Of a DNA stretch of 61,165 nt, positions 1-61,165 are shown piece after piece. The translations under genes and the position numbers were made by a program. Below the pieces are notes generated by a model. It had not been told where the DNA came from and did no database searches. It worked only from the letters and a program-made list of their open reading frames with translations. Numbering within the stretch: position 1 is the first letter of the stretch; each line of letters begins with the position of its first letter. Location: the IMG/VR virus record IMGVR_UViG_3300042478_002789, positions 1-61,165 of that record; one strand, written 5' to 3'. Source of the stretch: a virus.

Positions 1-1
1 C

Positions 2-226
2 TCATGGCTTGGCCTCCAGCGCGGCGCGGGCTGCTGCCTCAATGTGCGGAGGAACATTGCTTCCACTCGCATGAGCGTGAATGTAGACCGCCAGCGGCCA
101 GCGCAGCACATCGACAAGGGCGCGGAGCCGGGTGATCTCCTGCGCCATCTTCATCTCCGCTGCGGTCGGTCCTGCGTATCGTGCACACAGGAAATCAACT
201 CCGAACTCCTTGTAGATGTCGCTCAT
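2..226 (-). CDS. Small array protein, paralogue of the 2699-2932 gene
   Basis: A 74-residue protein of unknown function. It begins MSDIYKEFGVD, has a short helical segment (EITRLRALVDVLRWP, residues about 30-45), a WPLAVYIHAH stretch and a C-terminal EAKP tail. About three quarters of its residues match the product of 2699-2932, and the DNA is also close, so the two arose by duplication. The start at 226 overlaps the stop of the upstream gene as ATGA and has AAGGAGG upstream. Its own stop (2-4) overlaps an ATG at 3-5 that begins another array gene running off the left edge of the window. Confidence 0.85.
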   Translation of the reverse strand: MSDIYKEFGVDFLCARYAGPTAAEMKMAQEITRLRALVDVLRWPLAVYIHAHASGSNVPPHIEAAARAALEAKP

Positions 227-432
227 GGCTTGGCCTCCTTAATGGCCGCGAAATATGCTGGACGCCAATCACCGTCCTGCGTGTTTTCCCATTCGGCGCC
301 GCACCTTTCGCAGCGTCTGACGGATCGTCTAGACACATACGTCGTGTTGTCTGGCAGGGGCATTGGCACATCAATGGTCATCCGCCGCGCCGTCTTGTGG
401 AGGCAGGAGAGGCAGAGCAATACTTTAGTCAT
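223..432 (-). CDS. Small array protein with zinc-ribbon cysteines
   Basis: A 69-residue protein beginning MTKVLLCLSC. Two Cys pairs, CLSC near residues 7-10 and CERC near 41-44, with nearby His residues suggest a zinc ribbon; no family is recognised. It ends IKEAKP, the embedded ribosome-binding site for the gene starting at 226. Its start overlaps the stop of the upstream gene (429-743). The function is unknown; a small regulator or host-takeover factor would fit the setting, but that is inference. Confidence 0.8.
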   Translation of the reverse strand: MTKVLLCLSCLHKTARRMTIDVPMPLPDNTTYVSRRSVRRCERCGAEWENTQDGDWRPAYFAAIKEAKP

Positions 433-743
433 GGCGCAGCATCTTCAAGCGCGTAGGTCGCTGTTTTCTGATGGTTATAGCAGTTAGTGCATTGAGCCGC
501 CACGCTAGGGTGTGGCGTGGCTTGAATCCGTCGAAGCGCCCTTTCCAGCACCTCGACGCGGGCGCGCAGCCTCTCAACCTCAGCAGCGGCAATTGCAGCC
601 TCTGCTTTCTCCCGCTGGGCTTCCCACAACTTGTATTCCACGCCTTTGGGAATTCGGTGACCAAAACCTATGCTGGTCTTGTCGGGGTCTATTCCCTCTG
701 CAACGCAGAGTGCGCGTGCGACTGCTTCAACAATGTCGCTCAT
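429..743 (-). CDS. Small array protein with coiled-coil segment
   Basis: A 104-residue unknown starting MSDIVEAVARALCVAEG. The N-terminal 25 residues resemble a general phage small-protein opening. Residues about 45-70 are a charged helix with the array's common EVERLRARVEVLERAL coiled coil, followed by a CTNCYNH Cys/His pair. The MSD start at 743, with the cassette SD upstream, is chosen over an in-frame Met 27 bases further up. It ends EDAAP instead of EAKP, so the downstream cassette has diverged here. Confidence 0.82.
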   Translation of the reverse strand: MSDIVEAVARALCVAEGIDPDKTSIGFGHRIPKGVEYKLWEAQREKAEAAIAAAEVERLRARVEVLERALRRIQATPHPSVAAQCTNCYNHQKTATYALEDAAP

Positions 744-985
744 GGCTTGGCCTCCTCCTTGAACGCGCATCTGTCCACGCCATCCTTTTCCCTGCGATTG
801 ATCTGCCCACCGTTAGGCACAAATGGGGTCAAAATCGGCAAGAAGAATGCTGCGGGAAGCCGCAGGTCCATCTGGTTCTCTTTGAAGTACCGGCAGAGTC
901 CATCACCACTTGGATGCAGCCTGCCGTTCTTCGTGCGCTCCCACTCCGCGTAGATGCAGCCGACGCAAGTTGATGGCTCGCTCAT
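740..985 (-). CDS. Small Cys-containing array protein
   Basis: An 81-residue unknown starting MSEPSTCVGCIYAEWERT. It has CVGC at residues 7-10, a third Cys in GLCRYF near residue 31 and a fourth near the C-terminus, suggesting metal binding. The body is hydrophobic around LPAAFFLPILTPF, and the tail is FKEEAKP. Stop and start overlap both neighbours as ATGA. No family recognised. Confidence 0.8.
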   Translation of the reverse strand: MSEPSTCVGCIYAEWERTKNGRLHPSGDGLCRYFKENQMDLRLPAAFFLPILTPFVPNGGQINRREKDGVDRCAFKEEAKP

Positions 986-1218
986 GGCTTGGCCTCCTTG
1001 TCGAGCCGAGCGATGAGCGCGTCGGCGAACATGACCGCGTCATACGCGCATCCATTGAAGGTTCCGCTTGAGCCGTCGTAGCTAGAGTTCGCGAGCTGCC
1101 CCGCGAGACACGCAGTCGCGATGCGCTCGCGTCGGTCGGCGCGGAGGCGCTCGATCTCGGCTCGCATCAACGCGATCTGCCGCCCCGCGATATCATATGC
1201 CTTCTGATTGTCGCTCAT
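982..1218 (-). CDS. Small array protein, short coiled coil
   Basis: A 78-residue unknown starting MSDNQKAYDIAGRQIALMRAEIERLRADRRERI. The N-terminal half is predicted helical and contains the array's EIERLRA motif. The C-terminal half (GCAYDAVMFADALIARLDKEAKP) ends in the shared tail. Coupled to both neighbours by ATGA overlaps. Confidence 0.82.
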   Translation of the reverse strand: MSDNQKAYDIAGRQIALMRAEIERLRADRRERIATACLAGQLANSSYDGSSGTFNGCAYDAVMFADALIARLDKEAKP

Positions 1219-1442
1219 GGCTTGGCCTCCTTCAGCTTGGCGTGTATTGGGGTTGCGTTGAGTAACCGACCGCTGGCTGGATGGATGCGGTCGTTCAACG
1301 CTCCAACGAGTTCTTCAGGTGGGCGCGGCAACCTGACATCCCTCTCCAGCACCTCGATGCGGGCGCGGAGGCGCTGGTTGTCGGCATTAAGCTCGCACAC
1401 TTCGCGAGATAGCTTCTCTATGATTTCGTAAACGTCGCTCAT
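1215..1442 (-). CDS. Small array protein, coiled coil
   Basis: A 75-residue unknown. It opens MSDVYEIIEKLSREVCELNADNQRLRARIEVLERDV, a nearly continuous heptad-like helix, then a Pro-rich turn (LPRPPEELVG) and the KEAKP tail. The DNA for the RLRARIEVLE segment (about 1338-1375) closely matches that of other array genes. Function unknown; homo- or hetero-oligomerisation through the coiled coil is an inference. Confidence 0.83.
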   Translation of the reverse strand: MSDVYEIIEKLSREVCELNADNQRLRARIEVLERDVRLPRPPEELVGALNDRIHPASGRLLNATPIHAKLKEAKP

Positions 1443-1630
1443 GGCTTGGCCTCCTCTCGTGTAACGACCAGCTTGATGGTCGGGCGTTTCTCGCGATTTA
1501 GAACCGCATAGCCGGTGATGTGGCCGGTCTTCGCGCGATTGCCATGGGGAAAAACCACGCTGACGGTTGAGTCGGAGCCGTGATCCTTTATCAGAGAGGT
1601 GATCAAGGCTCGCAATTGACCAAGTTTCAC
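1439..1630 (-). CDS. Small array protein with GTG start
   Basis: A 63-residue unknown with no coiled coil; it reads as a small beta-rich protein (STVSVVFPHGNRAKTGHITGYAVLN) and ends REEAKP. It is the only array member whose cassette uses GTG: the usual CCATGA is CCGTGA, so the overlap is GTGA. The SD AAGGAGG is unchanged. Function unknown. Confidence 0.82.
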   Translation of the reverse strand: MKLGQLRALITSLIKDHGSDSTVSVVFPHGNRAKTGHITGYAVLNREKRPTIKLVVTREEAKP

Positions 1631-1914
1631 GGCTTGGCCTCCTTCAGCGCGGCGCGCAGATTCTCCTCCAAATGCTCCCAGCCCTTTCCGGCTGGGTCAT
1701 AGGTATCGGCATTCTCGTAGTCGATGAGTGCCTGTGCTGCTGCGCGTATGGTCTCCAACTCCTCCACGCGGGCGCGGAGGCGGGTGATCTCGTTCAGCAG
1801 AAACGCACGGTCTTCATGCGATTTCGGGCAGATCAGCGACGGGCCGTAGCGCCACCGCTCACCTAGTTCGTGCCTCTCGCGTATCTCGGCTAGCTTCTTG
1901 TCAACGTCGCTCAT
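1627..1914 (-). CDS. Small array protein, coiled coil, similar to the 60954 gene
   Basis: A 95-residue unknown starting MSDVDKKLAEIRERHELGERWRYG. Residues about 41-60 hold NEITRLRARVEELETIRAAA, close to EITRLRARVEVLERIRAAA in the product of 60954-61145, and both end A-A-L-K-E-A-K-P. The two proteins thus share a C-terminal module, while the N-terminal part here is unique. This is one of the clearest signs that array genes are built from exchangeable segments. Confidence 0.84.
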   Translation of the reverse strand: MSDVDKKLAEIRERHELGERWRYGPSLICPKSHEDRAFLLNEITRLRARVEELETIRAAAQALIDYENADTYDPAGKGWEHLEENLRAALKEAKP

Positions 1915-2129
1915 GGCTTGACCTCCTCGTGTAAGACATACTCGTCGGAGACCCAGGCTTCCTCAACCCAAATCCCGTCGAATTTCTTGTTATACTTGTT
2001 ATCCTCAATTTCTTTTGCGCAGGACTCTGCCATCTCCCTATCAGCAAAGACCCTGTAAACATACGTCCGGGTTCTTCCTTCAGAGTAATCGCCTTCAACG
2101 AGAACTATCCAGACGACGTTCTTGGTCAT
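1911..2129 (-). CDS. Small array protein, tail variant EEVKP
   Basis: A 72-residue unknown starting MTKNVVWIVLVEGDYSEGRTRTYVYRVFADREMAESCAKEIEDNK. It looks like a compact alpha/beta fold. It ends HEEVKP because one base of the cassette changed (GAGGTCAAGCC), which leaves the SD GAGGT intact. Its start at 2129 lies in a cassette that is not coding for the gene upstream, which already stopped at 2157. Confidence 0.82.
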   Translation of the reverse strand: MTKNVVWIVLVEGDYSEGRTRTYVYRVFADREMAESCAKEIEDNKYNKKFDGIWVEEAWVSDEYVLHEEVKP

Positions 2130-2156
2130 GGCTTGGCCTCCTTCAGGGCGCGACCG

Positions 2157-2702
2157 CTACTCGCAAGAGTAGATCTGTTCCGACCGCCGCAGCGGCAGCC
2201 ATCGCGGCACGGTCGTGAATGACTTGTCGCGGAACAGGACGCGGTTGGTCGGCTGGATGGTCAGGCGACCGCCATCGGTTCGCAAGAACATGAACTCCTT
2301 TGCCTGAGCCGGCGCGTGTGTGTAGGCGTCTCCTACCGGGATGGCCGTGAACAGGTATTCCGCGCCCAGCTCGGCGTCTGCCGCGCGCACAATCGCGCCG
2401 AGCCCGTCGAGGTAGTCGTAGGTGTGCAGGGAGAACTGCGAGTTGTAGCAGTCCCATTCCTGCGCGTCCTTGATCGTCCACGGATCGGGGTCGCTGCAGA
2501 ACGCCAGCGCGTGAGGCGGAAGGTCTCGGTAGACCGCGCCGCACTCAAGCAGCACCGTGCAGCCCCATGCTCGACCAGGATGGCTGTGCAGGCCGAACCA
2601 GACCGCAGGTAACCATTCGTCGGCGCCGAAGCCGATGAAGGCACCGCAGACCGAAACGTATTGATGGCGTGGCAGGCTGCCGCTGGCGGTGAAGAGCGTC
2701 AT
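2157..2702 (-). CDS. Hypothetical protein, largest member of the array
   Basis: A 181-residue unknown starting MTLFTASGSLPRHQYVSVCGAFIGFGADEWLPAVWFGLHS. It has several Trp and Cys residues and a regular alpha/beta pattern, with no recognised family. The start overlaps the stop of the neighbour at 2699 as ATGA with GGAGG upstream. It stops at 2157, leaving 27 non-coding bases that still contain a full cassette before the next start. Another frame through those bases reads ALKEAKP-stop, so an ancestral tail has been left out of frame. Confidence 0.82.
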   Translation of the reverse strand: MTLFTASGSLPRHQYVSVCGAFIGFGADEWLPAVWFGLHSHPGRAWGCTVLLECGAVYRDLPPHALAFCSDPDPWTIKDAQEWDCYNSQFSLHTYDYLDGLGAIVRAADAELGAEYLFTAIPVGDAYTHAPAQAKEFMFLRTDGGRLTIQPTNRVLFRDKSFTTVPRWLPLRRSEQIYSCE

Positions 2703-2932
2703 GGCTTGGCCTCCAGCGCGGCGCGGGCTGCTGCCTCAATGTGCGGCGGCACGGAATTGCCTGTCTGGTGCGCGTGGATGTAGACCGCCAGCGGCCAGCG
2801 CAGCGAATCGACGCGGGCGCGGAGGCGCTCGATCTCCTGCGCCATCTTCATCTCCGCTGCGGTGGGGCCTTCGTTCTCGCTGCAACAGTCGCGGAGAACA
2901 TCGACCCCGAACTCCTTGTAGATGTCGCTCAT
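2699..2932 (-). CDS. Small array protein, paralogue of the 2-226 gene
   Basis: A 77-residue unknown starting MSDIYKEFGVDVLRDCCSEN. It carries the EIERLRARVDSLRWPLAVYIHAH block and the identical VPPHIEAAARAALEAKP end seen in the 2-226 product, differing by a three-residue insertion and scattered substitutions. The MSD start at 2932 is preferred over an upstream in-frame Met because it sits at the cassette and overlaps the stop of the preceding gene. Confidence 0.85.
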   Translation of the reverse strand: MSDIYKEFGVDVLRDCCSENEGPTAAEMKMAQEIERLRARVDSLRWPLAVYIHAHQTGNSVPPHIEAAARAALEAKP

Positions 2933-3183
2933 GGCTTGGCCTCCTTGTTCAGAACTTTGTCGATACGAGCCATCATTGTTGCTTGCTCCACGACTCCGCG
3001 CTCTGTCATTGGTCTCCAGTAGATGAGACCGTTGTGACGAGCGTCGATCAATGCATCCGTCAACTCCATGACGCGAAAGCGGAGGCAAAGAATCTCCTCC
3101 GCTGCGTCGGCAATGATGTGAGCATCCTCCTCGCTGTACATGCGGGCTGCTTGAGCGCAGTCCATTAGGGTTCTATTGCTCAT
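2929..3183 (-). CDS. Small array protein, helical
   Basis: An 84-residue unknown starting MSNRTLMDCAQAARMYSEEDAHIIADAAEEILCLRFRVMELTDALIDAR. It is strongly helical, with a diverged LRFRVMELTDAL segment in the place of the array coiled coil, and ends KEAKP. The cassette upstream of its start at 3183 (GAGGATGGGCCATGAG) is diverged, so the exact repeat ends about here. Confidence 0.8.
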   Translation of the reverse strand: MSNRTLMDCAQAARMYSEEDAHIIADAAEEILCLRFRVMELTDALIDARHNGLIYWRPMTERGVVEQATMMARIDKVLNKEAKP

Positions 3184-3392
3184 GGCCCATCCTCCTCGCG
3201 CATGGCCCGCACCACTTCTAGGAGATCCTCTTTGTTGGCCACGCCAAACGAGAGCATGCGCTCCAGGTCCACGGAGTGGGCAAGCATCTTCTCGTTGTGG
3301 GCGCGGATGCGGATGATATCGTCGATGGCGTCATCGATATATTCGATCCTCATCTTCCGCATGGCTTGTAGCGTTCGGAATGTTCTGGTCAT
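3180..3392 (-). CDS. Small helical protein next to the array
   Basis: A 70-residue unknown starting MTRTFRTLQAMRKMRIEYIDDAIDDIIRIRAHNEKMLAHSVDLERML. Almost all of it is predicted helix. It ends REEDGP rather than EAKP but still carries GAGGA before the next start, so coupling is kept while the tail sequence differs. ATGA overlaps join it to both neighbours. Confidence 0.78.
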   Translation of the reverse strand: MTRTFRTLQAMRKMRIEYIDDAIDDIIRIRAHNEKMLAHSVDLERMLSFGVANKEDLLEVVRAMREEDGP

Positions 3393-3673
3393 AGGCCGGC
3401 CTCCTCCTTGATGCGGTTGACGACTGGCCAGAGTTCCTCGTGGACGAGGTCGTGGATGATGTCCTCGGGGGACTTGTCATCGGCGAGGTGGAGTACCATC
3501 CGTTCCTGTGCCTCGTCAAGGATGGCTTCGCGCAGCGTCACCATGATGGCAAGGATCTCCTTCTTGGCTTTGGCCTGGGCCTTCTCGATGCGCTCGTAGC
3601 AATGGAGGGCGGAGCATTGCTCGCGGTGTGCGTCGGTCTCCCGACAGTACTGCTCGTAGCTATACTGGTTCAT
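3389..3673 (-). CDS. Hypothetical protein, coupled small gene
   Basis: A 94-residue unknown starting MNQYSYEQYCRETDAHREQCSALHCYERIEKAQAKAKKEILAIMV. It is helical and acidic in its second half and ends IKEEAGL; the last codons again hold AAGGAGG upstream of the next ATG. The start at 3673 is taken because AAGGAGG lies just upstream inside the preceding gene; a longer reading extending to 3826 would run through the gene at 3660-3839. Confidence 0.8.
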   Translation of the reverse strand: MNQYSYEQYCRETDAHREQCSALHCYERIEKAQAKAKKEILAIMVTLREAILDEAQERMVLHLADDKSPEDIIHDLVHEELWPVVNRIKEEAGL

Positions 3674-3839
3674 GGGGTTCCTCCTTGATGAGGTGGTAAC
3701 CGGCAGCTTGGAGGGCAGCGAGAACAGCGGCGGTATCCTGCCGCCACCACCCTTTCTCCTCTTCGGAGAGAAGGTGCCATGGCTTGTGGGGGTATTCGTT
3801 GACTGCCCATATGGCAGCGATGACATCGAGGTGGTCCAT
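3660..3839 (-). CDS. Hypothetical protein, 59 residues
   Basis: An unknown protein starting MDHLDVIAAIWAVNEYPHKPWHLLSEEEKGWWRQD. It is short and Trp-rich, with a helical C-terminal half ending KEEPHEPV. The AAGGAGG in its last codons serves the gene starting at 3673, so the 14-base overlap is functional coupling. Its ATG overlaps the stop of the upstream gene as TGATG. Confidence 0.75.
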   Translation of the reverse strand: MDHLDVIAAIWAVNEYPHKPWHLLSEEEKGWWRQDTAAVLAALQAAGYHLIKEEPHEPV

Positions 3840-4078
3840 CAGTCTTTCTCCCGTGAGATGGTAAGGAGTTTATCGCACTCCGCTTCTATGACACCTAGGA
3901 GGCGGGCTACGAGGCGGGCCTCACCCTCGCTGGCAAAAGAGAACTGGAGGGTGCCTTGTTGCAGGTGGCGATGCATGGTGAGAAGGTACTCCTCGACAGC
4001 GGTGGCCAAGGGCAGCGGGTCGAGGGGGGTTGTTGGCACAAGCAGCTTGTTGAAGTCAATCTTTTTCTTTCTTGCCAC
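3839..4078 (-). CDS. Hypothetical protein, basic N-terminus, GTG start
   Basis: A 79-residue unknown starting (GTG) MARKKKIDFNKLLVPTTPLDPLPLATAVEEYLLTMHRHLQQG. The Lys-rich start is followed by a helical, acidic body (EGEARLVARLLGVIEAECDKLL). The GTG lies inside the end of the 4056-4226 gene, with AGAGGAGAAAG upstream as SD. Function unknown. Confidence 0.75.
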   Translation of the reverse strand: MARKKKIDFNKLLVPTTPLDPLPLATAVEEYLLTMHRHLQQGTLQFSFASEGEARLVARLLGVIEAECDKLLTISREKD

Positions 4079-4226
4079 GTGGCTTTCTCCTCTTGTTTAG
4101 GATGGCGATGAGTTCTTCGACGACTTCATTTCGGAGGGCGGGGCTGCACTCCACCGAGACCACGACCATGAGTTGCTTGTGGCCCCGGAAGATGCTGCCG
4201 TCGATGTTTCGGAACGTGGTCTTCAT
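4056..4226 (-). CDS. Hypothetical protein, 56 residues
   Basis: An unknown protein starting MKTTFRNIDGSIFRGHKQLMVVVSVECSPALRNEVVEELIAILNKRRK. It looks like a small alpha/beta protein with a basic tail. The start at 4226 has GAGGAA upstream. It overlaps the downstream gene by 23 bases and shares 101 bases with the end of the HTH-like reading frame at 4126-4548, which is the reason for the moderate confidence. Confidence 0.65.
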   Translation of the reverse strand: MKTTFRNIDGSIFRGHKQLMVVVSVECSPALRNEVVEELIAILNKRRKPRGKKEKD

Positions 4227-4548
4227 AGCGTAGGTTCCTCATGAGGTTGGCGAGGGCGGCCTCCGGGTCAGAGGGGGGTCGGAGGTAGCGGATGGCGTAG
4301 ACGGCTTCGTTGTTGCGTAGGGATACCGCTTCCAACTGGCGCTTGGCAACCATGTTCTGGATGCGGATGGCAACAGCGGGCCGGGCAATCCCCGTGAAGG
4401 TTGCTAGCTCGGTGGCAGTGAAGTCACTCCCCAGGGTCTGGATTGCCGCTACCACCCTGCGGGTCAAGCGCCCGCCATTGGGGGCACCAAGGAGCGGCTT
4501 CGCAGTATTCGGCGCAACGGACGTTGCTACCTTCACGCTTCTGGACAT
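4126..4548 (-). CDS. Winged-helix/HTH-like protein
   Basis: A 140-residue protein. Residues about 30-80 (LTRRVVAAIQTLGSDFTATELATFTGIARPAVAIRIQNMVAKRQLEAV) read as a helix-turn-helix of the MarR/GntR style: helix, TATELA turn, recognition helix RPAVAIRIQNMV, then a wing. It probably binds DNA as an early regulator. The last 40 residues (RHRRQHLPGPQATHG) are low-complexity and coincide with the 4056-4226 gene in another frame, so the true C-terminus may differ. Its first 125 bases overlap the end of the nuclease gene. Confidence 0.6.
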   Translation of the reverse strand: MSRSVKVATSVAPNTAKPLLGAPNGGRLTRRVVAAIQTLGSDFTATELATFTGIARPAVAIRIQNMVAKRQLEAVSLRNNEAVYAIRYLRPPSDPEAALANLMRNLRYEDHVPKHRRQHLPGPQATHGRGLGGVQPRPPK

Positions 4549-5296
4549 AGAGCTTTCCCTTGTCGTTCTGGTAGGAGATGAAAGCGGTGGCCGTCTCCTC
4601 GGAGTTGAAGAGTTTCACGGCGGACTTGCGCCCCTCCTTCATGACGGCGAAGGTCGTTGGCTTGTACCAGCGGTCCTCGGCGCTGCACTCGGGGTTGCTC
4701 TGGTGGTAGAGGATGCGCTGGGAGATGCGCTCCTCGGCTACGTCGTGGGTCCACACCGGGATGTCCACTACCTGCATGGGCAGGTTGGGGTAGGTAACGT
4801 CACGCACCGAGAGGAACTTGGCCCAATCGCGCAGCATGACGATGACCTGTATGGCCTTGACCTCCATGCCGTGGAGGCGCAGCAACCAAGCGTAGGTATT
4901 GAGTTGGTTCTCCCAATCGGGCTCCACCAGTTGCTTCTGGAAGCGAGAGACAGAGGTGACCTTGTAGTCCTGGAGGATCTGCTGGTCGACCAGCAGGCGG
5001 TCGAACTTGCCGCTGATGGTGACACCGTGGCGAGAGGCGAAGAGCCGCTTCTCCACGATGGCTTCCGTGTCGGCCTCCTCCAGCAGGCGGTGGAAGGCTG
5101 AACCCAAGAGGTTCATGAGGTAGTCGGAGGCGTCCCGCTGGATGTCCCCCGAGTGGGCCTTGGCTAGGCGCACCATCTGCGGGGGTTTCCAGAGGGAGGT
5201 CACCGAGATGTCGGCGTCCCCGATGTCATAGTCGTCCTTGGCGAGGGCGGATACGACGGGCTGGGGCAGGTTGAACTTGTTAGAAAGCGGGTTCAT
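4424..5296 (-). CDS. PD-(D/E)XK exonuclease (Cas4/RecB-like)
   Basis: A 290-residue nuclease. It shows the family's signature order: AFHRLLEEAD, then GKFDRLLVDQQILQDYKVTS (D...DYK, the PD-(D/E)XK core) and WENQLNTYAWLL (QLNTY, motif IV). Near the C-terminus CAEYCEAAPWCPQW gives three clustered cysteines, as in Cas4/AddB-type enzymes with an iron-sulphur cluster. Such phage enzymes process DNA ends in replication and recombination. The ATG at 5296 with AAGGAG 6 bases upstream is chosen over in-frame Mets further up. It probably works with the Sak4-like ATPase and SSB at 58-59 kb. Confidence 0.85.
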   Translation of the reverse strand: MNPLSNKFNLPQPVVSALAKDDYDIGDADISVTSLWKPPQMVRLAKAHSGDIQRDASDYLMNLLGSAFHRLLEEADTEAIVEKRLFASRHGVTISGKFDRLLVDQQILQDYKVTSVSRFQKQLVEPDWENQLNTYAWLLRLHGMEVKAIQVIVMLRDWAKFLSVRDVTYPNLPMQVVDIPVWTHDVAEERISQRILYHQSNPECSAEDRWYKPTTFAVMKEGRKSAVKLFNSEETATAFISYQNDKGKLYVQKREGSNVRCAEYCEAAPWCPQWRALDPQGGSGNPDPGE

Positions 5297-5435
5297 GCAG
5301 GTCTCCTTCATCATGGCGCTTCTTGAATTCGGCGGCGATGCGGTAGTGGCGGAAGGCTTCGTCGTACTTGCCTTCCCATTCGAGGTCAACCGCTTTCTGC
5401 TGGTGCTTCTGGTACAGGTGGTACGTCGTTTCCAC
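5280..5435 (-). CDS. Hypothetical protein, 51 residues, GTG start
   Basis: An unknown protein starting (GTG) METTYHLYQKHQQKAVDLEWEGKYDEAFRHYRIAAEFKKRHDEG. The TPR-like helical pair (EGKYDEAFRHYRIAAEFKKR) is clear. Its final codons supply the AAGGAG used by the exonuclease gene starting at 5296, a 17-base overlap. It lies 50 bases inside the upstream small gene in another frame. Confidence 0.7.
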   Translation of the reverse strand: METTYHLYQKHQQKAVDLEWEGKYDEAFRHYRIAAEFKKRHDEGDLHEPAF

Positions 5436-5538
5436 GGGCTTTCCTATATCGTTCGAGGGTCGAGGTGAGTTTGCGGATCCACTCTTCGAGTTGCTCGGGG
5501 GTGAGATCCTCGGGGTCGATGGAAAAGAGGGCGCTCAA
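5386..5538 (-). CDS. Hypothetical protein, 50 residues, TTG start
   Basis: An unknown protein starting (TTG) MSALFSIDPEDLTPEQLEEWIRKLTSTLERYRKARG. It has an acidic helix followed by a helix and a Pro-rich tail (NDVPPVPEAPAESG). The TTG overlaps the stop of the upstream gene as TTGA, with AAGGAGAT upstream. Overlap with the 5280-5435 gene is 50 bases. Confidence 0.65.
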   Translation of the reverse strand: MSALFSIDPEDLTPEQLEEWIRKLTSTLERYRKARGNDVPPVPEAPAESG

Positions 5539-5759
5539 TTTATGGTATCTCCTTGTTGGGGCAGGGTGAGGTAGCTGATGTATTGGAGGACGGCTGCGTT
5601 GTGGGCGGCGAAGAATTCCCCAAACTTGGAGGGGGGCACGATGCCGGCCATCTCGGCAGCCAGTATGCGAGCCAGCATATCCAAACGCCAAGTGGGATCA
5701 ATGTTCTCGAACTTTTCCCAGATGTCGAGGGCACGGTTACGGAATTCGGATTCGGTCAT
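5535..5759 (-). CDS. Hypothetical protein, 74 residues
   Basis: An unknown protein starting MTESEFRNRALDIWEKFENIDPTWRLDMLARILAAEMAGIVPPSKFGEFF. It is mostly helical. The ATG at 5759 follows GAGGAGAACCGCC; an in-frame Met upstream lacks an SD. It ends GDTIN and overlaps the next gene's TTG start. Confidence 0.75.
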   Translation of the reverse strand: MTESEFRNRALDIWEKFENIDPTWRLDMLARILAAEMAGIVPPSKFGEFFAAHNAAVLQYISYLTLPQQGDTIN

Positions 5760-5770
5760 GGCGGTTCTCC

Positions 5771-6136
5771 TCAGAAGTTCCATGCGAGGTTATGGCGAAG
5801 GGCAACATCCTTCATGTTCTCCAAGAGGCAATCCTCGAAGAGACCGGGGATGTGGTCACTCGAAATATCGTGAGCACGTTGCATATCTTCTGCTAGCTCC
5901 CGGCCCAATGTCACCACGGCTGGGATATCTCGGTTGACCAGATCTCCGACACCCCAAGCGCAGTTGGGATCGTCCATCTCCTCAAGGTAGAGGTGGTCGG
6001 GAATGATCCAACCGATGGCGCAGCGGGCATCGCCGGCCCGGTACTTGCAGCCATGCTCGTTCTTGCTGCGCTCGCCCTGTTCGAGGAGACGCTGGATGAC
6101 GTAGTCGAAGATTTCCTGGGGGGTGTTGGGGATCAT
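5771..6136 (-). CDS. GCxYR/LIPD-family phage protein, paralogue 1 of 3
   Basis: A 121-residue protein of unknown function. It shares an ordered pattern with the products of 10077-10448 and 15089-15511: an N-terminal helix (TPQEIFDYVIQRLLEQG), then GCKYR, a short gap, CAIGWIIPDHLY, a variable middle, MQRAHD and a final helix with RHNLAWNF. The two conserved Cys and the Asp could form a metal or active site, but none is established. The start has AGGAGAAACCC upstream. The same family occurs in many phages as a hypothetical. Confidence 0.82.
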   Translation of the reverse strand: MIPNTPQEIFDYVIQRLLEQGERSKNEHGCKYRAGDARCAIGWIIPDHLYLEEMDDPNCAWGVGDLVNRDIPAVVTLGRELAEDMQRAHDISSDHIPGLFEDCLLENMKDVALRHNLAWNF

Positions 6137-6192
6137 GGGTTTCTCCTTGGGAAGGTGGTCCCCCCACCACTGGGATGAGGGGACCTGGGTGA

Positions 6193-6930
6193 TCAGAAGG
6201 GGATGGAGTCGTCGTACACTCCGGTGTCGAGGGGCTCGGGGTTGGCGACCTCCTTGACCACGGTGAGGCGGCAGACCCGGACCTTGGTGTTCTGGTAGTC
6301 GATGGGGACGGAGACCACGTCGGCGGGGTCCACCTGACAGAGCATGGTGCGCTGCCCACCGAAGCTTCGGAGGTACTCGAAAGAGCAGACGTGGAGGCCG
6401 GTGGAGCAGGTGCTTTCGGGGTCGTCGTCCACCTCGGAGCGGGGCATGGTGTGGGTGGTGCCCACCTTGTAGCAGTTGGTGCGGCTGGTGTGCACATCGT
6501 AGTAGGTGTCGGTGACCTTCTTGTAGAAGAGGAGGTCACCCTCGGGGGTGATGGCGATGTTGTTGGTGGCGACGAAGCGCCAGAGCTGGTTGCGGCTGCG
6601 CATCGAGGGGTTACGCAGCACCTTGTCGAGGAAGGACATGAGGGGGCCGATGTCGAAGCCCTTCTCCTTCATCGAGAGGATGTGCGGGACCATGACGTGG
6701 TCCACCTCGGTGCCGTTGCGCAGCAGCCGGTAATCCTCGATGACGAGGGAGCCATCGGCATACTCCTCGATGGTAGCCCGGGGGGTGATGTGCTCGATGG
6801 CAGCGTCCCACTCGCCCTGCCGGATGCACTGGAGGGCATCAGCGAAGCCCTGCATATCGGAGGTGGCGGTGTAGGTCTGGCCGTCACGGATGATGGTGAC
6901 GGTATTGGTGGTGATGAGATGGGGATACAT
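6193..6930 (-). CDS. rIIB: rIIB-like protein
   Basis: A 245-residue protein related to the phage rIIB family, which acts with rIIA in membrane-associated lysis control and exclusion. The diagnostic stretch is the C-terminal half: ITPEGDLLFYKKVTD, DVHTS, MPRSEVDDDP, TCSTGLHVCSFEYL and CQVDPADVVSVP. It lies directly downstream of rIIA, the usual order. The ATG at 6930 with AAAGGATC upstream is preferred; a GTG at 6945 would overlap the rIIA stop as GTGA. Confidence 0.85.
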   Translation of the reverse strand: MYPHLITTNTVTIIRDGQTYTATSDMQGFADALQCIRQGEWDAAIEHITPRATIEEYADGSLVIEDYRLLRNGTEVDHVMVPHILSMKEKGFDIGPLMSFLDKVLRNPSMRSRNQLWRFVATNNIAITPEGDLLFYKKVTDTYYDVHTSRTNCYKVGTTHTMPRSEVDDDPESTCSTGLHVCSFEYLRSFGGQRTMLCQVDPADVVSVPIDYQNTKVRVCRLTVVKEVANPEPLDTGVYDDSIPF

Positions 6931-6941
6931 GACAGATCCTT

Positions 6942-8774
6942 TCACTTGATGAGGGAGATGATGCGGGTGAGAGCGGCAGCCTCTGACTCAGCCCACGACT
7001 TGGTATCCAGTAGGGTGAAGAGGGGGTTAGCCCGGATAACCTTTAGGTACTCCTTCTTGTAGTCGATGTTGCAGGAAGCCCAGCCAGAGCAGAAAGCCTG
7101 CACGTCGTAGTAATGGACAGGGTGGAAGTTGGCGGGCTTGGGTGGAGGGGGAGGGAGCAACCCGCTGGCAGCGAGGGCTACATACAGGGGCGTATCCCAA
7201 CCGTCAACCTGTTGATAGCTGTTGTAGAGAGCGAGGGCTGGAGCCTCGGTGTCGAGGAAGACCTGGGCGGCAGCCTCCCACTCGGCGGCGGCATCCCTGA
7301 GGGTGTTGTACTTGCCCTTGAAGTCAGGGGGGATGAGAGCGATCTGGCCTCCGATGCGCCGGCACATCGCCATGTAGATGGCACGGGAGAGCCTGACACC
7401 GCGCCAGTAGGTAGCCTTGTCCACCACCGTCACCGGGAGGTAGTGGGTGCAGGGGGTGGGGGATACCACAAGGGTGCCCCGGTCGTTGAGGATGCGGTGG
7501 GCGATGGGGCGGGAGGCCTTGCGGATGGGGGCTGCGGTGGGGATGGAAGAGAGGGGGATGATGGGCAGGCCCATGTCATCGAAGGGTGTCCTGTCCTCCA
7601 CCACGTACACGTCGGTGCCGGGGCCGTAGTTGGGCTGGTTACGGAGGGTGTTCTCGATGCGCTCCTGCATCTTGCGGTTGTCGTCTTCGAGGTAGGCCAC
7701 GTCCTCCCAGTAGAAGTAGAGGTTGGACCCGGAGGCAAAAGTGCCATTCCACCTCTTGCGCTTCCGGTCGGAGGGATTGAACTTCCGGTAGCTGGCACCG
7801 TGGATCTCCACGTGGGTGTTACCCACCCTGTAGGTCCTACCGCCGGGGGCATTGAAGATGTAGGACTTGTCGAAGATGGAACCCTTGAGGATCTGCCAGA
7901 TCTGGGGGACGGTGGTGCACTTGGCAACCAAGTCATCCTGGAGGCTGAGATAGTCCTGACGGTGCAGGTCGATGGCATTCTGGATGCGCTGGATGGTGGC
8001 GGGGGAGTAGACGATCTCCTCGCGAGAAGCGGTCACTTCGATGGTGCCGATGGGGAACTTGAGGACGAAGGGCGGGACCCGCTGGAAATGGGCGGTGTTG
8101 AGGGGGTAGGCCACCGGACCTACGAGGATGGAGGGTTTGCCCCCGGAGATGACGAGGTACTGGGGGTTCTCGTGGATGATGGTGGGACCGTCGTAGGTGC
8201 AGCCGGTGATGATGGGGCGGGGCTCGAAGTACTGGATCTGGGAGAGGGCTTCGACCCACTCGGGGGAGGGCTTGGCTGGCACGATGATCTCCAACCCGGT
8301 GTCGTTGGTGGGCTCGGAGGATACCTCGTGGAGGGCAGGCATCCCGTCGGCACCGATGCTGGCCATGTAGGTGGTCTTGGTGCCAGCGTGGGAGGAGACG
8401 ATGGTGTAGCTGTTGGCGATGGCGAAGGGGCTCTTGGCACCGAGGCCGAAGCCGCCGATCTGGCTGTTGTCACGGCGCTTGGTGGATTCACCGAAGCGGG
8501 TGAAGACCTCCACCATCGAGGTGCGAGAGAGGCCGGGACCCTTGTCACGGATGCGGAAGGAGGGGTCGAGTGCGGTGGGCACCCGGATCTCCATGGGCTG
8601 GGTGGGTGCAGCGTCGAGGGCATTGGATGCCAGTTCGCGGACCACCGAGGAGATGGGGTTGGAGTAGAGGCGAGAGGTCAGAGCCTTGACCATGATGCCG
8701 TTGGTCTGGATCTGGAAGTCGCAGAGTTTGGTGAGACCGGAAGACTCGTGGGTCTGGGAGATGTCGATAAGCAT
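6942..8774 (-). CDS. rIIA: rIIA-like protein with GHKL ATPase domain
   Basis: A 610-residue rIIA-like protein. The N-terminal 200 residues hold a Bergerat ATP-binding fold: SSVVRELASNALDA (N box), RIRDKGPGL (G1 box) and GGFGLGAKSPFAIANSY (G2 box). The rest matches the large, less conserved C-terminal part of phage rIIA proteins. In T4, rIIA and rIIB protect against the lambda Rex exclusion system. The start at 8774 has GAGGTTCCA before ATG; a 63-base gap with A-rich sequence separates it from the previous gene. Confidence 0.85.
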   Translation of the reverse strand: MLIDISQTHESSGLTKLCDFQIQTNGIMVKALTSRLYSNPISSVVRELASNALDAAPTQPMEIRVPTALDPSFRIRDKGPGLSRTSMVEVFTRFGESTKRRDNSQIGGFGLGAKSPFAIANSYTIVSSHAGTKTTYMASIGADGMPALHEVSSEPTNDTGLEIIVPAKPSPEWVEALSQIQYFEPRPIITGCTYDGPTIIHENPQYLVISGGKPSILVGPVAYPLNTAHFQRVPPFVLKFPIGTIEVTASREEIVYSPATIQRIQNAIDLHRQDYLSLQDDLVAKCTTVPQIWQILKGSIFDKSYIFNAPGGRTYRVGNTHVEIHGASYRKFNPSDRKRKRWNGTFASGSNLYFYWEDVAYLEDDNRKMQERIENTLRNQPNYGPGTDVYVVEDRTPFDDMGLPIIPLSSIPTAAPIRKASRPIAHRILNDRGTLVVSPTPCTHYLPVTVVDKATYWRGVRLSRAIYMAMCRRIGGQIALIPPDFKGKYNTLRDAAAEWEAAAQVFLDTEAPALALYNSYQQVDGWDTPLYVALAASGLLPPPPPKPANFHPVHYYDVQAFCSGWASCNIDYKKEYLKVIRANPLFTLLDTKSWAESEAAALTRIISLIK

Positions 8775-8837
8775 TGGAACCTCACAAAATTGAAAGGAAA
8801 ACTAGGAGCCAGAAAAGGACAAACAAAAAGGCCGGGT

Positions 8838-9113
8838 TCACACCAGCACGGTTAGCTTGTCCCGAGCGGCATCGGGTACATTGCGAATGGCTCGCAGCCT
8901 GTCGTCATAGTCGAGGTCTCCTATCTTGTGGATGATGTCGAAGGTGTCGGTGGCCTTGGAGAAGACGATGTAGGAGGGCTTGCGGAGGTTGGCCTTCTCC
9001 CACAAGAGGATGGGGCTGCACCAACCGAAGGGCTTCTCGTGGATGGGGAAGGCGCTACCCTTTGCCACGAGGGCTGGCCGCCTCCCCGACTCGGTGGAGA
9101 TGAGGTAGATCAT
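8838..9113 (-). CDS. Hypothetical protein, 91 residues
   Basis: An unknown protein starting MIYLISTESGRRPALVAKGSAFPIHEKPFGWCSPILLW. It is alpha/beta in pattern, ending DAARDKLTVLV. The ATG at 9113 with GGAGGATCGC upstream overlaps the stop of the 9110-9352 gene, which sets the start. Function unknown. Confidence 0.78.
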   Translation of the reverse strand: MIYLISTESGRRPALVAKGSAFPIHEKPFGWCSPILLWEKANLRKPSYIVFSKATDTFDIIHKIGDLDYDDRLRAIRNVPDAARDKLTVLV

Positions 9114-9352
9114 GCGATCCTCCAGACTCGGATGCCGCCGGGGGCAACCCGGCAGGTGAACTTCATGTTGTGGGTCTTGCCGTAGTCCCGAGCACAAGAG
9201 CGGATTGATTGCTCCTTGGCACGGGGGACGAGGAAGCTATGCCCAACGGACATGAAAGGGAAGGGGTATTTGGTGCGGAGATTGTAGATCTTCTCGGGGA
9301 TGGGGACGGAGTAGGTGATGCGGTAGGTCTCGACTTCGGTACGGTACTTCAT
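9110..9352 (-). CDS. VGxSFxV/RVWRIA-family small protein, paralogue 1 of 2
   Basis: An 80-residue protein. The second half, VGHSFLV...IRSCARDYGK...MKFTCRV...GIRVWRIA, matches the 60177-60404 product (VGDSFFV...LSNSINRCRKK...SSFTVRTV...GLRVWRVA). This layout is common in phage hypotheticals annotated as DUF7303-like and resembles a small helix plus beta-wing DNA-binding fold. A DNA-binding role is inferred. It is coupled to its downstream neighbour by an ATGA overlap. Confidence 0.78.
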   Translation of the reverse strand: MKYRTEVETYRITYSVPIPEKIYNLRTKYPFPFMSVGHSFLVPRAKEQSIRSCARDYGKTHNMKFTCRVAPGGIRVWRIA

Positions 9353-9362
9353 GATGGGGTCC

Positions 9363-9557
9363 TCACGGTTGATTGTTGGAAAGAGCGGCTTTGCGGAGAA
9401 GGGTCATCTCGTCATCGGCGGGTCCTCCTATGTCCAACGATTCGTAGATTTGTTGTACATACCAGTCCTGTTCGGCTTGGGTGCGGCTCTTGCCTACACC
9501 CAGGATGCCATTGGATTGGTAGGTCCAGAGCATGAGGTCCTTGTCGTAATGAAACAT
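9363..9557 (-). CDS. Hypothetical protein, 64 residues
   Basis: An unknown protein starting MFHYDKDLMLWTYQSNGILGVGKSRTQAEQDWYVQQIYESLD. The GVGKS string is too short in context to be a P-loop. Start at 9557 with GAGAGGAACCC upstream. No family recognised. Confidence 0.72.
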   Translation of the reverse strand: MFHYDKDLMLWTYQSNGILGVGKSRTQAEQDWYVQQIYESLDIGGPADDEMTLLRKAALSNNQP

Positions 9558-9566
9558 GGGTTCCTC

Positions 9567-9839
9567 TCAGCATGGGGTGGCGGTTGCGACGGTGCCGACG
9601 TCGGTGAGGGAGAAGATCACCACGGGATTGCCGGCGATGTCCAGTAGGACGATGCGGAAATCGGAGAGGGGCGGGGCGTCCGTCATATCCCCTGCCTCGA
9701 TGGCTTCGAGGCAATGCAGGTGGGCCTCGTAGAGGTCGAGGCGAGCCTCCTCCAAGGTACGGTAGCGGAGGGGCTCGTCGTAGTCGTCGTAACCGTAGGG
9801 CTCCCAGCCAGAAAGGCTGCAAACTTCGATCATAAACAT
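9567..9839 (-). CDS. Hypothetical protein, 90 residues
   Basis: An unknown protein starting MFMIEVCSLSGWEPYGYDDYDEPLRYRTLEEARLDLYEAHLHCLEAIEAG. It is acidic, with a central helix and a beta-rich end (FRIVLLDIAGNPVVIFSLTD). The pattern resembles small phage proteins of the 'query-sequence-like' alpha/beta type; no function is known. The start at 9839 has AAAGGAGAACCTCC upstream. Confidence 0.75.
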   Translation of the reverse strand: MFMIEVCSLSGWEPYGYDDYDEPLRYRTLEEARLDLYEAHLHCLEAIEAGDMTDAPPLSDFRIVLLDIAGNPVVIFSLTDVGTVATATPC

Positions 9840-9852
9840 GGAGGTTCTCCTT

Positions 9853-10071
9853 TCAGGGTCCGAAGGGTCCGCCGAAACGCTCGGTGTTGTCGGCGCAGGT
9901 GTCGCATTGATAGCCACGCATCTTGTCCTCTCGGGTCAGGACATTGGGGGTGTGGCAGGTGGGACAGGGGAGGTTGCGGGGGTTGTTGGGGGAGGATGCC
10001 CGGAGAGCGGAGCCCTGCTGGGCAAAGTCCGCATCCTCGTCGTCGAGGTAGAAATCGTCATCGTCATTCAT
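9853..10071 (-). CDS. Small acidic zinc-ribbon protein
   Basis: A 72-residue protein with a very acidic start (MNDDDDFYLDDEDADFAQ) and a C-terminal zinc ribbon: CPTC and CDTC pairs spaced by about 18 residues (LPCPTCHTPNV ... YQCDTCADN). It probably binds zinc and a protein or nucleic-acid partner. Unknown family. The start at 10071 is chosen because GAGTGACCCCC precedes it. Confidence 0.75.
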   Translation of the reverse strand: MNDDDDFYLDDEDADFAQQGSALRASSPNNPRNLPCPTCHTPNVLTREDKMRGYQCDTCADNTERFGGPFGP

Positions 10072-10076
10072 GGGGG

Positions 10077-10448
10077 TCACTCCTCGGTGGGAAGGTTGAC
10101 GGTGAGACCGTAGTCGGCAAGCCATTCTTGGGCACTATGCCGCAGCCGCTTTCGGAAATTGGACGTCCCTTGGAGGTTGTCGTGCAGTTGTTGCAGGACT
10201 TCACCCACCTGCATGATGGCTTGGATTTCGGGAAGGTTGGCCACGGCATTGTGCTTCCGGCACAACGTATGGAAGCCTTTCCCCTCCATGTCGAAACTGT
10301 AGATGTCGTCAGGAATGAGGATGCCTATGGCACACTTGGTGCCGTCCTCGCCACGATAGGCGCAGCCTCCAACGTAGGGCTCGTGGCTGACTCTCCCTTG
10401 ATCCCAGAGGTGCTTGAGAACCTTGTCGACGACGGCTTGGGTATCCAT
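10077..10448 (-). CDS. GCxYR/LIPD-family phage protein, paralogue 2 of 3
   Basis: A 123-residue unknown. It shares the order helix (TQAVVDKVLKHLWDQGR), GCAYR, KCAIGILIPDDIY, variable middle, LQQLHD with the 5771-6136 and 15089-15511 products. Sequence outside those motifs is different, so the copies are old or recombined. Start at 10448 with AAGGAGATATCCC upstream. Function unknown. Confidence 0.82.
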   Translation of the reverse strand: MDTQAVVDKVLKHLWDQGRVSHEPYVGGCAYRGEDGTKCAIGILIPDDIYSFDMEGKGFHTLCRKHNAVANLPEIQAIMQVGEVLQQLHDNLQGTSNFRKRLRHSAQEWLADYGLTVNLPTEE

Positions 10449-10460
10449 TGGGATATCTCC

Positions 10461-11078
10461 TTAGTGCTGGGGGTAGGTGACGAGGGGGACGTTGCGGTCC
10501 CAGCAGTTACGGCAGGTGCCGCACTTGCCATTGTTGGAATAGGCGGGGCAAGAATGCTTGCCGGTGGTGGACACCGCCGATGTCACGAATTGCTTGTCGG
10601 GGAGGACTTCATCTAGCTTGTATGCCGAGAGGCGAATGGTGAGGTTGTCGGGGATGGGGCCGACATAATCCTGGATGATCTTCTTCTCCTTGGTGGGCAA
10701 CCAATGCTGGATGGTGGGGGTAAGGCGGGCCACCTTGACGATCTTGTGGAGATGGGAGGGGTTCTGGAGGTCCCCGCTATCGTGCCACCGGAAATGGCGG
10801 GGCTTGGACCCGGCAAGATCATTTAGGAGGAAGGACATTGCATCGACCCAGCGGGGGTCCTTGAGGGACGCCAAGCGGCGCTCCATCGCATTGATCACGT
10901 CGGGGAACCGGTATGATCCCTTGAGGGCATAGCAGCCGTGGCAAACGGTGCCAGGGATCTTGGCCAGCTTGGCTCCCGTCTTGCACATTACTGCGGGGAT
11001 GGAGTAGGACCACCACGGCATCTTGCCCGGCTTGCTGAGACCACCGACAAGATCCCATGCTTCGCTACGAGTAAACAT
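10461..11078 (-). CDS. GP88-family phage protein
   Basis: A 205-residue protein matching the phage GP88 family, whose function is not known. Signature segments are VCHGCYALKGSYRF (Cys pair), the basic WVDAMSFLLNDLAG stretch, HFRWHDSGDL (His/Asp), a segment around IQHWLPTKEKK, and C-terminal cysteines CPAYSNNGKCGTCRNCW. The Cys spacing suggests a bound metal or iron-sulphur cluster. Start at 11078 with GGGAGATTTCC upstream. It sits among small early genes with no related neighbour. Confidence 0.78.
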   Translation of the reverse strand: MFTRSEAWDLVGGLSKPGKMPWWSYSIPAVMCKTGAKLAKIPGTVCHGCYALKGSYRFPDVINAMERRLASLKDPRWVDAMSFLLNDLAGSKPRHFRWHDSGDLQNPSHLHKIVKVARLTPTIQHWLPTKEKKIIQDYVGPIPDNLTIRLSAYKLDEVLPDKQFVTSAVSTTGKHSCPAYSNNGKCGTCRNCWDRNVPLVTYPQH

Positions 11079-11111
11079 TGGAAATCTCCCGAATAACTAA
11101 ATGGTTGGGGG

Positions 11112-11210
11112 TTAGTCAATGGTGAGGAGGTGGAGGAGCACCCAGAGGAGGAGGATGGTGGAGCCGAAGACGATGAATTCGACGACGGCTTTGATGATGG
11201 TGGAAATCAT
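11112..11210 (-). CDS. Tiny single-pass membrane protein, 32 residues
   Basis: Starts MISTIIKAVVEFIVFGSTILLLWVLL and is essentially one transmembrane helix ending HLLTID. AGGAG lies upstream and the ATG overlaps the stop of the preceding gene as TAATG, the same coupling used elsewhere in this operon. Tiny membrane proteins of this sort are common early phage host-takeover or superinfection factors; the role here is unknown. Confidence 0.6.
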   Translation of the reverse strand: MISTIIKAVVEFIVFGSTILLLWVLLHLLTID

Positions 11211-11347
11211 TAGTGGGCTCCTGTCAATTCGATGACCCACGTGATTTCATTCAGTTCCTGCCGGCATTGAAACCCTATGCCGTTAAAGAGGAGGTTGCGG
11301 GTGATCTTCATCATGAGATCGAAATCGTCGGTGACGTAGCGATACAT
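11210..11347 (-). CDS. Hypothetical protein, 45 residues
   Basis: Starts MYRYVTDDFDLMMKITRNLLFNGIGFQCRQELNEITWVIEL. AGGAGAAACCC precedes the ATG. The stop overlaps the start of the tiny membrane protein. The alpha/beta pattern is plausible for a real protein, but no family is recognised. Confidence 0.6.
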   Translation of the reverse strand: MYRYVTDDFDLMMKITRNLLFNGIGFQCRQELNEITWVIELTGAH

Positions 11348-11359
11348 GGGTTTCTCCTT

Positions 11360-11575
11360 TCACCCGTGGATGATGACGTTGAGGTCGGCAATGGCGGCAT
11401 CATATTGACCCCTCTTATAGGGCTTGCCTGTGAGGGCCGAAGCCCGCAGCAGGATATCCCTGCCGCTCATTCGAGAATGCTTCATGCCGAGGGCGAGCAT
11501 TCTGAGATGCCCCTTGAGGAAGACGGCTTGGACACCGGGCTGCCCCGGATCCTTGATGGTGATGGTATCGGACAT
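11360..11575 (-). CDS. Hypothetical protein, 71 residues
   Basis: Starts MSDTITIKDPGQPGVQAVFLKGHLRMLALGMKHSRMSGRDILLRASALTGKPYKRG. It is a compact basic protein, possibly two helices following a strand. GGAGGAC in the end of the upstream gene is its SD. No family recognised. Confidence 0.75.
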   Translation of the reverse strand: MSDTITIKDPGQPGVQAVFLKGHLRMLALGMKHSRMSGRDILLRASALTGKPYKRGQYDAAIADLNVIIHG

Positions 11576-11577
11576 GG

Positions 11578-11814
11578 TCAGTCCTCCGAAAAGGTGATGA
11601 ATACGACCGTGTTCTGGTCAATGGGGTAGAGGGTGATGGTGTCGCCGTGGTCGTCGATATCGCAGCAAACATCTGATAGGCCCAGCATTGCTTTTGCCAG
11701 CTGGATGATGGAGTTTTCCGTGAATCCCTTAGGGATTTCGGTGGATTTGCGGGTCACCCATGCATAATTGGGTTCTCCGCCGAAGGTGTCGGTATATTCG
11801 AGGTGCATATTCAT
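11578..11814 (-). CDS. Hypothetical protein, 78 residues
   Basis: Starts MNMHLEYTDTFGGEPNYAWVTRKSTEIPKGFTENSIIQLAKAMLGL. This start is chosen because GGAGGCAGCC lies directly upstream; a longer reading to 11889 would run through two perfect hairpins. The second half (SDVCCDIDDHGDTITLYPIDQNTVVFITF) is acidic and beta-rich. Similar 70-90 residue proteins occur in many phages without known function. Confidence 0.75.
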   Translation of the reverse strand: MNMHLEYTDTFGGEPNYAWVTRKSTEIPKGFTENSIIQLAKAMLGLSDVCCDIDDHGDTITLYPIDQNTVVFITFSED

Positions 11815-11828
11815 GGCTGCCTCCGTGT

Positions 11829-11878
11829 CGTATGCACTATTGCATACGGTGATGCCGACCCGGTTAAAGATCGGCATC
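11829..11878 (-). promoter_or_regulatory. Two adjacent perfect hairpins in the leader of the 11578 gene
   Basis: CGTATGCA-CTAT-TGCATACG (11829-11848) is an 8-bp perfect stem with a 4-base loop. GATGCCGA (11851-11858) pairs perfectly with TCGGCATC (11871-11878) over a 12-base loop. They lie between the stop of the 11889 gene and the SD of the 11578 gene, one of the few gaps in this packed operon. No U-run follows on either strand, so mRNA processing, translational control or protein binding is likelier than simple termination. Confidence 0.7.
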
Positions 11879-11888
11879 CCCCTAGGCA

Positions 11889-12140
11889 TTAGTCAGCCTT
11901 GGTGAAAGTGTCGATGAAGCCGAAACCGTAGGACCTCATGGACAAATCCCGATGTATCGAGGAGTATTGGCGGGAATGTTCTTTTGCCCATTTGGCAACG
12001 TATTCGAGGTAGATTTGGGGGATCGGGACAGGAAGTAATCCTTCCCATTCGGCAGCACGAATTTGCCCCGCTTCATAGGAAGCAAGAGCAATATCGGCTT
12101 CATTGGGTGACATCATGTCGGATGAAGCATTTAACCTCAT
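11889..12140 (-). CDS. Hypothetical protein, 83 residues
   Basis: Starts MRLNASSDMMSPNEADIALASYEAGQIRAAEWEGLLPVPIPQIYLEYVAKWAKEHS. Helical with an amphipathic middle; C-terminus FGFIDTFTKAD. AAGGAGATGTCC lies in the end of the upstream gene and the ATG overlaps its stop. No family recognised. Confidence 0.75.
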   Translation of the reverse strand: MRLNASSDMMSPNEADIALASYEAGQIRAAEWEGLLPVPIPQIYLEYVAKWAKEHSRQYSSIHRDLSMRSYGFGFIDTFTKAD

Positions 12141-12367
12141 TTGGACATCTCCTTTAGTTCCTTCTTGATACGCTTGGCGGTGTCACCACGCCACGAGGAG
12201 GCATTGGCGAGGAAGTACAGGACGACACTCTTGGCATCATCGAAGTAATACTTGTCGTCGATGGTGCGGAGAGCCGCCATCGCCTCAATGTAGGGCTTTG
12301 CGGCATAATTCACATTCTTCCAGTCCCGCCGGATGTCGGCGGCAATCTCATAAAGGGGGCGAGACAT
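12137..12367 (-). CDS. Hypothetical protein, first gene of the leftward unit
   Basis: A 76-residue basic protein starting MSRPLYEIAADIRRDWKNVNYAAKPYIEAMAALRTIDDKYYFDDAKSVVLYFLANASSWRG. This pattern (LYEIAxxIxxDWKxVNYAAxPYLxAM) is common in phage hypotheticals found first in early operons. It ends KRIKKELKEMSK, whose last codons contain AAGGAGATG for the next gene. The start at 12367 has GGGAGAAACATA upstream. It is the most promoter-proximal gene of the leftward transcript. Confidence 0.8.
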   Translation of the reverse strand: MSRPLYEIAADIRRDWKNVNYAAKPYIEAMAALRTIDDKYYFDDAKSVVLYFLANASSWRGDTAKRIKKELKEMSK

Positions 12368-12407
12368 TATGTTTCTCCCAAAAGGCGGCGGAATTGCCGC
12401 GGCGAGG

Positions 12408-12439
12408 TCTACGGTGGCACAGCCGTTTGGCGGTGTCAA
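12408..12439 (-). promoter_or_regulatory. Candidate leftward early promoter
   Basis: A perfect -35 TTGACA lies on the minus strand at 12434-12439, about 70 bases before the first leftward gene. The best -10 (CGTAGA at 12408-12413, or CACCGT at 17-bp spacing) is weak, so an activator or an alphaproteobacterial-type sigma factor may be required. It is placed as expected for the promoter of the long early transcript. Confidence 0.4.
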
Positions 12440-12480
12440 CAAGTTTTTTTGCCGTTGCGGTTCAAGGGGTTAGGCGGCAG

Positions 12481-12497
12481 TTTGGAACGGTTCCAAA
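12481..12497. promoter_or_regulatory. Operator-like palindrome
   Basis: TTTGGAACGGTTCCAAA is a perfect palindrome with 8-bp arms around one central base. It lies about 40 bases upstream of the candidate early promoter and next to repeat segment A. This symmetry is typical of dimeric repressor sites. The nearest encoded candidates are the HTH proteins at 4126-4548 and 60401-60688. I see no second exact copy in the window. Confidence 0.6.
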
Positions 12498-12526
12498 GTG
12501 CGGGGTGAAGGCGGCCATATGATGTA

Positions 12527-12685
12527 TTCACCCTGTAAGTGCTTGATTTCATTGAGTGGGTGAAGGCTGTGAAGGTAGTGAAGGGTGATATTACCCTTTC
12601 CATGGGGAAGGATGGGGATAGATGGGGGAAATGTTGCTAGTGAACCTTCACCCTCTTCGGGAATGTAATGAAATCAATGGGTTAG
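12527..12685 (+). repeat. Iteron-bearing segment, copy A
   Basis: This non-coding stretch aligns along its length with 16094-16262. The shared order is TTCACCC-(C/T)GTAAGTGCTTGAT, then GGGTGAAGG(C/T)TGTGAAGG, an A/T-rich middle, GATGGGGGAAAT, CCTTCACCCT and a T-rich stretch ending GGGTTAG. Copy A has GTGAAGG units at 12560-12582 and the inverted CCTTCACCCT at 12645. A further (G/A)ATTTCAATGGGTTAG-like element follows at about 12741. Origin or regulatory function is inferred; the 300-base stretch around it holds no gene. Confidence 0.75.
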
Positions 12686-12989
12686 CTGTTTGGGGTGGGT
12701 GGGAATGGGGGTTGGGGGTTGCTAGCCGGGAATTGTGAGGGATTTCAATGGGTTAGATGTTGCTAATTGTTGCTAGATTGTGGGGATAATTGTAATTTTA
12801 TTATAATGGGGCGGGGAATATAATGGGAGGATTATGCTGGGGATATTGAAATTTTCTTGCGAGATATGTAATAAAAGATTCACGAAAGATTCACGCCATT
12901 GAAATTCGGGCTGTGCTGTAATGGCTTCCGTCGACTTTTATTCCAGTCGGAATATAAGGGATGACATTATAAGAGAAGGAAAACAGATT

Positions 12990-13280
12990 ATGTCCAAGAT
13001 GCAAATCGTGATCGACCTCGATAATCTGAATATTTCGGCCTGCGGCAATTATTATAATATGCCGATCAGCATCGCCGAGGATAAGATAAGGCTTATCGGC
13101 ATTAATAAGGATGCCTCGGCCTTCATTAACAAGGGGCGGATCATTATCCGCAAGGGGGCCAAGGCCGCCGCCGCGAAGGCCGATAATAACACGGCGCGGA
13201 TCGATAATATCGAAAAGGCGCTAGGCTCGATTATCGAATTGCTGGCTTCCCAAAATAAGGCCAAGGCCAAGGCCAAGTAA
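12990..13280 (+). CDS. Hypothetical basic-tailed protein, isolated gene
   Basis: A 96-residue protein starting MSKMQIVIDLDNLNISACGNYYNMPISIAEDKIRLIGINKDASAF. It appears beta-rich in the N-terminal half, then an Ala/Lys linker, a short helix (ARIDNIEKALGSIIELLASQ) and the tail NKAKAKAK. The basic tail suggests nucleic-acid or membrane binding. GAAGGA lies 10 bases upstream. The codon choice is AT-leaning (ATT, ATA, AAT) and unlike the rest of the genome, which with its own terminator suggests an independently acquired unit. Confidence 0.75.
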   Translation: MSKMQIVIDLDNLNISACGNYYNMPISIAEDKIRLIGINKDASAFINKGRIIIRKGAKAAAAKADNNTARIDNIEKALGSIIELLASQNKAKAKAK

Positions 13281-13304
13281 CATAACATAATCAATTAAAT
13301 AATT

Positions 13305-13340
13305 GGGGTCGGGATATAATGTCCCGGCCCCTTTTATTTT
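13305..13340 (+). terminator. Rho-independent terminator
   Basis: GGGGTCGGGA (13305-13314) pairs with TCCCGGCCCC (13322-13331) over a 7-base loop, with one G-U pair, and is followed directly by TTTTATTTT. It lies 24 bases after the stop of the 12990-13280 gene and would end its transcript. Confidence 0.85.
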
Positions 13341-13344
13341 GTCC

Positions 13345-13455
13345 CGAATATATAATATCAGATAATATAATATAATATAATATAATCACATAATATAATA
13401 TCATATAATATTATGGTATTATATTATGTGATTTTTTTTGTGCTTTTTTTTTTGT
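13345..13455 (+). other. AT-rich block with 16-bp perfect inverted repeat
   Basis: About 110 bases composed almost only of A and T, dominated by TAATA repeats, in an otherwise GC-rich genome. ATCACATAATATAATA (13385-13400) is the exact reverse complement of 13417-13432, with a smaller ATAATATTAT palindrome in the loop. A T-run (13432-13439) and a second T-run follow. It can be a strong bidirectional terminator, a DNA-unwinding element, or both. No gene is seen from 13281 to 13640. Confidence 0.7.
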
Positions 13456-13542
13456 GCCTAATTTTGGCGGGGGGTGGGGGAAAAACAGGCCGGCAGGCAG
13501 TTGGGGGTTGTGGGGGCCCCCATGCCAGAAATTTTTCAAAAT

Positions 13543-13572
13543 TTGGACTTTTGGGGGTGGGTACTCTATAAT
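13543..13572 (+). promoter_or_regulatory. Sigma70-type promoter for the Dps-like gene
   Basis: A perfect -10 TATAAT (13567-13572) lies 18 bases downstream of TTGGAC (13543-13548), a moderate -35. It points rightwards, with a 68-base leader before the ATG at 13641. This is the only exact TATAAT promoter I see in a rightward gap. Confidence 0.65.
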
Positions 13573-13640
13573 GCCGTTTGGGGCACCCGTCGTTGGGTAA
13601 AACACCCCCTTCTCATTTCTCTTACCTCCCCTAGGTCCCC

Positions 13641-14066
13641 ATGGATATTCTGCAAACCGTACTCCATAGCACCCTCGCCCTCTCCCTCAAGACCCAGAAT
13701 TTCCATTGGAATGTCGTTGGTCCCCACTTTGGGCCCCTCCACGACCTCTTTGGCAAGCAGTACGAGGAACTCCAGGACGCAGCAGACCTCATAGCGGAGC
13801 GCATTCGGGCCCTTGATGACTTCGCACACCCCCACAACAGCAACGAGGGGGCCGACGCCGTAGACCCAATCCCCTCCAAGCCCCTCCACTACCGCAAAAT
13901 GGTCCAAACTTTGGCGGTGGAAAACGAGAAGCTGGGTCTCCTGTGCGCCAAGGGGGTTGCTCTCACGGCGGAAGAGGACCCCGCGACCTCCAATCTCCTG
14001 GCGGAGAGGCAGATGGCCCACCAAAAGGCCGCTTGGATGCTCCGCTCGCACCTCCTCGGCTCATAA
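13641..14066 (+). CDS. dps: Dps/ferritin-like DNA-protecting protein
   Basis: A 141-residue Dps-like protein, near the usual 150-170. The N-terminal hallmark LKTQNFHWNVVGPHFGPLHDLFGKQYEEL contains the His, Asp/Glu ferroxidase pattern (H, then H-x3-F...E), followed by the second helix LQDAADLIAERIRALD. Later helices include VENEKLGLLCAKGV and LLAERQMAHQKAAWMLRSHL. Cellular Dps oxidises iron and shields DNA. In a phage it may protect replicating DNA from oxidative damage or modulate the host nucleoid. It has its own promoter and appears as cargo between control elements. Confidence 0.85.
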   Translation: MDILQTVLHSTLALSLKTQNFHWNVVGPHFGPLHDLFGKQYEELQDAADLIAERIRALDDFAHPHNSNEGADAVDPIPSKPLHYRKMVQTLAVENEKLGLLCAKGVALTAEEDPATSNLLAERQMAHQKAAWMLRSHLLGS

Positions 14067-14072
14067 TTTCCC

Positions 14073-14101
14073 TTGATTTTGGGGCGGGGGCCCCCTAAAC
14101 T
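14073..14101 (+). promoter_or_regulatory. Leaderless-type promoter for gmd
   Basis: -35 TTGATT (14073-14078), a 17-base spacer ending GGGGGCCCCC, and -10 TAAACT (14096-14101). The gmd ATG begins 7 bases after the -10, so the expected transcript would start at or next to the ATG with no leader. The bases GCCCCCTAA-N3-T-N2-GGGCATG closely match those before 46740. Confidence 0.7.
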
Positions 14102-14107
14102 GAGGGC

Positions 14108-15058
14108 ATGCGAGCCCTAATCACCGGAATCACCGGCCAGGATGGCCCCTACCTAGCCAAATTCCTCATCTCCAAGGGGTATGAGGTCCATGGGGTGGTG
14201 CGCAGCCACTCCCCGACCCTCAAAAACCTTGACTTCTTCCACATCCGGCCCCAAATTACCCTCCACCTGGGGGATGTATCCTCGGGCCCCGACATGCTGC
14301 GGGTGGTAGAGCAGGGTTTCGACGAAATCTACAATTTGGCGGCCCAGAGTTTCGTGGGATCCTCGTGGGACCAGGCCACTTCCACTACCCACATCAACGC
14401 GCTGGGGCCCCTCAACCTATTGGAGGCCATCCGCCGGGCGTCGCCGCGCACCAAATTCTACCAGGCAAGCACCTCGGAGATGTTTGGCAATTCGCCGGCC
14501 CCCCAGGGGGAGGAAACCCCCATGATGCCAAGGAGCCCCTACGGGGTGGCGAAGCTCTATGGGCACCACATCACCCGCAACTACCGCGAGAGCCACAATC
14601 TCTTCGCCTGCTCGGGCATCCTCTTCAATCATGAGAGCCCCCTACGGGGCCCGCAGTTCGTCACCCGCAAAATCACTTTGGGGATTGCGGATATCATTGG
14701 GGGGCGCGCCAAGACGCTGGCACTGGGCAACCTGGATGCCCGGAGGGATTGGGGGTACGCGGGGGATTATGTGCGCGCCATGTGGATGATGCTGCAGCAG
14801 CCGCGCCCCGACGACTACGTGGTGGCAACGGGGGAGTCCCACACCATAAGGGACTTCCTCTTCCACGCCTTTGACCGCGTGGGTTTGCGCTGGGAGGACC
14901 ACATCACGCGGGACCCCCGCTTCGTGCGGCCCGCCGAGGTCCATTGGCTGGAGGGAGACCCCACCAAAATTAGGGATATTGGGTGGGAGCCCGACGTGAC
15001 TTTCCGCCAGCTAGTCAACAAGATGGTGGATTGGGATTGCTACAACCGCCGTTCTTAG
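14108..15058 (+). CDS. gmd: GDP-mannose 4,6-dehydratase
   Basis: A 316-residue short-chain dehydrogenase/epimerase of the GMD type, which converts GDP-mannose to GDP-4-keto-6-deoxymannose, precursor of fucose, rhamnose and perosamine sugars. Visible features are the NAD(P)-binding GITGQDG (7-13), YNLAAQSFV, STSEMFG (121-127, catalytic Thr/Glu region), Y145-x3-K149, HESPLRG.QFVTRKI and RRDWGYAGDYVRAMWMML. The length is slightly short of the usual 340-370. The phage probably supplies a deoxysugar donor for the glycosyltransferases at 46-50 kb or remodels host surface glycans; that link is inference. Confidence 0.9.
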   Translation: MRALITGITGQDGPYLAKFLISKGYEVHGVVRSHSPTLKNLDFFHIRPQITLHLGDVSSGPDMLRVVEQGFDEIYNLAAQSFVGSSWDQATSTTHINALGPLNLLEAIRRASPRTKFYQASTSEMFGNSPAPQGEETPMMPRSPYGVAKLYGHHITRNYRESHNLFACSGILFNHESPLRGPQFVTRKITLGIADIIGGRAKTLALGNLDARRDWGYAGDYVRAMWMMLQQPRPDDYVVATGESHTIRDFLFHAFDRVGLRWEDHITRDPRFVRPAEVHWLEGDPTKIRDIGWEPDVTFRQLVNKMVDWDCYNRRS

Positions 15059-15088
15059 CAATCGTAGCAATCCTTCCTAGCAAATCAA

Positions 15089-15511
15089 TTAGCTTAGTTT
15101 TAATCCAGTGGGCCACTCGAAGTTCCACTTGAGGCCGTGAGTTTGGGCAACATCGCGAGCGTCGAGGAGAAACGATGCCACGAATGCCGACCCTGAACCA
15201 ACTCGCTCTGCCGCATCATCGTGGGCTTGCTGGAGTGATTCCAGAATGTTCCGATTGCGGGCAAACGGCTTCATCCGGGGGTAGGAATACACGGAAGGGT
15301 TTAGCTCCTTAACTACGTGGTCGAATACGTGTTCCGGGCGCTTCTTGAAGTAGGCGTCGGGGATGAGCCAACCCACCACACACTTCAGGGTGGTGTCCCC
15401 CTTCTCCATGCGGTAGGCGCACCCCTTCTTGGGCCAGTAGGCGGGGCAGCCCTGCTTGACGATTTGGCGCACCGCGTAGTCAAACTGGCGCTGTACCTCA
15501 GCCTTGGACAT
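15089..15511 (-). CDS. GCxYR/LIPD-family phage protein, paralogue 3 of 3
   Basis: A 140-residue unknown. It shares helix (EVQRQFDYAVRQIVKQG), GCAYR, KCVVGWLIPDAYF, a longer variable middle, LESLQQAHDDAA and the end HGLKWNF with the 5771-6136 product (whose end is HNLAWNF). It lies outside the main leftward operon, paired with the 15514-15792 gene. Convergent with gmd, 30 bases away. Confidence 0.82.
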   Translation of the reverse strand: MSKAEVQRQFDYAVRQIVKQGCPAYWPKKGCAYRMEKGDTTLKCVVGWLIPDAYFKKRPEHVFDHVVKELNPSVYSYPRMKPFARNRNILESLQQAHDDAAERVGSGSAFVASFLLDARDVAQTHGLKWNFEWPTGLKLS

Positions 15512-15513
15512 GC

Positions 15514-15792
15514 TTAGGACTCCTCAGTGTAAAGGTGGTGCCACACGACCTCAGTGTGTGGGCGGTGCCACACGATGATGGGGGTGTCGGGCCCCACGTA
15601 GGCCCCGGCGATGTTGAACTCCAGGAATTCGTGGGCTTCATCCTCCTCCATGCCATCGCGGGTCATGAGAATGTTGAGGATTTTGGGGCCGCTGTAGATG
15701 AGGGTGTCCACCGGCTCTGCACCAGCGCCCTGGCGTTGCCACACCGTGGCTTCACCCAGTATGGCCTCATCGTACCCTTCAAGTTTGAGCAT
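15514..15792 (-). CDS. Hypothetical protein, 92 residues
   Basis: Starts MLKLEGYDEAILGEATVWQRQGAGAEPVDTLIYSGPKILNILMTRDGMEEDEAHEFLEFNIAGAYVGPDTPIIVW. This pattern, with IYSGxKIxxxLMxRDGMxxxEAxEFxxFNIxGAYVG, is widespread in phages as a small hypothetical. The function is unknown. AAAGGATCCC precedes the ATG. It probably forms a two-gene leftward unit with the 15089-15511 gene. Confidence 0.8.
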   Translation of the reverse strand: MLKLEGYDEAILGEATVWQRQGAGAEPVDTLIYSGPKILNILMTRDGMEEDEAHEFLEFNIAGAYVGPDTPIIVWHRPHTEVVWHHLYTEES

Positions 15793-16093
15793 TTGGGATC
15801 CTTTGGGAAAAGGCCCCCACCCAGTAGCCCCACTAGGTGTAGGGTTATTGGGCGGGGGTGAGTGGGGTAGCTGACAGGACTGAAAGAAACGTGGTGGGTG
15901 GCCGGCCCCAGCGGGGTCACAGCCATGTTCCGGGATGGAACGCCGCCAAGGTACTTGGAGGGGGTGAGGGGCGCAACCCCCACGTGATCACAAATTGTTA
16001 CGGATTGTTGCAGCCCCCGGGGGATTTTGGGCGCGGGTGGTTCCCTCTTTGTTCTTTGGGGGTGAAGGTGGGTGAAGGTTAGGGGGCCGGGGG

Positions 16094-16262
16094 TTCACCC
16101 CGTAAGTGCTTGATATTGCTGGGCGGGTGAAGGTTGTGAAGGTTGTGAAGGCACATTTCCCCAAAGAGAAGGGGTATATGTGTGGGGGGCGGGGAAAGAT
16201 GGGGGAAATTTGGGCGCGGGACCTTCACAACCTTCACCCTTCCTTTAATTTCAAGGGGTTAG
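16094..16262 (+). repeat. Iteron-bearing segment, copy B, with 18-bp inverted repeat
   Basis: Homologous to 12527-12685. GGGTGAAGGTTGTGAAGG (16125-16142) is the exact reverse complement of 16222-16239. The left arm continues as GTGAAGGTT-type 9-bp iterons to 16151. Further (G)GGTGAAGGTT copies lie at about 16060-16080 and 16285. The whole gap 15793-16449 carries no gene; besides this it is G-rich. It lies directly upstream of the AAA+ ATPase gene, the arrangement expected for an initiator and its origin. Confidence 0.78.
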
Positions 16263-16449
16263 CGCCCCGCAACAAAAGATGTAGGGGTGAAGGTTAACAA
16301 ACGTAAAACAAACTGATTTGGGGGTGGGAGGGGGGTCCTCATCATGATAGCACAGGGACGGCGCAGCCGTCAAGTATGCAAAGTTTTGGGGGAGGGGATT
16401 GCGCCGCCGCCCACAAGGTGGTACGTAGGGGGCCCCTCAAGGAGGATGT

Positions 16450-17919
16450 ATGGACGAGAAGGAATCAATGATCTTGGGGCCCGCCGGGCTCTACAAGCTG
16501 GTGGCCCATGCGGTGAAGCCGTGGAGGACCCCCAACGGAGATGTATTCGTGGATCTGTGGATGGATGACATCCGGCACACGGTGCCCGTGAAGAGCGAGG
16601 CCTTTACCGGCATCCTCTACATGCTGGCGGCGCGGGGTGCCCCCGGCAAGCTCCCCAGTGCCAAGGCGCTGGAGGAGATGAAGGCTTTTTGCATAGGGAC
16701 GGCGCTGGCATCCCAGCGCATCCTTCCGGCATTCGTGCGGGTGGGAGGCACTAGCGGCGACCTCTACTACGATTTTGGGGATGACACCCGCGAGATGACG
16801 AGGTGGCGCGGCGGCAAATGGGAAACCGTGAGGACTACGGGCGAGGTCCCCCGGTTCTACCGCCCGAATGGGATGCTCCCGCAGGTTAGGCCCCAAGGGG
16901 GCGGGGACCTCTTGGCCCTCTTGAGGAAGCACGTGAGGTGCAAGGAGGATGACCTCTACCTGTTGGCTGCCTGGTTGGTGGGCTCCTTCAAGGTGGGGGG
17001 CCCCTTCCCCGTCCTCATCATCAACGGGGAGCAGGGCTCCTCCAAAAGTACCACTACGCGCCTTTTGCGCCGGTTGGTGGATCCCCATGCCAGGGATATG
17101 AGGGAGCCGCCCAGTAACTCCAGGGATTTGGTGGCCGCCGTCAAGAACGCCTATGTGGTGGCGGTAGACAACGTATCCACTTTGCAGCACAACCTCAGCG
17201 ACTCCCTGTGCCGTATCTCTACCGGCACTGGGGCCCTCGGCGGTAGGGCTCTCTACACCGATAGTGATGAGGCGGCCTTCACGGCGTGTAGGCCCATCGT
17301 GCTCAACGGCATCCCCGCCTTCGCGGAGCGCGAGGACCTCGTATCCCGTAGTATCAACGTGGAGTTGCCGGCTATTCCCGCCAGGGATCGCATGGACGAC
17401 GACACCTTCTGGCACCAATTCGAGATGGACATGCCCCTCCTGCTGGGGGCCATCTTCGACTGCGTGGGCAAGGCACAAGAGGGCTTCTCCTCCGTGAGGT
17501 TGAGCGAGGCCCCGCGCATGGCCAACTTCGCCCGGTGGGCCTTCGCGGGATTGGGGCCCGACGCGGGGGAGCGCTTCCTCACCGCGTACTCCAACAACAA
17601 GCAGGAGGCCAGCGCCCACTTCGTGGAGCACAACGATGTGGCCCAGGCACTCATTTCCTTGATGAAGGAGAAGGAAGTGTGGTATGGTAGCTGGGCTCAA
17701 CTCCTCGCGGTACTTGCCCCCCACGCCTCGCCCTCCAAATTTTGGCCAGAAAACTCCTTGCAGTTACGCAATCGGATGATCCGCATAAGCGAGGACCTGC
17801 GGAAGTGCGGATTGGAGTGGCGCAAGAACGGGCGCGAGAGCAAATCGGGGCGCAGTTGCGTCGAGGTCCGCCGACTCAAATCCTTTGTCAATAACCACGT
17901 TCTCACGAGTGTATCATGA
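16450..17919 (+). CDS. AAA+/SF3-like helicase or D5-type primase-helicase ATPase
   Basis: A 489-residue ATPase. Walker A is GEQGSSKST (193-201), Walker B VVAVD (236-240), and a sensor-like RPIVLNGIP follows; the fold resembles D5/virulence-E-type SF3 helicases. The N-terminal 150 residues are not a recognisable primase, and the C-terminus (RKCGLEWRKNGR...SCVEVRRL) could be a DNA-binding wing. SF3 helicases often start replication at iterons, and an iteron segment lies just upstream. AGGAGG lies 6 bases before the ATG. It is transcribed with terminase, away from the other replication genes. Confidence 0.75.
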   Translation: MDEKESMILGPAGLYKLVAHAVKPWRTPNGDVFVDLWMDDIRHTVPVKSEAFTGILYMLAARGAPGKLPSAKALEEMKAFCIGTALASQRILPAFVRVGGTSGDLYYDFGDDTREMTRWRGGKWETVRTTGEVPRFYRPNGMLPQVRPQGGGDLLALLRKHVRCKEDDLYLLAAWLVGSFKVGGPFPVLIINGEQGSSKSTTTRLLRRLVDPHARDMREPPSNSRDLVAAVKNAYVVAVDNVSTLQHNLSDSLCRISTGTGALGGRALYTDSDEAAFTACRPIVLNGIPAFAEREDLVSRSINVELPAIPARDRMDDDTFWHQFEMDMPLLLGAIFDCVGKAQEGFSSVRLSEAPRMANFARWAFAGLGPDAGERFLTAYSNNKQEASAHFVEHNDVAQALISLMKEKEVWYGSWAQLLAVLAPHASPSKFWPENSLQLRNRMIRISEDLRKCGLEWRKNGRESKSGRSCVEVRRLKSFVNNHVLTSVS

Positions 17920-18425
17920 AGGAAGAAGAAAACCCCATCATGGAGGAAGCCCAGCGCGAGGTGGAGGTGATGCCCCCGCTGAAGGCTTGGCGCGACTCCC
18001 GCCGCATGGACCTCACCACCAAGGAGGAAATCTTCTGCAGGGAGTACGCCATCCACCGAGATTCCAAGAGGGCCTTGTTGGCCGCCGGCTATTCCGGGAA
18101 CCACCCGGCGGAGATCGGAAGGAGGTGGCTCCAGCGGCCCCGCATCGAGAAGCGCCTGCGCACCCTCTTGGAGCGGGACCAGTTCCGCGCCGACCTCACC
18201 CGCGAAATTTACCACAAGAAGCTCCAGGATATCTACGACAAGGCGATGGGCGACGGGGATTACGCGGGAGCCAACAGGGCCATGGAGCTTCTGGGGAAGT
18301 CCCTCGGGTTCTTCGTGGAGCAGAAAGCCGTGCTCAACGTGACCTCCAGGTTGCAGGGCGACAAGGCCCAAGAGGTAGAAGAGGTGAAGCGCCTGGCCAA
18401 GATTGCGGGGGTGTCCCTTGAGTGA
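17916..18425 (+). CDS. terS: Terminase small subunit
   Basis: A 169-residue protein. The central block TTKEEIFCREYAIHRDSKRALLAAGYSGNHPAEIGRRWLQRPRIEKRLRTLL is the DNA-binding helix-turn-helix of the Terminase_2 family, which recognises the packaging site. The helical C-terminus (YDKAMGDGDYAGANRAMELLGKSLG) is the usual oligomerisation region. It overlaps the ATPase stop and the start of the large subunit. Confidence 0.88.
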   Translation: MKEEENPIMEEAQREVEVMPPLKAWRDSRRMDLTTKEEIFCREYAIHRDSKRALLAAGYSGNHPAEIGRRWLQRPRIEKRLRTLLERDQFRADLTREIYHKKLQDIYDKAMGDGDYAGANRAMELLGKSLGFFVEQKAVLNVTSRLQGDKAQEVEEVKRLAKIAGVSLE

Positions 18426-19893
18426 CGCTCTCCTGGAGAAGCTGCAACTCTTGGCGGAGGCCAAGGCCCGCGAGTCCTACTACGCCTATTTGCAGTATGC
18501 CGCCCCGTGGATTCTCCCCGAGGGCTTCGTGGACGGGGAGCACATCCAGAAGATTGCCGCCCTTTTGCAATATGTGGAGGAGACACCCCGCGCCCGCGCC
18601 ATGATCTTCATGCCACCCCGTAGCATGAAGAGCGTCAACGGCTCCGTCCTCTTCCCCTCATGGGTATTGGGGCGGCACCCCACGTGGCAGGTCATGGGAG
18701 TTTCCTACGGGCAGGAGCTAGCTAACGCTTTCGGGCGCGACACCCGCAACCTCGTGATGTCGGATGACTACCAGAAGCTTTTCCCTACGCGCATCAAAAG
18801 TGATAGTAGGGCCACCAACAGATGGGATACGGAACAGGGAGGTAGATATGTCGCCGCTGGTATTACTGCTGGCATTGCAGGTAGGGGCGCTAATCTTGCT
18901 ATCATTGACGACCCCTTGAGCGAGCAGGATGCGATGTCGAAGAGCGCCCGCGAGTTCGTCAAGAACTGGTGGCCGGGCGGCCTTCGCTCCCGCTTGCAGC
19001 CTGATGGGCGCATCCTCATCATCACCACGCGGTGGCACGAAGAGGATTTGGCCGGCTGGCTCCTCCGCAACGCCGAGGATGACCCCCGCGCCGAGCAATG
19101 GCAGGTACTCTCCATCCCGGCGCTGACCGAGGAAGAGGAGTCCTACTGGCCCGAGAGGTGGCCCGCCGAGTACCTCAAGGGGCTGCGGGATGACCCCACG
19201 ATGCCCCGGGGGCAGTGGAACGCCCTCTATATGCAGGAGCCCACCGGCGAAGAGGGCAACCTCATCAAGGTGGAGAACATCAAGTGGTGGCCCAAGGACA
19301 AGCCGCTGCCCTCCTGCGACAGCGTCATCATGAGCGCGGATACCGCCTTCGGCAAGAAGGAGACCAACGACTACAGCGTCCTCCAGGTCTGGGGCATCTT
19401 CACCACCGGGTACGAGGACAGCCGGGGCAAGGAGTTTAATGTGCCCAATGCCCTTTTGTTGGCCAACCGGCGGGGCAAATGGGAGTACCCCGAGTTGTTG
19501 GAGCAGGCCCGCCAACTGGCCAAGAAGTACAACCCCGATAGGATCATCGTGGAGAAGAAGGCCTCCGGCGAAGTCCTCTACCCCGACCTCCAGCGGGCTG
19601 GGTTGCCGGTGATGCCCTACGTGCCGGGGAAGGGGCAGGACAAGATGGCCAGGGTACACGCCATCATGCGCTTCTTCGTGTCGGGGCGGGTCTGGTTCCC
19701 CGAGGAGCAAACCTGGAGTTACGACCTGGTGGAGGAATCCCTCGCGTTCCCCAAGGGGCGCAACGACGACCAGGTGGACGCCATGACCATGGCCCTCCTC
19801 TACCTCCGCGATAGCTACACCCTCTATAACCAGGATGACAACGTGGGGGAGGAGGAACCCGCGCGCAAAAGGAGGACGTATTGGAGGGCTTGA
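18418..19893 (+). CDS. terL: Terminase large subunit
   Basis: A 491-residue packaging motor. N-terminal ATPase: PPRSMKS (66-72, Walker A-type), VMGVSYGQELA (motif after Walker A), LAIIDDP (Walker B) and ILIITTRWHEEDLAGWL (coupling motif). C-terminal RNase H-like nuclease: SADTAFG, IIVEKKASG and NDDQVDAM. Start: a TTG at 18418 (TTGAGTGAC) overlapping the small subunit stop is the best choice; a TTG at 18403 is also open. It packages DNA into the prohead through the portal. Confidence 0.92.
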   Translation: MSDALLEKLQLLAEAKARESYYAYLQYAAPWILPEGFVDGEHIQKIAALLQYVEETPRARAMIFMPPRSMKSVNGSVLFPSWVLGRHPTWQVMGVSYGQELANAFGRDTRNLVMSDDYQKLFPTRIKSDSRATNRWDTEQGGRYVAAGITAGIAGRGANLAIIDDPLSEQDAMSKSAREFVKNWWPGGLRSRLQPDGRILIITTRWHEEDLAGWLLRNAEDDPRAEQWQVLSIPALTEEEESYWPERWPAEYLKGLRDDPTMPRGQWNALYMQEPTGEEGNLIKVENIKWWPKDKPLPSCDSVIMSADTAFGKKETNDYSVLQVWGIFTTGYEDSRGKEFNVPNALLLANRRGKWEYPELLEQARQLAKKYNPDRIIVEKKASGEVLYPDLQRAGLPVMPYVPGKGQDKMARVHAIMRFFVSGRVWFPEEQTWSYDLVEESLAFPKGRNDDQVDAMTMALLYLRDSYTLYNQDDNVGEEEPARKRRTYWRA

Positions 19894-19918
19894 TTACCCC
19901 GGCGTTTCGTGATATGAT
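19890..19918 (+). promoter_or_regulatory. Leaderless-type promoter for the portal gene
   Basis: -35 TTGATT (19890-19895), 17-base spacer, -10 TATGAT (19913-19918), 5 bases and ATG at 19924. The -35 overlaps the stop codon region of terL. No SD is visible between -10 and ATG, so the expected transcript would begin at the start codon. Same geometry as at 14073 and 46705. Confidence 0.65.
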
Positions 19919-19923
19919 GCGGC

Positions 19924-22179
19924 ATGGCCATTGAAAACAGCATGCCTTCGGAAGTCCTGGGGTTGCGCGGCACCATCGTTGAATTGGACGATGGCGTCGA
20001 CGAAGTTGAAACTTCGTTTGACCAGTCCCACGACGCCAACCTGGCGGAAACCCTCAGTGAATCCGAACTGGGGATGATGGGCAGCACCATCTGCGAAAAC
20101 GTGAAGGCCGACCTTGACTCCCGCGCCGAATGGGAAAACCTCATCGTAAAGGGCATGGAGGAGTTGGGGCTCAAGATCGAGGAGACGGCGGAGCCCTTCG
20201 AGGGCGCATGCACCGCGCACCATCCCCTCCTTTTGGAAAACGTGGTGAAGTTCCAGAGCAAGGCCGTCCAGGAACTCTTCCCGGCTGCCGGCCCCGTCCG
20301 CACTCGCATCTGGGGCAACTCCACCCCCGAGAAGGAAGCTGCTGCCGCGCGCCTCAAGGAGTTCCTCAACTACCAGATTCTTGAGGAGATGGTGGAGTAT
20401 TTCGACGAGACGGAGCGGCTCCTCTTTGCCCTTCCCCTCGTGGGCTCCTGCTTCCGCAAGCTCTATTTCGACAACGGCATCGGGCGGCCCATCGCTGAGT
20501 ATGTCCCCGTCGACCAGTTCGTCGTGAGCTACAATGCCCCCGACCTCCGGAGGGCTGATCGCTACACCCACATCATCTATAGGGGCGACGAGGACCTCAA
20601 GGCCGATATGGCTTCGGGCCTCTACCGCGACGTTCCCCTGGGGGCCCCCGGCCTCATCGACCAGAATGCCATTGCCGCCAAGGTGGATGAGCTTCAGGGC
20701 GTGGCACAGCCCACCAATTATAGGGCCCACGTCCTCTACGAGTACCACGGCTACTTCAAGCTGGAGGATGACGCCAACCTCCCGTATGTCGTCACGGTGG
20801 ATTCGGGCACCCGGCGCGTCCTCTCCATCCGCCGTAACTGGGATCCCAACGACCCCCAGAAGCGCAAGCTGGAGTGGTTCGTCCACTATCGCTACGTGCC
20901 CACCATGGGCTTCTACGGGCTGGGCCTCATCCACCTCATCGGCTCCCTCGCCAAGACGGCCACCCTCACCATGCGGGCGCTGGTGGACGCGGGCATGTTC
21001 GCCAACCTGCAGGGCGGCTTCAAGCTCAAGAGCATGCGCGTCGTGGGTGCCAACGATCCCATCGCCCCCGGCGAGTGGCGTGACGTGGATGCCACCCTCC
21101 AGGATATCTCCAAGGCCATCTACCCCCTCCCCTACAAGGAGCCGTCGCAGACCCTCCTCGCCCTCCACGACAAGATGGTGGGGGCCGGCCAGAAGTTTGC
21201 CGACACGACGGAGCAGGTCATTGCGGATTCTACCAATTACGGCCCCGTGGGCACCACGCTGGCACTCCTGGAAGCCAGCACCAAATTCTTTAGTGCCACG
21301 CACAAGCGCATCCACGCCGCCCAAAAGCAAGAGTTCAAGATCCTCCGGCGCATCGACCGCGATTACCTCAACACCTACCCCTACGATATCCAGGGGGCCC
21401 CGCGCCAAATTTTCCTTGCTGACATAGCGGCGCAGGTCGACATCATCCCCTCGTCGGATCCCAACACCCCGTCGAATGCCCACCGCCTCACGCGGGCTAC
21501 CACCCTCCTGCAGGTGGCGTCGCAGAACCCGCAGATGCACGACATGCGCGAAATCTACAAGCGCGTCTACACTGCGATGGAAGTCGAGAACGTCGACAAG
21601 ATCCTGCCGCCGCAGCAGCAGCCCCAGCCCCTCGGTCCCCTTGAGGACATCATGGTGCTCTCGAAGGGGATGCCCATCGCTGCCTTCCCGGGCCAGGACC
21701 ACCAGGCGCACATCATGGCCAAGATGGCCTTCCTCCAGGATCCCATGGGCGGGGCTTCCCCCGTGTTTGCCCAGGTGGCCCCGCTCCTCCAGGCCAACAT
21801 CCGCGAGCATATGCTCATGCAGTATGCCGAGGCTGCGATGGCCCAGGGTGTCCCCGGGGACCAGGCCCAGGCCATGGCCGCCCAGCAGGTTGCCACCATG
21901 CATATCCAGCAGGCCATGGCGCAGCAGCAGCCCCAGGATCCCACGCTGCAGTTGGGCATGACTGAGCTTCAGCTTCGTGCCAAGGAGCACGAGGACAAGA
22001 TGCTCAACCACGCGGCCCAGCTTGCGGTGCGCAACCGCGAACTCGACCTGCGCCAGCAGGCCCAGGACCAGAAGGGCTATGTCGAGGGGCTCAAGATCAA
22101 GCAGAAGGATACGGAGGGTGTGCGCCGTGCTGCCACTCAGGCCGTCTCCGCAATCGGGAGGAAAACCGGTGCCCAGTAA
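19924..22179 (+). CDS. Portal protein, P22-like
   Basis: A 751-residue portal, the size class of short-tailed phages. The core runs from ENVKADLDSRAEWENLIVKGMEELGL to the wing and stem (FVVSYNAPDLRRADRYTHIIYRGDEDLKADM; NWDPNDPQKRKLEWFVHYRYVPTMGFYGLGLIHLIG), the typical long-portal signature. The C-terminal barrel is Gln/Ala-rich (QQQPQPLGPLEDIM; AMAQQQPQDPTLQLG). It forms the DNA entry ring. It has its own leaderless-type promoter. Confidence 0.9.
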   Translation: MAIENSMPSEVLGLRGTIVELDDGVDEVETSFDQSHDANLAETLSESELGMMGSTICENVKADLDSRAEWENLIVKGMEELGLKIEETAEPFEGACTAHHPLLLENVVKFQSKAVQELFPAAGPVRTRIWGNSTPEKEAAAARLKEFLNYQILEEMVEYFDETERLLFALPLVGSCFRKLYFDNGIGRPIAEYVPVDQFVVSYNAPDLRRADRYTHIIYRGDEDLKADMASGLYRDVPLGAPGLIDQNAIAAKVDELQGVAQPTNYRAHVLYEYHGYFKLEDDANLPYVVTVDSGTRRVLSIRRNWDPNDPQKRKLEWFVHYRYVPTMGFYGLGLIHLIGSLAKTATLTMRALVDAGMFANLQGGFKLKSMRVVGANDPIAPGEWRDVDATLQDISKAIYPLPYKEPSQTLLALHDKMVGAGQKFADTTEQVIADSTNYGPVGTTLALLEASTKFFSATHKRIHAAQKQEFKILRRIDRDYLNTYPYDIQGAPRQIFLADIAAQVDIIPSSDPNTPSNAHRLTRATTLLQVASQNPQMHDMREIYKRVYTAMEVENVDKILPPQQQPQPLGPLEDIMVLSKGMPIAAFPGQDHQAHIMAKMAFLQDPMGGASPVFAQVAPLLQANIREHMLMQYAEAAMAQGVPGDQAQAMAAQQVATMHIQQAMAQQQPQDPTLQLGMTELQLRAKEHEDKMLNHAAQLAVRNRELDLRQQAQDQKGYVEGLKIKQKDTEGVRRAATQAVSAIGRKTGAQ

Positions 22180-22690
22180 GTCTTTTGGCCAGGCCCGCAT
22201 GATGGCGGCGGCGGCCCACGACCCCGTTTTTGCCAAGCGCGTTGGCGTCCCCGGCAAGGTCGCTAAGGAGTTCAACCGGGCGGATGACCGTAGTGGTTTC
22301 CTGTCGTCGGCCATGCGGGCAAAGGGTCCCGCCTACCAGGAGGGTGGTAAAGTGGAACGCAATCGTAGTTCGGTGCCTTTTCGCAGCGCTCCCACGGGGA
22401 ACGATGATGAGCTTCGCGGCATGCCGGATCTTGGGCGGAAGTCCCCTGAGCCGGATCGCCAGACCCAGTTCCTGGAGCAACTGGACAAGGATGTTGCCGC
22501 CGGGGTCGCGCGTCGTGCGCAGGAGGCCAAGGACCGTGCAGCCGCTCGCGCCAAGGCTCCGCCGCCGCGCAGCGACAAGAACAACCCCGACGCCGCCACC
22601 ATCACCCGAGGCCCTCGCTACGCCAAGGGCGGTAGCGTGAAGGGCGGCGGTTGTGAGAAGCGGGGCACCCGTCCCGCCAAATACTACTGA
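22169..22690 (+). CDS. Hypothetical basic protein after the portal
   Basis: A 173-residue protein with GTG start (22169), GGGAGGAAAACC upstream. It begins SKSFGQARMMAAAAHDPVFAKRVGVPGKVAKEF, which is a common start for small phage proteins next to portals. It is basic and low-complexity later (ARRAQEAKDRAAARAKAPPPR), ending with a YAKGGSVKGGG glycine/lysine repeat. Possibly a minor virion or assembly protein. It overlaps the portal by 11 bases. Confidence 0.75.
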   Translation: MPSKSFGQARMMAAAAHDPVFAKRVGVPGKVAKEFNRADDRSGFLSSAMRAKGPAYQEGGKVERNRSSVPFRSAPTGNDDELRGMPDLGRKSPEPDRQTQFLEQLDKDVAAGVARRAQEAKDRAAARAKAPPPRSDKNNPDAATITRGPRYAKGGSVKGGGCEKRGTRPAKYY

Positions 22691-22700
22691 GGAGCCAACA

Positions 22701-22922
22701 ATGATGAAGAAGCCGATGATGAAGGGTGGCAAGATGGGGAATCCCGCCGCGCTGCCCTCCGAGAAGTTCTCCGCCCGTGCCAAGCGCGCTACCCTCCGGG
22801 GTGACGACATGGGCACCTACAAGAAGGGCGGCATGGCGAAGATGCCCGCCAAGGGTATGATGCCCAAGGGCATGATGCCGAAGATGGCCAAGGGTGGCTA
22901 CATGAAGGGCGGCAAGTGCTAA
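22701..22922 (+). CDS. Small Lys/Met/Gly-rich protein
   Basis: A 73-residue very basic protein starting MMKKPMMKGGKMGNPAALPSEKFSARAKRATLRGDDMGTYKKGGMAKM, then PKGMMPKGMMPKMAKGGYMKGGKC. The repeated KGG and MPKGMM units are seen in many podovirus genomes near the portal and capsid genes. Perhaps a small DNA-condensing or minor structural protein. Function unknown. GGAGCC upstream. Confidence 0.72.
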   Translation: MMKKPMMKGGKMGNPAALPSEKFSARAKRATLRGDDMGTYKKGGMAKMPAKGMMPKGMMPKMAKGGYMKGGKC

Positions 22923-23104
22923 ATCACTTCCGTCGAGCAGTCGAAGAGAAAAGGAAACGGCTCGCCCTGGACCTAATAGAGGGGCGGGCCGACTCCTTTG
23001 AAAGTTATCAGTGGCACGTAGGCTACTCCTCTGGTATGTTGGCGGCGATCCAACTACTGGAGGAAATAGTCGATGCAGATGCCGACAGCGAAGAGCGCGG
23101 GTAA
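22916..23104 (+). CDS. Hypothetical protein, 62 residues
   Basis: GTG start at 22916 overlapping the end of the previous gene. Starts MLNHFRRAVEEKRKRLALDLIEGRADSFESYQWHVGYSSGMLAAIQLLEEIVDAD. This layout (basic N-terminal helix, GYxxGMxxAIxLLEE) is a common small phage protein located between portal and capsid genes. Unknown role, perhaps in assembly. Confidence 0.75.
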   Translation: MLNHFRRAVEEKRKRLALDLIEGRADSFESYQWHVGYSSGMLAAIQLLEEIVDADADSEERG

Positions 23105-23465
23105 CACCACTTGGTGGACCGACCCTACTATCCCGGATCCCGCCGACCTCCCTACGGTGAGGGGCTGGCGAATCCTGGTGCGCCCCATCCCCAATGCCCC
23201 CAAGACGAAGGGGGGCATCATCATCCCGGATGCCACCATCGAGACGATGGATCTCATTCGCAGCGTCGGGCAGGTGAAGGCGGTGGGCCCCATGGCCTAC
23301 TCTCGCGGCGATATGGGCGACGAGCCTTGGTGCAAGGTGGGGGACTACATTCTCTACCCGCGCTACTCTGGAGCAAAGTTCTCCTATGGTGGCGTAAAAT
23401 TCCTGTTGCTCAACGACGATGAAGTACTGGCGGTAATCCAGGATCCCGCCCGTATAAACGAGTAG
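23073..23465 (+). CDS. GroES-like co-chaperonin
   Basis: A 130-residue protein with a Cpn10/GroES-like core: VRGWRILVRPIPNAPKTKGGIIIPDATIE (beta barrel and mobile loop), VGQVKAVGP, CKVGDYILYPRYSGAKFSYGGVKFLLLNDDEVLAVI. The mobile loop region (APKTKGGIIIPD) is GroES-like, although shorter. T4 gp31 and similar phage co-chaperonins cap the host GroEL to fold the capsid protein. Located just before scaffold and capsid genes. The extra 28 N-terminal residues are not part of the fold. Confidence 0.82.
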   Translation: MQMPTAKSAGNTTWWTDPTIPDPADLPTVRGWRILVRPIPNAPKTKGGIIIPDATIETMDLIRSVGQVKAVGPMAYSRGDMGDEPWCKVGDYILYPRYSGAKFSYGGVKFLLLNDDEVLAVIQDPARINE

Positions 23466-23469
23466 GGTA

Positions 23470-23498
23470 TTGACAACCCACTTCGTTTCAAGTATCTT
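23470..23498 (+). promoter_or_regulatory. Sigma70-type promoter for the scaffold and capsid genes
   Basis: A perfect -35 TTGACA (23470-23475), a 17-base spacer and -10 TATCTT (23493-23498) point towards the scaffold gene at 23526. It begins right after the stop of the GroES-like gene, so it can raise capsid gene transcription above the upstream level. Confidence 0.7.
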
Positions 23499-23525
23499 GG
23501 GAATGCGTAACGCAGGATCGCAACT

Positions 23526-24401
23526 GTGGAAAACAAAGAAGACTGGGTCGAGGTGGATGTAGCCCCCACCGAAACTCCGAAGGCCGACGCGACCCCCGTC
23601 GAAAATGCCCCGGAGGAAGAGAAAGTCGGACATCGTGCGGAGAAGCGGATAAAGCAACTCCTCGCTCGTGTCAAGGACGCTGAAGAGAGGGCTAGCAGGG
23701 CTGAAGTTGCCGCCGAGGTCAAGGCCAAGGAAGCAGCAGAAGCCCTGGAGAAGGCCAAGGGAACCGAGACATCCGCCCACACGGTCTACCGCAACAGTTT
23801 GCAGGACAAGATCAAGGTGGCGGAGAAGCGGTTCCAGGATGCCTACGACGCGGCAGATCGGGACGCCATCCTCGCGGCGCAAAATGACCTCATTGAGGCC
23901 CGCCTTGAATTCAAGGCCCTCGATGCCTGGGAGCGCAGCAACAAGGTGGATCCGGCCCCCGCGCCACAGGCTCCGGCCCCGCAGGCCCCGCAGCAGCTTG
24001 CCCCCGCGACCAAGGAGTGGATGGATTCCAATCCGTGGTTTGGCCGGGGTGCCAACGCTGACAGGCTGGCAACGGCGGCGGCAGTGGCCATCTCCGACGA
24101 CTTGGTGACCGAGGGATATGACCCCTCCAGCGCCGAGTTCTACGAGGAGGTCGAGAAGCGCCTGATGGCAGAGATGCCCCGGATGGCCTCGAAGATCTCC
24201 AAGGGTGAGCCGGAACCCCGAAAGCCGGTCGTTGCTGGGCAGTCGCGCACTCCCAGTAGGCGTATCCGCCTCGATGAGGGCACCGTGAGGGCATCCAATC
24301 GCCTCGGTGCCACCCTGGAGGACACCGCCCGCTACATGGAGAAGATCCAGGATGCGGGTGACGGATACGTCAACATCGATGTCAAGCGCGGGAGGAAGTA
24401 A
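23526..24401 (+). CDS. Capsid scaffold protein
   Basis: A 291-residue protein with GTG start. The N-terminus is acidic and disordered (WVEVDVAPTETPKADATPVENAP), followed by a long coiled coil (KRIKQLLARVKDAEERASRAEVAAEVKAKEAAEALEKA), Ala/Pro linkers and a basic, structured C-terminus. This is typical of a podoviral scaffold, which shapes the prohead and leaves before packaging. Positioned immediately before the capsid genes. Confidence 0.8.
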   Translation: MENKEDWVEVDVAPTETPKADATPVENAPEEEKVGHRAEKRIKQLLARVKDAEERASRAEVAAEVKAKEAAEALEKAKGTETSAHTVYRNSLQDKIKVAEKRFQDAYDAADRDAILAAQNDLIEARLEFKALDAWERSNKVDPAPAPQAPAPQAPQQLAPATKEWMDSNPWFGRGANADRLATAAAVAISDDLVTEGYDPSSAEFYEEVEKRLMAEMPRMASKISKGEPEPRKPVVAGQSRTPSRRIRLDEGTVRASNRLGATLEDTARYMEKIQDAGDGYVNIDVKRGRK

Positions 24402-24402
24402 C

Positions 24403-24876
24403 ATGACGATGCGTAGTACGCGGGAAGATACCGCGCGAAAGCGTGAGTGGAAGGAGCCCAACGAGTTGGATGTGCCGGAGAGTCTCTCCCGGCGTTTCCT
24501 CAGCGAGGGCTTCGGGACCCGCTGGATCCGGGTGATGCTTGAGGGCAAGCCCGACCCCGTCAACGTCATGACACGCATGCGCGAGGGGTATGAGTTCGTC
24601 CGCAAGGACGAGGCACCCGAGTGGCCGGAGGCTCCCTCCATGGAGTACGGCACGCACGGCAACCTCATCGTCATCGGTGACCTCGCCCTCGCCAAGTTGC
24701 CCCTCGACATCTCCGAGTCTCGTACCCGGCAGATGGCGGAGAGGACCCAGGCCCTGGCCGATGCCATCAACCGGCAGTTGCAGGAGAATCGAAACCTCAA
24801 CCGCGCCATGCCTGTATCGAATCGCGGAAGTAGTAGCAAGGTGTTTTCTGGTGGCCGCACCCCTACTCTCGACTGA
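24403..24876 (+). CDS. Hypothetical virion-module protein
   Basis: A 157-residue protein starting MTMRSTREDTARKREWKEPNELDVPESLSRRFLSEGFGTRWIRVML. Later EGYEFVRKDEAPEWPEAP and VIGDLALAKLPLDISESRTRQMAERTQALADAINRQLQ. This shape (polar N-terminus, VPE.L...GF..RWIR, helical tail) is common between scaffold and capsid genes in such phages. GGAGGAAGTAAC lies upstream. Exact role unknown. Confidence 0.78.
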   Translation: MTMRSTREDTARKREWKEPNELDVPESLSRRFLSEGFGTRWIRVMLEGKPDPVNVMTRMREGYEFVRKDEAPEWPEAPSMEYGTHGNLIVIGDLALAKLPLDISESRTRQMAERTQALADAINRQLQENRNLNRAMPVSNRGSSSKVFSGGRTPTLD

Positions 24877-24903
24877 AACCAAGGGCCGCCTGAGGAGTAG
24901 AGC

Positions 24904-25482
24904 ATGACTGCTACGAAGCGGCCCTTTGGCCTCCAGCCGGTGCGCATCCGGGGCGGCAGCCCCAACAGCGGCGCACTCAACACGTACCGAGTCGGCGCGT
25001 CCGCCGGTTCCTCGGACATTGGTGACGGCGACCCGGTGAAGCAGATTGCGGGCGGCACCCTTGCCCTGGCCTCGGCGGCGACGGATTACGTCATCGGCGT
25101 TGCCAAGGGCTTCAAGTGGGTGGACCCGGTGACGAAGCGTCCGACGTGGAGCAACTACCTCCCGGCGGGCACGTCTTCGGCGGACAGCAACATCTACGCC
25201 TACGTCGTGGATGATGACCGTGCGACGTTCATCGTGCAGGCCGATGCCTCCGTCTCGGCGGGCGACCTGGGCCTGAACTTCGAGCTTTCGGCCATCGGCA
25301 GCGTCAACACCTCCTACGGCAAGTCGCAGGCCGTCCTCAAGGCTTCGACGCGCACCACGGCCACCAAGCTGGTGCGTCTCATCGGCGTCTACGACACGCC
25401 GGACAACGCGCTTGGGGATGCCTTCCCCATCGTCGAGGTGCGGATCGTCCAGCACCGCGATACGCAGGCCTCGGCCTTCTAA
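24904..25482 (+). CDS. Probable capsid decoration/minor head protein
   Basis: A 192-residue beta-rich protein starting MTATKRPFGLQPVRIRGGSPNSGALNTYRVGASAGSSDIGDGDPVK. It matches the general pattern of head-decoration or cement proteins encoded directly before a Mu gpT-type major capsid protein (small, Gly/Ala/Ser-rich with repeated beta strands). The assignment rests on position and composition. GGAGTAGAGC upstream. Confidence 0.65.
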   Translation: MTATKRPFGLQPVRIRGGSPNSGALNTYRVGASAGSSDIGDGDPVKQIAGGTLALASAATDYVIGVAKGFKWVDPVTKRPTWSNYLPAGTSSADSNIYAYVVDDDRATFIVQADASVSAGDLGLNFELSAIGSVNTSYGKSQAVLKASTRTTATKLVRLIGVYDTPDNALGDAFPIVEVRIVQHRDTQASAF

Positions 25483-25495
25483 GGAGTAAAGACAC

Positions 25496-26404
25496 ATGGC
25501 AGCTATCACTAGGGCAAATATTGCCAAGCAGCTCCTCCCGGGACTCAATGCAGTCTTCGGCGTGGAGTACGGTTCGGTCGACGACCAGCACCTCCCCCTG
25601 TTCGAGATCGAGAACTCGGAGAGGGCGTTCGAGGAGGAGGTGCTCTTCACCGGCTTCGGCACTGCGCCGACGAAGGATGAGGGTGCCGCCGTCGAGTACG
25701 ACAACGCGCAGGAAGCTTGGACCTCCCGCTACACCATGGAGACCATCGCCCTCGCGTTCTCGATCACCGAGGAGGCCATGGAGGACAACCTCTATGATAC
25801 CTTCGCGCGTGTTCGTGCCAAGGCTCTGGCTCGCGCCATGGCCAACACGAAGCAGGTCAAGGCCGCCAACATCTACAACAACGGCTTCAACTCGGCCTTC
25901 CCTGGTGGCGACAACGTGCCGCTCTTCTCGGCGTCGCACCCCACCATCGGCGCGGGCAACTTCAGCAACACGGCTGCGGTTGACCTCTCCGAGACGGCCC
26001 TGGAGAATGCCCTCATCGCGATCTCCCTCTTCAAGGATGATCGTGGCATTCTCATCGGGTCGAAGGGCGTGAGCCTGCACATCCCGCCGCAGCTTCAGTT
26101 CGTGGCCGAGCGCCTCCTGAAGACCCCGGGCCGTGTCGGCACCACGGACAACGACCTCAACTCCATCAAGTCGATGGGGATGCTGCCGGGTGGCTACACC
26201 GTCAACCAGCGTTTCACGGATACGAACGCTTGGTTCATCAAGACGGATGCGCCCAATGGCTCGAAGATGTTCGTCCGAGTCCCGCTCCAGACGAAGATGG
26301 AGCCGGATTTCGACACGGGCAACCTGCGCTTCAAGGCCCGCGAGCGTTACGCCTTCGGCTGGTCCGATTGGCGCGGCTGGTTCGGTTCGTCGGGCGCTAC
26401 CTGA
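25496..26404 (+). CDS. Major capsid protein, Mu gpT-like
   Basis: A 302-residue HK97-fold capsid protein of the Mu gpT type. Features: N-terminal LLPGLNAVFGVEYGSV (E-loop region), DEGAAVEYDNAQEAWTSRYTMETIALAFSITEEAMEDNLYDTF, FSASHPTIGAGNFSN and SKGVSLHIPPQLQFVAERLL, near the family's usual 300 residues. GGAGTAAAGACAC lies before the ATG. It is followed by a strong terminator, suggesting that a high-level capsid transcript ends here. Confidence 0.9.
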   Translation: MAAITRANIAKQLLPGLNAVFGVEYGSVDDQHLPLFEIENSERAFEEEVLFTGFGTAPTKDEGAAVEYDNAQEAWTSRYTMETIALAFSITEEAMEDNLYDTFARVRAKALARAMANTKQVKAANIYNNGFNSAFPGGDNVPLFSASHPTIGAGNFSNTAAVDLSETALENALIAISLFKDDRGILIGSKGVSLHIPPQLQFVAERLLKTPGRVGTTDNDLNSIKSMGMLPGGYTVNQRFTDTNAWFIKTDAPNGSKMFVRVPLQTKMEPDFDTGNLRFKARERYAFGWSDWRGWFGSSGAT

Positions 26405-26428
26405 CCTACCCTACCGTGAGGTAAGTGG

Positions 26429-26463
26429 GAGGGCTGGGGGAAACCCTGGCCCTCTTGCTTTTC
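26429..26463 (+). terminator. Intrinsic terminator after the capsid gene
   Basis: GAGGGCTGGGG (26429-26439) pairs over 11 positions with CCCTGGCCCTC (26444-26454), including two G-U pairs, around a GAAA tetraloop, and is followed by TTGCTTTT. It separates the scaffold-capsid transcript from the tail genes. Confidence 0.85.
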
Positions 26464-26483
26464 GTGGTACCCTATGCTACACT
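26455..26483 (+). promoter_or_regulatory. Candidate promoter for the tail gene block
   Basis: TTGCTT (26455-26460), 17 bases and TACACT (26478-26483) form a moderate sigma70-like pair immediately after the capsid terminator and 61 bases before the next gene. It would restart transcription for the adaptor and fibre genes. Confidence 0.5.
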
Positions 26484-26544
26484 GGGGGACCACCCCGGCA
26501 ACAGAATCGGGGGCACAATTTTCCCCTATTCTACGGAGTGCATC

Positions 26545-26766
26545 ATGTCTCGTTTCACGCGCGAAGTCTACCCCGTTGTCGTCGTCGCTTCGGTTGGCAC
26601 CTCCGCCGCCGATTGGGGCGTCGATACCGATGGCTCCCTCATCCTCAACCAGGTGGTGGCCGCCTCCATCAACGGCATGAACGTGTCGTCGGCCCCGGCT
26701 TACCTGCCCATCAAGAACGCCGCTGGCACGGTCTACTACATCCCCGTGTACACGACCATCGCGTAA
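26545..26766 (+). CDS. Small hypothetical virion-module protein
   Basis: A 73-residue protein starting MSRFTREVYPVVVVASVGTSAADWGVDTDGSLILNQVVAASINGMNV. Beta-rich, ending VYYIPVYTTIA. GGAG lies upstream of the ATG at 26545; a longer in-frame reading crosses the terminator-promoter stretch and is rejected. Possibly a small tail or capsid vertex protein. Confidence 0.72.
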   Translation: MSRFTREVYPVVVVASVGTSAADWGVDTDGSLILNQVVAASINGMNVSSAPAYLPIKNAAGTVYYIPVYTTIA

Positions 26767-26775
26767 GGGTGCCAG

Positions 26776-27087
26776 ATGTCCTGGACCCAGATCAAGTCGG
26801 CCTTCACCTCTGCCACCTCTACGGTGGTGGTGGACAGGCCCACGCGTCTTCGCAGCCTCTACATCCACAATGACCTGCCGGGCACCCTCTACGTCTACGA
26901 TGCCTCGGCGGCCATCAGTGCGACGGGCCAGAAGATCCTTCAGGTGGACATGCCGCATAGGGCTACCTCCGGTAACCCCGACAGCGTCGCCATCTACATT
27001 CCCGATGCGGGCCTTCGTTGCGAGCAGGCTATGTTCGTGAAGGTCTCCGGTGGTGCCAATTGCGGCATCACCCTCTTCTTCGATTGA
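26776..27087 (+). CDS. Hypothetical virion-module protein
   Basis: A 103-residue beta-rich protein starting MSWTQIKSAFTSATSTVVVDRPTRLRSLYIHNDLPGTLYVYDASAAISATGQKILQVDM. The pattern resembles small phage proteins with an immunoglobulin-like or jelly-roll sandwich. Role unknown; it lies between capsid and adaptor genes. Confidence 0.75.
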   Translation: MSWTQIKSAFTSATSTVVVDRPTRLRSLYIHNDLPGTLYVYDASAAISATGQKILQVDMPHRATSGNPDSVAIYIPDAGLRCEQAMFVKVSGGANCGITLFFD

Positions 27088-27095
27088 GGCCCAAA

Positions 27096-27485
27096 ATGGC
27101 AAAGTCTCGTGGTGCTGGCGCGGCCCAGCGTGGTTTCGAGTACGACGTGTACCGCAAGGGCGGCAAGGTCAAGAAGTACGCCGAGGGCGGTGAGGTGGAC
27201 CGCGAGGTGCGTCGCCCGGCTTTTGCCAAGGAGATGCTCCCCACGCGCCCCACTTCCCAGCAGCGGCGCATGGCAAGGCGCGCTCCCCCTCCGGCTCCCC
27301 CACGTCCCTCAGATACCGATGTCATGAAGGGTATCGTCAAGGACATGACCCGTGAGGAGCGAGTGCGCAAGGCCGTGATGCCCTCCGAAATTTACCGTAA
27401 GGGCGGCGGCGTGAAGATGGCCGGCGGCGGCTCCTGCCGGGGCATGGGTGCTGCCACCAAGGGCGGCAAGTACACCATCAAGTAA
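27096..27485 (+). CDS. Basic KGG-motif protein
   Basis: A 129-residue basic protein starting MAKSRGAGAAQRGFEYDVYRKGGKVKKYAEGGEVDREVRRPAF, with several RKGG/YAEGG units, a Pro/Arg linker, MKGIVKDMTREERVRKAVMPSEIYRKGGGVKMAGG and a C-terminal MGAATKGGKYTIK. It shares the KGG repeat style with the 22169 and 22701 products and the YAEGG with the 35512 product. This is a common phage motif of unknown function. Confidence 0.72.
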   Translation: MAKSRGAGAAQRGFEYDVYRKGGKVKKYAEGGEVDREVRRPAFAKEMLPTRPTSQQRRMARRAPPPAPPRPSDTDVMKGIVKDMTREERVRKAVMPSEIYRKGGGVKMAGGGSCRGMGAATKGGKYTIK

Positions 27486-27488
27486 GCC

Positions 27489-28160
27489 ATGGCAACCTCC
27501 GGGACTACCTCCTTCTCCCTCCCCCTTGACGAGCTGCTTGAACAGGCATCTCTTCGGGTTGGGGGCGAGCCCACTCTCGGTACCGAAGCCCGGGTGTCCC
27601 GGCGGGCTTTGGACCTCCTCTTTACCGACCTCCAGAATCGCGGCATCCTTCTCCACACTCTGGAGCAGGTCCTCGTCACCCTCACGACAGCGGTGGCTAC
27701 CCTTTCGTGCAGCAGCGACACCCTTGATGTCCTCGATGCCGTCGTGAGGCGTGACGACACCGACCTCATGATGACCCGCATGGGTTACGGCGAATACCTC
27801 GACATTCCCCGCAAGACGCAGCAGGGCCGGCCCACCCACTTCTTCGTCAATCGCCAGCGGGACAACCCCCTCATCTACATCTGGCCCGCGCCCGAGAACA
27901 ATACTGACATTCTCGTCTACTGGAAGATGCGCTTCGTGCAGGATGCCGGGAAGCTCTCCAATGACCCGGACATGCCCCGCCGCTTCTGGCCTGCCCTCGT
28001 CGCTGGCCTCGCCTACTACCTCGGGCTCAACCGTGGGATGCAGTTCCCCGAAACTCGCCTGGGCATGCTCAAGGCCGAGTACGAGGAGCAACTTATGCAT
28101 GCTACCGACGAGGACAGGGAGCGCGCCACCCTCCGTATAGTGCCACGCTACAGGTACTGA
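27489..28160 (+). CDS. Head-tail adaptor protein (P22 gp4-like)
   Basis: A 223-residue protein. FSLPLDELLEQASLRVGGEPTLGTEARVSRRALDLLFTDLQNRGILLHTLEQ is the helical adaptor core, then VTLTTAVATLSCSSDTLDVLDAVVRRDDTDLMMTRMGYGEYLDIPRKTQQGRPTHFFVNRQ and YWKMRFVQD as beta domain. This is typical of the gp4/tail-tubular-A-type adaptor that closes the portal in short-tailed phages. Forms a ring below the portal. Confidence 0.78.
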   Translation: MATSGTTSFSLPLDELLEQASLRVGGEPTLGTEARVSRRALDLLFTDLQNRGILLHTLEQVLVTLTTAVATLSCSSDTLDVLDAVVRRDDTDLMMTRMGYGEYLDIPRKTQQGRPTHFFVNRQRDNPLIYIWPAPENNTDILVYWKMRFVQDAGKLSNDPDMPRRFWPALVAGLAYYLGLNRGMQFPETRLGMLKAEYEEQLMHATDEDRERATLRIVPRYRY

Positions 28161-28161
28161 C

Positions 28162-28452
28162 ATGGGCAATTTCGCCTCCGGCAAACACAGTTGGAGCTTG
28201 TGCGACAGGTGCGGTTTTCGCTACCGCTACCTACAGATCCGCAATGAGCCGGGCACCCGGTGGCGCGTTTGCTCTACTTGCAACGACGGCCAGTTCAACC
28301 TCAACACCCATCCGCAGAATCGTCCTCCGCCCGTCTACCCCGACCCGCAGGCGCTGCGCTACCCCCGCCCCGATGTGAACCTGGCGGTGGGTGGAAATGC
28401 CAATGACGATCAGCAGCTTCCCCTCGATGACGGTGGCCCGGGAGGTCCCTAA
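28162..28452 (+). CDS. Small zinc-ribbon protein
   Basis: A 96-residue protein with CDRCGFRY (residues about 14-17) and CSTCND (about 38-41), a classic zinc-ribbon spacing, followed by a Pro/Asp-rich tail. Phages often encode this type next to adaptor genes; the role is not known. Coupled to neighbours with 1-base gaps. Confidence 0.75.
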   Translation: MGNFASGKHSWSLCDRCGFRYRYLQIRNEPGTRWRVCSTCNDGQFNLNTHPQNRPPPVYPDPQALRYPRPDVNLAVGGNANDDQQLPLDDGGPGGP

Positions 28453-30074
28453 TGGCCATTGTCAATGGGGATCGGGTCCGCGAATATAGCGAATCGAAGG
28501 GCCCCGGCAACATCAACCTTCAGGGGGCGGTGCGCACCTATCGCCGTTTTTCCGAGGGTGTGGGTGTCGGCAACCAAACCTACTACGCCATCGTGCATTC
28601 TCGCCTTGACCAATTTGAGGTCGGGATTGGCACCGTCGTCTTCGTAGGTGCTCTCTATTACCTCCAGCGCGACACGGTCATCGTCTCTTCCAACAACAAC
28701 CAGTTGGTAAATTTCTCCGAGGGTAACAAGCAGATCAGCACCGTCTACCCCGGCACCCAATTCGATCTCATCACCGACTACGTTTCCCTCACGGGCTACT
28801 ACGCCGCCCAAGCCTCGGCATACGCCACCGACGCCTCCAGCTATGCGACGCAGGCGGGCACGGCGCGCAACCAAGCCCAAACCTACGCTGCCAGTGCCGC
28901 CGCTGATGCCGCCTCCGCCGCCATCTACAGGACCGACGCCAGCGCCTACGCCACCAGCGCCCTAAACTATAGGGATGAGGCGTCCGTCCGCGCGGCCCAG
29001 GCCCTCACCTATATGACGCAGGCGTCAGCCTACGCCACCGATGCTGCGGCCCAGGCATCTCTTGCCCTCACCTACAAGGACCAAGCATCTGCCGCCGCCT
29101 CCCTTTCCAACTACTACGCCCAGCAGGCAGCCTCCATTGTCGCCCAGGTAAGTTCGGTAACAGCCGAGGTCTCCCTCGCCTATATCTACAAGGCTTCGGC
29201 GTCTGCCTTCGCTACCGAGGCGGGCAGCTACGCATCCCTCGCCTTCATCTACAAGACGTCAGCATCCGCCCACGCCACCGACGCCGCCAGCTATGCCAGC
29301 ATCGCCGCAGTAAGGGCCGACGCTGCCAGCGTAGCTGCCGTGAGTGCTGCCGCCGATGCCTCCCTCGCCGGAGTGTACAAGGCTTCCGCCTCAGCCTATG
29401 CCACAGGGGCTGCCAGCGATGCCTCTCTTGCCTTCATCTACAAGACTTCCGCCTCTGCCTTCGCAACTTCGGCGGCTGCCGACGCATCCCTCGCGCAAAT
29501 CTATCGCACCAGTGCATCCGCCTATGCCACCCAGGCGGGCAACTACGCCAGTGCTGCCAGCGTGGCTGCCACCAGTGCCAACAACGCGGCCAGCATTGCC
29601 AATGTGGCGGCCAATACTGCCAGCATCGCGGCAGTAAGTGCCAACAATGCAGCATCCATAGCCGGTGTCCACGCCAATACTGCCAGCGTGGCTGCCGTCA
29701 GCGCCAATAATGCTGCCTCCCTTGCCGGGGTCTATGCCAATACCGCAAGCATAGCTGCCGTAAGTGCAAACAACGCAGCCAGCATTGCCACGGTCAAGGC
29801 CGCCGACGCTGCCAACTACTCTTCCGTGGCTGGCGTCTACGCCAATACAGCAAGTGTGGCCGCCGTGAGCGCCAACAACGCCGCATCCATAGCGGGCGTG
29901 TATGCCAACACCGCTAGCATTGCGGCAGTGAGTGCCAACAATGCTGCCTCCCTGGCGGGAATCTATGCGACCAGCGCCAACGCCGCCCTCAGTGCCCTTA
30001 ATGCCCGCATCTCCTACGGGACGGCGGCACCCACCGGGGGTAGCAATGGCGACATCTACTTCCAGTACGTATAG
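28452..30074 (+). CDS. Ala/Ser-rich repetitive tail fibre shaft
   Basis: A 540-residue fibre. The N-terminal 130 residues (GVGVGNQTYYAIVHSRLDQFEVGIGTVVF; SVTLTGYY-like) form a head domain for attachment. Residues about 140-510 are Ala/Ser/Asn/Tyr repeats: first ATQASAYATDA-type and YKTSASAFATEA-type, then 18-19 residue units of the form AVSANNAASIAGVYANTASIA. The end GTAAPTGGSNGDIYFQYV is a small tip as in other fibres. Such repeats give a long, thin trimeric shaft. The DNA repeats may recombine. Confidence 0.8.
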   Translation: MAIVNGDRVREYSESKGPGNINLQGAVRTYRRFSEGVGVGNQTYYAIVHSRLDQFEVGIGTVVFVGALYYLQRDTVIVSSNNNQLVNFSEGNKQISTVYPGTQFDLITDYVSLTGYYAAQASAYATDASSYATQAGTARNQAQTYAASAAADAASAAIYRTDASAYATSALNYRDEASVRAAQALTYMTQASAYATDAAAQASLALTYKDQASAAASLSNYYAQQAASIVAQVSSVTAEVSLAYIYKASASAFATEAGSYASLAFIYKTSASAHATDAASYASIAAVRADAASVAAVSAAADASLAGVYKASASAYATGAASDASLAFIYKTSASAFATSAAADASLAQIYRTSASAYATQAGNYASAASVAATSANNAASIANVAANTASIAAVSANNAASIAGVHANTASVAAVSANNAASLAGVYANTASIAAVSANNAASIATVKAADAANYSSVAGVYANTASVAAVSANNAASIAGVYANTASIAAVSANNAASLAGIYATSANAALSALNARISYGTAAPTGGSNGDIYFQYV

Positions 30075-30083
30075 GGGAGCGCC

Positions 30084-30281
30084 ATGACTACTCCTGTGGC
30101 ATCTGGGTGGGGTTCTGGAGTCTGGAATGGTACCCAGACGTGGGGCGGAAGTCCCTCCGTCCTGCCGCCATGGATCAACATCGCTGGCACCTGGAGACCT
30201 TCTACCGTCTGGCTGAACGTGGGCGGGGTCTGGAAGACTGTAGTTCCCTACGTGAACGTCAGCGGAACCTGGAGATCCTAA
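30084..30281 (+). CDS. Small Trp-repeat fibre-associated protein
   Basis: A 65-residue protein with repeated W-x-NV-x-GTWR-type units: WINIAGTWRPSTVW, WLNVGGVWKTVV, YVNVSGTWRS. Similar units occur as tails of phage fibres. It may cap or join the fibres. Gap to the fibre gene is 9 bases. Confidence 0.68.
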   Translation: MTTPVASGWGSGVWNGTQTWGGSPSVLPPWINIAGTWRPSTVWLNVGGVWKTVVPYVNVSGTWRS

Positions 30282-30282
30282 C

Positions 30283-30936
30283 ATGTCTACTTCATACACC
30301 CAACTCTATGATTATATCCGCAGCGCCTCGGAAAACGATGATACGGAGTTCGCGGCGGCCATCCCCACTTTCATCGACCAGACCCGCATGCGCTTGAGCC
30401 GTGACATTGACACATATGGCTTTGTCGTATATACTACGGTGGCGGTCTCCACCTACCTTGTATCGGTTCCCTCCGATGCCTTGGTGCTGAAGAACGTCAC
30501 CTATGTGTCGGCGGGAAGGTACAGCCAGCTCATCATGCGTACTGACGAGTTCCTCCGAGAGTATTGGCCGCAGCGCACCTCCGTGGGTGAACCCAAGTAC
30601 TATGCCCGCTGGGGGTACAACCAAATTCTGGTGGCCCCCGCGCCCTCCACCAGCGCCTCCCTCGAAATCTCCTACGTGCAGATCCCCACCTCCATTGGCA
30701 GCGTGGGCACCTCCACTAATTGGCTCACGGAGTATGCCCCCGAGGCGCTCTTTTACGGGTGCATGCAGGAAGCCTGCATGTTCATGAAGAACTACCAGGC
30801 CGCCGCCCTGTGGGAGGGCAAGTACCAGGACGCCGTCGGGAAGTTGCGCAACGAGGCCCGGCGCACCCGCCAGGATGACAACCTCAATAACAACTCGCCT
30901 GCCGGCGGCGACAACACCCTGCAAGGAAGCGTGTAA
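30283..30936 (+). CDS. Phage adaptor protein, second copy class
   Basis: A 217-residue protein starting MSTSYTQLYDYIRSASENDDTEFAAAIPTFIDQTRMRLSRDIDTYGFVVYTTVAVSTYLVSVPSDAL, then YVSAGRYSQLIMRTDEFLREYWPQRTSVGEPKYYARWGYNQILVAPAPSTSASLEISYVQIP. The pattern (helical start, beta domain ending in Y-x-x-x-P, helical end) matches phage tail adaptor proteins commonly placed near fibres. It may form a second ring between adaptor and nozzle. Name is by pattern only. Confidence 0.72.
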   Translation: MSTSYTQLYDYIRSASENDDTEFAAAIPTFIDQTRMRLSRDIDTYGFVVYTTVAVSTYLVSVPSDALVLKNVTYVSAGRYSQLIMRTDEFLREYWPQRTSVGEPKYYARWGYNQILVAPAPSTSASLEISYVQIPTSIGSVGTSTNWLTEYAPEALFYGCMQEACMFMKNYQAAALWEGKYQDAVGKLRNEARRTRQDDNLNNNSPAGGDNTLQGSV

Positions 30937-32738
30937 TGCCCTCTACGTATTCCCCCTCCCTCCGCCTCGAACTCCAGACCACCGGCGAGAACGCCAACAC
31001 TTGGGGTGCCAAGACCAACACCAACCTTAACCTCATCGAGCAGGCGGTTGCCGGGTACGTCAAGATCACCCTGGTCTCGGCATCCGCCACCTACACCCTC
31101 GACATCGCGGACGCCTCCGCCTCAGATGGGCGCAACGCCTTCATCGAGTTCGCGGGTACGGTGGCCTCCGCCATCTCCATCGTGGTGCCCAACGTTGAGA
31201 AGGGCTACTGGGTCAAGAATAGCGCCACGGGCAGCAACCTCACCTTCCGCACCTCCTCGGGTACCGGCTTTACCCTTCCCACCAACCAGTGGGTGTTTGC
31301 GGTGGCGGACGGGACCTCGATTGTCAACACCACGCCCACCTCCCTTACCGGGTATGCGCGCCTTGCCAGCGACCAGACCTTCACGGGTCTTAATACCTTC
31401 ACCTCTGCGGTCGCTGTGCGGGCGGCCCTTAGCGTTACGGGCAATGCCTTCGTGTCGGGGGTCACCACCCTCGCTTCAGCCGTGGACATCAAGGGGGCTA
31501 CATCCCTCGCCTCCACCCTTCTGGTAAACGGCAACGCTGTCTTCAATAGCAATGTGTCGGTGTCGGGCACCTTCACGGTGTCGGGTGTAGCCAACCTCCT
31601 CTCCGCCGTCAACATCAGGGGTGCCACGTCGGTGGGTAGCACCCTCGTGGTCAATGGTGCAGCAACTTTCAACAGCACCGTTAGCGTCTCCAGCGCTGTT
31701 GTGGTGGGTCCCGGCGCTGCAGGAACGCCCTCCATCTCCACCACGGGCGACACCAACACCGGCATCTACTTCCCCGCCGCTAACACCCTCGCTGCTTCCA
31801 CCGCAGGCTCCGAGCGCATGCGGATCGACAGCGCAGGCAACGTCGGCATCGACACGACATCGCCAGCATATAAACTTGACGTAAACGGCGCTATCAGAAT
31901 GCCAAATGCTACTGTTATTTTCATGAACGATAGCTCTGGAGTAGCCAAACAAACGCTTCAGCTTTTTTCTGATGACAACACATATATGAGCACTCCGGGT
32001 GCGTTAATTTTACGCACCAACGGCACTACCGAGCGCATGCGGATTGACAGCGCCGGCAGGGTTGGTGTCGCGACATCGACGCCCAGCACCAATGCCATCC
32101 TAACGGTCAATGGAAACATTGCTGTTGCCATTCCAACTCGTAATGCTGCGTCTGCCAATCAAATCGGCGTTTGGACTTCTGACGATCCTGTCGACAACGC
32201 CCGCGCGGCTATCTCATTCGCAACCGTCGCCGGGGGATCTTCGTCGAGCAGCTACATCGCGTTTGCCACGAACAACTACGGCGTCTCGGGCGGCGAGCGC
32301 ATGCGGATCGACAGCAGCGGGAATGTCGGCATCGGGACGTCGTCGCCGAGCGTGAAGTTGCAAGTCAGCGGCGGCACGGCGGCTATCACGAACCCCACCA
32401 CCGCTGTGCTTCTCAATCTGAATGACACCACGACGAACAACATCCAGCTTGGTACGTCGGGCGACGGATTCTATGTAGCAAACACCGCGAACAAAGCGAT
32501 CTGGTTCGCGACGAACAACTCAGAGCGCATGCGGATCGACGCTAGCGGAAACGTCCGTATTGGCACCGCTGCGCTGGCGACCACGGCCACGGACGGCTTC
32601 CTCTACATCCCCACGTGCGCTGGCACCCCGACCGGAACGCCCACGGCAATCACGGGGCTTGCGCCGCTCGTCATCAATACCACTAACAACAAGCTCTATT
32701 TCTACAGCGGAGGCGCTTGGCGTGATGCCGGGCCGTGA
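30936..32738 (+). CDS. Tail fibre/spike with ERMRID-type repeats
   Basis: A 600-residue fibre. The N-terminus (YSPSLRLELQTTGENANTWGAKTNTNLNLIEQAVAGYVKI) is the common virion-anchoring domain. The middle has short beta-helix-like repeats (VRAALSVTGNAFVSGVTTLASAV). The distal part carries four copies of ERMRIDSAGNVGI-like units, at DNA positions about 31812, 32031, 32295 and 32523, typical of receptor-binding tips. It ends LVINTTNNKLYFYSGGAWRDAGP. It has no intramolecular chaperone. The DNA between 31855 and 32130 is distinctly more AT-rich than its surroundings. Confidence 0.85.
   Translation: MPSTYSPSLRLELQTTGENANTWGAKTNTNLNLIEQAVAGYVKITLVSASATYTLDIADASASDGRNAFIEFAGTVASAISIVVPNVEKGYWVKNSATGSNLTFRTSSGTGFTLPTNQWVFAVADGTSIVNTTPTSLTGYARLASDQTFTGLNTFTSAVAVRAALSVTGNAFVSGVTTLASAVDIKGATSLASTLLVNGNAVFNSNVSVSGTFTVSGVANLLSAVNIRGATSVGSTLVVNGAATFNSTVSVSSAVVVGPGAAGTPSISTTGDTNTGIYFPAANTLAASTAGSERMRIDSAGNVGIDTTSPAYKLDVNGAIRMPNATVIFMNDSSGVAKQTLQLFSDDNTYMSTPGALILRTNGTTERMRIDSAGRVGVATSTPSTNAILTVNGNIAVAIPTRNAASANQIGVWTSDDPVDNARAAISFATVAGGSSSSSYIAFATNNYGVSGGERMRIDSSGNVGIGTSSPSVKLQVSGGTAAITNPTTAVLLNLNDTTTNNIQLGTSGDGFYVANTANKAIWFATNNSERMRIDASGNVRIGTAALATTATDGFLYIPTCAGTPTGTPTAITGLAPLVINTTNNKLYFYSGGAWRDAGP
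31812..32545 (+). repeat. Four direct repeats in the fibre tip
   Basis: GAGCGCATGCGGATCGACAG or near-identical DNA starts at 31812, 32031, 32295 and 32523 (spacing about 219, 264 and 228 bases). Each encodes ERMRID followed by S-x-G-x-V-GI. The intervening modules differ in composition, which makes these repeats plausible recombination points for swapping receptor-binding modules. Confidence 0.85.
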
Positions 32739-32746
32739 GGAGTGAC

Positions 32747-32887
32747 ATGAAGTTCGACCTGACCATCCCCGAAACCAACCTTGTCCTTAGTGCCCTCGCC
32801 AATCTCCCGTATGGGCAAGTGGCGGACCTCATCGCCAAGCTTAGGCAGCAGGCGCAGGACCAGATGAAGGAGACCGACAATGGCTAA
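32747..32887 (+). CDS. Small hypothetical protein, 46 residues
   Basis: Starts MKFDLTIPETNLVLSALANLPYGQVADLIAKLRQQAQDQMKET. Short, with one helix after a strand. This TIPE-NLVLxALxxLPYxxVADLIxKL pattern is widely found after fibre genes in phages. GAGGAGTGAC lies before the ATG, and its stop lies 8 bases inside the next gene. Function unknown. Confidence 0.72.
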   Translation: MKFDLTIPETNLVLSALANLPYGQVADLIAKLRQQAQDQMKETDNG

Positions 32888-33194
32888 CATCGTGTGGAAC
32901 ATCGCAGCTCTTGAGTGCGTCACGAAGGACGGCAAGGACAACGTTGTCAGCACCGTCCATTGGACCGTCAATGGCGAGGACGGCACCAACACGGCGTCGG
33001 TGTATGGCTCCATTGGCGTCCCCTACGAAGGTGGCCCGTTTACGCAGTATGACGTTCTCACCAAGGACATCGTGGTGGGCTGGGTCAAGGCGCAGATGGG
33101 TGCCGACGAGGTCGCTAAGCACGAGAGCAGCGTCGCCGCGCAGCTTGCCGATCTGGCCACTCCTGCCGTCACCAAGCCCGCTCTTCCGTGGTGA
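32880..33194 (+). CDS. Small virion-module protein (DUF7936-like)
   Basis: A 104-residue protein starting MANIVWNIAALECVTKDGKDNVVSTVHWTVNGEDGTNTASVYGSIGVPYEGGPFTQYDVLT. Beta-rich N-terminal sandwich, helical end (VGWVKAQMGADEVAKHESSVAAQLADLATP). Widely found after fibre genes; possibly a small tail-associated protein. Naming is by pattern recognition only. Confidence 0.72.
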   Translation: MANIVWNIAALECVTKDGKDNVVSTVHWTVNGEDGTNTASVYGSIGVPYEGGPFTQYDVLTKDIVVGWVKAQMGADEVAKHESSVAAQLADLATPAVTKPALPW

Positions 33195-33199
33195 GCGTC

Positions 33200-33379
33200 A
33201 TGAACGAATCGGCGAAGCAGGCCGTTGACGCACTTTCCCTAGGCACGGTTGTTGCAACAGTAGCGGGCTGGCTTCCCGCCGTGGCCGCCATCTTCACCAT
33301 CGTGTGGACCGGCATTCGCATCTATGAAAGCAGGACGGTGCAGAACCTTGTGATACGCCTGCGCGGGAAGTCGGAATGA
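33200..33379 (+). CDS. Single-pass membrane protein, holin candidate
   Basis: A 59-residue protein: polar start MNESAKQAVDALS, one transmembrane helix LGTVVATVAGWLPAVAAIFTIVWTGIRIY, then a short basic tail (RTVQNLVIRLRGKSE). This is the layout of class-III or pinholin-like small holins, which occur near fibres in several podoviruses. A stronger holin exists at 51390, so this could be a second holin or antiholin. Confidence 0.65.
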   Translation: MNESAKQAVDALSLGTVVATVAGWLPAVAAIFTIVWTGIRIYESRTVQNLVIRLRGKSE

Positions 33380-33401
33380 ACGATGGAAGCTTTGGAGGGA
33401 A

Positions 33402-35255
33402 ATGAAAGTGGCCGAGCTTCGCTCCCCTCAGCTTGTCGCCGTCAGCATGAAGGCGGGCGTCAACCGCGAACTCACCAAGTACGCGGGCGAGGGCGGCTGG
33501 TACGATTCTGACAAGATCAGGTTCCGCTTCGGCCAACCCGAGAAGATTGGCGGCTGGCAGAATATCAACGGCTCAAACGACCTTGTCCAAGTCCCTGGGG
33601 TATCGCGCTCACTCTTTGCCTGGGTGGATCTCGACGGTACCCCATATTTGGGGGTGGGCACCAACTCCCACCTAATGGTGTGGGAAGGCGGCGAATACTT
33701 CGACATCACCCCCGTCGATACTTCCGTCTCTGTCACCAACGCCATATCCACCTCGGCGGGCATCACTATCATCAACGTGAGGGTTACTTCCCACGGACAC
33801 AACACCGGTGATTACTTCTACTTTAGTTCGGTGGCCACCACTGTGGGCGGCAACATCTACCCAGTGAGTGCTCCCCTTGGGGGCTACCCCATCACGGTAC
33901 TAGATGCCAACAACTTCACCATCGACGTAAGTGTTACGGCAGCCGCCACTTCCGCAACCTCCGGTGGGGCGGCCACGGGTTTCTTCCTGCTGCCCCCTGG
34001 GTCGCAGTCCAATTCGGCTCTTTTTGGGTGGGGTTCAGGTCTTTGGGGCGGAGCCCAACCTTGGGGAACTCCGGCTTCCGTTGCTTTCTCCACTCCCATG
34101 CGTTACTGGAGCATGGATAATTGGGGCGAGGATCTCGTGGCATCTCCCCGCGCGGGGGGCATCTACTATTGGGATTCCTCGATGGGCACCGATACTCGGG
34201 CCTACCAGGTCACCGCCCCATCCCAAAATACCCAAATTCTGGTGAGCCCGGAAGATCGCCATCTCATTTCTTTCGGGTGCCCCGATGCCGTCACCTCGGT
34301 GGTGAACCCCCTCTATATTAGGTGGTGCTCCCAGGAGAACATCACCGATTGGACTGCCTCCGCCACCAACACGGCGGGCGACAAGGTCCTCTCGGGGGCC
34401 TCCAAGATCGTGGCAGCAAGGCGCACCCGGGGCCAAATCCTCATCTGGACCGACGAGAACCTCTACAGCATGCAGCAGGTGGGCCCGCCCTACACCTTCG
34501 GGTTCCAGCTCATCGGCACCAACTGCGGCACCCTTGGGCAAAATGCGGTGGCGGAGGTTGCGGGTCGCACCTTCTGGATGGCCGACGAGCGCTTCATGAT
34601 GTATGATGGTGCCGCCGCCCGACCCCTGAAGTGCAACGTACTCCGGTATGTCTTCGAGGCGCTGGATCGCACCCAGCTCGACAAGATCGTGTGTGGTAGC
34701 AACACTTCTTACAACGAGGTCATCTGGTTCTACCCCACCGCTTCAGGGGAGGTGGACTCCTACGTCATCTACGACTACATGCAGGACGTGTGGAGCATCG
34801 GCACCATGGTGCGCACGGCGTGGATCGACCAGGGCATCAACACCTACCCCATTGCCGCCGGCTACGCTTCCAGCGCCACCAAGCTCTACTACCACGAGTA
34901 TGGCAACGACGCTGACGGCGAGGCCCTCCCCTCCTACATCGAGAGCAATCTCTTCGATTTGGATGCGGGCCAAGAGTTGATGTACATGGATAGGATCATC
35001 CCCGACTTCTCCGATAGGAATGGGGATGAGATGCCGGGTAACGTCGAAATCACGCTGCACACCCTCAAGTACCCCAACACTCCGGCGTCGCAGGAGATCA
35101 CGAAGGGGCCCTTCACCGTATCGGCGCAGACACAGAAGATCGACCTGCGTATACGGGGGCGCCACGCATATTATCGCATCGACGGGGATGGTGTCAACAC
35201 CTCGTGGCGCTTGGGTGCCATGCGTTTTCGGGTGGCCCCCGACGGTGAGCGATGA
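33402..35255 (+). CDS. Tail nozzle protein (P22 gp10/tail tubular B-like)
   Basis: A 617-residue beta-rich protein. It opens MKVAELRSPQLVAVSMKAGVNRELTKYAGEGGWYDSDKIRFRFGQPEKIGGWQ, the standard start of phage stabilisation/tail tubular B-like proteins, then has propeller-like repeats (LFAWVDLDGTPYLGVGTNSHLMVW; YWSMDNWGEDLVASPRAGGIYYWD; WMADERFMMYDGAA). It lies below the adaptors and forms the tail nozzle. GGAGGGAA precedes the ATG. Confidence 0.82.
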   Translation: MKVAELRSPQLVAVSMKAGVNRELTKYAGEGGWYDSDKIRFRFGQPEKIGGWQNINGSNDLVQVPGVSRSLFAWVDLDGTPYLGVGTNSHLMVWEGGEYFDITPVDTSVSVTNAISTSAGITIINVRVTSHGHNTGDYFYFSSVATTVGGNIYPVSAPLGGYPITVLDANNFTIDVSVTAAATSATSGGAATGFFLLPPGSQSNSALFGWGSGLWGGAQPWGTPASVAFSTPMRYWSMDNWGEDLVASPRAGGIYYWDSSMGTDTRAYQVTAPSQNTQILVSPEDRHLISFGCPDAVTSVVNPLYIRWCSQENITDWTASATNTAGDKVLSGASKIVAARRTRGQILIWTDENLYSMQQVGPPYTFGFQLIGTNCGTLGQNAVAEVAGRTFWMADERFMMYDGAAARPLKCNVLRYVFEALDRTQLDKIVCGSNTSYNEVIWFYPTASGEVDSYVIYDYMQDVWSIGTMVRTAWIDQGINTYPIAAGYASSATKLYYHEYGNDADGEALPSYIESNLFDLDAGQELMYMDRIIPDFSDRNGDEMPGNVEITLHTLKYPNTPASQEITKGPFTVSAQTQKIDLRIRGRHAYYRIDGDGVNTSWRLGAMRFRVAPDGER

Positions 35256-35515
35256 AGCCCCTCCTGCCCCTTCCTCCCCCCTCCCTTCCCCCGGATGCCC
35301 AGAGTGCGTGGGGTGAGTTGGTGCGCGTCCTCAACCTCTACCACGGCCAGGTGGTGACGGGCCCCGGCGTGACAGGCTACGCTGTTTCTGGTACAATCCC
35401 CGTGAGTGCCACTATCGACCTGGGGAGCATCAACGTGACGGCGGTGGCCTACACGGTGGTGAAGCTCCTCAACGACTTGCAATCCAAGGGCTTGGTAAAG
35501 GTGGACAAGACATGA
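35252..35515 (+). CDS. Small hypothetical virion-module protein
   Basis: An 87-residue protein starting MKPLLPLPPPSLPPDAQSAWGELVRVLNLYHGQVVTGPGVTGYAVSGTIPVSATIDLGSINVTAVAYTVVKLLNDLQSKG. The VAYTVVKLLNDLQSKGLV ending is common in small phage proteins. Overlaps both neighbours by 4 bases. Function unknown. Confidence 0.72.
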   Translation: MKPLLPLPPPSLPPDAQSAWGELVRVLNLYHGQVVTGPGVTGYAVSGTIPVSATIDLGSINVTAVAYTVVKLLNDLQSKGLVKVDKT

Positions 35516-37317
35516 AGGGCATCGAATCCGTAATGCGGGGCTACGCCGAGGGCGGCTCCGTCAATCCTTTCCAGGCGTATGCGAATACCGCCAACTACAG
35601 CCCCTTTAGCTACTTGGGACTTTTCTCGCAGCTTGCCCCGCGACCTCCCGTGCAGATCCGCACTCCGGGCAACATCCCCGGTACAGCTAACCCGCTTGCC
35701 CCTGCTGCCGGCGGCTACCGAGATGTCTACGGAAACCTGGAGGCAATCAAGGCCATCCAGGCTCTCAAACGAGCGGCAGCACCCGCTAGCACCACGGTCC
35801 CGGAAGCCCCCTCGACGCCAACAGGAGAGGGTGGAGGCAGCACGGGATTCTCTTCTACTCCGCAGGGTACTCCGGGGTCAGGCTTCAACGTGCCGGGAAA
35901 TGTCCTCGGTGTCGCGGGCCTACTTGCTGGCATACCGGGAGCGGGCGCGCTTGGGTCGGCGCTGGGGATACAGGCAGCCAACGACTATCTGGCGGCAATG
36001 GGGTTGTCTCGCGACGTGTCTACTCTTGAAGCCCTTAAGAGCGGTTTGTCGTTTGGTTTTTTCGGCCAGTCTCCGCAAACGCAAGCCGACGAAATAATTG
36101 GACGAGCTTTGGAACAGGGGCTTCTCGATCCCGACGTAATCGATTTCGTAAACGAAAAGTTAGCTGGGCCCACCGTTGCCGAGCAGTATGGGGCGCAGGT
36201 GGCATCCGGGGAGAGGTCTGCTTCGGGCGCTTTCTTCGATGCCATCAACGATCTGAATACTGTCGGAAGGTTGTCCGAAGTTTTTGACGCCATTGACAAG
36301 CCAGCAAGGGAGCAGGCAGAGAGAACGCAGGGTCTGGAAAAAGCAATCGAGACATTGGCGGCAGGGGAAGCAGCGCTGGGAGGGGTGGACAATACCTTTG
36401 GTGGCCCGGGCGGGCGCGCAACCGACGCAGCCCCCACCTTTGGCGGCGTCTCGGATTTGGACATCGCCGCTGCCAATGAAGCTGCGGCAACTACCACTGC
36501 TCCTAGTCCGACAGACTTAGGTCTTCCGGGATTCGGTCCCGAGAATCCCGTGGGACTTGGCGTTGCGCTCGCACCTGAAGTTGCCACTACGACTCCTGTA
36601 ACCGAAGTGACGACGGCTCCCGAAGTGGCACCCGCTGTCAACGCTGGACTTGCGGCTGCAATTTCGACCCCGTCTGTCGAAGTTCCTACGGAAGCTCCCG
36701 CTGTCCCGGGTTCCCCCACCTCCACTCCGGGCCCCACAGAACTCGGCCTTCCGGGATTCGGCACTATCGAAGATCCCTCAACTGTTGCGGACGTTTCTGT
36801 GGATTCCAGTGAAAGTGAGGGTGAGGGTGAAGGCGGTGGTGAAGGTGAGGGTGAAGGCGGTGGTGAAGGTGAAGGGGGCGGCGGCGAAGGTGAAGGGGGC
36901 GGCGGCGAAGGCGGAGAGGGTGGCGGTGGTGAAGGTGGAGAAGGCGGGGGCGGAGGCGGCGAAGGTGGTTGGGCCGAGGGCGGTTCCGTTCGCCTCTTCG
37001 ACATCTCCCATCTGCTAGACTACCTGCGCCAGCGCCAGTTTGGTGCCGGGGGCTACGTCCCCGGTGGGAGCGGCGGCATGGATGACGATGTGCCCGCCAT
37101 CATCGATGGGAAGGGGCCGGCGCGGCTCTCTTCCGGGGAGTTCGTCTTCGATGCCGCCACGGTAGCGGCGCTGGGGGATGGCAACAACCAGGCGGGTGCC
37201 CGCAAGCTCAACCAACTCCGCGAGGCAATTCGCCAGAAGGCCTACGGCCACAAGAGGCAGCCGCCCAAGAACTACAGCGTGGGCGACCTGGTGCGCCTGT
37301 ATGATCGTCGTCGCTAA
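35512..37317 (+). CDS. Glycine/glutamate-rich internal virion protein
   Basis: A 601-residue protein. It opens MKGIESVMRGYAEGGSVNPFQAYANTANYSPF, then a Pro/Ala-rich region, a helical centre, and a pure G/E tract (about residues 435-485, DNA 36808-36970) leading to AEGGSVRLFDISHLLDYLRQRQFGAGGYVPGG. The end GGMDDDVPAIIDGKGPARLSSGEFVFDAATVAALGDGNNQAGARKLNQLREAI is a recurring phage motif in tail/ejection proteins. It probably travels inside the virion. Function inferred from position. Confidence 0.75.
   Translation: MKGIESVMRGYAEGGSVNPFQAYANTANYSPFSYLGLFSQLAPRPPVQIRTPGNIPGTANPLAPAAGGYRDVYGNLEAIKAIQALKRAAAPASTTVPEAPSTPTGEGGGSTGFSSTPQGTPGSGFNVPGNVLGVAGLLAGIPGAGALGSALGIQAANDYLAAMGLSRDVSTLEALKSGLSFGFFGQSPQTQADEIIGRALEQGLLDPDVIDFVNEKLAGPTVAEQYGAQVASGERSASGAFFDAINDLNTVGRLSEVFDAIDKPAREQAERTQGLEKAIETLAAGEAALGGVDNTFGGPGGRATDAAPTFGGVSDLDIAAANEAAATTTAPSPTDLGLPGFGPENPVGLGVALAPEVATTTPVTEVTTAPEVAPAVNAGLAAAISTPSVEVPTEAPAVPGSPTSTPGPTELGLPGFGTIEDPSTVADVSVDSSESEGEGEGGGEGEGEGGGEGEGGGGEGEGGGGEGGEGGGGEGGEGGGGGGEGGWAEGGSVRLFDISHLLDYLRQRQFGAGGYVPGGSGGMDDDVPAIIDGKGPARLSSGEFVFDAATVAALGDGNNQAGARKLNQLREAIRQKAYGHKRQPPKNYSVGDLVRLYDRRR
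36808..36975 (+). repeat. GAAGG/GGTGGC low-complexity repeat tract
   Basis: The Gly/Glu tract of the 35512 gene consists of short direct repeats of GGTGAAGG, GGCGGTGGTGAAGG and GGGGGCGGCGAAGG. Such tracts expand and contract by slippage, so the length of this linker probably varies between isolates. Confidence 0.85.
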
Positions 37318-37738
37318 GGAGGGGGATATCCCCGCCATGGGGGCCCTCCTCGTGCAGATGCATCACGGGGTTCCCCTCAACCTGCCGCCCATCGCCCCCC
37401 ACAAGGTTGAGGCGGCCCTCCGTCACTGCATGCAGAAGGGGCGCATCTTCCTGGGCTACAGGGGGGAGAAGCTGGGCGGCATCCTGGCGGTGCAAGAGGG
37501 GGAGCATTGGTTCAGCCACGGGAGATTCCTGGCGGACCTCGTCTTCTACGTGGCCCCATGCGCCCGCGCTTCCCGCATCGCTTCCCACCTGTTGCGGGCA
37601 GCTTCCGAGTATGCTACAATGAGGGGCCTTCCCCTCCTCATGGCAGTGGTGAATGGCGAGGACGTGGAGCGCAAAGATAAGTTTTACGCTCGGCATGGTT
37701 TCACCCGAATCGGTGGCGTATACAACAGGGGTTTCTGA
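37301..37738 (+). CDS. GNAT-family N-acetyltransferase
   Basis: A 145-residue protein starting MIVVAKEGDIPAMGALLVQMHHGV. Middle: HKVEAALRHCMQKGRIFLGYRGEKLGGILAVQEGEHWFS, then FLADLVFYVAPCARASRIASHLLRAASEYATMRGLPLLMAVVNG and KFYARHGFTRIGGVYNRGF. These fit the GNAT strands beta4-beta7 with the usual Y/H near the end; the acetyl-CoA loop (APCARASRIASHLL) is moderately conserved. It probably acetylates a host or virion protein. Overlaps the previous gene by 17 bases. Confidence 0.78.
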   Translation: MIVVAKEGDIPAMGALLVQMHHGVPLNLPPIAPHKVEAALRHCMQKGRIFLGYRGEKLGGILAVQEGEHWFSHGRFLADLVFYVAPCARASRIASHLLRAASEYATMRGLPLLMAVVNGEDVERKDKFYARHGFTRIGGVYNRGF

Positions 37739-38622
37739 TGTCTTTCCTTTGTACCTCGACCACCACGACCCAGCCGACCACAAGCGTCCAGACGCAGCAG
37801 ATCCCCGCGTGGTACGAGGAGGCACTCCAGCGCCTCGTGGGTGCAGGTGAGGCGGAGACGGCTGCCCGCCCCTACCAGTATTACGCCCCCGAGGAGCGCG
37901 TCGCCCAGCTTTCCCCCACCGAGGAAGCCACTATCGCGCAGACCCCGATGGCCGCCGGGGCCTACATGCCGGGGCTCTCCTCTGCGTACCAGAGCGCCGC
38001 GATGGGCTCCCGTGGGGTGGGAGATGTCGACTACTCCCAGTACATGAACCCCTACACCCAGTACGTCACGGACATCGCCAAGCGCGAGGCCCTCCGCGAC
38101 TACGGCAAGATGCTCCCCCAGATGGGCTTCCAGGCCAGCAGGCAGGGTGCCTTCGGCGGGGCGCGCTACGGGGTGCAGGAGGCTGAAGCGGAGCGCAACC
38201 TGGGCCAGCTTCTCTCGGACATCGAAACCAAGGGGCTGGAGAGGGCATTCACGGCGGGCACCGGACTGCAGCAGCAGGAGGCTCAAAGGCAGTTGCAAGC
38301 TTCCCAGCTTTTTGGCAATATCGGGGAACAGGCCCAGCGCTTGGGATTGGGTGGCCTCCAGGCCATCATGACCTCGCAGGCCCTCCCGCGCCAACTGGAG
38401 CAGCAGCAGCGTGACCTCGCCTACCAGGAATACCTACGCGGCCAGCAGTATGGGATGGGCCAGCTTGGGCAACTCAGCGGAATCATCCGAGGGGTTCAGC
38501 CCGGCGGCACTACCACGACGCAGCAGCAGACCCTCGTCCCGCAGATGTCGCCGCTGCAGACTGCTGCCGGCCTTGGCCTCACTGGCGCTAGTATTTACAA
38601 CCTGCTGGGTTACGCCAAGTAA
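37738..38622 (+). CDS. Internal virion (ejection) protein
   Basis: A 294-residue Gln-rich protein. The TSTTTTQPTTSVQTQQIPAWYEEALQRLV start, then YAPEERVAQLSPTEEATI..., YMNPYTQYVTDIAKREALRDYGKMLPQMGFQASRQGAFGGARYGVQEAEAERNLGQLLSDI. This is a well-known pattern of phage internal virion proteins associated with DNA ejection. The ATG overlaps the stop of the GNAT gene. Confidence 0.75.
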   Translation: MSFLCTSTTTTQPTTSVQTQQIPAWYEEALQRLVGAGEAETAARPYQYYAPEERVAQLSPTEEATIAQTPMAAGAYMPGLSSAYQSAAMGSRGVGDVDYSQYMNPYTQYVTDIAKREALRDYGKMLPQMGFQASRQGAFGGARYGVQEAEAERNLGQLLSDIETKGLERAFTAGTGLQQQEAQRQLQASQLFGNIGEQAQRLGLGGLQAIMTSQALPRQLEQQQRDLAYQEYLRGQQYGMGQLGQLSGIIRGVQPGGTTTTQQQTLVPQMSPLQTAAGLGLTGASIYNLLGYAK

Positions 38623-38626
38623 AGCC

Positions 38627-39295
38627 ATGGACGAGAACCCCCTGCGCGAACACGTTGATCTGGAATACCAGAACCACCCCGAGGTGCAGCGCAACCTGCT
38701 CATCGAGGCGGCGGTGTCGCGGGGCCTGCCCCCCAACTTCCTCATCAATCTTGCGGGGATTGAATCCGCAAACGAGGAGAACCCGCGCACAGCCACGGGC
38801 AAGAAGGAGTTGGAGGGGGGCGGGCGCGCCCGGGGCATCCTGCAGTTCATTCCGTCGACGGCAGCCGCATACAAGATTGACCCGCTCAACGTGAAGCAGT
38901 CTGCCGATGCCGCCGCCGACATGGCCGCCAAGAACCTTGTGCGACTGCGCCGCAACTTCCCCAAGATGAGCGAGAGCGAACTCCTGCACCTCGCGGGGGT
39001 CGCGCACCACAGCGGGATGGGCAACGTGATGCAGGCTCGGGGTGTCCCCCAGAAGCCCTATGCCCTCGACTATTCCAAGAAGCTGCGCGCCGCCACCGAG
39101 AGGGACAAGCGTACCCTGCGCGACGCCATCAATTTTCCGGTGCCCCCCGAGGTCAAGAATCCGAAGCCCGCGCGCCCCTCTGGGGCCGCCTCCCAGCCCA
39201 TGCGCAAGGGCAGCTTGGACATCTACGACATCCAGCAGATGTTCAGCAATGTCGGGGAATACCCGCCCGGCGTCGATATGTTCTCCCGAGGTTGA
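38627..39295 (+). CDS. Lytic transglycosylase-like virion protein
   Basis: A 222-residue protein. LLIEAAVSRGLPPNFLINLAGIESANEENPRTATGKKELEGGGRARGILQFIPSTAAAYKI resembles an SLT domain: catalytic Glu in IES, GILQF (the GLMQ/GxxQ motif), STAAAY. Later ELLHLAGVAHHSGMGNVM matches the AYNaG-type motif in changed form. It probably cuts peptidoglycan locally during genome entry. Positioned among ejection protein genes. Confidence 0.8.
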   Translation: MDENPLREHVDLEYQNHPEVQRNLLIEAAVSRGLPPNFLINLAGIESANEENPRTATGKKELEGGGRARGILQFIPSTAAAYKIDPLNVKQSADAAADMAAKNLVRLRRNFPKMSESELLHLAGVAHHSGMGNVMQARGVPQKPYALDYSKKLRAATERDKRTLRDAINFPVPPEVKNPKPARPSGAASQPMRKGSLDIYDIQQMFSNVGEYPPGVDMFSRG

Positions 39296-39297
39296 CC

Positions 39298-40536
39298 ATG
39301 GACATTACGGCACTTTCCGACGACCAGCTTCGCGAATTTCATGGGCTTGCCCGCAGGGGACTTCCTCAGTCTTCCGGGTACGGCATGCGGGAACTGGCCG
39401 CCGAGATTATTCGTCGACGCGAAATTGGAGAGGGAGCGGCTGCTGCTTCCCCTTCGCCGTTTCCTTCGGGACCTGAAATCACGCAGTCCATCGCTAGGCC
39501 TCGGCCTCCCGGTTTCCCCCCGGTTCAATCCATGGGCGGGGATGTCGTGCCTCCGGTTATCGCTGATACCACGCAGCCGCCGGGCGGAAGCGCCACTCCT
39601 GGGGATAGGTCGAGGCCTCCCCCTGCGGCACCCAATCCCTACGATGCCATGATCCGCAGCCTGCTGCGGCCTTCGGGTGGCGGTGGGAGCCCCATCCCCA
39701 AGATTGATCGCATCGACGTAAAGGAGTTGACCTCCAAGTTCCCGGAGATCCCGGAGAGGGAGAAGGGCGAGGTCTACAAGTCCGACCCCTACATGACGAT
39801 GCTGCAGACGGGCCTTCGCATCCTGGCGGCCAAGCCGGAGTTGGGTCGCAGCGGCCTCAACGTTATCTCGGAGCCCCTCGCCAAGGGTGTCGAGCAGTAC
39901 CGGGGCGAGAAGGAGAAGGAGCGGGCTTCGCGTCAGGAGGAAGCCAAGGAATCGCGGGCTGATCTCTACCGCCGCCAGGAAAGCGCGAAGGGGACTGCCG
40001 CCCTCTCCCTGCAGGCTCTGGGGCTTAACCAGAGCGCCTCCTACAATGAAGCCAAGCTGGCGCAAGAGCGAGCCCAGCACGGTGAGACTGCCGCCCTCAA
40101 GCGCCTTGAGCTTGCCGTCAATATGCAGAACAGGCAGAGCGAGGACAACCTTCGGCAGGCGCAGGCTGAATACTATCGAAGCCGAAACCCCGAAGTTATT
40201 CTGCGGGCGGTTGCTCCTTTCGAGGATCGCCAAGCGCAAATTGCGCGCGAACTCGGTCGCTCCAATCTCACCCCGGAGCAGAAGGCTACCCTTGAGAACG
40301 AACGAGAGAGGAATGCCCGGTCCATCAGCTTCCTCCAGGGTACCCTGCGCGAGGAGACGCGGGCCGGCACTGCCCTCGATTCCGCCCAGATCCGAGGCCT
40401 CTTCTCAATTTACCAGCGAGGCGTGGGCAACCCATTGGCCCAGAATGACCCAGAGTACCAAAGGGCGGTTACCGCGTTGCGCCGAATGGGTCTGCTTCCT
40501 GAGACGCCGGATCCCAACGCCTCTCTTCCCAGGTAA
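39298..40536 (+). CDS. Internal virion protein, coiled coil
   Basis: A 412-residue protein. The N-terminus is MDITALSDDQLREFHGLARRGLPQSSGYGMRELAAEIIRRRE, followed by a Pro-rich stretch, then a long charged helix (YRGEKEKERASRQEEAKESRADLYRRQESAKGTAALSLQALGLNQS; NRQSEDNLRQAQAEYYRSRNPEV). Typical of structural ejection proteins. The ATG at 39298 has a GAGG upstream; the in-frame TTG at 39292 is less likely. Confidence 0.75.
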   Translation: MDITALSDDQLREFHGLARRGLPQSSGYGMRELAAEIIRRREIGEGAAAASPSPFPSGPEITQSIARPRPPGFPPVQSMGGDVVPPVIADTTQPPGGSATPGDRSRPPPAAPNPYDAMIRSLLRPSGGGGSPIPKIDRIDVKELTSKFPEIPEREKGEVYKSDPYMTMLQTGLRILAAKPELGRSGLNVISEPLAKGVEQYRGEKEKERASRQEEAKESRADLYRRQESAKGTAALSLQALGLNQSASYNEAKLAQERAQHGETAALKRLELAVNMQNRQSEDNLRQAQAEYYRSRNPEVILRAVAPFEDRQAQIARELGRSNLTPEQKATLENERERNARSISFLQGTLREETRAGTALDSAQIRGLFSIYQRGVGNPLAQNDPEYQRAVTALRRMGLLPETPDPNASLPR

Positions 40537-40542
40537 TCCGAT

Positions 40543-43500
40543 ATGGTGGATTTCGTCAAGGCTGAATTTGACGACAAGCTCGGCCAATGGGTAGCAGCCA
40601 CCGGCAGGCCGGGCGCGCGCGTTGCCGAGTTCGACGGCGAGAAGTGGGCTGAGACCGGCAGGAATCCCGAGCCGGGGGCCCTCTCCCGTGGTATTACCAC
40701 CGGGGTGGAAACTACCAAGGGGCTCCTCTCGGAGGCGCTGCCCGCCCTTGTCCAGAGTGCCTTTGGGTACGATGAGGCTGCCCAGAAGAACCTCCTTGAG
40801 TACCAGGAGCGCCTGAAGAAGCTGCAGGAGTCTGGGCTGGGCAGCCGGGTGGGCCTGGAGGACATCAAGGATGTCGGGTCCTTCTTCTCCTTCCTGGGCG
40901 AGAGCGTGGGCGAGGGCGCGGTGAGCCTGCTTACCGCCGCCATTCCGGGCGTGGGCCTGGGGGCCGCCGGTGCTTCCACGGTGGGACGAGCCGCTGTGTC
41001 GCGCGCCGCCGGAAAAGTGGCATCCACCGCCGCTGAGACTGCCGCCAAGGAGATTGCCAAGAGGGAAGCTGCCGGTATCGCCGTTGACGCGGGTACGCGC
41101 GCCGCCATCGAGAAGGCTGCTTTGGAAGCCGCGCCCGCCCTCATCGGCAGGAACTGGGGGCAGATGGCCGGGTTGGCCCTGGGCTCCGCCGCCCAGAATA
41201 TGCCGGAGACCTTCGCCAAGATCTACACCGAGACGGGCGAGATGCGGCCCGAGGTGGCGACGCTGGTGGGCGGCCTCAAGTCCTCCCTCGACATACTGGG
41301 TCCCCTCCAACTCATCAAGAAGACGCGGGGCATCGACTTCTCCGAGAAGCTCTCCGATGTGCTGGCGGGCCGCCTCCTCAAGGGAATGCCGGGTACGGCG
41401 GGGGCCATCGGCGGTCTCCTCGAATCCGCCGCCCTCGAAGGTCTCACCGAGGGTACCCAGGAGCTAATTGACCAGCTTGCCGTTGCCACGCTGGCGGACA
41501 AGTCCATCAACTGGAAGGACATCGCGCAAGCCTCCCTCAAGGGTGCCTTCGGTACCGCCGTGCCCGGCGCGGCTGCTGGCTTCGTTGGGCAAAGGGCGAA
41601 GGCCCGCGAGGCCGCCCAGTTGGGGGAGATGCGCGGGGAGCAGCAGGCCGAAGAGCAGCGCCAAGTGGAGTTGCAGGAGCGCTATGCCCTCTTGGGTGAG
41701 GAGCCGCCCGCCGGCCCCAACTTCCAAAGGGATGCTGTTTCCCTCCTGCGCCGCAGCAAACCCAACGTGCCCTTTACCGACGAGGGCCGAGTGGATTTGG
41801 AGGCGGCGGAGAAGTACGCCGAGGAGAACCTCCCGCCCTCGCAGCGCAAGGCGTATCTCAAGCAGATGCGCAAATTGGACCTGGAGGCCCAGGACCAAGT
41901 CTTCCTGTATGTGAAGGACCAGGAAGCCAAGAAGGTCGCGGCGGAGCAAGAGACCACCCGGCGGGGAGAGGCGCGCCGCGCCGATGAGGCCCAGCGGGCT
42001 TCTGACGCCGATATCATCCAGCAGGGTAACGCCGATACCTCCCTGCTGCGCGACCCCGCTTTCCGCCAGCAGTTCGACGAGGCGCGGCAGCGCGAGACCC
42101 AGCGACGCACCCAGGAGCGCACGGAGCGCTTGGCCGACGAAGAGATGTTGGCCGGTTTGGGCTTCGGGGATTTCCCGCCCCGCGCCACCCCCCTGCAGAC
42201 GGAGAGGGCCCAGGTCCCCGAGGATGTCCGTGATGCCCTCCTGGATGCGGGGTATAGGTTAGATCAGATTGCCCAGATGGGCCCCGATGTTGCCCGCAAC
42301 ATCGTACTGAATCTCCGTAGGGAAGAAGGGGCACAGGTTGCCGAGAGGGCACCCAAGCTGCAGTCGTGGGTACGCAAGGAAGTCGAGGACTACCTTGGGG
42401 AGCTTAAGGCGGGCCAGCGCGTCTCCCTTCCTGTCATGCAGCAGCGCCTCAAGGATGCGGGACTCGATGCTTCCAAGCGGGATGTCATCGATATTCTTGC
42501 GCAGTATGCTCCGGGGGCGGAATCGTATGTGCCGGTGGACGCTCAGTTCCGCCTTGGCCGAGTGCAGGGGGAAGACGGAGTATTCGTCAAGCAGGTGGGT
42601 ACGCCCTCCGTCACCCCAGTTCGGCAGCAGATCGGGGAGCCCACGGGGGTTCCGACCAAGGGTGGCTTCGAGGGCGTAACGCTGGGCACCGAGGTGTCGC
42701 GCCCCGTCACCCCGTTGCAGGGCACCCTGCAGAATCCCCCAGCGGGGCTTACCCCGCAGCAATACGAGGCGATGCGCAACCGCGTCATTCGCATGGACCC
42801 CAAGAAGATCCTGACCAAGAAGGATCTGGATGCCGCAGGGGGCCCGGGGGTTGAACTCACCCAGCAGCAGGCCAAGGACATCTGGGAAGCCCTCTCTTCC
42901 AACGGGGATGTGAAGCGCGCCGGGCTGGGTTTCCGCGTCAACCCCGAAGCGGAGTTGTCCACCCAGTTTAGGGACGAGGGCAGCCCGCGCACCGACAGGC
43001 CCACCGAGGTCACCGGGCAGGAACTCCTCGACAAGGGCACCCGCAACAAGCTATATGGTCTGGGGTATACCCGCGAGGACATTGGCGGGATGTCCCCCGA
43101 GGAAGCGCGGGACGTGGCGGATCGCCGCGAGAAGAAGCCCCCCGCTACTCCAGCTTCGGCGCGAAATGAACCTTCCGGTACCCAAGCTTCCCTGAAGCCC
43201 GCCGAAGCCGGGATCCCCCAAGCCATGTCCTCTTCGCTGAGGAGCAAGCCCACCCTGGAGTCTGTTGGGTGGTACCAGGACAACCCGGGGTTGCGCGGAA
43301 ACCAGCGGTGGGTTACGGACAAGCAAGCCCAGGCCGAAGCTTCTGATCCCCAGCGAGCCCTCGTCGGTTCCATTACGGCCAAGTTCCAAAAGAGCGTACC
43401 CATCCCCACCGAAATGCTGGCATCCATCCCCGGAGCGCGCGGAGAGCAGAGGCGCAAGGGGGAAAGCCAGTATGACGCCTTGGTCCGGAAGGTCACCAAG

Positions 43501-43878
43501 AAAGGTTGGGATCCGTCCAACCCCATCACCATTGACGTAAATCATCGAGGCGAGCCCTATATCTACGAGGGTAACACCCGGGTGGCGGTAGCCCGCGACA
43601 AAGGGATCCCCGAAGTCCTTGCCGATATACGCTGGCTCAACGGCGGCGAGATGGCCGAGGGAGATTGGACTCCCGCCAAGGTTCTGGAAAAGATCGGAAG
43701 CAAGCCCACCGAAACTGGGCAGAAGGCCGCCATCTCTGCTATGTTTCCTGACCTTGACAAAATGAATGTGCCCAAGGGCAGCAAGGAAGTAGCCGACGCC
43801 GCCACCAAGCTGGAAGCGGAAATCAACAGGCAGGTGGAGATGGGGGAGCCCGCCACCAAACCCTACGATTGCAGGTAA
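40543..43878 (+). CDS. Giant internal virion protein with ParB-like domain
   Basis: A 1111-residue protein. It has an N-terminal stretch with hydrophobic helices (SLLTAAIPGVGLGAAGASTVGRAAVSRAAG; GLALGSAAQNMPETFAKIYTETGEMRPEVATLVGG) that could insert into membranes during ejection, a charged middle (about 350-560), helical repeats, and at about residues 985-1060 a ParB/Srx-like domain: DVNHRGEPYIYEGNTRVAVARDKGIPEVLADI. Such giant proteins act as polyvalent proteins delivered with DNA. GGTAATCCGATATG start region lacks a perfect SD. Confidence 0.78.
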   Translation: MVDFVKAEFDDKLGQWVAATGRPGARVAEFDGEKWAETGRNPEPGALSRGITTGVETTKGLLSEALPALVQSAFGYDEAAQKNLLEYQERLKKLQESGLGSRVGLEDIKDVGSFFSFLGESVGEGAVSLLTAAIPGVGLGAAGASTVGRAAVSRAAGKVASTAAETAAKEIAKREAAGIAVDAGTRAAIEKAALEAAPALIGRNWGQMAGLALGSAAQNMPETFAKIYTETGEMRPEVATLVGGLKSSLDILGPLQLIKKTRGIDFSEKLSDVLAGRLLKGMPGTAGAIGGLLESAALEGLTEGTQELIDQLAVATLADKSINWKDIAQASLKGAFGTAVPGAAAGFVGQRAKAREAAQLGEMRGEQQAEEQRQVELQERYALLGEEPPAGPNFQRDAVSLLRRSKPNVPFTDEGRVDLEAAEKYAEENLPPSQRKAYLKQMRKLDLEAQDQVFLYVKDQEAKKVAAEQETTRRGEARRADEAQRASDADIIQQGNADTSLLRDPAFRQQFDEARQRETQRRTQERTERLADEEMLAGLGFGDFPPRATPLQTERAQVPEDVRDALLDAGYRLDQIAQMGPDVARNIVLNLRREEGAQVAERAPKLQSWVRKEVEDYLGELKAGQRVSLPVMQQRLKDAGLDASKRDVIDILAQYAPGAESYVPVDAQFRLGRVQGEDGVFVKQVGTPSVTPVRQQIGEPTGVPTKGGFEGVTLGTEVSRPVTPLQGTLQNPPAGLTPQQYEAMRNRVIRMDPKKILTKKDLDAAGGPGVELTQQQAKDIWEALSSNGDVKRAGLGFRVNPEAELSTQFRDEGSPRTDRPTEVTGQELLDKGTRNKLYGLGYTREDIGGMSPEEARDVADRREKKPPATPASARNEPSGTQASLKPAEAGIPQAMSSSLRSKPTLESVGWYQDNPGLRGNQRWVTDKQAQAEASDPQRALVGSITAKFQKSVPIPTEMLASIPGARGEQRRKGESQYDALVRKVTKKGWDPSNPITIDVNHRGEPYIYEGNTRVAVARDKGIPEVLADIRWLNGGEMAEGDWTPAKVLEKIGSKPTETGQKAAISAMFPDLDKMNVPKGSKEVADAATKLEAEINRQVEMGEPATKPYDCR

Positions 43879-43881
43879 GAG

Positions 43882-46698
43882 ATGGCCAATAGTTGCAACC
43901 CCCAGAGGTCCAAGGTGCTTACCCCCGCTTTCCAGCGGGTGGAGGTGCAGCGCCAGCAGCTTGAGGCGATGAAGGCGGGAGACGAGCCATTCCGCGCCAT
44001 GAACGGCTTTCTCAAGTTCATGTCGGGCTTCGTCTCGCTGGACAACCTGGCCACCACTTGGCCCCAGTTGCGCCCCTATGTCAACGCCCTGAAGACGGGC
44101 GAGCAGATTCGTAGCCGACTGAACTACGAGTATGCCGAGTCGATGCGCAAGGTGGCCGACCTCGACACCAAAGAGGGGCGGGCCATCACCCGCATCATGG
44201 AGGTGGAGGATGCCGAGGGCCGCCTCGCCACCGAAAACGGAGATGGCACCGCTACCATCACGGCGCAGCAGGATCACGTCGGCGTCAAGCAGGGCGAGAC
44301 GGTAACCCTCCCCAAGAAACTGAATGATACCCGCAAGGAAATGCGGCGGGTGATGGACGAACTCTTCACCCACATGATCGATTCCACCAAGGTGGCGATG
44401 GGGTATGGGCCCAACGAGACACCCATGGGCAGGGATGCCCTCATCCTTCGGCGCATGGAATCCATCCGCAAGGAGGGCTACATCCCCCATATCCGCAAGG
44501 GGCGCTGGGGCATCACCTACAACCTCAACGGGCAGATGCACCTCCAGGACTTCGGGTGGAATCCCATCAAGGGTTTCCAGGGCGGGGGCAAGCAGCAGGC
44601 CCTCAAGCGCATCGAGGAGTTGAGGAAGCTGGGGGCCACCGAGATCTCCCAGCCCTTCGACATGGTGGAGCGCAAGGAACTTCTCAAGCAGTTTCTCCCC
44701 AAGGTCGATGCCATCACCAAGATGGACATTCTCTTTACGGCCATCCTCAATCCCAAGAAGAATGGCCGGGCTAGCATGGAGGAGGTGAAGGACATCCTTC
44801 AGTCCCTCCGGCAGGAAGCTGCCGTGCCCATGGCCCGCCTGCGCAAGCGCGAGAACATTCCGGGGTGGCTCACCCCCGAGAATTACGATACCTACCTCCG
44901 TAGTATCTTCGCGCCGTTCGTGGCATCCACCTCCGATTGGGTAGCCAACAAGGCCACCGAGGGGCTGCGCCGGGAGGCGATGGCCTCCATCAAGAACGAC
45001 CCCAAGTTGCTGGATATCGCCAACACCCAGGAGGAGTACCTTCATAGCAACGAGGCGCGCACCGCCCAGTTGAAGGCCCTGGCCTTCTTCTATACGCTGT
45101 GGGGCAACCTCTCCTCCGCCGTCGTCAACTTCACCCAGATTCCCCACGCCTCCCTTCCTTTCCTGGGCGCGGCGGGTGGCACCGGCAATGCCGCCATGCA
45201 ACTCGGGCGGGCCATCAAGGATATCACCAAGGCCTTCACCTTTTCTGCGGGGGGCGACCCCTTTGAAATCGAGAAGCTGGCGGGCAAGGTGAGTCCCGCC
45301 GAGTTGGAGATGCTGCGAGAGGGCTTGAAGCGGGGCCACTTCCAGGCTATGCTTTCGCGCGACCAGGCCCCTACCCAGCTTGCCGGCAGCCAGATAAAGG
45401 AGTTGTACGCGGCGGGCAAGCTCATCGGCAAGGTGGTGGAGGTAGGCTCTTACGCCTTCACCGCCGTGGAGACGATGAACCGAATGGCCACGGCCCTCGC
45501 TGCCTTCAGGATGGCGCAGGACAAGAAGACCCTGGCCACCCTGGGCAAGTTCGGGAAGAACGTGGGGGTGGAGGTCAACGACCCCATGGAGGCCGCCTTC
45601 TTCGCCTCCGATAACACCCAGGGTACGATGTCCAAGGCCTTTCGTGCGCGCTACATGCACGGGATGGCCCTCGGGGTCCTGACGCAGTTTGCCGCCTTCC
45701 CCATCTTCATGCTGGGCCTCTTCAACAAGTCGATGCGCTACTACGGGGGCAACCTCGCCAACTCCCCAGAGGCGCGCAAGATGACGACGCTCCTCTTCCT
45801 GGGCGTCATGTCCACCTCGGGGATTTGGGGCCTGCCCTTCCTTGCTCCGGCGGGCGATGCCCTCGATTGGTTCACCCGCAAGTTCGGGGTGGAGTTGGGC
45901 ATCAGTCCCACGGCGGTGCGCGCGCAGGTGCGCGAGGCCCTCCAGGATATGTTCAAGAGTGTGCCCGCCCTCAACTTCTTGGGGACCCCCGCCGAGTTGG
46001 CCGACATGGTCCTCAACGGGCCGTTCCGCGCCTCGGGGGTGGATATCTCCAAGAGGACGGCGCTGGACATCATCCAGTTCAATCCGCTGCAACTCGATTG
46101 GACCAACTTCGGTCCCCTTGGGGGCGCGGTGGGCGGCGGCATCCGTGACTTCCTGGCCTACAAGAGCAAGGGCGAGGACGCCATGGCCTACGCCTCCCTG
46201 GCCCCCTTGATGGTCCGCAACATCGTCAAGTCCCAGGTAATGCAGGAATCGGGCTTCATCACCCCAGGCAAGATCGAGCCGGCGGTGCCCGCCAAGGAGA
46301 TGCGGGAGGCCGTCGATGTGGCCAAGGTGGGCATGGGCTTCACTCCCACGAAGGTGGCGGTGGGCCGCGAGAAGCTGGAGGAGACCAAGCAACTCGGCAC
46401 CAAGATGGACGAGGCGCGGCAGTCCTATAGCGACAAGATTGCCACCGCCCTCAACAAGTCCCTCAATGCGCTGGATGCCGAGGCCCGCGTGAAGTACCGG
46501 CAAGAAGCCAACGAGTACTTCAAGGAGATTGCCAAGTATGATAGGGGCAAGCCCCTCCGGGACCGCATCATCCAGGATCCCTCCTCCTTCAATACCAGCA
46601 TCCAGAACAAGCTGAAGAAGATGCAGTTGGGCCCCGAGCGCCTGGAAGCGGTACCCAAGGGGGTTCGCGGGGAATATGCCGCCAGATTGCGAGAGTAA
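43882..46698 (+). CDS. Giant internal virion protein, PLxRFG-like
   Basis: A 938-residue protein. N-terminus: NPQRSKVLTPAFQRVEVQRQQLEAMKAGDEPFRAMNGFLKFMSGFVSLDNLATTWPQLRPYV. Mid: GYIPHIRKGRWGITYN...LQDFGWNPIKGFQGG. Later TQIPHASLPFLGAAGGTGNAAMQLGRAIKD, hydrophobic FAAFPIFMLGLFNKSMRYYGG and a helical C-terminus ending KMQLGPERLEAVPKGVRGEYAARLRE. It resembles PLxRFG-type internal virion proteins of short-tailed phages. Role in genome ejection inferred. Directly after the other giant protein (4-base gap). Confidence 0.78.
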   Translation: MANSCNPQRSKVLTPAFQRVEVQRQQLEAMKAGDEPFRAMNGFLKFMSGFVSLDNLATTWPQLRPYVNALKTGEQIRSRLNYEYAESMRKVADLDTKEGRAITRIMEVEDAEGRLATENGDGTATITAQQDHVGVKQGETVTLPKKLNDTRKEMRRVMDELFTHMIDSTKVAMGYGPNETPMGRDALILRRMESIRKEGYIPHIRKGRWGITYNLNGQMHLQDFGWNPIKGFQGGGKQQALKRIEELRKLGATEISQPFDMVERKELLKQFLPKVDAITKMDILFTAILNPKKNGRASMEEVKDILQSLRQEAAVPMARLRKRENIPGWLTPENYDTYLRSIFAPFVASTSDWVANKATEGLRREAMASIKNDPKLLDIANTQEEYLHSNEARTAQLKALAFFYTLWGNLSSAVVNFTQIPHASLPFLGAAGGTGNAAMQLGRAIKDITKAFTFSAGGDPFEIEKLAGKVSPAELEMLREGLKRGHFQAMLSRDQAPTQLAGSQIKELYAAGKLIGKVVEVGSYAFTAVETMNRMATALAAFRMAQDKKTLATLGKFGKNVGVEVNDPMEAAFFASDNTQGTMSKAFRARYMHGMALGVLTQFAAFPIFMLGLFNKSMRYYGGNLANSPEARKMTTLLFLGVMSTSGIWGLPFLAPAGDALDWFTRKFGVELGISPTAVRAQVREALQDMFKSVPALNFLGTPAELADMVLNGPFRASGVDISKRTALDIIQFNPLQLDWTNFGPLGGAVGGGIRDFLAYKSKGEDAMAYASLAPLMVRNIVKSQVMQESGFITPGKIEPAVPAKEMREAVDVAKVGMGFTPTKVAVGREKLEETKQLGTKMDEARQSYSDKIATALNKSLNALDAEARVKYRQEANEYFKEIAKYDRGKPLRDRIIQDPSSFNTSIQNKLKKMQLGPERLEAVPKGVRGEYAARLRE

Positions 46699-46704
46699 TA
46701 TAGC

Positions 46705-46733
46705 TTGACTTCCGAGGGCATGCCCCCTAAGAT
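46705..46733 (+). promoter_or_regulatory. Leaderless-type promoter for the glycosyltransferase operon
   Basis: -35 TTGACT (46705-46710), 17-base spacer ending GCATGCCCCC, -10 TAAGAT (46728-46733), 6 bases and ATG at 46740. The stretch GCCCCCTAA-N-AT-N3-GGCATG nearly repeats that before gmd. No SD is present. It would give the sugar-modification genes separate, perhaps late or condition-dependent, expression. Confidence 0.72.
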
Positions 46734-46739
46734 TCAGGC

Positions 46740-47501
46740 ATGCTGCACATCTTCATTGGCTATGACCCTAGGGAGGACATCGCCTACAAGGTAGCCGCGC
46801 ATAGCATCAAGCGGCATTGTAGCGTTCCCTGCGTCATCACCCCGCTCAAGCTGGACTCCCTGAAGGCTGCAGGGAAGTATTGGCGCACACTCTACCGGGA
46901 AGGCAATCAGATGATCGACATGGGGGACGGCAAGCCGTTCTCCACGGAGTTCTCTTTTTCGCGCTTTCTCGTGCCCCACCTGGCCCACCAGAATGGCATC
47001 GAGGACCTTGTGGTCTTCGTGGATTGCGACTTCCTCTTCTTCGAGGACATCGCAAAGATGCTCCAGTTCTGTGATCCCGAGCGGGCAGTCTCGGTGGTGC
47101 AGCACAAGTTTCGTCCCAAAGAAGCCGTCAAGATGGACGGGGTTGCGCAGCAGCAGTACCACCGCAAGTTGTGGTCCTCCCTCATGGTTCTGAATCCCCT
47201 GCACCCCCATTGCAGGAAGCTGGACCTCGAAGCGGTCAACACCCAGAAGGGGTCGTGGCTGCACGGTTTCGAGTGGACCGACTCCATAGGGGAGATCGAC
47301 GAGACTTGGAACTGGCTTCCATATCACAGTCCCACCACGCGCTACGGATACGAGAGCCCGAAGGCCATCCACTTCACTGACGGGGGACCGTGGTTCCCCA
47401 ACTACAAGGACGTTCCCTACGCTTCCGCATGGAATGCGGAGAAGGCGCTGGTTGAACACGAGTTCTACAACTGGAACCATAAGGTGGACCTCTTCCGATG
47501 A
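46740..47501 (+). CDS. Glycosyltransferase (GT-A fold, GT8-like)
   Basis: A 253-residue protein starting MLHIFIGYDPREDIAYKVAAHSIKRHCSVPCVITPLKLDSL, the standard opening of GT8-like/nucleotide-diphospho-sugar transferases. The DxD metal motif is D95CD97 in VFVDCDFLFF. Later PFSTEFSFSRFLVPHLA, WSSLMVLNPLH and AIHFTDGGPWFPNYKD. Such enzymes are widespread in phages, acting on glycans or virion components. First gene of a three-gene unit with its own leaderless promoter; the next gene overlaps by 4 bases. Confidence 0.85.
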   Translation: MLHIFIGYDPREDIAYKVAAHSIKRHCSVPCVITPLKLDSLKAAGKYWRTLYREGNQMIDMGDGKPFSTEFSFSRFLVPHLAHQNGIEDLVVFVDCDFLFFEDIAKMLQFCDPERAVSVVQHKFRPKEAVKMDGVAQQQYHRKLWSSLMVLNPLHPHCRKLDLEAVNTQKGSWLHGFEWTDSIGEIDETWNWLPYHSPTTRYGYESPKAIHFTDGGPWFPNYKDVPYASAWNAEKALVEHEFYNWNHKVDLFR

Positions 47502-49666
47502 GAATCGTTACTTCTTGGGGGCCGAAGGGCTGGGACCTCTACGGCAAGAACTTCCTGGACTCCACGCGCCTGTGGGATTCCAACATCTCCCTTACGGTGT
47601 ACGTGGATGGGATGGATCCCTCGGAGGTTTCATGCCAGCACCGGGCCATCGTCGTCAAGCGCCTTGAGGAAGTCGAGGGTTTCAACGAATTCAAGCGGGC
47701 CCACGCGGACAAGGATGGGAACACCCCGGAGGGTTACAACTACCGTCTGGACGCCGTGAAGTTCTGCGCGAAGGTCTTCGCTCTGCACGATGCGGCTCGT
47801 GATCCGGCGTCCTTCCTGTGGCTCGACGGCGATGTACTCACTGCAAAGCCCCTCACCCTGGGGTGGCTCCACGAGATATGTAAGGGGCACGTCACCCACC
47901 TGGGCCGGAAGGGCATCAACTACTCGGAGACGGGCTTCATCTACTTCGCCGGCAACGAGGGGCGCACCCTTATCGCCGATATGTACGACATCTACATGAC
48001 GGGGGAGATCTTCAACTATAGCGAGTGGACCGACGCCTTCATCTTCGAGCGTGTCCTCCAGATGCACAAGATGCATGGGCTGGAGGCCGTCAACCTCGTG
48101 GACCCCGACTACGTGGGGTTGGATGCCTTCGAGAACAGCCCGCTGAAGGAGGTCTTCACCCACCTCAAGGGGGCTCGCAAGAACACCAAGGTGGTGGGCA
48201 TCAAGACCCGATACGACCAGTTGCTGGCCCTCGTCCAGCACTACATGCCCAGCACCATTCTGGAGACCGGCACGTGGAATGGTGACCGGGCCCTGCAGAT
48301 GGCGCAGGTTGCGTTTGGGAAACACGACCACGTTGTCTACCACGGCTACGACCTCTTCGAGGAGGCATCGGCGGATACCGACGCCAAGGAACACAACATC
48401 AAGAAGCACTTCTCCCTGGAGGATGTAACCAAGAAGTTGGGAGAGTTCGCGGAGGCGATGGCCGCCAAGGGAAAGAAGTTCGAGTTCCACCTCACGAAGG
48501 GGGACACCAAGGATACCCTCCGGGAAGTGGCGGGCGTGGAATTCGCGTGGCTCGACGGGGGCCACTCGGTGGATACCATCGCACATGATTGGGAGATGTG
48601 CAAGCGCATTCCCGTGGTGGTCTTCGACGACTACTACGTGGCGGACCCCGAGGGTGGGATGCCCGCCGCCGAGTTCAGGGGGGTGGAGGCCACCTTCACC
48701 CGCATCCTCCGGGAGAAGCGCGTCTACAAGAGCAAGGATAGGGTGTCCGGGGGTGGCATCGTCCAGATTGCGGCGGTGGGCGAGGGCCTCCCCGACCTAC
48801 CGGGGGCGGGCATGGGGGGTGTGCCCCTCAAGGTCACGGCGCAGGATTGCATGCCCAAGGACCACATCATCAGCAACGTCAAGGAGAACATGGAGTTGCT
48901 CTCCCGGTGGGTCACCAAGGCGCGGCCCCACTCCCGCAAGCTGGTGATCGTGTCGGCGGGCCCTGACATCCACAAGAGGAAGGACAAGATCCTCAAGATG
49001 TGGCGGGAGGGTGCCGACGTGGCGGTGGTGAAGCACTCGCTGCCCACGGTGCTGGGCTGGGGCATCGACCCCCACTACCTCGTGCTGCTGGATCCGCGCC
49101 CCGTCGATGGCATCTCCACCCACGGCATCAAGCGTACCGACCTCCTTGAGGATATTCCGCCCACCACGAAGGTGCTGGTGGCTTCGATGTCCGACCCCTC
49201 CGTCACGCGGCACGTGATGGCGCGCACCAAGAATGTGTGGGGCTGGCACGCCATGACGCAGGCGCTGCTGAAGAGCGAGGTGTTCCCGCCAGGTTCCCTT
49301 TTGGTCAACGGCGGCACCTGCGCGGCGTGGCGGGCAATGTCCCTGAGCCTCTCCCTGGGGTATAGCGAGTTCCATCTCTTCGGCTTCGACTTCTGCTACC
49401 CAGAGGGGCAGATCGACAAGACGGCCAAGGATGAGCAGGGTCGCCCCAAGTACCTGGAGATTTCCATCGGGCAGACGGGCAAGAAGTTCTGGAGCACGGG
49501 GGAGTTGATTGCCGCAAGCCAGGACGCCCAGTACTTCTTCGAGCACGCCCGGGAGATGGGCATGCGCATCTACTGTCATGGGGAGGGCGTGGGCCCCACC
49601 ATCTGGAAGCTCATCCTGGGCGACAAGAAGCAGGAGCTTCCGACCCTAGAGGAGATCTTCAAGTGA
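47498..49666 (+). CDS. Three-domain fusion: glycosyltransferase, methyltransferase, MAF/DUF115
   Basis: A 722-residue fusion. Residues 1-225: GT-A-like domain with WLDGDV (DGD at 110-112) and YSETGFIYFAGNEG. Residues 235-430: class I SAM methyltransferase with ILETGTWNG (256-262), GYDLFEE, FEFHLTKGD, and FAWLDGGHS (351-357). Residues 455-722: MAF/DUF115 (MptE-like) domain, ISNVKENMELLSRWV, VSAGPD (485-490), PHYLVLLDPRP, NGGTCAAWRAMSLSLSLGYSEFHLFGFDFCYPEG. MAF proteins transfer nonulosonic acids to flagellins, so this may decorate a virion protein or host surface; inference. Confidence 0.85.
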   Translation: MRIVTSWGPKGWDLYGKNFLDSTRLWDSNISLTVYVDGMDPSEVSCQHRAIVVKRLEEVEGFNEFKRAHADKDGNTPEGYNYRLDAVKFCAKVFALHDAARDPASFLWLDGDVLTAKPLTLGWLHEICKGHVTHLGRKGINYSETGFIYFAGNEGRTLIADMYDIYMTGEIFNYSEWTDAFIFERVLQMHKMHGLEAVNLVDPDYVGLDAFENSPLKEVFTHLKGARKNTKVVGIKTRYDQLLALVQHYMPSTILETGTWNGDRALQMAQVAFGKHDHVVYHGYDLFEEASADTDAKEHNIKKHFSLEDVTKKLGEFAEAMAAKGKKFEFHLTKGDTKDTLREVAGVEFAWLDGGHSVDTIAHDWEMCKRIPVVVFDDYYVADPEGGMPAAEFRGVEATFTRILREKRVYKSKDRVSGGGIVQIAAVGEGLPDLPGAGMGGVPLKVTAQDCMPKDHIISNVKENMELLSRWVTKARPHSRKLVIVSAGPDIHKRKDKILKMWREGADVAVVKHSLPTVLGWGIDPHYLVLLDPRPVDGISTHGIKRTDLLEDIPPTTKVLVASMSDPSVTRHVMARTKNVWGWHAMTQALLKSEVFPPGSLLVNGGTCAAWRAMSLSLSLGYSEFHLFGFDFCYPEGQIDKTAKDEQGRPKYLEISIGQTGKKFWSTGELIAASQDAQYFFEHAREMGMRIYCHGEGVGPTIWKLILGDKKQELPTLEEIFK

Positions 49667-50409
49667 ACGTCCTCATCCTCCCGGATTCCCACGCGCGCCC
49701 CGGAGTCAATAACCGCCGGTTCGAGTGGCTCCTCAAGTACCTCAAGGATACCCAGCCGGATATGCTCCTGTGCCTGGGGGACCTGGCGGATATGCCTTCC
49801 CTCTCCTCCTACGACGGGAGTGCCCTCACGGGCAATGGGCGGCGGAAGGGCAGCTTCGACGGCAGGACAATCAACGCCGACATCGCCGCCGCCAACCAGG
49901 CCCTCTTCACCCTGGGGTTGTGGAAGGGCAAGAAGGTCTTTCTCATGGGGAACCACGAGGCCCGCATCGATAGGGCGGTGGACAACGTCCCCGAGCTACG
50001 GGGTACCCTTAGTACCGACGACCTAGCTTTGGCTACCTGGGAGGTGGTGCCCTTCCTTGAGGAGTTCCAGGTGCGGGGCCTCGCCGCCTCCCACTACTTC
50101 GTCACGGGGGTGATGGGCAAGAGCGTGAGCGGGGAGTACCCGGCGGCCACCCTCCTCAAGAAGCAGTACCGCTCATGCGTCATGGGCCATACCCACATCT
50201 GGGACGTGGCCATCCGAAAGGGCAGGGAGAAGCTCTTCTCCTTGGTGGCCGGCTGCTATCTTGACCCCAACCAGAAAGAAGGCTATGCTGGTCCCGCCCA
50301 GGCCATGTGGACTTCCGGGGTCACACTACTTAAGGGTGTGGCCGGGGGGTTCCCGCATGACGGTTGGGAGTTTATTAGCACCCGGAAGCTGGAGCATACC
50401 TATGGCTAA
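49663..50409 (+). CDS. Calcineurin-like metallophosphoesterase
   Basis: A 248-residue enzyme. Metal ligands in order: D8xH10 in PDSHARPG, GD40LAD43, GNHE (96-99), GHTH (175-178), and H in ASHYF. This is the standard dinuclear metallophosphoesterase set; the fold is complete. Phages often carry one near tail genes, with substrate unknown (nucleotide, sugar phosphate or polynucleotide). Start overlaps the fusion gene stop as GTGA-type overlap (GTGAACGTC). Confidence 0.88.
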   Translation: MNVLILPDSHARPGVNNRRFEWLLKYLKDTQPDMLLCLGDLADMPSLSSYDGSALTGNGRRKGSFDGRTINADIAAANQALFTLGLWKGKKVFLMGNHEARIDRAVDNVPELRGTLSTDDLALATWEVVPFLEEFQVRGLAASHYFVTGVMGKSVSGEYPAATLLKKQYRSCVMGHTHIWDVAIRKGREKLFSLVAGCYLDPNQKEGYAGPAQAMWTSGVTLLKGVAGGFPHDGWEFISTRKLEHTYG

Positions 50410-50656
50410 GACACCCGCGTGGCAGCGCAAGGAGGGGAAGTCCGAGTCGGGCGGCCTCAACGCCAAGGGCCGCGCCTCCTACAATAGGGCCAACCCTGGC
50501 AAGCCTGGCCTCAAGGCCCCGCAGCCCGAGGGCGGTCCCCGCCGGGATAAATTCTGTGCCCGCATGAAAGGGTTAAAGAAGAAGCTCACCAGCAAGGAAA
50601 CGGCTAACGACCCCAACTCCCGAGTCAATAAATCCCTGCGCGCGTGGCGGTGCTGA
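50402..50656 (+). CDS. Small basic protein (DUF6321-like)
   Basis: An 84-residue protein rich in Lys/Gly/Pro: MAKTPAWQRKEGKSESGGLNAKGRASYNRANPGKPGLKAPQPEGGPRRDKFCARMKGLKKKLTSKETANDPNSRVNKSLRAWRC. The segment LNAKGRASYNRANPGKPGLKAPQ and NSRINKSLRAW-like end are hallmarks of a common phage family. Likely packaged or DNA-associated; role unknown. Overlaps the metallophosphoesterase end by 8 bases. Confidence 0.8.
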   Translation: MAKTPAWQRKEGKSESGGLNAKGRASYNRANPGKPGLKAPQPEGGPRRDKFCARMKGLKKKLTSKETANDPNSRVNKSLRAWRC

Positions 50657-50826
50657 TGGCCAAGTCAACCCCCAAGAACCCCAAGCTGTGGGCTGCCACG
50701 AAGGCGGCGGCCAAGCAGAAGTTCGATGTGTACCCCAGTGCGTATGCCAATGCGTGGGCTGCCAAGGAGTACAAGAAGAAGGGCGGGACGTGGGGAGGCG
50801 CGGACAACCGCGTGAAGAAGAAGTGA
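50656..50826 (+). CDS. Small basic protein (DUF5872-like)
   Basis: A 56-residue protein: MAKSTPKNPKLWAATKAAAKQKFDVYPSAYANAWAAKEYKKKGGTWGGADNRVKKK. The pattern KLWxxxKxxAKxKFDVYPSAYANAWAxKxYKKKGGxW is a widespread phage small-protein family. The ATG at 50656 shares its A with the previous stop. Unknown function. Confidence 0.8.
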   Translation: MAKSTPKNPKLWAATKAAAKQKFDVYPSAYANAWAAKEYKKKGGTWGGADNRVKKK

Positions 50827-51053
50827 AGGGCGGCCTGGGCAAGTGGTTCGGGGAGAAGTGGGTTGACGTGAAGACGGGCAAGGAGTGTGGCCGCAGCGGT
50901 GCCGAGAAGGGCAAGCGCGGCTACCCAGCATGCAGGCCCGCCACTGCTGCCGCCCGCATGACCCCCTCGCAGAAGGCTACGATGGCCGCCAAGAAGACCG
51001 GGCCCCAGCGCAAGAGTTGGCCCATTAGCCCCTCGGGGAGAAGGAAGGATTAA
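50823..51053 (+). CDS. Small basic protein (DUF5872-like)
   Basis: A 76-residue protein, GTG start overlapping the stop of the previous gene as GTGA: GGLGKWFGEKWVDVKTGKECGRSGAEKGKRGYPACRPATAAARMT. This family (KWFxExWVDxKTGKxCGRSGAEKxxRxYPxCRP) is widespread in phages and in bacterial islands. It has two Cys and is very basic. Unknown function. Confidence 0.82.
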   Translation: MKGGLGKWFGEKWVDVKTGKECGRSGAEKGKRGYPACRPATAAARMTPSQKATMAAKKTGPQRKSWPISPSGRRKD

Positions 51054-51054
51054 G

Positions 51055-51231
51055 ATGGCTGAGAAGTGGATCCAGAAGGCAGTGAAGAAGCCGGGCGCGC
51101 TGCGTCAGGCGCTGGGTGCCAAGGAGGGTGAGCCCATCCCCGCCGGCAAGCTGACCAAGGCGGCGAAGGCTCCGGGCAAGATGGGCCAGCGGGCTCGCCT
51201 CGCCCAGACCCTCAAGGGCTTCAAGAAGTAA
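51055..51231 (+). CDS. Small basic protein, 58 residues
   Basis: MAEKWIQKAVKKPGALRQALGAKEGEPIPAGKLTKAAKAPGKMGQRARLAQTLKGFKK. The KWIQxAIxKPGALRxxLGxKxGxxIPxxKL pattern is typical of very common phage small proteins. Fourth in a row of basic proteins that may bind packaged DNA or RNA. Confidence 0.78.
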   Translation: MAEKWIQKAVKKPGALRQALGAKEGEPIPAGKLTKAAKAPGKMGQRARLAQTLKGFKK

Positions 51232-51237
51232 TGAGAG

Positions 51238-51387
51238 ATGGAAGCTCTGGAGGCCGTATTGAGGCTGTGGCCTTTGGCTATTGGCTTCATCACGTTGGTG
51301 ATCGTTCTCGCTAAGTTGGACCAGAGGGTGCTGGTGATCGAGGAAAAGGTCAAGGCACTCTTCGATCTCTGGAACAAGAAGGGTTGA
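51238..51387 (+). CDS. Small membrane protein of the lysis cassette
   Basis: A 49-residue protein starting MEALEAVLRLWPLAIGFITLVIVLAKLDQRVLVIEEKVKALFDLWNKKG: one membrane helix (residues 10-26), then a charged helix. It lies directly before the holin, a common place for i-spanin- or antiholin-like proteins. Role not established. Confidence 0.65.
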   Translation: MEALEAVLRLWPLAIGFITLVIVLAKLDQRVLVIEEKVKALFDLWNKKG

Positions 51388-51389
51388 CC

Positions 51390-51908
51390 ATGGATTTCAT
51401 GAAGGTCATCGGGGCCGTTGCCCCTACGCTGGCCACCGCCATGGGCGGACCCCTCGCGGGCATGGCCGTCACCGCTATCGCGGGGGCCCTCGGGCTGCCT
51501 GTGGATGCCAACAAGGATGACCTGGCCAAGGCCGTGGCGGGGGCTACCCCCGAGCAACTGGTGGCCCTGAAGAAGGTGGACAACGACTTCGCCGTGAGGA
51601 TGAAGGAGCTGGACATCGACCTCGAGAAGATTGCGGCGGGGGACAGGGATAGCGCTCGGCGTCGTGAGGCCAGCGTCAAGGACTTCATGCCCCGCCTCCT
51701 CGCCTTCCTGGTGGTGGGTGGGTTCATGGGCACGGTCTTCGCCGTCCTCCTGGGCTACGTGGATGGCATGAGGGATCCCATGATGGCCACCACGGTGGGA
51801 ACCCTCATCGGCTTCGTGTCGGCAAAAGCGGAGCAGGTCATCGCCTACTACTTCGGCAGCAGCAACAGCAGCCAGCAGAAGACTGCCCTCTTGGCGGAGA
51901 AGAAATGA
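51390..51908 (+). CDS. Holin, GTA 3-TM family
   Basis: A 172-residue protein: N-terminal amphipathic segment MDFMKVIGAVAPTLATAMGGPLAGMAVTAIAGALGLP, a charged coiled middle (LKKVDNDFAVRMKELDIDLEKIAAGDRDSARRREASVKDFMPRLLA), and two further membrane helices (LLAFLVVGGFMGTVFAVLLGY; MMATTVGTLIGFVSAKAEQVIAYYFGSS). This is the GTA_holin_3TM family known for gene-transfer-agent and phage release. It forms membrane holes for the endolysin next door. Confidence 0.88.
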   Translation: MDFMKVIGAVAPTLATAMGGPLAGMAVTAIAGALGLPVDANKDDLAKAVAGATPEQLVALKKVDNDFAVRMKELDIDLEKIAAGDRDSARRREASVKDFMPRLLAFLVVGGFMGTVFAVLLGYVDGMRDPMMATTVGTLIGFVSAKAEQVIAYYFGSSNSSQQKTALLAEKK

Positions 51909-52420
51909 TGAAGGACAACTTCGATAGGTGCCTCGCTGAGGTGCTGCGCCACGAGGGCGGGTGGGCCGACCACCCCAAGGATCCCGGCGGGGCCACCATG
52001 CAGGGGGTAACCCTTGTCACCTACTCCAATTGGTTGGGCCGCGAGGCCACCAAGGATGAACTGCGCAACATGCCGCCGGCGCACCGCGACGAGATCTACC
52101 GCAAGCACTACTGGGATAAGGTGAAGGGGGACGAGCTACCCAAGGGGGTGGACCTTTGCCTCTTCGACTTCGCCGTCAATTCGGGTCCCAAGCGGGCAGT
52201 GGTGGCGGTGCAGGAGGCGCTGGGGGTCAATGCCGATGGGGCGCTGGGTCCCATGACGCTGGGTGCCATCCAGAAGGCGACGCCCTCCGCGCTCATCCCT
52301 TGGGTGATTGAGTATCGGCTGGCCTTCCTCCAGAGGTTGCCCATCTGGGATACCTTTGGAAAGGGCTGGACCAAGCGCGTCAAGGATGTGCAGAGCGTAG
52401 CCATGGAGATGGCGTCATGA
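51905..52420 (+). CDS. Endolysin, GH108 family
   Basis: A 171-residue muramidase. RCLAEVLRHEGGWADHPKDPGGATMQGVTLVTY holds the family signature with catalytic Glu in HEGG and the DPGGxT loop. The C-terminal half GVDLCLFDFAVNSGPKRAVVAVQEALGVNADGALGPMTLGAI is the PG_binding_3 region of GH108. It cleaves peptidoglycan after the holin opens. Overlaps the holin by 4 bases. Confidence 0.92.
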   Translation: MMKDNFDRCLAEVLRHEGGWADHPKDPGGATMQGVTLVTYSNWLGREATKDELRNMPPAHRDEIYRKHYWDKVKGDELPKGVDLCLFDFAVNSGPKRAVVAVQEALGVNADGALGPMTLGAIQKATPSALIPWVIEYRLAFLQRLPIWDTFGKGWTKRVKDVQSVAMEMAS

Positions 52421-52665
52421 AGAAGCTGGCCCTCCTCCTCGCCCTGCTGCCGGGGGTGGCGTGGGCCAACTGCGGACCCGCACAGGGGGTGGCGCGCTAT
52501 CTCCTTGACAACTTCGGGGAGGTGCCTCAGGTTACCTTCCAGGCCCCCGAGATCACCTACACCTTCTATGCCGGTACCAAGAGTTGGACGCTGGTGGGTG
52601 TGAAGGGCGACGTGGCCTGCATCGTCACCGAAGGAAAGGCTTGGAAATTCAATGGCACACTTTAA
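52417..52665 (+). CDS. Secreted small protein
   Basis: An 82-residue protein with a clear signal peptide (MKKLALLLALLPGVAWA, cut before N) and a beta-rich mature part (NCGPAQGVARYLLDNFGEVPQV; YTFYAGTKSWTLVGVKGDVACIV). Related proteins are common after GH108 endolysins. Possibly periplasmic, with a disulphide between two Cys. It is not a typical lipoprotein spanin. Confidence 0.75.
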   Translation: MKKLALLLALLPGVAWANCGPAQGVARYLLDNFGEVPQVTFQAPEITYTFYAGTKSWTLVGVKGDVACIVTEGKAWKFNGTL

Positions 52666-52801
52666 TCAATCGTGGGATCTGCCCCCGCTCGTTGGCTCCT
52701 GCTATATGTATGGACCGCTGAAAGACGACCCCACCCTCAAGGAAGTGAAGGAGCTTCTCCTCAAGATCCTTGAGAAGCTAGAGCGTCATGAAGGCGGGTG
52801 A
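52652..52801 (+). CDS. Hypothetical protein, 49 residues
   Basis: Starts MAHFNQSWDLPPLVGSCYMYGPLKDDPTLKEVKELLLKILEKLERHEGG. Acidic helix at the C-terminus. Both ends overlap coding neighbours by 14 bases. Evidence for expression is only context and reading frame. Confidence 0.6.
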   Translation: MAHFNQSWDLPPLVGSCYMYGPLKDDPTLKEVKELLLKILEKLERHEGG

Positions 52802-53042
52802 CCTCTACTATATCGAGTGGGTGGACGCTGCGACGCTGGGCGGCCATGAGTGGCGGGAGAAGAAGGAGATCGACTCTCTCGCCGCCCCCCACATTCGCAC
52901 CGTGGGCTGGGTCCACAAGGTGACGGATACCAGCGTCCTCATCGTCAGTACCATGGACCTCCATGATACCAACGATCCCAGCTACTGGGGGGAGATGATG
53001 ATTCCCCTTGGGTGCATCACCAAGAAGAGGAAGCTGCGATGA
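52788..53042 (+). CDS. Hypothetical protein, 84 residues
   Basis: Starts MKAGDLYYIEWVDAATLGGHEWREKKEIDSLAAPHIRTVGWVHKVTDTSVLIVSTMDLHDTNDPSYWGEMMIPLGCITKKRKL. A small beta-barrel-like protein seen in many phages (WxDAxxxGxWxxxxEIDxLxxPxIxTVGxV). Role unknown. Confidence 0.75.
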   Translation: MKAGDLYYIEWVDAATLGGHEWREKKEIDSLAAPHIRTVGWVHKVTDTSVLIVSTMDLHDTNDPSYWGEMMIPLGCITKKRKLR

Positions 53043-53170
53043 CCATCACGCGCGCCAACATCCCCGCCCAGATTTCGAGGCCGCCCATGAAGAAGAAGAT
53101 GGCGCAGGGCAAGCCCAAGAACGTGGGCAAGCTGGCCAAGAAGATGCTGAAGGAGATCAAGCGTGGCTGA
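53039..53170 (+). CDS. Small basic protein, 43 residues
   Basis: MTITRANIPAQISRPPMKKKMAQGKPKNVGKLAKKMLKEIKRG. Lys-rich. Overlaps both neighbours by 4-8 bases, so it is translationally coupled. Could bind nucleic acid; function unknown. Confidence 0.65.
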   Translation: MTITRANIPAQISRPPMKKKMAQGKPKNVGKLAKKMLKEIKRG

Positions 53171-53423
53171 CATCGTGGACTTCAGGGCAAAGCACATACC
53201 CGAGGGGATGCGCCCCGCCAAGGAGGGGGACACCGGCATGCCGGAGATTACCCAGGCCCTCGCGGAGTTGCAGAAGCTGGTGGCCGAGGGGAACCTGGAG
53301 GGATTCGTGGTGGTGGGGATGACGAAGGACAACGATTCCTTTGGGACCATCGCCGGCCTCATCTCCCCCGTGCAGATGGCGGGGATACTGGAATCGGTGA
53401 AACTCCAGCTTCTCCTGGGTTAG
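53163..53423 (+). CDS. Hypothetical protein, last rightward gene
   Basis: An 86-residue protein with GTG start: MADIVDFRAKHIPEGMRPAKEGDTGMPEITQALAELQKLVAEGNLEGFVVVGMTKDNDSFGTIAGLI. It is alpha/beta and its end meets the leftward 53420 gene tail-to-tail with a 4-base overlap. Function unknown. Confidence 0.72.
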   Translation: MADIVDFRAKHIPEGMRPAKEGDTGMPEITQALAELQKLVAEGNLEGFVVVGMTKDNDSFGTIAGLISPVQMAGILESVKLQLLLG

Positions 53424-53554
53424 TTGCCTTCGAGGTCCCGCAGGTGTTCTGCGATAACCTCTAGAAGCTGCACGATGTCCTCCAGGTGGGTGGGCTCCGC
53501 AGTGTTGTCCTGCAGCCACTCGTCGAGGATCTCCAGCATTTCATTCAGCGCCAT
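53420..53554 (-). CDS. Small acidic protein, 44 residues
   Basis: Starts MALNEMLEILDEWLQDNTAEPTHLEDIVQLLEVIAEHLRDLEGN. Highly acidic helical protein, last gene of the leftward unit. Its start overlaps the end of the nuclease-like gene by 10 bases. No family recognised. Confidence 0.65.
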   Translation of the reverse strand: MALNEMLEILDEWLQDNTAEPTHLEDIVQLLEVIAEHLRDLEGN

Positions 53555-53973
53555 TGTATCTCTCCATACTCGAAGGGTTTGAGGGTAAGGATGTCCCACG
53601 GGTCGAGGGAGAAGGGCTCCCCGTCGTCGAGGTTCTTGTAGATCTGGCAGTAGGAGAGGCTACGCCCGGCGAAGATGTGCTGGAGGGCAACCCCGTAGAC
53701 TTCGCGTAGCTTCTTCTCCACGTTGCGCTTCTGGGTGAGCTTCACCTCCACCACCACGACGGGACCCTTGGGGGGCACGACGATGATGTCGGGCTGGCAC
53801 ACCGACTTGTCCCAGTAGATCCATTGGCCGTGGATGATGAAGGTGTCGAGGTTGCCTCCCTCCGCCAGGTGGCGCACCACCTTCTTCTCGTAGAGGATGC
53901 CCTTGCGCTGGATGCGCGTAGGCTTGTCCTTGGGGAGGTAGAGGGGCCTATGCCCCAGATGCGGAGAGGACAT
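53545..53973 (-). CDS. PD-(D/E)XK-like nuclease
   Basis: A 142-residue protein. QRKGILYEKKVVRHLAEG (helix with Glu), then VCQPDIIVVPPKGPVVVVEVKLTQKRNVEKKLREVYGVAL gives the PD...(D/E)xK core (PD, EVK) of small VRR/Hjc-like nucleases. Probably resolves branched DNA or degrades host DNA. It follows the TSCPD gene with a 26-base overlap. Start ATG at 53973. Confidence 0.75.
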   Translation of the reverse strand: MSSPHLGHRPLYLPKDKPTRIQRKGILYEKKVVRHLAEGGNLDTFIIHGQWIYWDKSVCQPDIIVVPPKGPVVVVEVKLTQKRNVEKKLREVYGVALQHIFAGRSLSYCQIYKNLDDGEPFSLDPWDILTLKPFEYGEIQWR

Positions 53974-54274
53974 CCAACACGGCTCCCACGATCTCTACGG
54001 GGTTACCCTCCTTGTCGCGCAGCGCTGCTTCGCGCATCACGGAGAGAGGCACCCCATGCTGGAGGGCGAGGGATACGAGGGTGGCGGCGGTGCAGCAAAT
54101 GGCATATAGGTCCGTGCCCGCCCGGGGCCCCGAGATGAAGACCTCCCACACCTTCCCGCCGAGGGTGGAGTAGGAGAGGTGGTAGCGCTCCCCGTTGAAG
54201 AGGAGTTCCTCAACGGTGCTTTCGCGCCGGTTGGGCAAACGGAAACGTGAACTGGAGAGTGCTGCGGATGACAT
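53948..54274 (-). CDS. TSCPD-domain protein (NrdJ-like fragment)
   Basis: A 108-residue protein: YHLSYSTLGGKVWEVFISGPRAGTDLYAICCTAATLVSLALQHGVPLSVMREAA matches the TSCPD domain found at the C-terminus of class II ribonucleotide reductases and as small free-standing phage proteins. Here it stands alone without a reductase in the window. It could bind nucleotides or regulate host reductase; inference. Confidence 0.75.
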   Translation of the reverse strand: MSSAALSSSRFRLPNRRESTVEELLFNGERYHLSYSTLGGKVWEVFISGPRAGTDLYAICCTAATLVSLALQHGVPLSVMREAALRDKEGNPVEIVGAVLDVLSASGA

Positions 54275-54398
54275 AGACGGTACCTTCCTTTTCGACCCAG
54301 ACCTTGACTTCGTGGCCGCGCTTCCTCCAGTACGCCCGGATGGAAGAGGCTAGCCGCTCACTGTGGAATTTGCTGCCGAGGTAGTCAGGCCAGTCCAT
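54210..54398 (-). CDS. Hypothetical protein, 62 residues
   Basis: Starts MDWPDYLGSKFHSERLASSIRAYWRKRGHEVKVWVEKEGTVYVIRSTLQF. The alpha/beta pattern RASSIRAYWRKRGHxVxVWVExxxxxYVIRS is common in small phage proteins. Overlaps the polymerase stop by 14 bases and the TSCPD gene start by 65. Its frame is supported by this conserved pattern. Confidence 0.7.
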   Translation of the reverse strand: MDWPDYLGSKFHSERLASSIRAYWRKRGHEVKVWVEKEGTVYVIRSTLQFTFPFAQPARKHR

Positions 54399-56655
54399 CC
54401 GGGTTGTCCTTCTTGCGCTTGCCCCAGTTCATCCCTGTTTGGGATTCCCACGGGATCGTCATCTCCCGAATGTTACCCCATATGTCCTTTACCTGCAAGG
54501 GAAATGTCAGCGCCTCCACGATGCGGGGCACCAGGGTGTCCTTGAGGTGCAGGGGGATCTGGCCGAAGGCAGCATCGTGGATGTTGTTGAGGATCTGCAC
54601 CTCCGGGAGGGTTTGGCGGATGGCGAGGAGGCCCCGCGCGGTCATGTCCCCCACGGTACTCTGGGGCACGTAGGCGATGGCCGCCCTTATGGTGGTGTCG
54701 TCGCGGGGGTTCTCCCAGAAGTTGCGCCGCCGACCAAAGGGGGTGACTAGGTGGCGCTCCGTCTGCACCTGCTGGGCCACCCAGACCTGCCACTTCTTGA
54801 GGTTGGGGAAGGTGCGGAAGTACTTGGATTGGAACTCCTCGATGAGCTTGGTCTCCACCTTGAGGACGCGCGCGATGGTGTAGGCGCTGCCCCCGTAATT
54901 GCTGTTGCCAGTGACCATGATCTTGTTGTTGCGCCGCACCAGGAAGTAGGAGGTGGGCACGGTGAGGCAGTGCACTGGCGTCCCCTCAGTGGGGATCTTG
55001 GTGACCTTCAGGTGGGACGCGCGACTCAAGGTGCGCCGGTTGAGATTGGCCTTGTGGACGATGCTGCCAAAGCCACTGAGGGTGGTTCCCTGGTAGGTGG
55101 TTCCCTTCCCGCACAGGGCGGCGATGGTCTGGTACCAATCGATGGTTTCCTTGCGGACGCTATGGAAGCTGACATGGGTCTTGCCCACGTGGGAGTCCCA
55201 GTGGCGGGTCTCATCGAGCCATGCCTCAAGGGCTGCACGGGACCACCCCAAGAGGTAGGGGCCGGGCAGCTTGAAGCCATCGGGGTTGAATACCTTGCGG
55301 GAGATGGTGCAGGACTTTGCGCCCTTGCTATCCGTCACCCAGTTTTGGGGGCCGAAGAGGAAGTCAACCCGCTTGATCTTGCGCGGCTTCTTGAGGTGGA
55401 AGCGGAGGTTGCCCGAGGTGCTGCTGCCATCGGCTTGCAGGGCGGCAATGCGCCTTGCCTCAAGGGGGGTGACGGTCTGCTGGCCCCCGACATAGTGGCC
55501 GACCACGGGCAGGCGAGCAGAGGAAGGGAGGGCTTCGGCTGGTGCCACCTTGAACTTGTTGTCGGTGGTGTAGGGCATCCGGTGATCGTGGGTGGCAAGG
55601 AGGGAATAGGCCGTGCCCTCGAACTGATGGAGGGTTCCCTCGTAGAGGAAGCTGGTCACCCCCAAGGTGGGCTGGAAGGAGATGGATCCATCGGTGTCCC
55701 AGCAGGCGACGCGCATCCCCACATTGATGGTGTTGATGGGTTGCCACCCAGAGGGGGTCAGGACCTCGTGGTCGGAGGTGAGGCACCCATGGGCCGCCCT
55801 CTTGGCAATGTCGCGGTAGGACATCTCGCGGTAATATTTGCGGTCGGCCAACTCACGGCGGGGCTCGAAGCCGAAGACCATGGCGGCCACCATCGTGTGT
55901 ACGTCCCCCGACTCGATGGCCTTGATGTAGTTCTCGTCCCCCGCCACGTAACCGACGACGCGAGCCTCTGCCCCCTGCTGGTCGCAGTTGAAGAAGATGT
56001 GGCCGGGGTCGGGGATGAAGATGCGGCGGATGTAGTCGTCGATGTTCTGGAGGTTGGAGCCCATCCCAAAGGGATGCTCGCTGCTGGACCAGCGCCCGGT
56101 GTCGGTGCCGGCGATGTTGAAGTTTGCATGCCAGCGCCCCGAGGGAGAGAGCTTCTTGGTGAGGGTCTCCACCGTCTTTTCGAGGTCGCGCATCTTCAGG
56201 AGGTGGGAGGTGACGGGCATGGCCCGCGAGTACTCCCGGTGCAGGCGCTCCAAGGCGTCGCGGTCGGTGGATACTTTCTTCTCGCCCTTCTTGGAAACGA
56301 TAACCTGGGGGAGGAAGAGGCGGGTATAGAGGAGATCTTGTAGCTGCAGGTAGCTGCGGGGATTGAAGGTCTTGCCCCACACCCCGGTGCAGAGGGCGTC
56401 GAAGTTCTGCTCGATGCGATCAAGGCGACCCTGGAGGTGGGCCACCATGCCGTCGCGCTTCTCGGTGTCGACGAGGATGCCCCGCTCCATCATTTCGAGG
56501 ACGAGGGGGAGGAGGGAGCGCTCGAACTCGTAGGTGGGGGAGTGGGGCAGGGCGGCATCGACCTCCATGGTCATTAGGCCGTCGAGCCCATTATAGACCA
56601 TTTGCTGGAGGGCAAGGTCCATTGAGGGCAGGTTGTCCGTCTCGATGATACGCAA
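54385..56655 (-). CDS. polA: Family A DNA polymerase with intein (polymerase half)
   Basis: About 756 residues, containing an intein. Motif A is CDQQGAEARVVGYVAGDE, motif B RDIAKRAAHG / SNYGG (R-x3-K-x6-YG), split by the intein, and motif C IHDAAFGQ (HD, with the usual Glu changed to Ala). The first residues contain VYNGLDGLMT, the exonuclease III motif (YxxxD) whose partner motifs I and II lie in the separate 57127-58098 product. A TTG at 56655 with TTGGAG upstream is the best start; an ATG at 56622 is an alternative, and an ATG at 56715 would overlap the upstream gene more. Resembles the polymerase half of SPO1-type UDG-exonuclease-polymerase proteins. Confidence 0.85.
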   Translation of the reverse strand: MRIIETDNLPSMDLALQQMVYNGLDGLMTMEVDAALPHSPTYEFERSLLPLVLEMMERGILVDTEKRDGMVAHLQGRLDRIEQNFDALCTGVWGKTFNPRSYLQLQDLLYTRLFLPQVIVSKKGEKKVSTDRDALERLHREYSRAMPVTSHLLKMRDLEKTVETLTKKLSPSGRWHANFNIAGTDTGRWSSSEHPFGMGSNLQNIDDYIRRIFIPDPGHIFFNCDQQGAEARVVGYVAGDENYIKAIESGDVHTMVAAMVFGFEPRRELADRKYYREMSYRDIAKRAAHGCLTSDHEVLTPSGWQPINTINVGMRVACWDTDGSISFQPTLGVTSFLYEGTLHQFEGTAYSLLATHDHRMPYTTDNKFKVAPAEALPSSARLPVVGHYVGGQQTVTPLEARRIAALQADGSSTSGNLRFHLKKPRKIKRVDFLFGPQNWVTDSKGAKSCTISRKVFNPDGFKLPGPYLLGWSRAALEAWLDETRHWDSHVGKTHVSFHSVRKETIDWYQTIAALCGKGTTYQGTTLSGFGSIVHKANLNRRTLSRASHLKVTKIPTEGTPVHCLTVPTSYFLVRRNNKIMVTGNSNYGGSAYTIARVLKVETKLIEEFQSKYFRTFPNLKKWQVWVAQQVQTERHLVTPFGRRRNFWENPRDDTTIRAAIAYVPQSTVGDMTARGLLAIRQTLPEVQILNNIHDAAFGQIPLHLKDTLVPRIVEALTFPLQVKDIWGNIREMTIPWESQTGMNWGKRKKDNPDGLA
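54904..55785 (-). mobile_element. Intein with degenerate LAGLIDADG endonuclease in polA
   Basis: About 294 residues from Cys (codon 55783-55785) to Asn (codon 54904-54906), next residue Ser. Block A starts CLTSDHEVLTPSGW; block B is YSLLATHDHRMPYTT (TxxH); block F/G is VHCLTVPTSYFLVRRNNKIMVTGN/S. The endonuclease region shows EARRIAALQADGSS (first LAGLIDADG-like motif) and a poorer second one about LLGWSRAALEAWLDE. The penultimate residue is Gly rather than the usual His. It sits between Gly and Ser inside motif B, so removal restores HGSNYGG. Confidence 0.88.
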
Positions 56656-56815
56656 GGTCGAACTCCAATGCGTGTGAGAGTTGGATGAGGAGGGCGAGGG
56701 CGTGGCTGCGCGCAAGGGGAATGCGGGTGAGGTTGCCGTCCACCACCACGTTGGCCGTCATGCCCTCCGAGGTGGAGGTGACGAAGAGGAGGGACGACGG
56801 CTTGTACTCAATCAT
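56591..56815 (-). CDS. Small hypothetical protein between exo and pol
   Basis: A 74-residue protein starting MIEYKPSSLLFVTSTSEGMTANVVVDGNLTRIPLARSHALALLIQLSHALEFDLA. Alpha/beta pattern. Overlaps the polymerase coding region by 65 bases (TTG start) and its own start by 8 with the upstream gene. Real, judging from the pattern and coupling, but the extent of overlap with polA is uncertain. Confidence 0.65.
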   Translation of the reverse strand: MIEYKPSSLLFVTSTSEGMTANVVVDGNLTRIPLARSHALALLIQLSHALEFDLAYHRDGQPALNGPCPPANGL

Positions 56816-57134
56816 AGATGATCTTGCGGTTGATGGTGCGGCCCTCGTCCATCATGCGCTGGACGGCGCGGCGGAAGTAGTCGTAGTCGATTCCCAGGAT
56901 GGCGCACATCCCCTTTAGCTCGGTGGGCTTGGAGGAGAAGATGATGTCGCGGGCCGACTTGCGATCCCGTGGCTTGGCATTGGGGTTGGTGGCGTCGTCC
57001 ACGGCTTGCACGATGACGGCCAGCAACAGTTTCTTCTCGGGGGTGAGGGTCCGGTCGGTATCTTCGTGGGCAAGGTTGTACGCGAAGGAGTCGAAGTCTG
57101 GATGGAGGAGGGAGTTGACGCGCTGCTTACTCAT
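56808..57134 (-). CDS. Hypothetical protein between exonuclease and polymerase
   Basis: A 108-residue protein starting MSKQRVNSLLHPDFDSFAYNLAHEDTDRTLTPEKKLLLAVIVQAVDDATNPNAKPRDRKSARDIIFSSKPTELKGMCAILGIDYDYFRRAVQRMMDEGR. Helical, possibly a helix-turn-helix in ELKGMCAILGIDYDYFRRAVQ. It is not a homing endonuclease. It sits between the two halves of the replication polymerase with ATGA-type overlaps. DNA binding is a guess. Confidence 0.75.
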   Translation of the reverse strand: MSKQRVNSLLHPDFDSFAYNLAHEDTDRTLTPEKKLLLAVIVQAVDDATNPNAKPRDRKSARDIIFSSKPTELKGMCAILGIDYDYFRRAVQRMMDEGRTINRKIIYD

Positions 57135-58098
57135 CCTTCTTGTTCCTGTCCTTTACCTTTCCGACGCGCATCAGCTTCCATGATTTCTCGTTGCAGTAGA
57201 TGCTGCCCAGGAACCCGAGGGACTTGAGCCACTCGATCTCGTTGGAGTGGGACTTCAGCATCGTATCCTCTACGGGATATCGGATCTTCATACCCATCTC
57301 GATGAGATAGGTCAAGTCATACACGGCGTTGTGCGCCACTTTGCGCAGGGGGGAAGCCATCAGCTTCTGGACCCGCAGCCACATGGCCACTTCGGTTTCG
57401 AGATCCCAGAAGGATTCGGGGAACCAGATGGGCAGGACGTACACCTTGGTGGGCGAGGGGGCAAAGCAGATCATGGTGATCTGGCCCCGCGAGGTCTCGA
57501 TGTCGAAGGCGAACTGTCCCTCCTTGAAGATATCCGCAACCGCTGCATCCATGTCGGCCACGCTCTCCACGATGTGGATGCGTCGGCGGGGGAAGGTGCT
57601 GCGGGGCTTGAGGGATTCCTGCCACGCCTTGCGCATATCCATGGCCACCACGGGCAGGAGGCCCTGCTGCTTGACGATGGCGCGGGGGTTGTGCGTGGGG
57701 ATGACGCGGATGCCGTTGTCGTAGTAGAGGATGTTGCCCCGGTGGTCCGAGAGGTTCTCCCCCGTCAGGCACCACAAGGAGAAGTCACCCATGGCGAGGA
57801 TAAGGTTGTGGCCCTTGGCCACCTCGCGCGCCTTCTGGTAGTGGGGGAGATACTTGCCCTTGAGGATGCCGGCTTTGTGGCGCGGGTTGCCGGCGTCATC
57901 CAGGGGGCAATCCTTCTTCTTGTGGAAGAAGTTGTTGGGATTGCCGTAGGGGGCAAGGTCGGGGAAGACTGTATGGATTTCGTGGGGGCCGAGGTCGGCA
58001 TAGCGCGCGGCCATCTCGAAGAGGGCGGCGGGGTACCCGGAGAGGGGCTTGCCCTCCTTGAGATCCTGGATGCTGGGATAGTCGAGGAGGACAAGCAT
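57127..58098 (-). CDS. UDG-like/3'-5' exonuclease protein (exonuclease half of DNA polymerase)
   Basis: A 323-residue protein. N-terminal 170 residues resemble the uracil-DNA glycosylase-like domain of SPO1-type DNA polymerases (CPLDDAGNPRHKAGILKGKYLPHYQKAREVAKGHNLILAMGDFSLWCLTG, THNPRAI). Then the DnaQ-like exonuclease: motif I FDIETS (D199, E201), motif II VAHNAVYD (D261), and VEDTML with D278. It stops just before motif III, which lies in the polymerase gene. GGAGATACC precedes the ATG at 58098. The glycosylase active site is not obviously conserved. Confidence 0.83.
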   Translation of the reverse strand: MLVLLDYPSIQDLKEGKPLSGYPAALFEMAARYADLGPHEIHTVFPDLAPYGNPNNFFHKKKDCPLDDAGNPRHKAGILKGKYLPHYQKAREVAKGHNLILAMGDFSLWCLTGENLSDHRGNILYYDNGIRVIPTHNPRAIVKQQGLLPVVAMDMRKAWQESLKPRSTFPRRRIHIVESVADMDAAVADIFKEGQFAFDIETSRGQITMICFAPSPTKVYVLPIWFPESFWDLETEVAMWLRVQKLMASPLRKVAHNAVYDLTYLIEMGMKIRYPVEDTMLKSHSNEIEWLKSLGFLGSIYCNEKSWKLMRVGKVKDRNKKDE

Positions 58099-58335
58099 GG
58101 TATCTCCGGGGAATTGAGGTGGCGGTGGGCAGTACCCCCTAAACGCGAAGCTACGGTGTAAAGTACTGCCTTGCTGCTCTTGGACGCCGCCACTCGCCCT
58201 CAACTACACACCGCAGCTATGGTGGGAGAGGGGTGGTGGTGGAGACAGGTGCATCACGGCCCTGAGGTGCAGGGATGCGTGTGTCTCCTTGAGGGCGCCA
58301 CCACACGCCCTTCGGGGTAGCCTCAGGTACCCCGA
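58099..58335 (-). other. Non-coding stretch with several hairpins
   Basis: No convincing gene in 237 bases. Perfect pairings include GGCAGTAC (58128-58135) with GTACTGCC (58163-58170), GGGGTA with TACCCC (about 58308-58328, loop of 8), GGGCG with CGCCC, and GCGTGTG with CACACGC. There is no U-run after them. It separates the DUF669-like and exonuclease genes in an otherwise packed operon, so RNA-level regulation, an attenuator or processing site is plausible. Confidence 0.6.
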
Positions 58336-58734
58336 TTACGCCGCCGCGAAGTCCACGACGTTGGTGTAGTCCTTGCCGTTGGACCCCTTGGTGGTGGCGT
58401 ACACGATCACGGCTTCGAGGCCCACCATGTTCTCGAACTGCTCCTTCCACGCCACGCCGTCAGCGAGGGACGGATAGAGCTTCTTGAGGTTGCGCTTGGT
58501 GTACTTCTTGGCGGCGGGGGTGAAGTACATGCGGCCAGTGCGCAGCGGGCGGTTGAGTTCCACGCCGGTCATGTCCTGGCCGGAGAGGGCATCGCGCACC
58601 TTGAATTCGAGGACGACGTAGGGCTTGTCCTCGGCGGCGTCAATCTGGTAGCCCGAGACGTAGGCCAGGTACTTGCCCGGCGGGATGTCGCGGATGTCCT
58701 CGATGTCGCCGGGGGTCGTGTTCCAAAAGTCCAT
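58336..58734 (-). CDS. Single-stranded DNA-binding-like protein (DUF669-like)
   Basis: A 132-residue protein starting MDFWNTTPGDIEDIRDIPPGKYLAYVSGYQID, then YVVLEFKVRDALSGQDMTGVELNRPLRTGRMYFTPAAKKYTKRNLKKLY and VGLEAVIVYATTKGSNGKDYTNVVDF. The OB-fold-like beta pattern and position directly after a Sak4-like ATPase match DUF669-type proteins linked to recombination. AAGGAG precedes the ATG at 58734; the longer reading is rejected. Binds ssDNA by inference. Confidence 0.72.
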   Translation of the reverse strand: MDFWNTTPGDIEDIRDIPPGKYLAYVSGYQIDAAEDKPYVVLEFKVRDALSGQDMTGVELNRPLRTGRMYFTPAAKKYTKRNLKKLYPSLADGVAWKEQFENMVGLEAVIVYATTKGSNGKDYTNVVDFAAA

Positions 58735-58747
58735 TTTCGATTCTCCT

Positions 58748-59500
58748 TTACGATTCGATCTGCTTGAAGATGGCACCCAGATCGAATGGTGCCTCTGCCT
58801 GCACCCGGTGGGGTGCGCTGCATTTCAGGTAACCCATATCACGAGTGGTCTGCGTGTGCAAGACCGGCTTTCCATCTTTTCGCGAGGCGAGCCACACGTT
58901 GTTCATGTAGCGCGCGACGACGTTGGGAAGCTGCTGCCCCAAGAAGGAGGGGAAGGCGCGCATGAGACCGCCGGTCTTCTTGTTCTCGATGAGGCGGATG
59001 TGGGCGATGAGGATGAGGTGGAAGTTGTAGCGGTCGCTGGTGAGGCGCGCAACCTGGTTCTCGAAGCGCTTGTTCATCACGCCCCACATCGACTGGTCGA
59101 AGCCCGCCTTGTCGTCGGAGATGCCGTTCTCCTTGAGGACCTGCGACATGCAGGTATCGTTCCAGAAGGTGGCGCTGTCGACGACGAGCACGGTGTTGCT
59201 ATCCCACGTGGTGAGATCACCGAGGTCCTCCTCAGGAAGCTTCCACTGGGTGGTAAGGGCAATGGACTTCTTCCACGAGTCGGGGTCCTTGGCGGGGATG
59301 CTGTAGTAGGAGACGTTGCTACCCTTGCCCTCCTGCAGGTAGGCGTTGAGGATGGCGAGGTTGTTGTCGAGGTCGAGGATGCGGACCTTGTAGTCCTTGT
59401 TGGCCAAGGTGGCCATGAGTCCGGTCTTCCCTGCCCCGGGGTCACCTAGGAGGAGAAGCTTCACTCGCTTCTGGTTTGGGTGGTTGAGGAAGGATGGCAT
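58748..59500 (-). CDS. Sak4-like RecA-type ATPase
   Basis: A 250-residue protein. Walker A is GDPGAGKT in VKLLLLGDPGAGKTGLMATLANKDYKVRILDLD, Walker B is NTVLVVDSATF. The rest (WGVMNKRFENQVARLTSDRYNFHLILIAHIR; GQQLPNVVARYMNNVWL) fits AAA_24/Sak4 phage recombinases that anneal single strands. Likely partners are the DUF669-like SSB downstream and the PD-(D/E)XK exonuclease at 4424. The ATG at 59500 follows TTGGAG; a TTG at 59512 is also open. Confidence 0.85.
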   Translation of the reverse strand: MPSFLNHPNQKRVKLLLLGDPGAGKTGLMATLANKDYKVRILDLDNNLAILNAYLQEGKGSNVSYYSIPAKDPDSWKKSIALTTQWKLPEEDLGDLTTWDSNTVLVVDSATFWNDTCMSQVLKENGISDDKAGFDQSMWGVMNKRFENQVARLTSDRYNFHLILIAHIRLIENKKTGGLMRAFPSFLGQQLPNVVARYMNNVWLASRKDGKPVLHTQTTRDMGYLKCSAPHRVQAEAPFDLGAIFKQIES

Positions 59501-59670
59501 TTCTGGCTCCAATCTATTTCATAATCGTAGGCCCAAGAGGACGACCCATCCGGGAGGATGATGTCGTAGATGCTACCTAGCAGGTCGTAGCCGTGGGGGT
59601 CAACAACTTTTATGGGGGTCCCGGCGGGGTGCGGGCCGAGGGGGGTCTTCAGTTTGTAATCTGCTGCCAT
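59461..59670 (-). CDS. Small hypothetical protein
   Basis: A 69-residue protein starting MAADYKLKTPLGPHPAGTPIKVVDPHGYDLLGSIYDIILPDGSSSWAYDYEIDWSQ. An SH3-like beta pattern is plausible. Overlaps the Sak4-like start by 40 bases. The reading is supported by the position and fit to the packed operon. Confidence 0.68.
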   Translation of the reverse strand: MAADYKLKTPLGPHPAGTPIKVVDPHGYDLLGSIYDIILPDGSSSWAYDYEIDWSQKCHPSSTTQTRSE

Positions 59671-59762
59671 AGCCACACACCAGCGAGGATGGGGAGGACG
59701 AGGGAAGCGCCGAGGGAGACAACGATGAGGATGGCCGCCGCCCACGGAACGAGTTCGTCAAT
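59649..59762 (-). CDS. Possible tiny membrane protein
   Basis: An open frame of 37 residues with one strong membrane helix (AAAILIVVSLGASLVLPILAGVWLW). It lies between the dCMP deaminase stop and the 59670 gene start, otherwise an unused gap. No ATG, GTG or TTG is in frame at a good place, so an ATT start at 59762 would be needed. This is why confidence is low. Confidence 0.35.
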   Translation of the reverse strand: MDELVPWAAAILIVVSLGASLVLPILAGVWLWQQITN

Positions 59763-60177
59763 AGCTAGATACCACGCCCGCCTCGCGAAAGAGGTCACGT
59801 GAGAGGAAAGCTTCCGCGCCCCATCGCGAAGCAAACTCGGAAGACATTGGAGATGATACCACACGGCGGATTCCTTTCGAGATGACGGAGAGAGCGCAGT
59901 TGCAGCAGGGCGGGTGGGTGACGTAGAGGGTGGCACCTTGCGTGGGGAAGTGTGCGTTGTCAAGCACGTTGCGCTCGGCGTGGATGGTGTAGCGCAGCTT
60001 GATGTCCCGGTCGTTGAGGCGGGAGGCGGAGTCGAGTACGCCCCCAGGGAACCCATTGTACCCCAGGGCGACCTGCCGCTTGTCGGTGCCCACGAGGACT
60101 GCGCCCACCTTGGTGCTGGGGTCCTTGCTCCACGTGGAGATGTGGTGGGCAAGGGCGAGGAAGCGCTCATCCCACAT
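59758..60177 (-). CDS. Deoxycytidylate (dCMP) deaminase
   Basis: A 139-residue enzyme with HAERN (zinc His and catalytic Glu) and PPCCNCALSVI (zinc Cys pair in PCxxC form), preceded by STWSKDPSTKVGAVLVGTDKRQVALGYNGFPGGV. It converts dCMP to dUMP for dTTP synthesis during phage replication. The ATG at 60177 shares a base with the upstream stop (TAATG), so the longer reading is rejected. Confidence 0.92.
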   Translation of the reverse strand: MWDERFLALAHHISTWSKDPSTKVGAVLVGTDKRQVALGYNGFPGGVLDSASRLNDRDIKLRYTIHAERNVLDNAHFPTQGATLYVTHPPCCNCALSVISKGIRRVVSSPMSSEFASRWGAEAFLSRDLFREAGVVSSY

Positions 60178-60404
60178 TAGGCCACGCGCCACACCCGCAG
60201 GCCACGGACGCCGTTTTCTTCGACGGTGCGCACCGTGAAACTGGAGCCCAGCTTCTTGCGGCACCGATTGATGGAGTTGCTAAGGGTGGAGCGCACCTGG
60301 GTTGCTACGAAGAAGGAGTCGCCCACCTGCATGAGGTCAAGGGGGTACTTGATGGGGCGGCCCCGGCGCGGGGGGATGGGCAGGTTGTTCTGGATCTCGA
60401 TCAT
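60177..60404 (-). CDS. VGxSFxV/RVWRVA-family small protein, paralogue 2 of 2
   Basis: A 75-residue protein starting MIEIQNNLPIPPRRGRPIKYPLDLMQVGDSFFVATQVRSTLSNSINRCRKKLGSSFTVRTVEENGVRGLRVWRVA. It matches the 9110-9352 product in the VGxSF and RVWRI/VA blocks. The N-terminus contains an AT-hook-like RRGRPIKYP. DNA binding is plausible. It lies immediately before dCMP deaminase. Confidence 0.8.
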   Translation of the reverse strand: MIEIQNNLPIPPRRGRPIKYPLDLMQVGDSFFVATQVRSTLSNSINRCRKKLGSSFTVRTVEENGVRGLRVWRVA

Positions 60405-60688
60405 GTCTCATTCCTTTCTATGCGGAGAGTGTATCCTGCTACCAGCAGGACAGAGTGGAAGTCAAGGAGGTTGGGTGTGCGATCCCCGCGTAGCCACTTG
60501 CGGAGGGTTTGACGGTGTATACCGGCGCGCTTGCAGGTGTCAAGCAGGAAGCCGGCGTCGTCGGCAAGGATGGCACCGAGTTGCTGGATGAGGGGATCAA
60601 CGTCGGGGAAGACTCCCTTGTAGTTGGCCTTGGCTGCGGCGAACATGGCTTTCTCTTGGCGCACCCGCAGGGGCACCTGGTGTGTCAT
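60401..60688 (-). CDS. HTH (Cro/CI-type) regulator
   Basis: A 95-residue protein. FLLDTCKRAGIHRQTLRKWLRGDRTPNLLDFHSVLLVAGYTLRI is a helix-turn-helix of the XRE type: helix, AGIHRQTLRKWLRG recognition part and the LLDFHSVLLVAGYTL closing helices. It probably controls early genes or the array. The start at 60688 overlaps the stop of the 60685 gene as ATGA. Confidence 0.85.
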   Translation of the reverse strand: MTHQVPLRVRQEKAMFAAAKANYKGVFPDVDPLIQQLGAILADDAGFLLDTCKRAGIHRQTLRKWLRGDRTPNLLDFHSVLLVAGYTLRIERNET

Positions 60689-60957
60689 GTTACGTCCTTT
60701 CCTGCGAGGAGGTCGCGAGCCAGGGAGGGTGCATCCCAGAAGCCGTCACCCTCCACGATCTTCTGGAGACCGGCGCGGTAGCGGGCGATCTCATCTCGGA
60801 GGGCGTCGCCTTCAGCCAGTTCGCGATTTAGTCTTTCCAACTCCTCCACGCGGGCGCGGAGGCTATCAGTTAGAATTGTCGCAAGTCGAGCGCATTCCAA
60901 ATGCTCCTCTTTAAGCCTTCTATTCTCGATTCGCAGCTTGCTCACGATGTCGCTCAT
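60685..60957 (-). CDS. Small array protein, coiled coil
   Basis: A 90-residue protein starting MSDIVSKLRIENRRLKEEHLECARLATILTDSLRARVEELERLNRELAEGD. Nearly all is a coiled coil including the SLRARVEELERLN array segment. It ends LLAGKDVT rather than EAKP, so it is the last array member on this side. The start at 60957 has the full cassette upstream. Confidence 0.83.
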   Translation of the reverse strand: MSDIVSKLRIENRRLKEEHLECARLATILTDSLRARVEELERLNRELAEGDALRDEIARYRAGLQKIVEGDGFWDAPSLARDLLAGKDVT

Positions 60958-61145
60958 GGCTTGGCCTCCTTCAGGGCAGCGAGCAGGGCTTTGAATTTCT
61001 CTCCCCAATACCAACTGCGCTCGTAAGCGAAAAAATCGTCTGCTGCTGCGCGGATGCGCTCCAGCACCTCCACGCGGGCGCGGAGGCGGGTGATCTCCCT
61101 CGCTGCGTCCAATTGAATTTCTGGTGAATCATAATAAGAGTACAT
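60954..61145 (-). CDS. Small array protein, coiled coil
   Basis: A 63-residue protein starting MYSYYDSPEIQLDAAREITRLRARVEVLERIRAAADDFFAYERSWYWGEKFKALLAALKEAKP. It shares its EITRLRARVEVLERIRAAA and ALKEAKP blocks with the 1627-1914 product. No SD precedes its ATG in the remaining 20 bases of the window, so the true start or the upstream sequence may be missing at the window end. Confidence 0.78.
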   Translation of the reverse strand: MYSYYDSPEIQLDAAREITRLRARVEVLERIRAAADDFFAYERSWYWGEKFKALLAALKEAKP

Positions 61146-61165
61146 CGTGTTTTCTGTTAAGAGAC

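Follow-up and report, generated by a model that had tools for sequence, protein, structure and literature searches.

The small-gene array and its setting

The window, meaning the whole 61,165-nucleotide stretch of DNA analysed here, comes from an uncultured phage. In this phage and its relatives, small genes, as many as 17 of them, form a row beside the DNA-replication genes. The window is a circular permutation that lacks about 565 nt between positions 61165 and 1. Contigs L063 and L129 cover this gap and contribute one further exact copy of the repeat described below, so the array is unbroken across the window ends, and L129 shows that the gap itself contains array genes. The array and its neighbours are as follows.

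3180–3676, minus strand: constant genes heading the array (MTRTFRTLQ gene, 3180–3392; MNQYSYEQ gene, 3389–3673)
2–3183, minus strand: variable array section covered by the window, 12 genes
First six variable-part genes in reading order, minus strand: 2929–3183, 2699–2932, 2157–2702, 1911–2129, 1627–1914, 1439–1630
Last six variable-part genes in reading order, minus strand: 1215–1442, 982–1218, 740–985, 429–740, 223–432, 2–226
60685–61165, minus strand: downstream array end, two genes (60954–61145 and 60685–60957)
60954–61145, minus strand: gene truncated by the window end; its complete form is L129 7505–7735
60685–60957, minus strand: last array gene, with a C-half common to the array end in most relatives
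60401–60688, minus strand: HTH-like gene after the array, weak repressor profile match (phrog_4268, E=0.0012)
59758–60177, minus strand: dCMP deaminase (E=3.6e-42)
58748–59464, minus strand: Sak4-like single-strand annealing protein, candidate recombinase (phrog_124, E=1.5e-20)

The MNQYSYEQ gene precedes complete arrays with 78–100% identity, and the MTRTFRTLQ gene comes after it in all except L149. The array genes have a pooled pN/pS of 0.17, a value that comes mostly from one gene, and their ORFs evolve under purifying selection. The coiled-coil genes of the array have weak Pfam and PHROG matches that give no firm name. Among cultured phages, no DNA match was found, nor any protein match for the two coiled-coil array genes tested. 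Protein matches there are confined to gene 2157–2702 and to an MRTTLNQ module of the relatives, and the two matched regions inspected are ordinary small-gene clusters. Searches for recombination enzymes found no tyrosine integrase (PF00589) in the window, which is about 565 nt short of complete, and no resolvase/invertase (PF00239) or reverse transcriptase (PF00078) domain.

Two joints conserved as DNA

The array contains ten exact copies and two near copies of the cassette GGAGGCCAAGCCATG, termed joint A, at the positions given by the preliminary description. All 12 lie on the minus strand within this one array. When up to three mismatches are allowed, 15 cassette sites are found compared to 4.3 expected from shuffled sequences, none of which reached 15.

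3–17, minus strand: joint A, exact copy
224–238, minus strand: joint A, exact copy
741–755, minus strand: joint A, exact copy
983–997, minus strand: joint A, exact copy
1216–1230, minus strand: joint A, exact copy
1440–1454, minus strand: joint A, exact copy
1628–1642, minus strand: joint A, near copy with one mismatch, GTG start
1912–1926, minus strand: joint A, near copy with one mismatch, GGAGGTC (EVKP)
2127–2141, minus strand: joint A, exact copy, not an in-frame tail of the preceding gene
2700–2714, minus strand: joint A, exact copy
2930–2944, minus strand: joint A, exact copy
60955–60969, minus strand: joint A, exact copy

The cassette consists of GGAGGCCAAGCC followed by ATGAGCGA. It provides a Shine–Dalgarno (SD) core GGAGG, a 7-nt spacer and then ATGAGCGA, which encodes the MSD start of the next protein. 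It doubles as the EAKP-stop tail of the preceding gene, which the next start codon overlaps as ATGA, a layout that suggests translational coupling of neighbouring genes. This frame reading, proposed earlier for the repeat as a whole, holds at nine of the ten exact copies. The exception at 2127 is an SD site and not a gene tail, because gene 2157–2702, read in a different frame, ends 28 nt earlier. The gene junction at 429–432 has no cassette and its tail is EDAAP.

An IMG/VR scan with a 17-mer selects for the cassette, and all cassette statistics were therefore taken from loci fetched by protein. In two cassette-blind sets, the DNA spelling of EAKP is invariant (24 of 24 copies in one and 33 copies in the other). 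Single-base variants of the cassette alter the protein to EVKP, EARP or EGKP, of which EGKP is used by another clade, and some relatives keep changed cassettes of the EDGR and EGKP types. The preliminary description had left room for a protein role of the EAKP tail. The invariant spelling, the non-synonymous variants, the EGKP clade and the retained out-of-frame copy all speak against a functional peptide tail; since the tail tracks the DNA, a peptide role is unlikely. The spacer CCAAGCC is likewise invariant beyond the SD, and the sequences upstream of the cassettes vary from copy to copy among those listed. No RNA hairpin was found when four cassette contexts were folded (z-scores −1.1 to 0.7). 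Promoters and terminators in the array occur at chance level (1 promoter-like and 5 terminator-like sites, with the sigma-70 consensus only).

The earlier reading of the cassette as a plug-in joint overlooked a second, intragenic joint at which N- and C-halves are swapped. This joint B is a helix-coding stretch, E-I-x-R-L-R-A-R-V, found within many array genes, though some lack it.

2813–2827, minus strand: joint B IERLRARV, gene 2699–2932, mapped from L129 4133
1768–1782, minus strand: joint B ITRLRARV, gene 1627–1914
1359–1373, minus strand: joint B NQRLRARI, gene 1215–1442
1135–1149, minus strand: joint B IERLRADR, gene 982–1218
558–572, minus strand: joint B VERLRARV, gene 429–740, one edge of the exact ~430-nt block also present in L144 and L082
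116–130, minus strand: joint B ITRLRALV, gene 2–226, opposite edge of the same block
61074–61088, minus strand: joint B ITRLRARV, gene ending at 60954
60769–60783, minus strand: joint B IARYRAGL, last array gene, with C-half GLQKIVEGDGFWDAPSLARDLLAGKDVT downstream

Joint B uses CGC in 37 of 37 cases (background 41%), ATC in 97% of cases (background 58%) and ACC in 10 of 10 (background 29%). It lies within a single long helix predicted at residues 25–57 (AlphaFold2, medium confidence, mean pLDDT 74). Judged by codon spelling, both joints are conserved as DNA, more than the peptide would require.

Breakpoints and exchanged blocks among relatives

The flanks of relatives L131 and L135 are 94–99% identical to those of the window and collinear in one or two pieces, while their arrays are covered to 20% and 36% with scrambled order. 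This means that 64–80% of the array is unshared or scrambled in relatives with 94–99% identical flanks, and arrays between the same flanks range from 1 to 17 genes. Small genes are thus gained, lost and reordered at the repeat while the flanks remain collinear, as a plug-in joint predicts. The opposite case, relatives with the same genes behind separate, unrelated start sites, was sought; the joint, or something very similar, is mostly retained in the relatives examined.

Between related phages, homology breakpoints are almost confined to the two joints in the alignments. Among 111 breakpoints, taken from HSPs that are not fully independent, 70 fall at joint A (17.7 expected), 34 at joint B (14.2 expected) and 7 elsewhere. 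The only useful figure from a circular-shift control is its mean of 32; its maximum equals the observed value because it includes shifts of a few bases.

The proteins, first described as unrelated, are so only in part: many array members have one half-gene in common with another member, and genes 2–226 and 2699–2932 are paralogues with 85% DNA identity. In 98 gene pairs, one half has at least 85% DNA identity and the other less than 35% protein identity. In these pairs, 80% of breakpoints lie within 4 residues of x-L-R-A-like motifs compared to a null of 18%, a count that replaced a looser one admitting short linker-only matches. A cassette-blind and array-blind repeat, with loci fetched by Sak4, gave 64 pairs with 65% of breakpoints at the motif (null 18%), some of the off-motif ones arising from mis-called starts. 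Nominal p-values overstate these results, since the chimera pairs and HSPs have shared ancestry.

Single chimeras change parent inside the joint B motif. For example, L082 3500–3724 matches one window gene without mismatch through codon 35 and then, from codon 36 onwards, a different one. Exact blocks bounded by successive copies of joint B are shared with L144 (430 nt) and L082 (425 nt), and neither core has an exact match of 100 nt to the window. Array pieces are closer than cores, for example in these two phages (92.5 versus 79.5% in L144, and 95.2 versus 84.3% in L082).

A probable modular operon and its parallels

The locus is very probably a modular operon whose small early-region phage genes are assembled from interchangeable half-genes. 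A typical unit runs from joint A through a variable N-half, joint B and a variable C-half to the next joint A. Because breakpoints lie almost only at the joints, swapped blocks are whole genes (A to A) or a C-half, one or more genes and an N-half (B to B). Both exchanges preserve the reading frame and give every new gene a start site, and new gene orders and two-part proteins arise with translation signals intact. All of the evidence for exchange comes from genome comparison. The joint borders of exchanged blocks carry sequence identity, as homology-driven phage mosaicism requires. Homologous annealing at these islands may be the means of exchange, both inside one phage genome and between different ones, and the phage's own Sak4-like protein would probably carry it out. 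This protein is a likely candidate recombinase in view of its proximity and known biochemistry: its gene sits downstream of the array in relatives, and HK620 Sak4 anneals oligonucleotides diverged by up to 20% (PMC5928155). The advantage could be rapid turnover of small host-directed proteins.

The locus might even be a dedicated combinatorial generator, a proposal we make tentatively, in which two alternating DNA joints allow any N-half, C-half or whole gene to be swapped in frame and expressed at once. The joints would then be upheld by selection or constant gene conversion, in an array headed by constant genes and closed by a shared terminal C-half. The logic would resemble segment joining, but driven by homologous annealing.

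It is also possible, if rather unlikely, that recombination or illegitimate joining occurs anywhere in the array and the joints only mark viability, with products surviving where they preserve a start/stop overlap or fall in a tolerant helix. Joint B does lie in one long predicted helix, which would tolerate fusions, and boundary sequences are reported as not found at most mosaic borders (PMC3029335). However, both joints keep synonymous spelling between otherwise unrelated genes, which a protein filter would not require, and just 7 of the 111 breakpoints lie elsewhere although other in-frame whole-gene indels would also be viable. That joint A chiefly serves translation, being kept for strong coupled initiation with shuffling a by-product of its repetition, is unlikely. 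Its perfect SD core and 7-nt spacing are kept even at the copy that forms no gene tail, and the start-associated sequences (SAS) of Cluster K mycobacteriophages offer a precedent (PMC3203893), but this explanation leaves joint B and the invariant spacer unaccounted for, and no RNA fold is conserved.

If a single coiled-coil gene family had simply duplicated in tandem and diverged, with the shared ends inherited, paralogues such as 2–226 and 2699–2932 would be explained. This course is very improbable, given that halves of differing origin are joined, gene orders are scrambled and exact blocks are common to phages with ~80% identical cores. Fusion of different phages by the metagenome assembler is extremely improbable. 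The repeats and exact blocks (up to 430 nt) are long enough to mislead assemblers, and the L019 switch is close to a contig end, but separate assemblies, some perhaps from sister samples, agree (window, L063, L019 and L107 at 99.9–100%; L144/L146 at 100%, L145 at 99.8%; L134/L135 at 100%).

How phage mosaicism arrives at clean borders between modules is a long-standing open question, as the sequences at such borders can rarely be made out (PMC3029335). In this array they are visible, in many copies within one locus, and fall into two types; joints of one type build new two-part proteins. Direct tests of mosaicism are therefore possible. Should its products act on the host, the array would be a way to renew small effector proteins with the operon unbroken.

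Integrons hold arrays of exchangeable small-gene cassettes behind fixed flanks. In contrast, no integrase domain was found in the window, and the phage array is joined at an SD/stop-start site and within a coding helix.

In Cluster K mycobacteriophages, the SAS is a 13-bp sequence, GGGATAGGAGCCC, close upstream of starts, and about half of SAS genes carry an ESAS, extended 17-bp inverted repeats upstream (cited passages of PMC3203893). As here, a short repeated SD-bearing sequence precedes numerous small non-structural genes, which belong to different families and share one orientation. The sequences differ, GGGATAGGAGCCC compared to GGAGGCCAAGCC plus ATGAGCGA, and those passages do not describe the SAS as the coding tail of a preceding gene or report shuffling or an intragenic joint.

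The T4-type PeSL "mobile regulatory cassettes" are promoter/stem-loop elements between genes (Arbiol 2010 and Comeau 2014, as cited in PMC4503421). Like joint A, they are short repeats between accessory genes, thought in the cited passages to mediate modular shuffling. Unlike them as so described, the joint here has a translational and coding character, without any excess of promoters or terminators (sigma-70 consensus only) and without a stable fold, and a second joint is located within genes.

Temperate-phage mosaicism involves short homologies at module borders and recombinases that tolerate divergence (PMC3945230, PMC3029335). The boundary sequences were described as unidentifiable at most such borders, whereas here they are repeated many times and are also intragenic. 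Finally, in domain mosaicism, unrelated phage proteins have fragments in common through recent shuffling, as reported in the cited passages of PMC10684548 for receptor-binding proteins, endolysins, polymerases and other core proteins. By comparison, the present case concerns small early-region proteins encoded in a tandem array, in which a single exchange point recurs.

Layout of the array

The array is a row of small minus-strand genes that runs across the ends of the window, a virus record of 61,165 bases. The preliminary description reported a repeat of GGAGGCCAAGCCATG, and the ten exact and two near copies (one mismatch each) were recovered, all on the minus strand of a single small-gene operon. 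Neighboring genes are joined by an ATGA overlap, and E-A-K-P is the usual C-terminus of the upstream product; this stop/start cassette is termed joint A. Joint B is an intragenic stretch coding E-I-x-R-L-R-A-R-V. The genes discussed below, and others seen in the window, are:

2157-2702, minus strand: array member without joint B, under conflicting family names (phage family "ferredoxin" in PHROGs, "PurM" in some cyanophage records)
2699-2932, minus strand: array gene with a 77-residue product
6942-8774: rIIA-like protein (phrog_612, E=4.7e-74)
43882-46698: 938-aa protein, weakly similar to some very large phage proteins, among them one annotated as DarB-like antirestriction
~54385-56715 (12088-14304 in contig L129): PolA-type DNA polymerase gene with an intein-like insert (HGCLTSDHEVLTPSGW...)
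58748..59464, minus strand: Sak4-like gene, a candidate recombinase
60401..60688, minus strand: HTH-like gene directly after the array

Two independent assemblies of the same phage, L063 and L107, run from 61165 to 1 with ~565 extra bases, so the genome is circularly permuted and the array one piece. The missing ~565 nt are also filled by L129. Between the MTRTFRTLQ gene at its head and the HTH-like gene, the complete array spans 4.4 kb and comprises 17 genes. Pooled pN/pS of its ORFs is 0.17, indicating purifying selection, with the pool consisting mostly of gene 2157-2702 and single short genes giving noisy values.

Variable arrays between stable flanks

Relatives were fetched independently of the cassette with four baits, namely the genes after and before the array, gene 2157-2702 and the Sak4-like gene. 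The flanks of two relatives, L131 and L135, align with the window at 94–99% identity as one or two pieces, and a ~0.9 kb segment within the polymerase gene, where L135 lacks ~0.88 kb, accounts for one of the breaks. Only 20% (L131) and 36% (L135) of the window array is matched, and in L135 the matched pieces are scrambled in order. Between the same flanks, arrays contain 1 (L149), 5, 6, 6, 7, 8 or 17 genes. Most share a last-gene C-half, GLQ.IV..DGFWDAPSLARDLL.GK, behind differing N-halves; the exceptions are L148, which lacks it, and L132, in which further genes follow it. An Ala-rich MRTTLNQ gene differs by 37 residues' worth of repeats between two near-identical phages (L144 1927-2487, L145 626-1075), and has homologues in two Pseudomonas phages (AF and PPpW-3), in Erwinia phage phiEt88 and in Burkholderia phage Bcep176.

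Breakpoints and half-gene exchange

Breakpoints were taken as the ends of homology in comparisons of the window array with relatives, using distinct HSPs no shorter than 60 nt and no less than 85% identical. Contig ends were excluded, as was the interior of gene 2157-2702, a gene with diverged homologues. Joint A holds 70 of the 111 ends (17.7 expected from its length) and joint B 34 (14.2 expected), compared to 7 elsewhere in the array, where 79 were expected.

When 206 proteins were cut at the joint B motif, 130 N-clusters and 125 C-clusters resulted, of which 14 and 18, respectively, have at least two partners among the clusters of the opposite half. A stricter test paired genes whose DNA is 85% or more identical when followed inward from one end and whose other halves fall below 35% protein identity. 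Among the 98 resulting pairs, which involve 75 genes, 80% of breakpoints lie no more than 4 residues from the motif (null 18%) and 94% no more than 8 (null 33%). In a Sak4-anchored set of 64 pairs, blind to both cassette and array genes, these values are 65% (null 18%) and 79% (null 33%).

Individual chimeras illustrate the exchange. L082 3500-3724 follows one window gene without mismatch up to and including codon 35, then a second one starting at codon 36. L144 2484-2720 likewise joins a different pair of window genes, with the switch falling between codons 35 and 41. L144 shares an exact 430-nt block with the window, though its core is 79.5% identical, and L082 shares one of 425 nt; each spans joint B to the next joint B (C-half, whole gene, N-half). 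No exact 100-nt match to the window was found in the compared core stretch of either contig. Across 6.7 kb, L019 agrees with the window phage at 99.94% identity. The two part at the R-L-R-A of gene 2-226 (codon 36-37), after which the last stretch of L019 matches L144 exactly. This switch would represent exchange inside a single phage species. Its site is close to the end of the contig, however, and the window phage and L144 are identical there, so it may instead be a misassembly. Several other arrays recur in two to four assemblies.

DNA spelling, mechanism and known systems

A protein role for the EAKP tail was not borne out, as it is the DNA and not the peptide that is conserved. Every EAKP copy in two cassette-blind sets (24 and 33) is spelled GAGGCCAAGCCA, against an array background of 35% GCC for Ala and 67% AAG for Lys, so that EAKP kept under differing spelling was not found. 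All four single-base cassette variants in the first set alter the peptide, a different clade has EGKP instead, and at window 2127 the cassette is kept, yet the preceding gene stops 28 nt earlier in another frame. The array regions of L240, L245, L252 and L235 have their own cassette, GGAGGGCAAGCC (EGKP), which suggests that the joint is homogenized clade by clade.

At joint B, 37 distinct contexts use CGC for Arg in 37/37 (41% background), ATC for Ile in 97% (58%) and GCC for Ala in 86% (31%); Thr is ACC in 10/10 (29%). Part of this uniformity stems from common descent of the motif. Because the flanks are unrelated, however, it is the short DNA itself that is passed around. The main rival explanation is random joining followed by a filter on the products, and synonymous conservation argues against such a filter as the whole story. 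In a model of the 2699-2932 product, joint B lies within one helix (residues 25-57, mean pLDDT 74), a predicted position that fits tolerance to fusion.

Domain searches found no integrase, resolvase or reverse transcriptase domains. The gene for the Sak4-like annealing protein lies ~1 kb downstream of the array, in the same place in relatives. HK620 Sak4 anneals oligonucleotides with as much as 20% divergence (PMC5928155), and Rad52-like phage recombinases generate mosaics between diverged sequences (PMC3945230). Annealing at the joints is therefore the likely mechanism of exchange. From their position and turnover, a host-directed role of the array proteins may be guessed.

The SAS elements of Cluster K mycobacteriophages (PMC3203893) resemble joint A, as do the T4 PeSLs in their shuffling role (cited in PMC4503421), and domain mosaicism is already known in phage proteins (PMC10684548). 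A limited search of the open-access literature found no report of arrays of small genes in which joints between genes alternate with joints inside them. Given these likenesses, the array is filed as a variant of homology-driven phage mosaicism, its alternating joints being new in the literature searched.

Follow-up and report, generated by a model that had tools for sequence, protein, structure and literature searches.

The DUF2815 and DUF2800 RNA motifs are structured RNAs of phage replication/recombination modules, and the target of gp32 on its mRNA is a pseudoknot. The gp32 proteins of T4 and RB69 repress translation of their own mRNAs, on which their targets have diverged (PMC535899). Flavivirus-type exoribonuclease-resistant RNAs (xrRNAs) adopt pseudoknot folds and may stand in tandem (PMC5760640). 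STAXI RNAs are pseudoknots in tandem, repeated at least twice and often carrying UUCG loops, that lie near genes whose products bind ssDNA or otherwise handle DNA (Weinberg et al. 2010, PMC2864571).

The window analysed here, i.e., the whole stretch of 61,165 nucleotides, comes from an IMG/VR virus record, and its gap at 58099–58335, read on the minus strand, holds two tandem copies, A and B, of one H-type pseudoknot RNA. STAXI is the closest known kind, with which the element shares the tandem arrangement (copy A being weak on score) and the vicinity of genes that bind or manipulate DNA. Unlike STAXI, here judged by its description, the element does not reach the covariance-model cut-off and is present as a single copy in the loci L045, L080, L170 and L223, and it was filed as what is apparently an undescribed family of that kind and not as STAXI itself. 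As in the T4/RB69 gene 32 operator, an RNA lies beside a translation start among replication genes, with a putative Ssb-like gene in the module; the RNA, however, follows the putative Ssb-like gene and precedes the next one instead of standing in its own leader, it is larger, and its partner is only putative. Pseudoknots may also stand in tandem in flavivirus xrRNAs, whose host is different and whose topology differs from that of the H-type element.

No Rfam family was found at gathering score in the window or in the two sets of 9 and 12 loci scanned. The relaxed matches in the window gap, L045, L118 and L356 (MIR9677, mir-3138, MIR2629, GHRLOS and sR32) were below cut-off and taken as chance; the GHRLOS match, for instance, lies on the opposite strand (E 0.0072) with 19.5 bits versus a cut-off of 48. 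STAXI was absent from these same relaxed scans, and the DUF2815 and DUF2800 motifs from the Rfam scan listings. No published description of this pseudoknot RNA was found in a search that covered few subscription papers.

The genes around the gap are all on the minus strand, and the gap edges are exact, the stop of the DUF669-like ORF being at 58336 and the ATG of the exonuclease ORF at 58098:

58748–59512, minus strand: Sak4-like ssDNA annealing ATPase gene, adjoining the DUF669-like gene upstream (phrog_124, E 1.2e-21; Pfam AAA_24, E 1.5e-13)
58336–58734, minus strand: upstream gene, DUF669-like, predicted OB-fold protein of 132 aa (Pfam DUF669, E 0.0012, just under cut-off)
58104–58107, minus strand: Shine-Dalgarno-like GGAG of the exonuclease gene
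57127–58098, minus strand: downstream gene, encoding the 3'-5' exonuclease portion of a family-A DNA polymerase (phrog_17 DNA polymerase, E 2.4e-12; Pfam DNA_pol_A_exo1 under cut-off, E 0.0023)

Past the exonuclease, the operon continues with a small ORF and then the polymerase ORF. The latter (window 54385–56715, minus strand) has DNA_pol_A in two stretches, with phrog_32482 over residues 306–606, and looks split by an intein-like insert at residues ~306–606. The 237-base gap in a packed operon, as described in the earlier note, was recovered, filling 58099–58335 between two minus-strand ORFs. Its non-coding status was also confirmed: the exonuclease frame stays open upstream into the gap, with a TTG at 58203, yet in all 38 relatives the exonuclease matches start at an ATG or GTG at the position equivalent to 58098. 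Within 57950–58500 there is no GC hairpin followed by a U-run, as expected of an intrinsic terminator, and the number of terminator-like or sigma-70-like sites is 0; since no terminator-like site occurs there, the reported lack of a U-run stands.

Elsewhere in the window, a 23-nt repeat (TCATGGCTTGGCCTCC..) is present in 13 copies at 2–3411 and 60954–60976; its minus strand reads as an RBS plus ATG, and it may be a start-associated repeat. AT-rich repeats (ATAATATAATATA) were observed at 12949–13435, in otherwise GC-rich genes, and our guess is an origin region. In the phages collection no record with DNA similarity to the window was found; similarity to the exonuclease protein was retrieved in 32 records (25–29% identity among the 15 matches listed), and no protein similar to the DUF669-like proteins of the window and of L118 was present.

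Each copy of the element is built from the core GGGYGWG-P1-CRYCC and three helices: P1 closes it, P2 lies inside, and alpha joins the upstream sequence to the P2 loop. From 5' to 3' the strands follow the order alpha, P1, P2, alpha', P2', P1', and the fold is therefore an H-type pseudoknot. Scores are given for R1, a model of P1 and P2 run on 82 sources (the window and 81 loci), and for a further model, R2; copy B of the window belongs to the training alignments of both. The parts of the gap are as follows:

58312–58335, minus strand: short hairpin directly past the stop codon, with the alpha 5' strand of copy A in its loop
58233–58327, minus strand: copy A (R2 match at 58231–58330, 18.5 bits; R1 16.5 bits, E 0.63)
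58321–58327, minus strand: copy A, alpha 5' strand CCTGAGG (partner 58261–58267)
58293–58310, minus strand: copy A, core GGGCGTGTGGTGGCGCCC (P1 5' strand at 58298–58304)
58282–58288, minus strand: copy A, P2 5' strand GGAGACA (partner 58241–58247)
58261–58267, minus strand: copy A, alpha 3' strand CCTCAGG
58233–58239, minus strand: copy A, 3' strand of P1, CCACCAC (the motif occurs twice with overlap; this is the second)
58117–58220, minus strand: copy B (R1 101.1 bits; R2 105.3 bits)
58207–58218, minus strand: copy B, alpha 5' strand (partner 58149–58160)
58182–58199, minus strand: copy B, core GGGCGAGTGGCGGCGTCC (P1 5' strand at 58187–58193)
58163–58170, minus strand: copy B, P2 5' strand GGCAGTAC, one side of the stem first reported
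58149–58160, minus strand: copy B, alpha 3' strand, within the P2 loop
58128–58135, minus strand: copy B, P2 3' strand GTACTGCC, the other side of that stem
58119–58125, minus strand: copy B, 3' strand of P1, CCGCCAC, whose end is 20 nt ahead of the ATG

Copy A is weak on score, so its membership was judged by the shared core and the helix order. Its alpha helix does not exceed shuffles when taken alone (118 of 1000 shuffles of the upstream sequence reach the score), is swapped for TCCCCT/AGGGGA in L087, and was looked for and not found in L016. For the alpha helix of copy B, only 5 of 1000 upstream shuffles reach the score. An extra stem, P0, around the core amounts to just a few pairs in the window clade. 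TTCG was observed in unpaired parts of copy B (window 58149–58220, minus strand) and of L118 (3446–3611).

Taken alone, fold energy places the gap weakly above chance, with z −1.81 on the plus strand (10 of 200 shuffles as good) and z −1.73 on the minus strand (14 of 200); it is the comparative evidence, i.e., covariation, and not energy that sets the structure well above chance. In alignment A2 (12 rows, 11 of them distinct, from the window clade plus L045), 94.9% of the 275 cells of alpha, P1 and P2 are paired versus 83.9% after shuffling, 14 of 25 pairs show two-sided change versus 6.8, and cells with two-sided change number 33 versus 10.4, none of the 500 shuffles reaching any of these values. 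Further pair types gave a weaker result (28 versus 24.5, reached by 14 of 500 shuffles), as they did in another window-clade test (121 of 500) and in alignment A5 (171 of 500). Registers slid along A2 are 32–58% paired, with the caveat that a structure derived from the same sequences tends to beat slid registers for that alone, and that related sequences may exceed shuffles. In copy B, the alpha helix includes a run of 9 pairs that is 100% paired in A2, 7 of them with two-sided change, plus one more outer pair varying on one side only. P2 is shifted by one column for L011, L029 and L033 in A2 and A3, which lowered its score. For copy B, covariation shows all three helices, alpha, P1 and P2.

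With the P2 register corrected in these three rows, the aligned helices read on the minus strand hold 16 G-U cells and 0 A-C cells, a count somewhat biased by helices having been chosen with G-U allowed and A-C not; this fits the folding of a minus-strand RNA. A hand-delimited count on the 'new clades' (G-U 5, A-C 2), in which L223 is misaligned, was not relied on. The plus-strand reading was rejected on account of the minus-strand flanking genes, with the G-U/A-C asymmetry favouring the minus strand. When tested against single-base shuffles of the upstream sequence, alpha is above them in 10 of 18 elements (0–10 per 1000) and not clearly so in the other eight, namely copy A of the window (L001A, 118 per 1000), L038A (407), L087A (113), L050 (439), L069 (40), L223 (295), L328 (85) and L333 (814).

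The earlier note had pointed to a structured RNA with several hairpins, had proposed covariation analysis as a check and had named lack of conserved structure in relatives as the result that would contradict it. The analysis showed a structure conserved in relatives, with covariation, so that a structured RNA is strongly supported; its strand and shape needed correction. Indeed, the perfect 8-bp stem reported there (58128–58135/58163–58170) exists and is P2 of copy B, but the key helix is long-range and invisible as a hairpin.

In the protein encoded just upstream, Pfam DUF669 at E 0.01 matches 4 of 9 clade members, and the window's own protein has no PHROG match; the DUF669 protein of L118 matches PHROG ssDNA-binding families (phrog_378, E 1.1e-8). 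Two DUF669-like alignments compared as profiles gave a weak match (probability 23%, 44 columns). The AlphaFold2 model of the DUF669-like protein (pLDDT 86, pTM 0.77) found PrgE of pCF10 as its best Foldseek match (E 3.9e-5); the Foldseek matches ranked behind PrgE, with E of 0.01 or more, include B subunits of AB5 toxins and further OB folds. Structural comparison with PrgE gave Z 10.6 and rmsd 4.4 over 115 aligned residues, and with a PrgE entry that is DNA-bound according to its title, Z 10.1 and rmsd 2.9 over 104. As a fold match, PrgE comes ahead of RadD, RPA, PriB and SSB chains. An OB fold like that of a solved DNA-binding protein is thus predicted, and the protein is probably ssDNA-binding, a shared fold in itself not showing function.

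A scan with the exonuclease protein retrieved 38 loci, whose gaps as delimited are 67–604 nt long and in some cases hold extra ORFs (the L036 stretch includes its DUF669-like ORF). Copy B is present at E < 1e-6 (R1) in 23 of them; the remaining 15 keep the exonuclease and lack copy B, R1 matching none of them up to E 1. Run over 18 records, R2 matched 14 at E up to 0.1, the window record and those of L038, L016, L005 and L087 having two copies each and nine others one; at this threshold no match was obtained in the L366, L026, L019 and L036 records. L170, outside the training set, has an R1 match of 61.8 bits, and its alpha strands pair again over 11 nt (10 of 1000 shuffles reach the score).

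The contents of the site vary, being A+B, C+B, C only, C with tRNA-Leu(CAA), a plain hairpin, or an extra ORF. By eye, a plain long hairpin takes the place of the pseudoknot in L019 and L023. Element C, recognised near GTCACCTGCCNAGTGGTGAGCGAGGGGGCGGCATCCCCCACC in the gaps of L009, L011, L015, L022, L029, L033 and L036, has two hairpins with a possible loop-loop contact TGCC/GGCA, and may be a short relative of the pseudoknot RNA. A tRNA-Leu(CAA) gene ending at the exonuclease start was seen in the same gap (L009:2511–2595; L010:2305–2389). A small ORF family, phrog_17693 (L170:2646–3017, E 1.9e-18), forms an insert that separates the exonuclease from the RNA or hairpin, and ORFs resembling the L170 one by eye occur in the L019 and L026 gaps. 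With respect to L038 the gap is 75% identical and the flanking genes 58% and 65%, and with respect to L016 82% versus 70% and 70%; between near-identical strains the gap reaches 91.6% versus 99% for the genes (L002) and 83.7% versus 97% and 99% (L003). These values fit an exchange of the RNA as a unit without proving it. As regards the regulation of the exonuclease and polymerase genes suggested in the earlier note, it is plausible for this RNA as a candidate, while 15 of the 38 relatives keep the exonuclease without having copy B. The element goes with the DUF669-like gene, which it follows, and not with the exonuclease, from which another gene separates it in L170.

IMG/VR was searched with exact core patterns, and a second core pattern gave a further set. 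Judged by eye, 32 of the 74 stretches from the first search are members and 42 are chance matches, and 32 of the 40 from the second are members and 8 chance (L412, L415, L424, L426, L431, L152, L158 and L147); membership is least certain for L146, L427 and L433, and many members are copies of one phage. Looser patterns yielded the L118 group and otherwise mostly chance matches. In the genome scan, which gave at least 120 loci, alpha was inspected in all 120 and R2 was run on 80, giving 32 matches up to E 2, headed by L223 with 37.6 bits, the next having 26.4. In the scan of Sak4 relatives (80 of 165 loci taken, 74 read, 3 with an empty stretch), the core was found in 5 of the 74. The P1 partner first assigned in L118, CCGCCAC, was replaced by CCACCAC after comparison with L333 and others, and the region of Caulobacter phage Kuura has no R2 match.

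Within the second-pattern set, the order alpha, core, P0 around the core, P2 and P1' (CCACCRC) is kept, with alpha being GTGGGGG/CCCCCAC, TGGCGGGG/TCCCGCCA, GTGAGGGG/TCCCTCAC or TGCGCGACT/AGTCGCGCA. In A5 (17 rows, including a misaligned one, L411), 99.7% of 329 cells are paired, and 5 pairs show two-sided change versus 2.3 after shuffling (1 of 500 shuffles reaches this). P0 is invariant in A5, so covariation there says nothing on it; between L050 and L069 its strands change together, CTTCGG/CCGAAG versus CCTCGG/CCGAGG.

The element follows a RecT-like gene in L045, SSB and Erf genes plus an ORF of 73 aa in L080, a Cas4-domain exonuclease gene plus a small ORF in L069 (L050 carries the same type), and the Sak4 and DUF669 genes in L118 and its kin. 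In L413 it is flanked on one side by a PD-(D/E)XK exonuclease gene accompanied by a small ORF, and on the other by an RNAP-alpha-CTD-like gene, then a helicase; the product of the gene directly past the element (L413:1420–1731) resembles the C-terminal domain of RNA polymerase alpha (Pfam E 8.1e-12). A helicase gene is downstream of the element in L416 and a Mom-like gene in L433, an HNH gene is ~460 nt upstream in L427, and in L223, from a Deltaproteobacteria MAG, the element follows a terminase gene and comes with a T-run. Given such varied neighbours, the link to ssDNA-handling genes is common and not universal. In the lineages read, the element is in sense orientation to the flanking gene. 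Its recurrence in unrelated phages, often beside ssDNA-handling genes, makes the pseudoknot RNA a real element.

Two other recurring segments were met. Motif M, a second pseudoknot, often tandem, occurs in L337–L398, mostly directly past the DUF669 gene (e.g., L356 from 4816, 4886, 4973 and 5113; L371 from 4545 and 4639); its hairpin loop TTCCCGTC (also TGCCCGTC or CGCCCACC) pairs with GGCGGGA (GACGGGA, GGTGGGA), and an upstream helix is added. By regular expression it was counted at 66 places, 38 of them distinct. No Rfam family matched it at cut-off in 12 loci, and the relaxed scan of L356 returned MIR2629 only. Segment N, the third recurring one, roughly GGGGTAYGRCCC..AGTAATRG.GGGYCTCAACCGGATGCTCGGAAC, lies past the element in L409, L414, L418, L422, L425, L435 and L437.

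The 3' end of P1 is located, by script, 13–28 nt before a start codon with a Shine-Dalgarno (SD)-like sequence in 11 of 22 elements and, by eye, 18–22 nt before a start codon in L016, L029, L038 and L413, where no SD was scored; the genes behind these start codons differ between elements. The spacing to a scored start is longer in L223 (71 nt) and L408 (57 nt), and none was scored within 130 nt in L409, L411, L414, L427 and L080, the last of which is truncated where its locus ends. Because of this position and of the orientation, we tentatively favour, at somewhat less than even confidence, the two tandem H-type pseudoknots in the minus-strand transcript being a cis-acting intercistronic mRNA element that controls the downstream cistron. 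The operon transcript would carry the tandem pseudoknots with their 3' edge ~20 nt before the next start codon, and the element would act in cis on translation or decay of that cistron. The likeliest partner would be the OB-fold protein from the adjoining upstream gene, whose role would then resemble that of T4 gp32 at its operator, and control through this protein is a guess by analogy. Against a cis operator, relatives lacking copy B and having instead a hairpin, C, tRNA-Leu or an ORF would be odd if the element were essential, the short spacing is explicable by the compactness of phage genomes alone, the gap changes faster than the genes in near-identical strains, and in L223 the element follows a terminase gene, comes with a T-run and is 71 nt away from the start scored next. 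The longer spacing in L408 and the lack of a scored start in L409, L411, L414 and L427 also count against it, as does alpha exceeding shuffles in no more than 10 of the 18 elements.

The same variability is what a trans-acting RNA cassette would lead one to expect, the site past the DUF669-like gene docking small RNA genes that would be cut from the transcript and act elsewhere, in host takeover, counter-defence or RNA scaffolding. Different RNA units occupy this one site in relatives, motif M occurs there in the Sak4 relatives of L118, often as tandem copies (L356 has as many as 4 places), M or N directly flanks the element in some loci, and the element may be present or absent between close relatives such as L328 and L334 (90% Sak4 identity). 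Unit swapping, the tRNA-Leu of L009/L010 and the motif M arrays therefore leave room for a trans role, which we nevertheless consider somewhat unlikely, as 15 of 22 elements lie at a short and fairly even distance from the start codon, a tandem pair directly ahead of an RBS resembles a leader, and no processing site was identified. A barrier to mRNA decay, in which the pseudoknot would halt a 5'-3' exonuclease such as RNase J or shield the 3' end of the upstream mRNA, is compatible with the tandem copies and with the plain long hairpin that substitutes for them by eye in L019 and L023, and the xrRNA of West Nile virus is described as halting bacterial RNase J1 (PMC5760640). The conserved core sequence beyond pairing, on the other hand, exceeds the needs of a plain barrier. 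The topology is also unlike that of xrRNAs, and we regard this explanation as unlikely.

Conserved core nucleotides outside the helices, tandem copies and a position like that of a 5' UTR could equally belong to a small-molecule riboswitch, with tandem aptamers for a replication-relevant metabolite; no Rfam riboswitch matched, however, and the contexts are mostly DNA-handling genes rather than metabolism, which makes it improbable. Slightly more improbable is a structure of the ssDNA serving replication or recombination, a role that the STAXI authors raised for STAXI (PMC2864571): the neighbours do handle ssDNA, but G-U is tolerated and A-C is not (16 versus 0), and in the lineages read the element has the same orientation as the flanking gene. 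That these are ordinary GC-rich hairpins without function would suit an energy near chance (z −1.7 to −1.8), but the covariation relative to shuffles and slid registers in A2 and A5 speaks strongly against it, leaving it extremely improbable.

The cis-acting intercistronic element thus being the favoured reading, a wider and rather doubtful proposal is that phages have a site beside ssDNA-binding/annealing genes at which pseudoknot RNAs (this family, M, C and N) swap like cassettes, singly or arrayed. If true, these RNAs would make up a broad and so far undescribed class in phages, sharing a role, in trans or in cis, in genome replication or host conflict. The element represents a covariation-supported RNA family, out of the reach of Rfam, in phages with differing recombination genes; it offers a concrete target for asking whether pseudoknot RNAs control phage replication modules beyond T4 gp32, and it makes the STAXI question testable in a second family.
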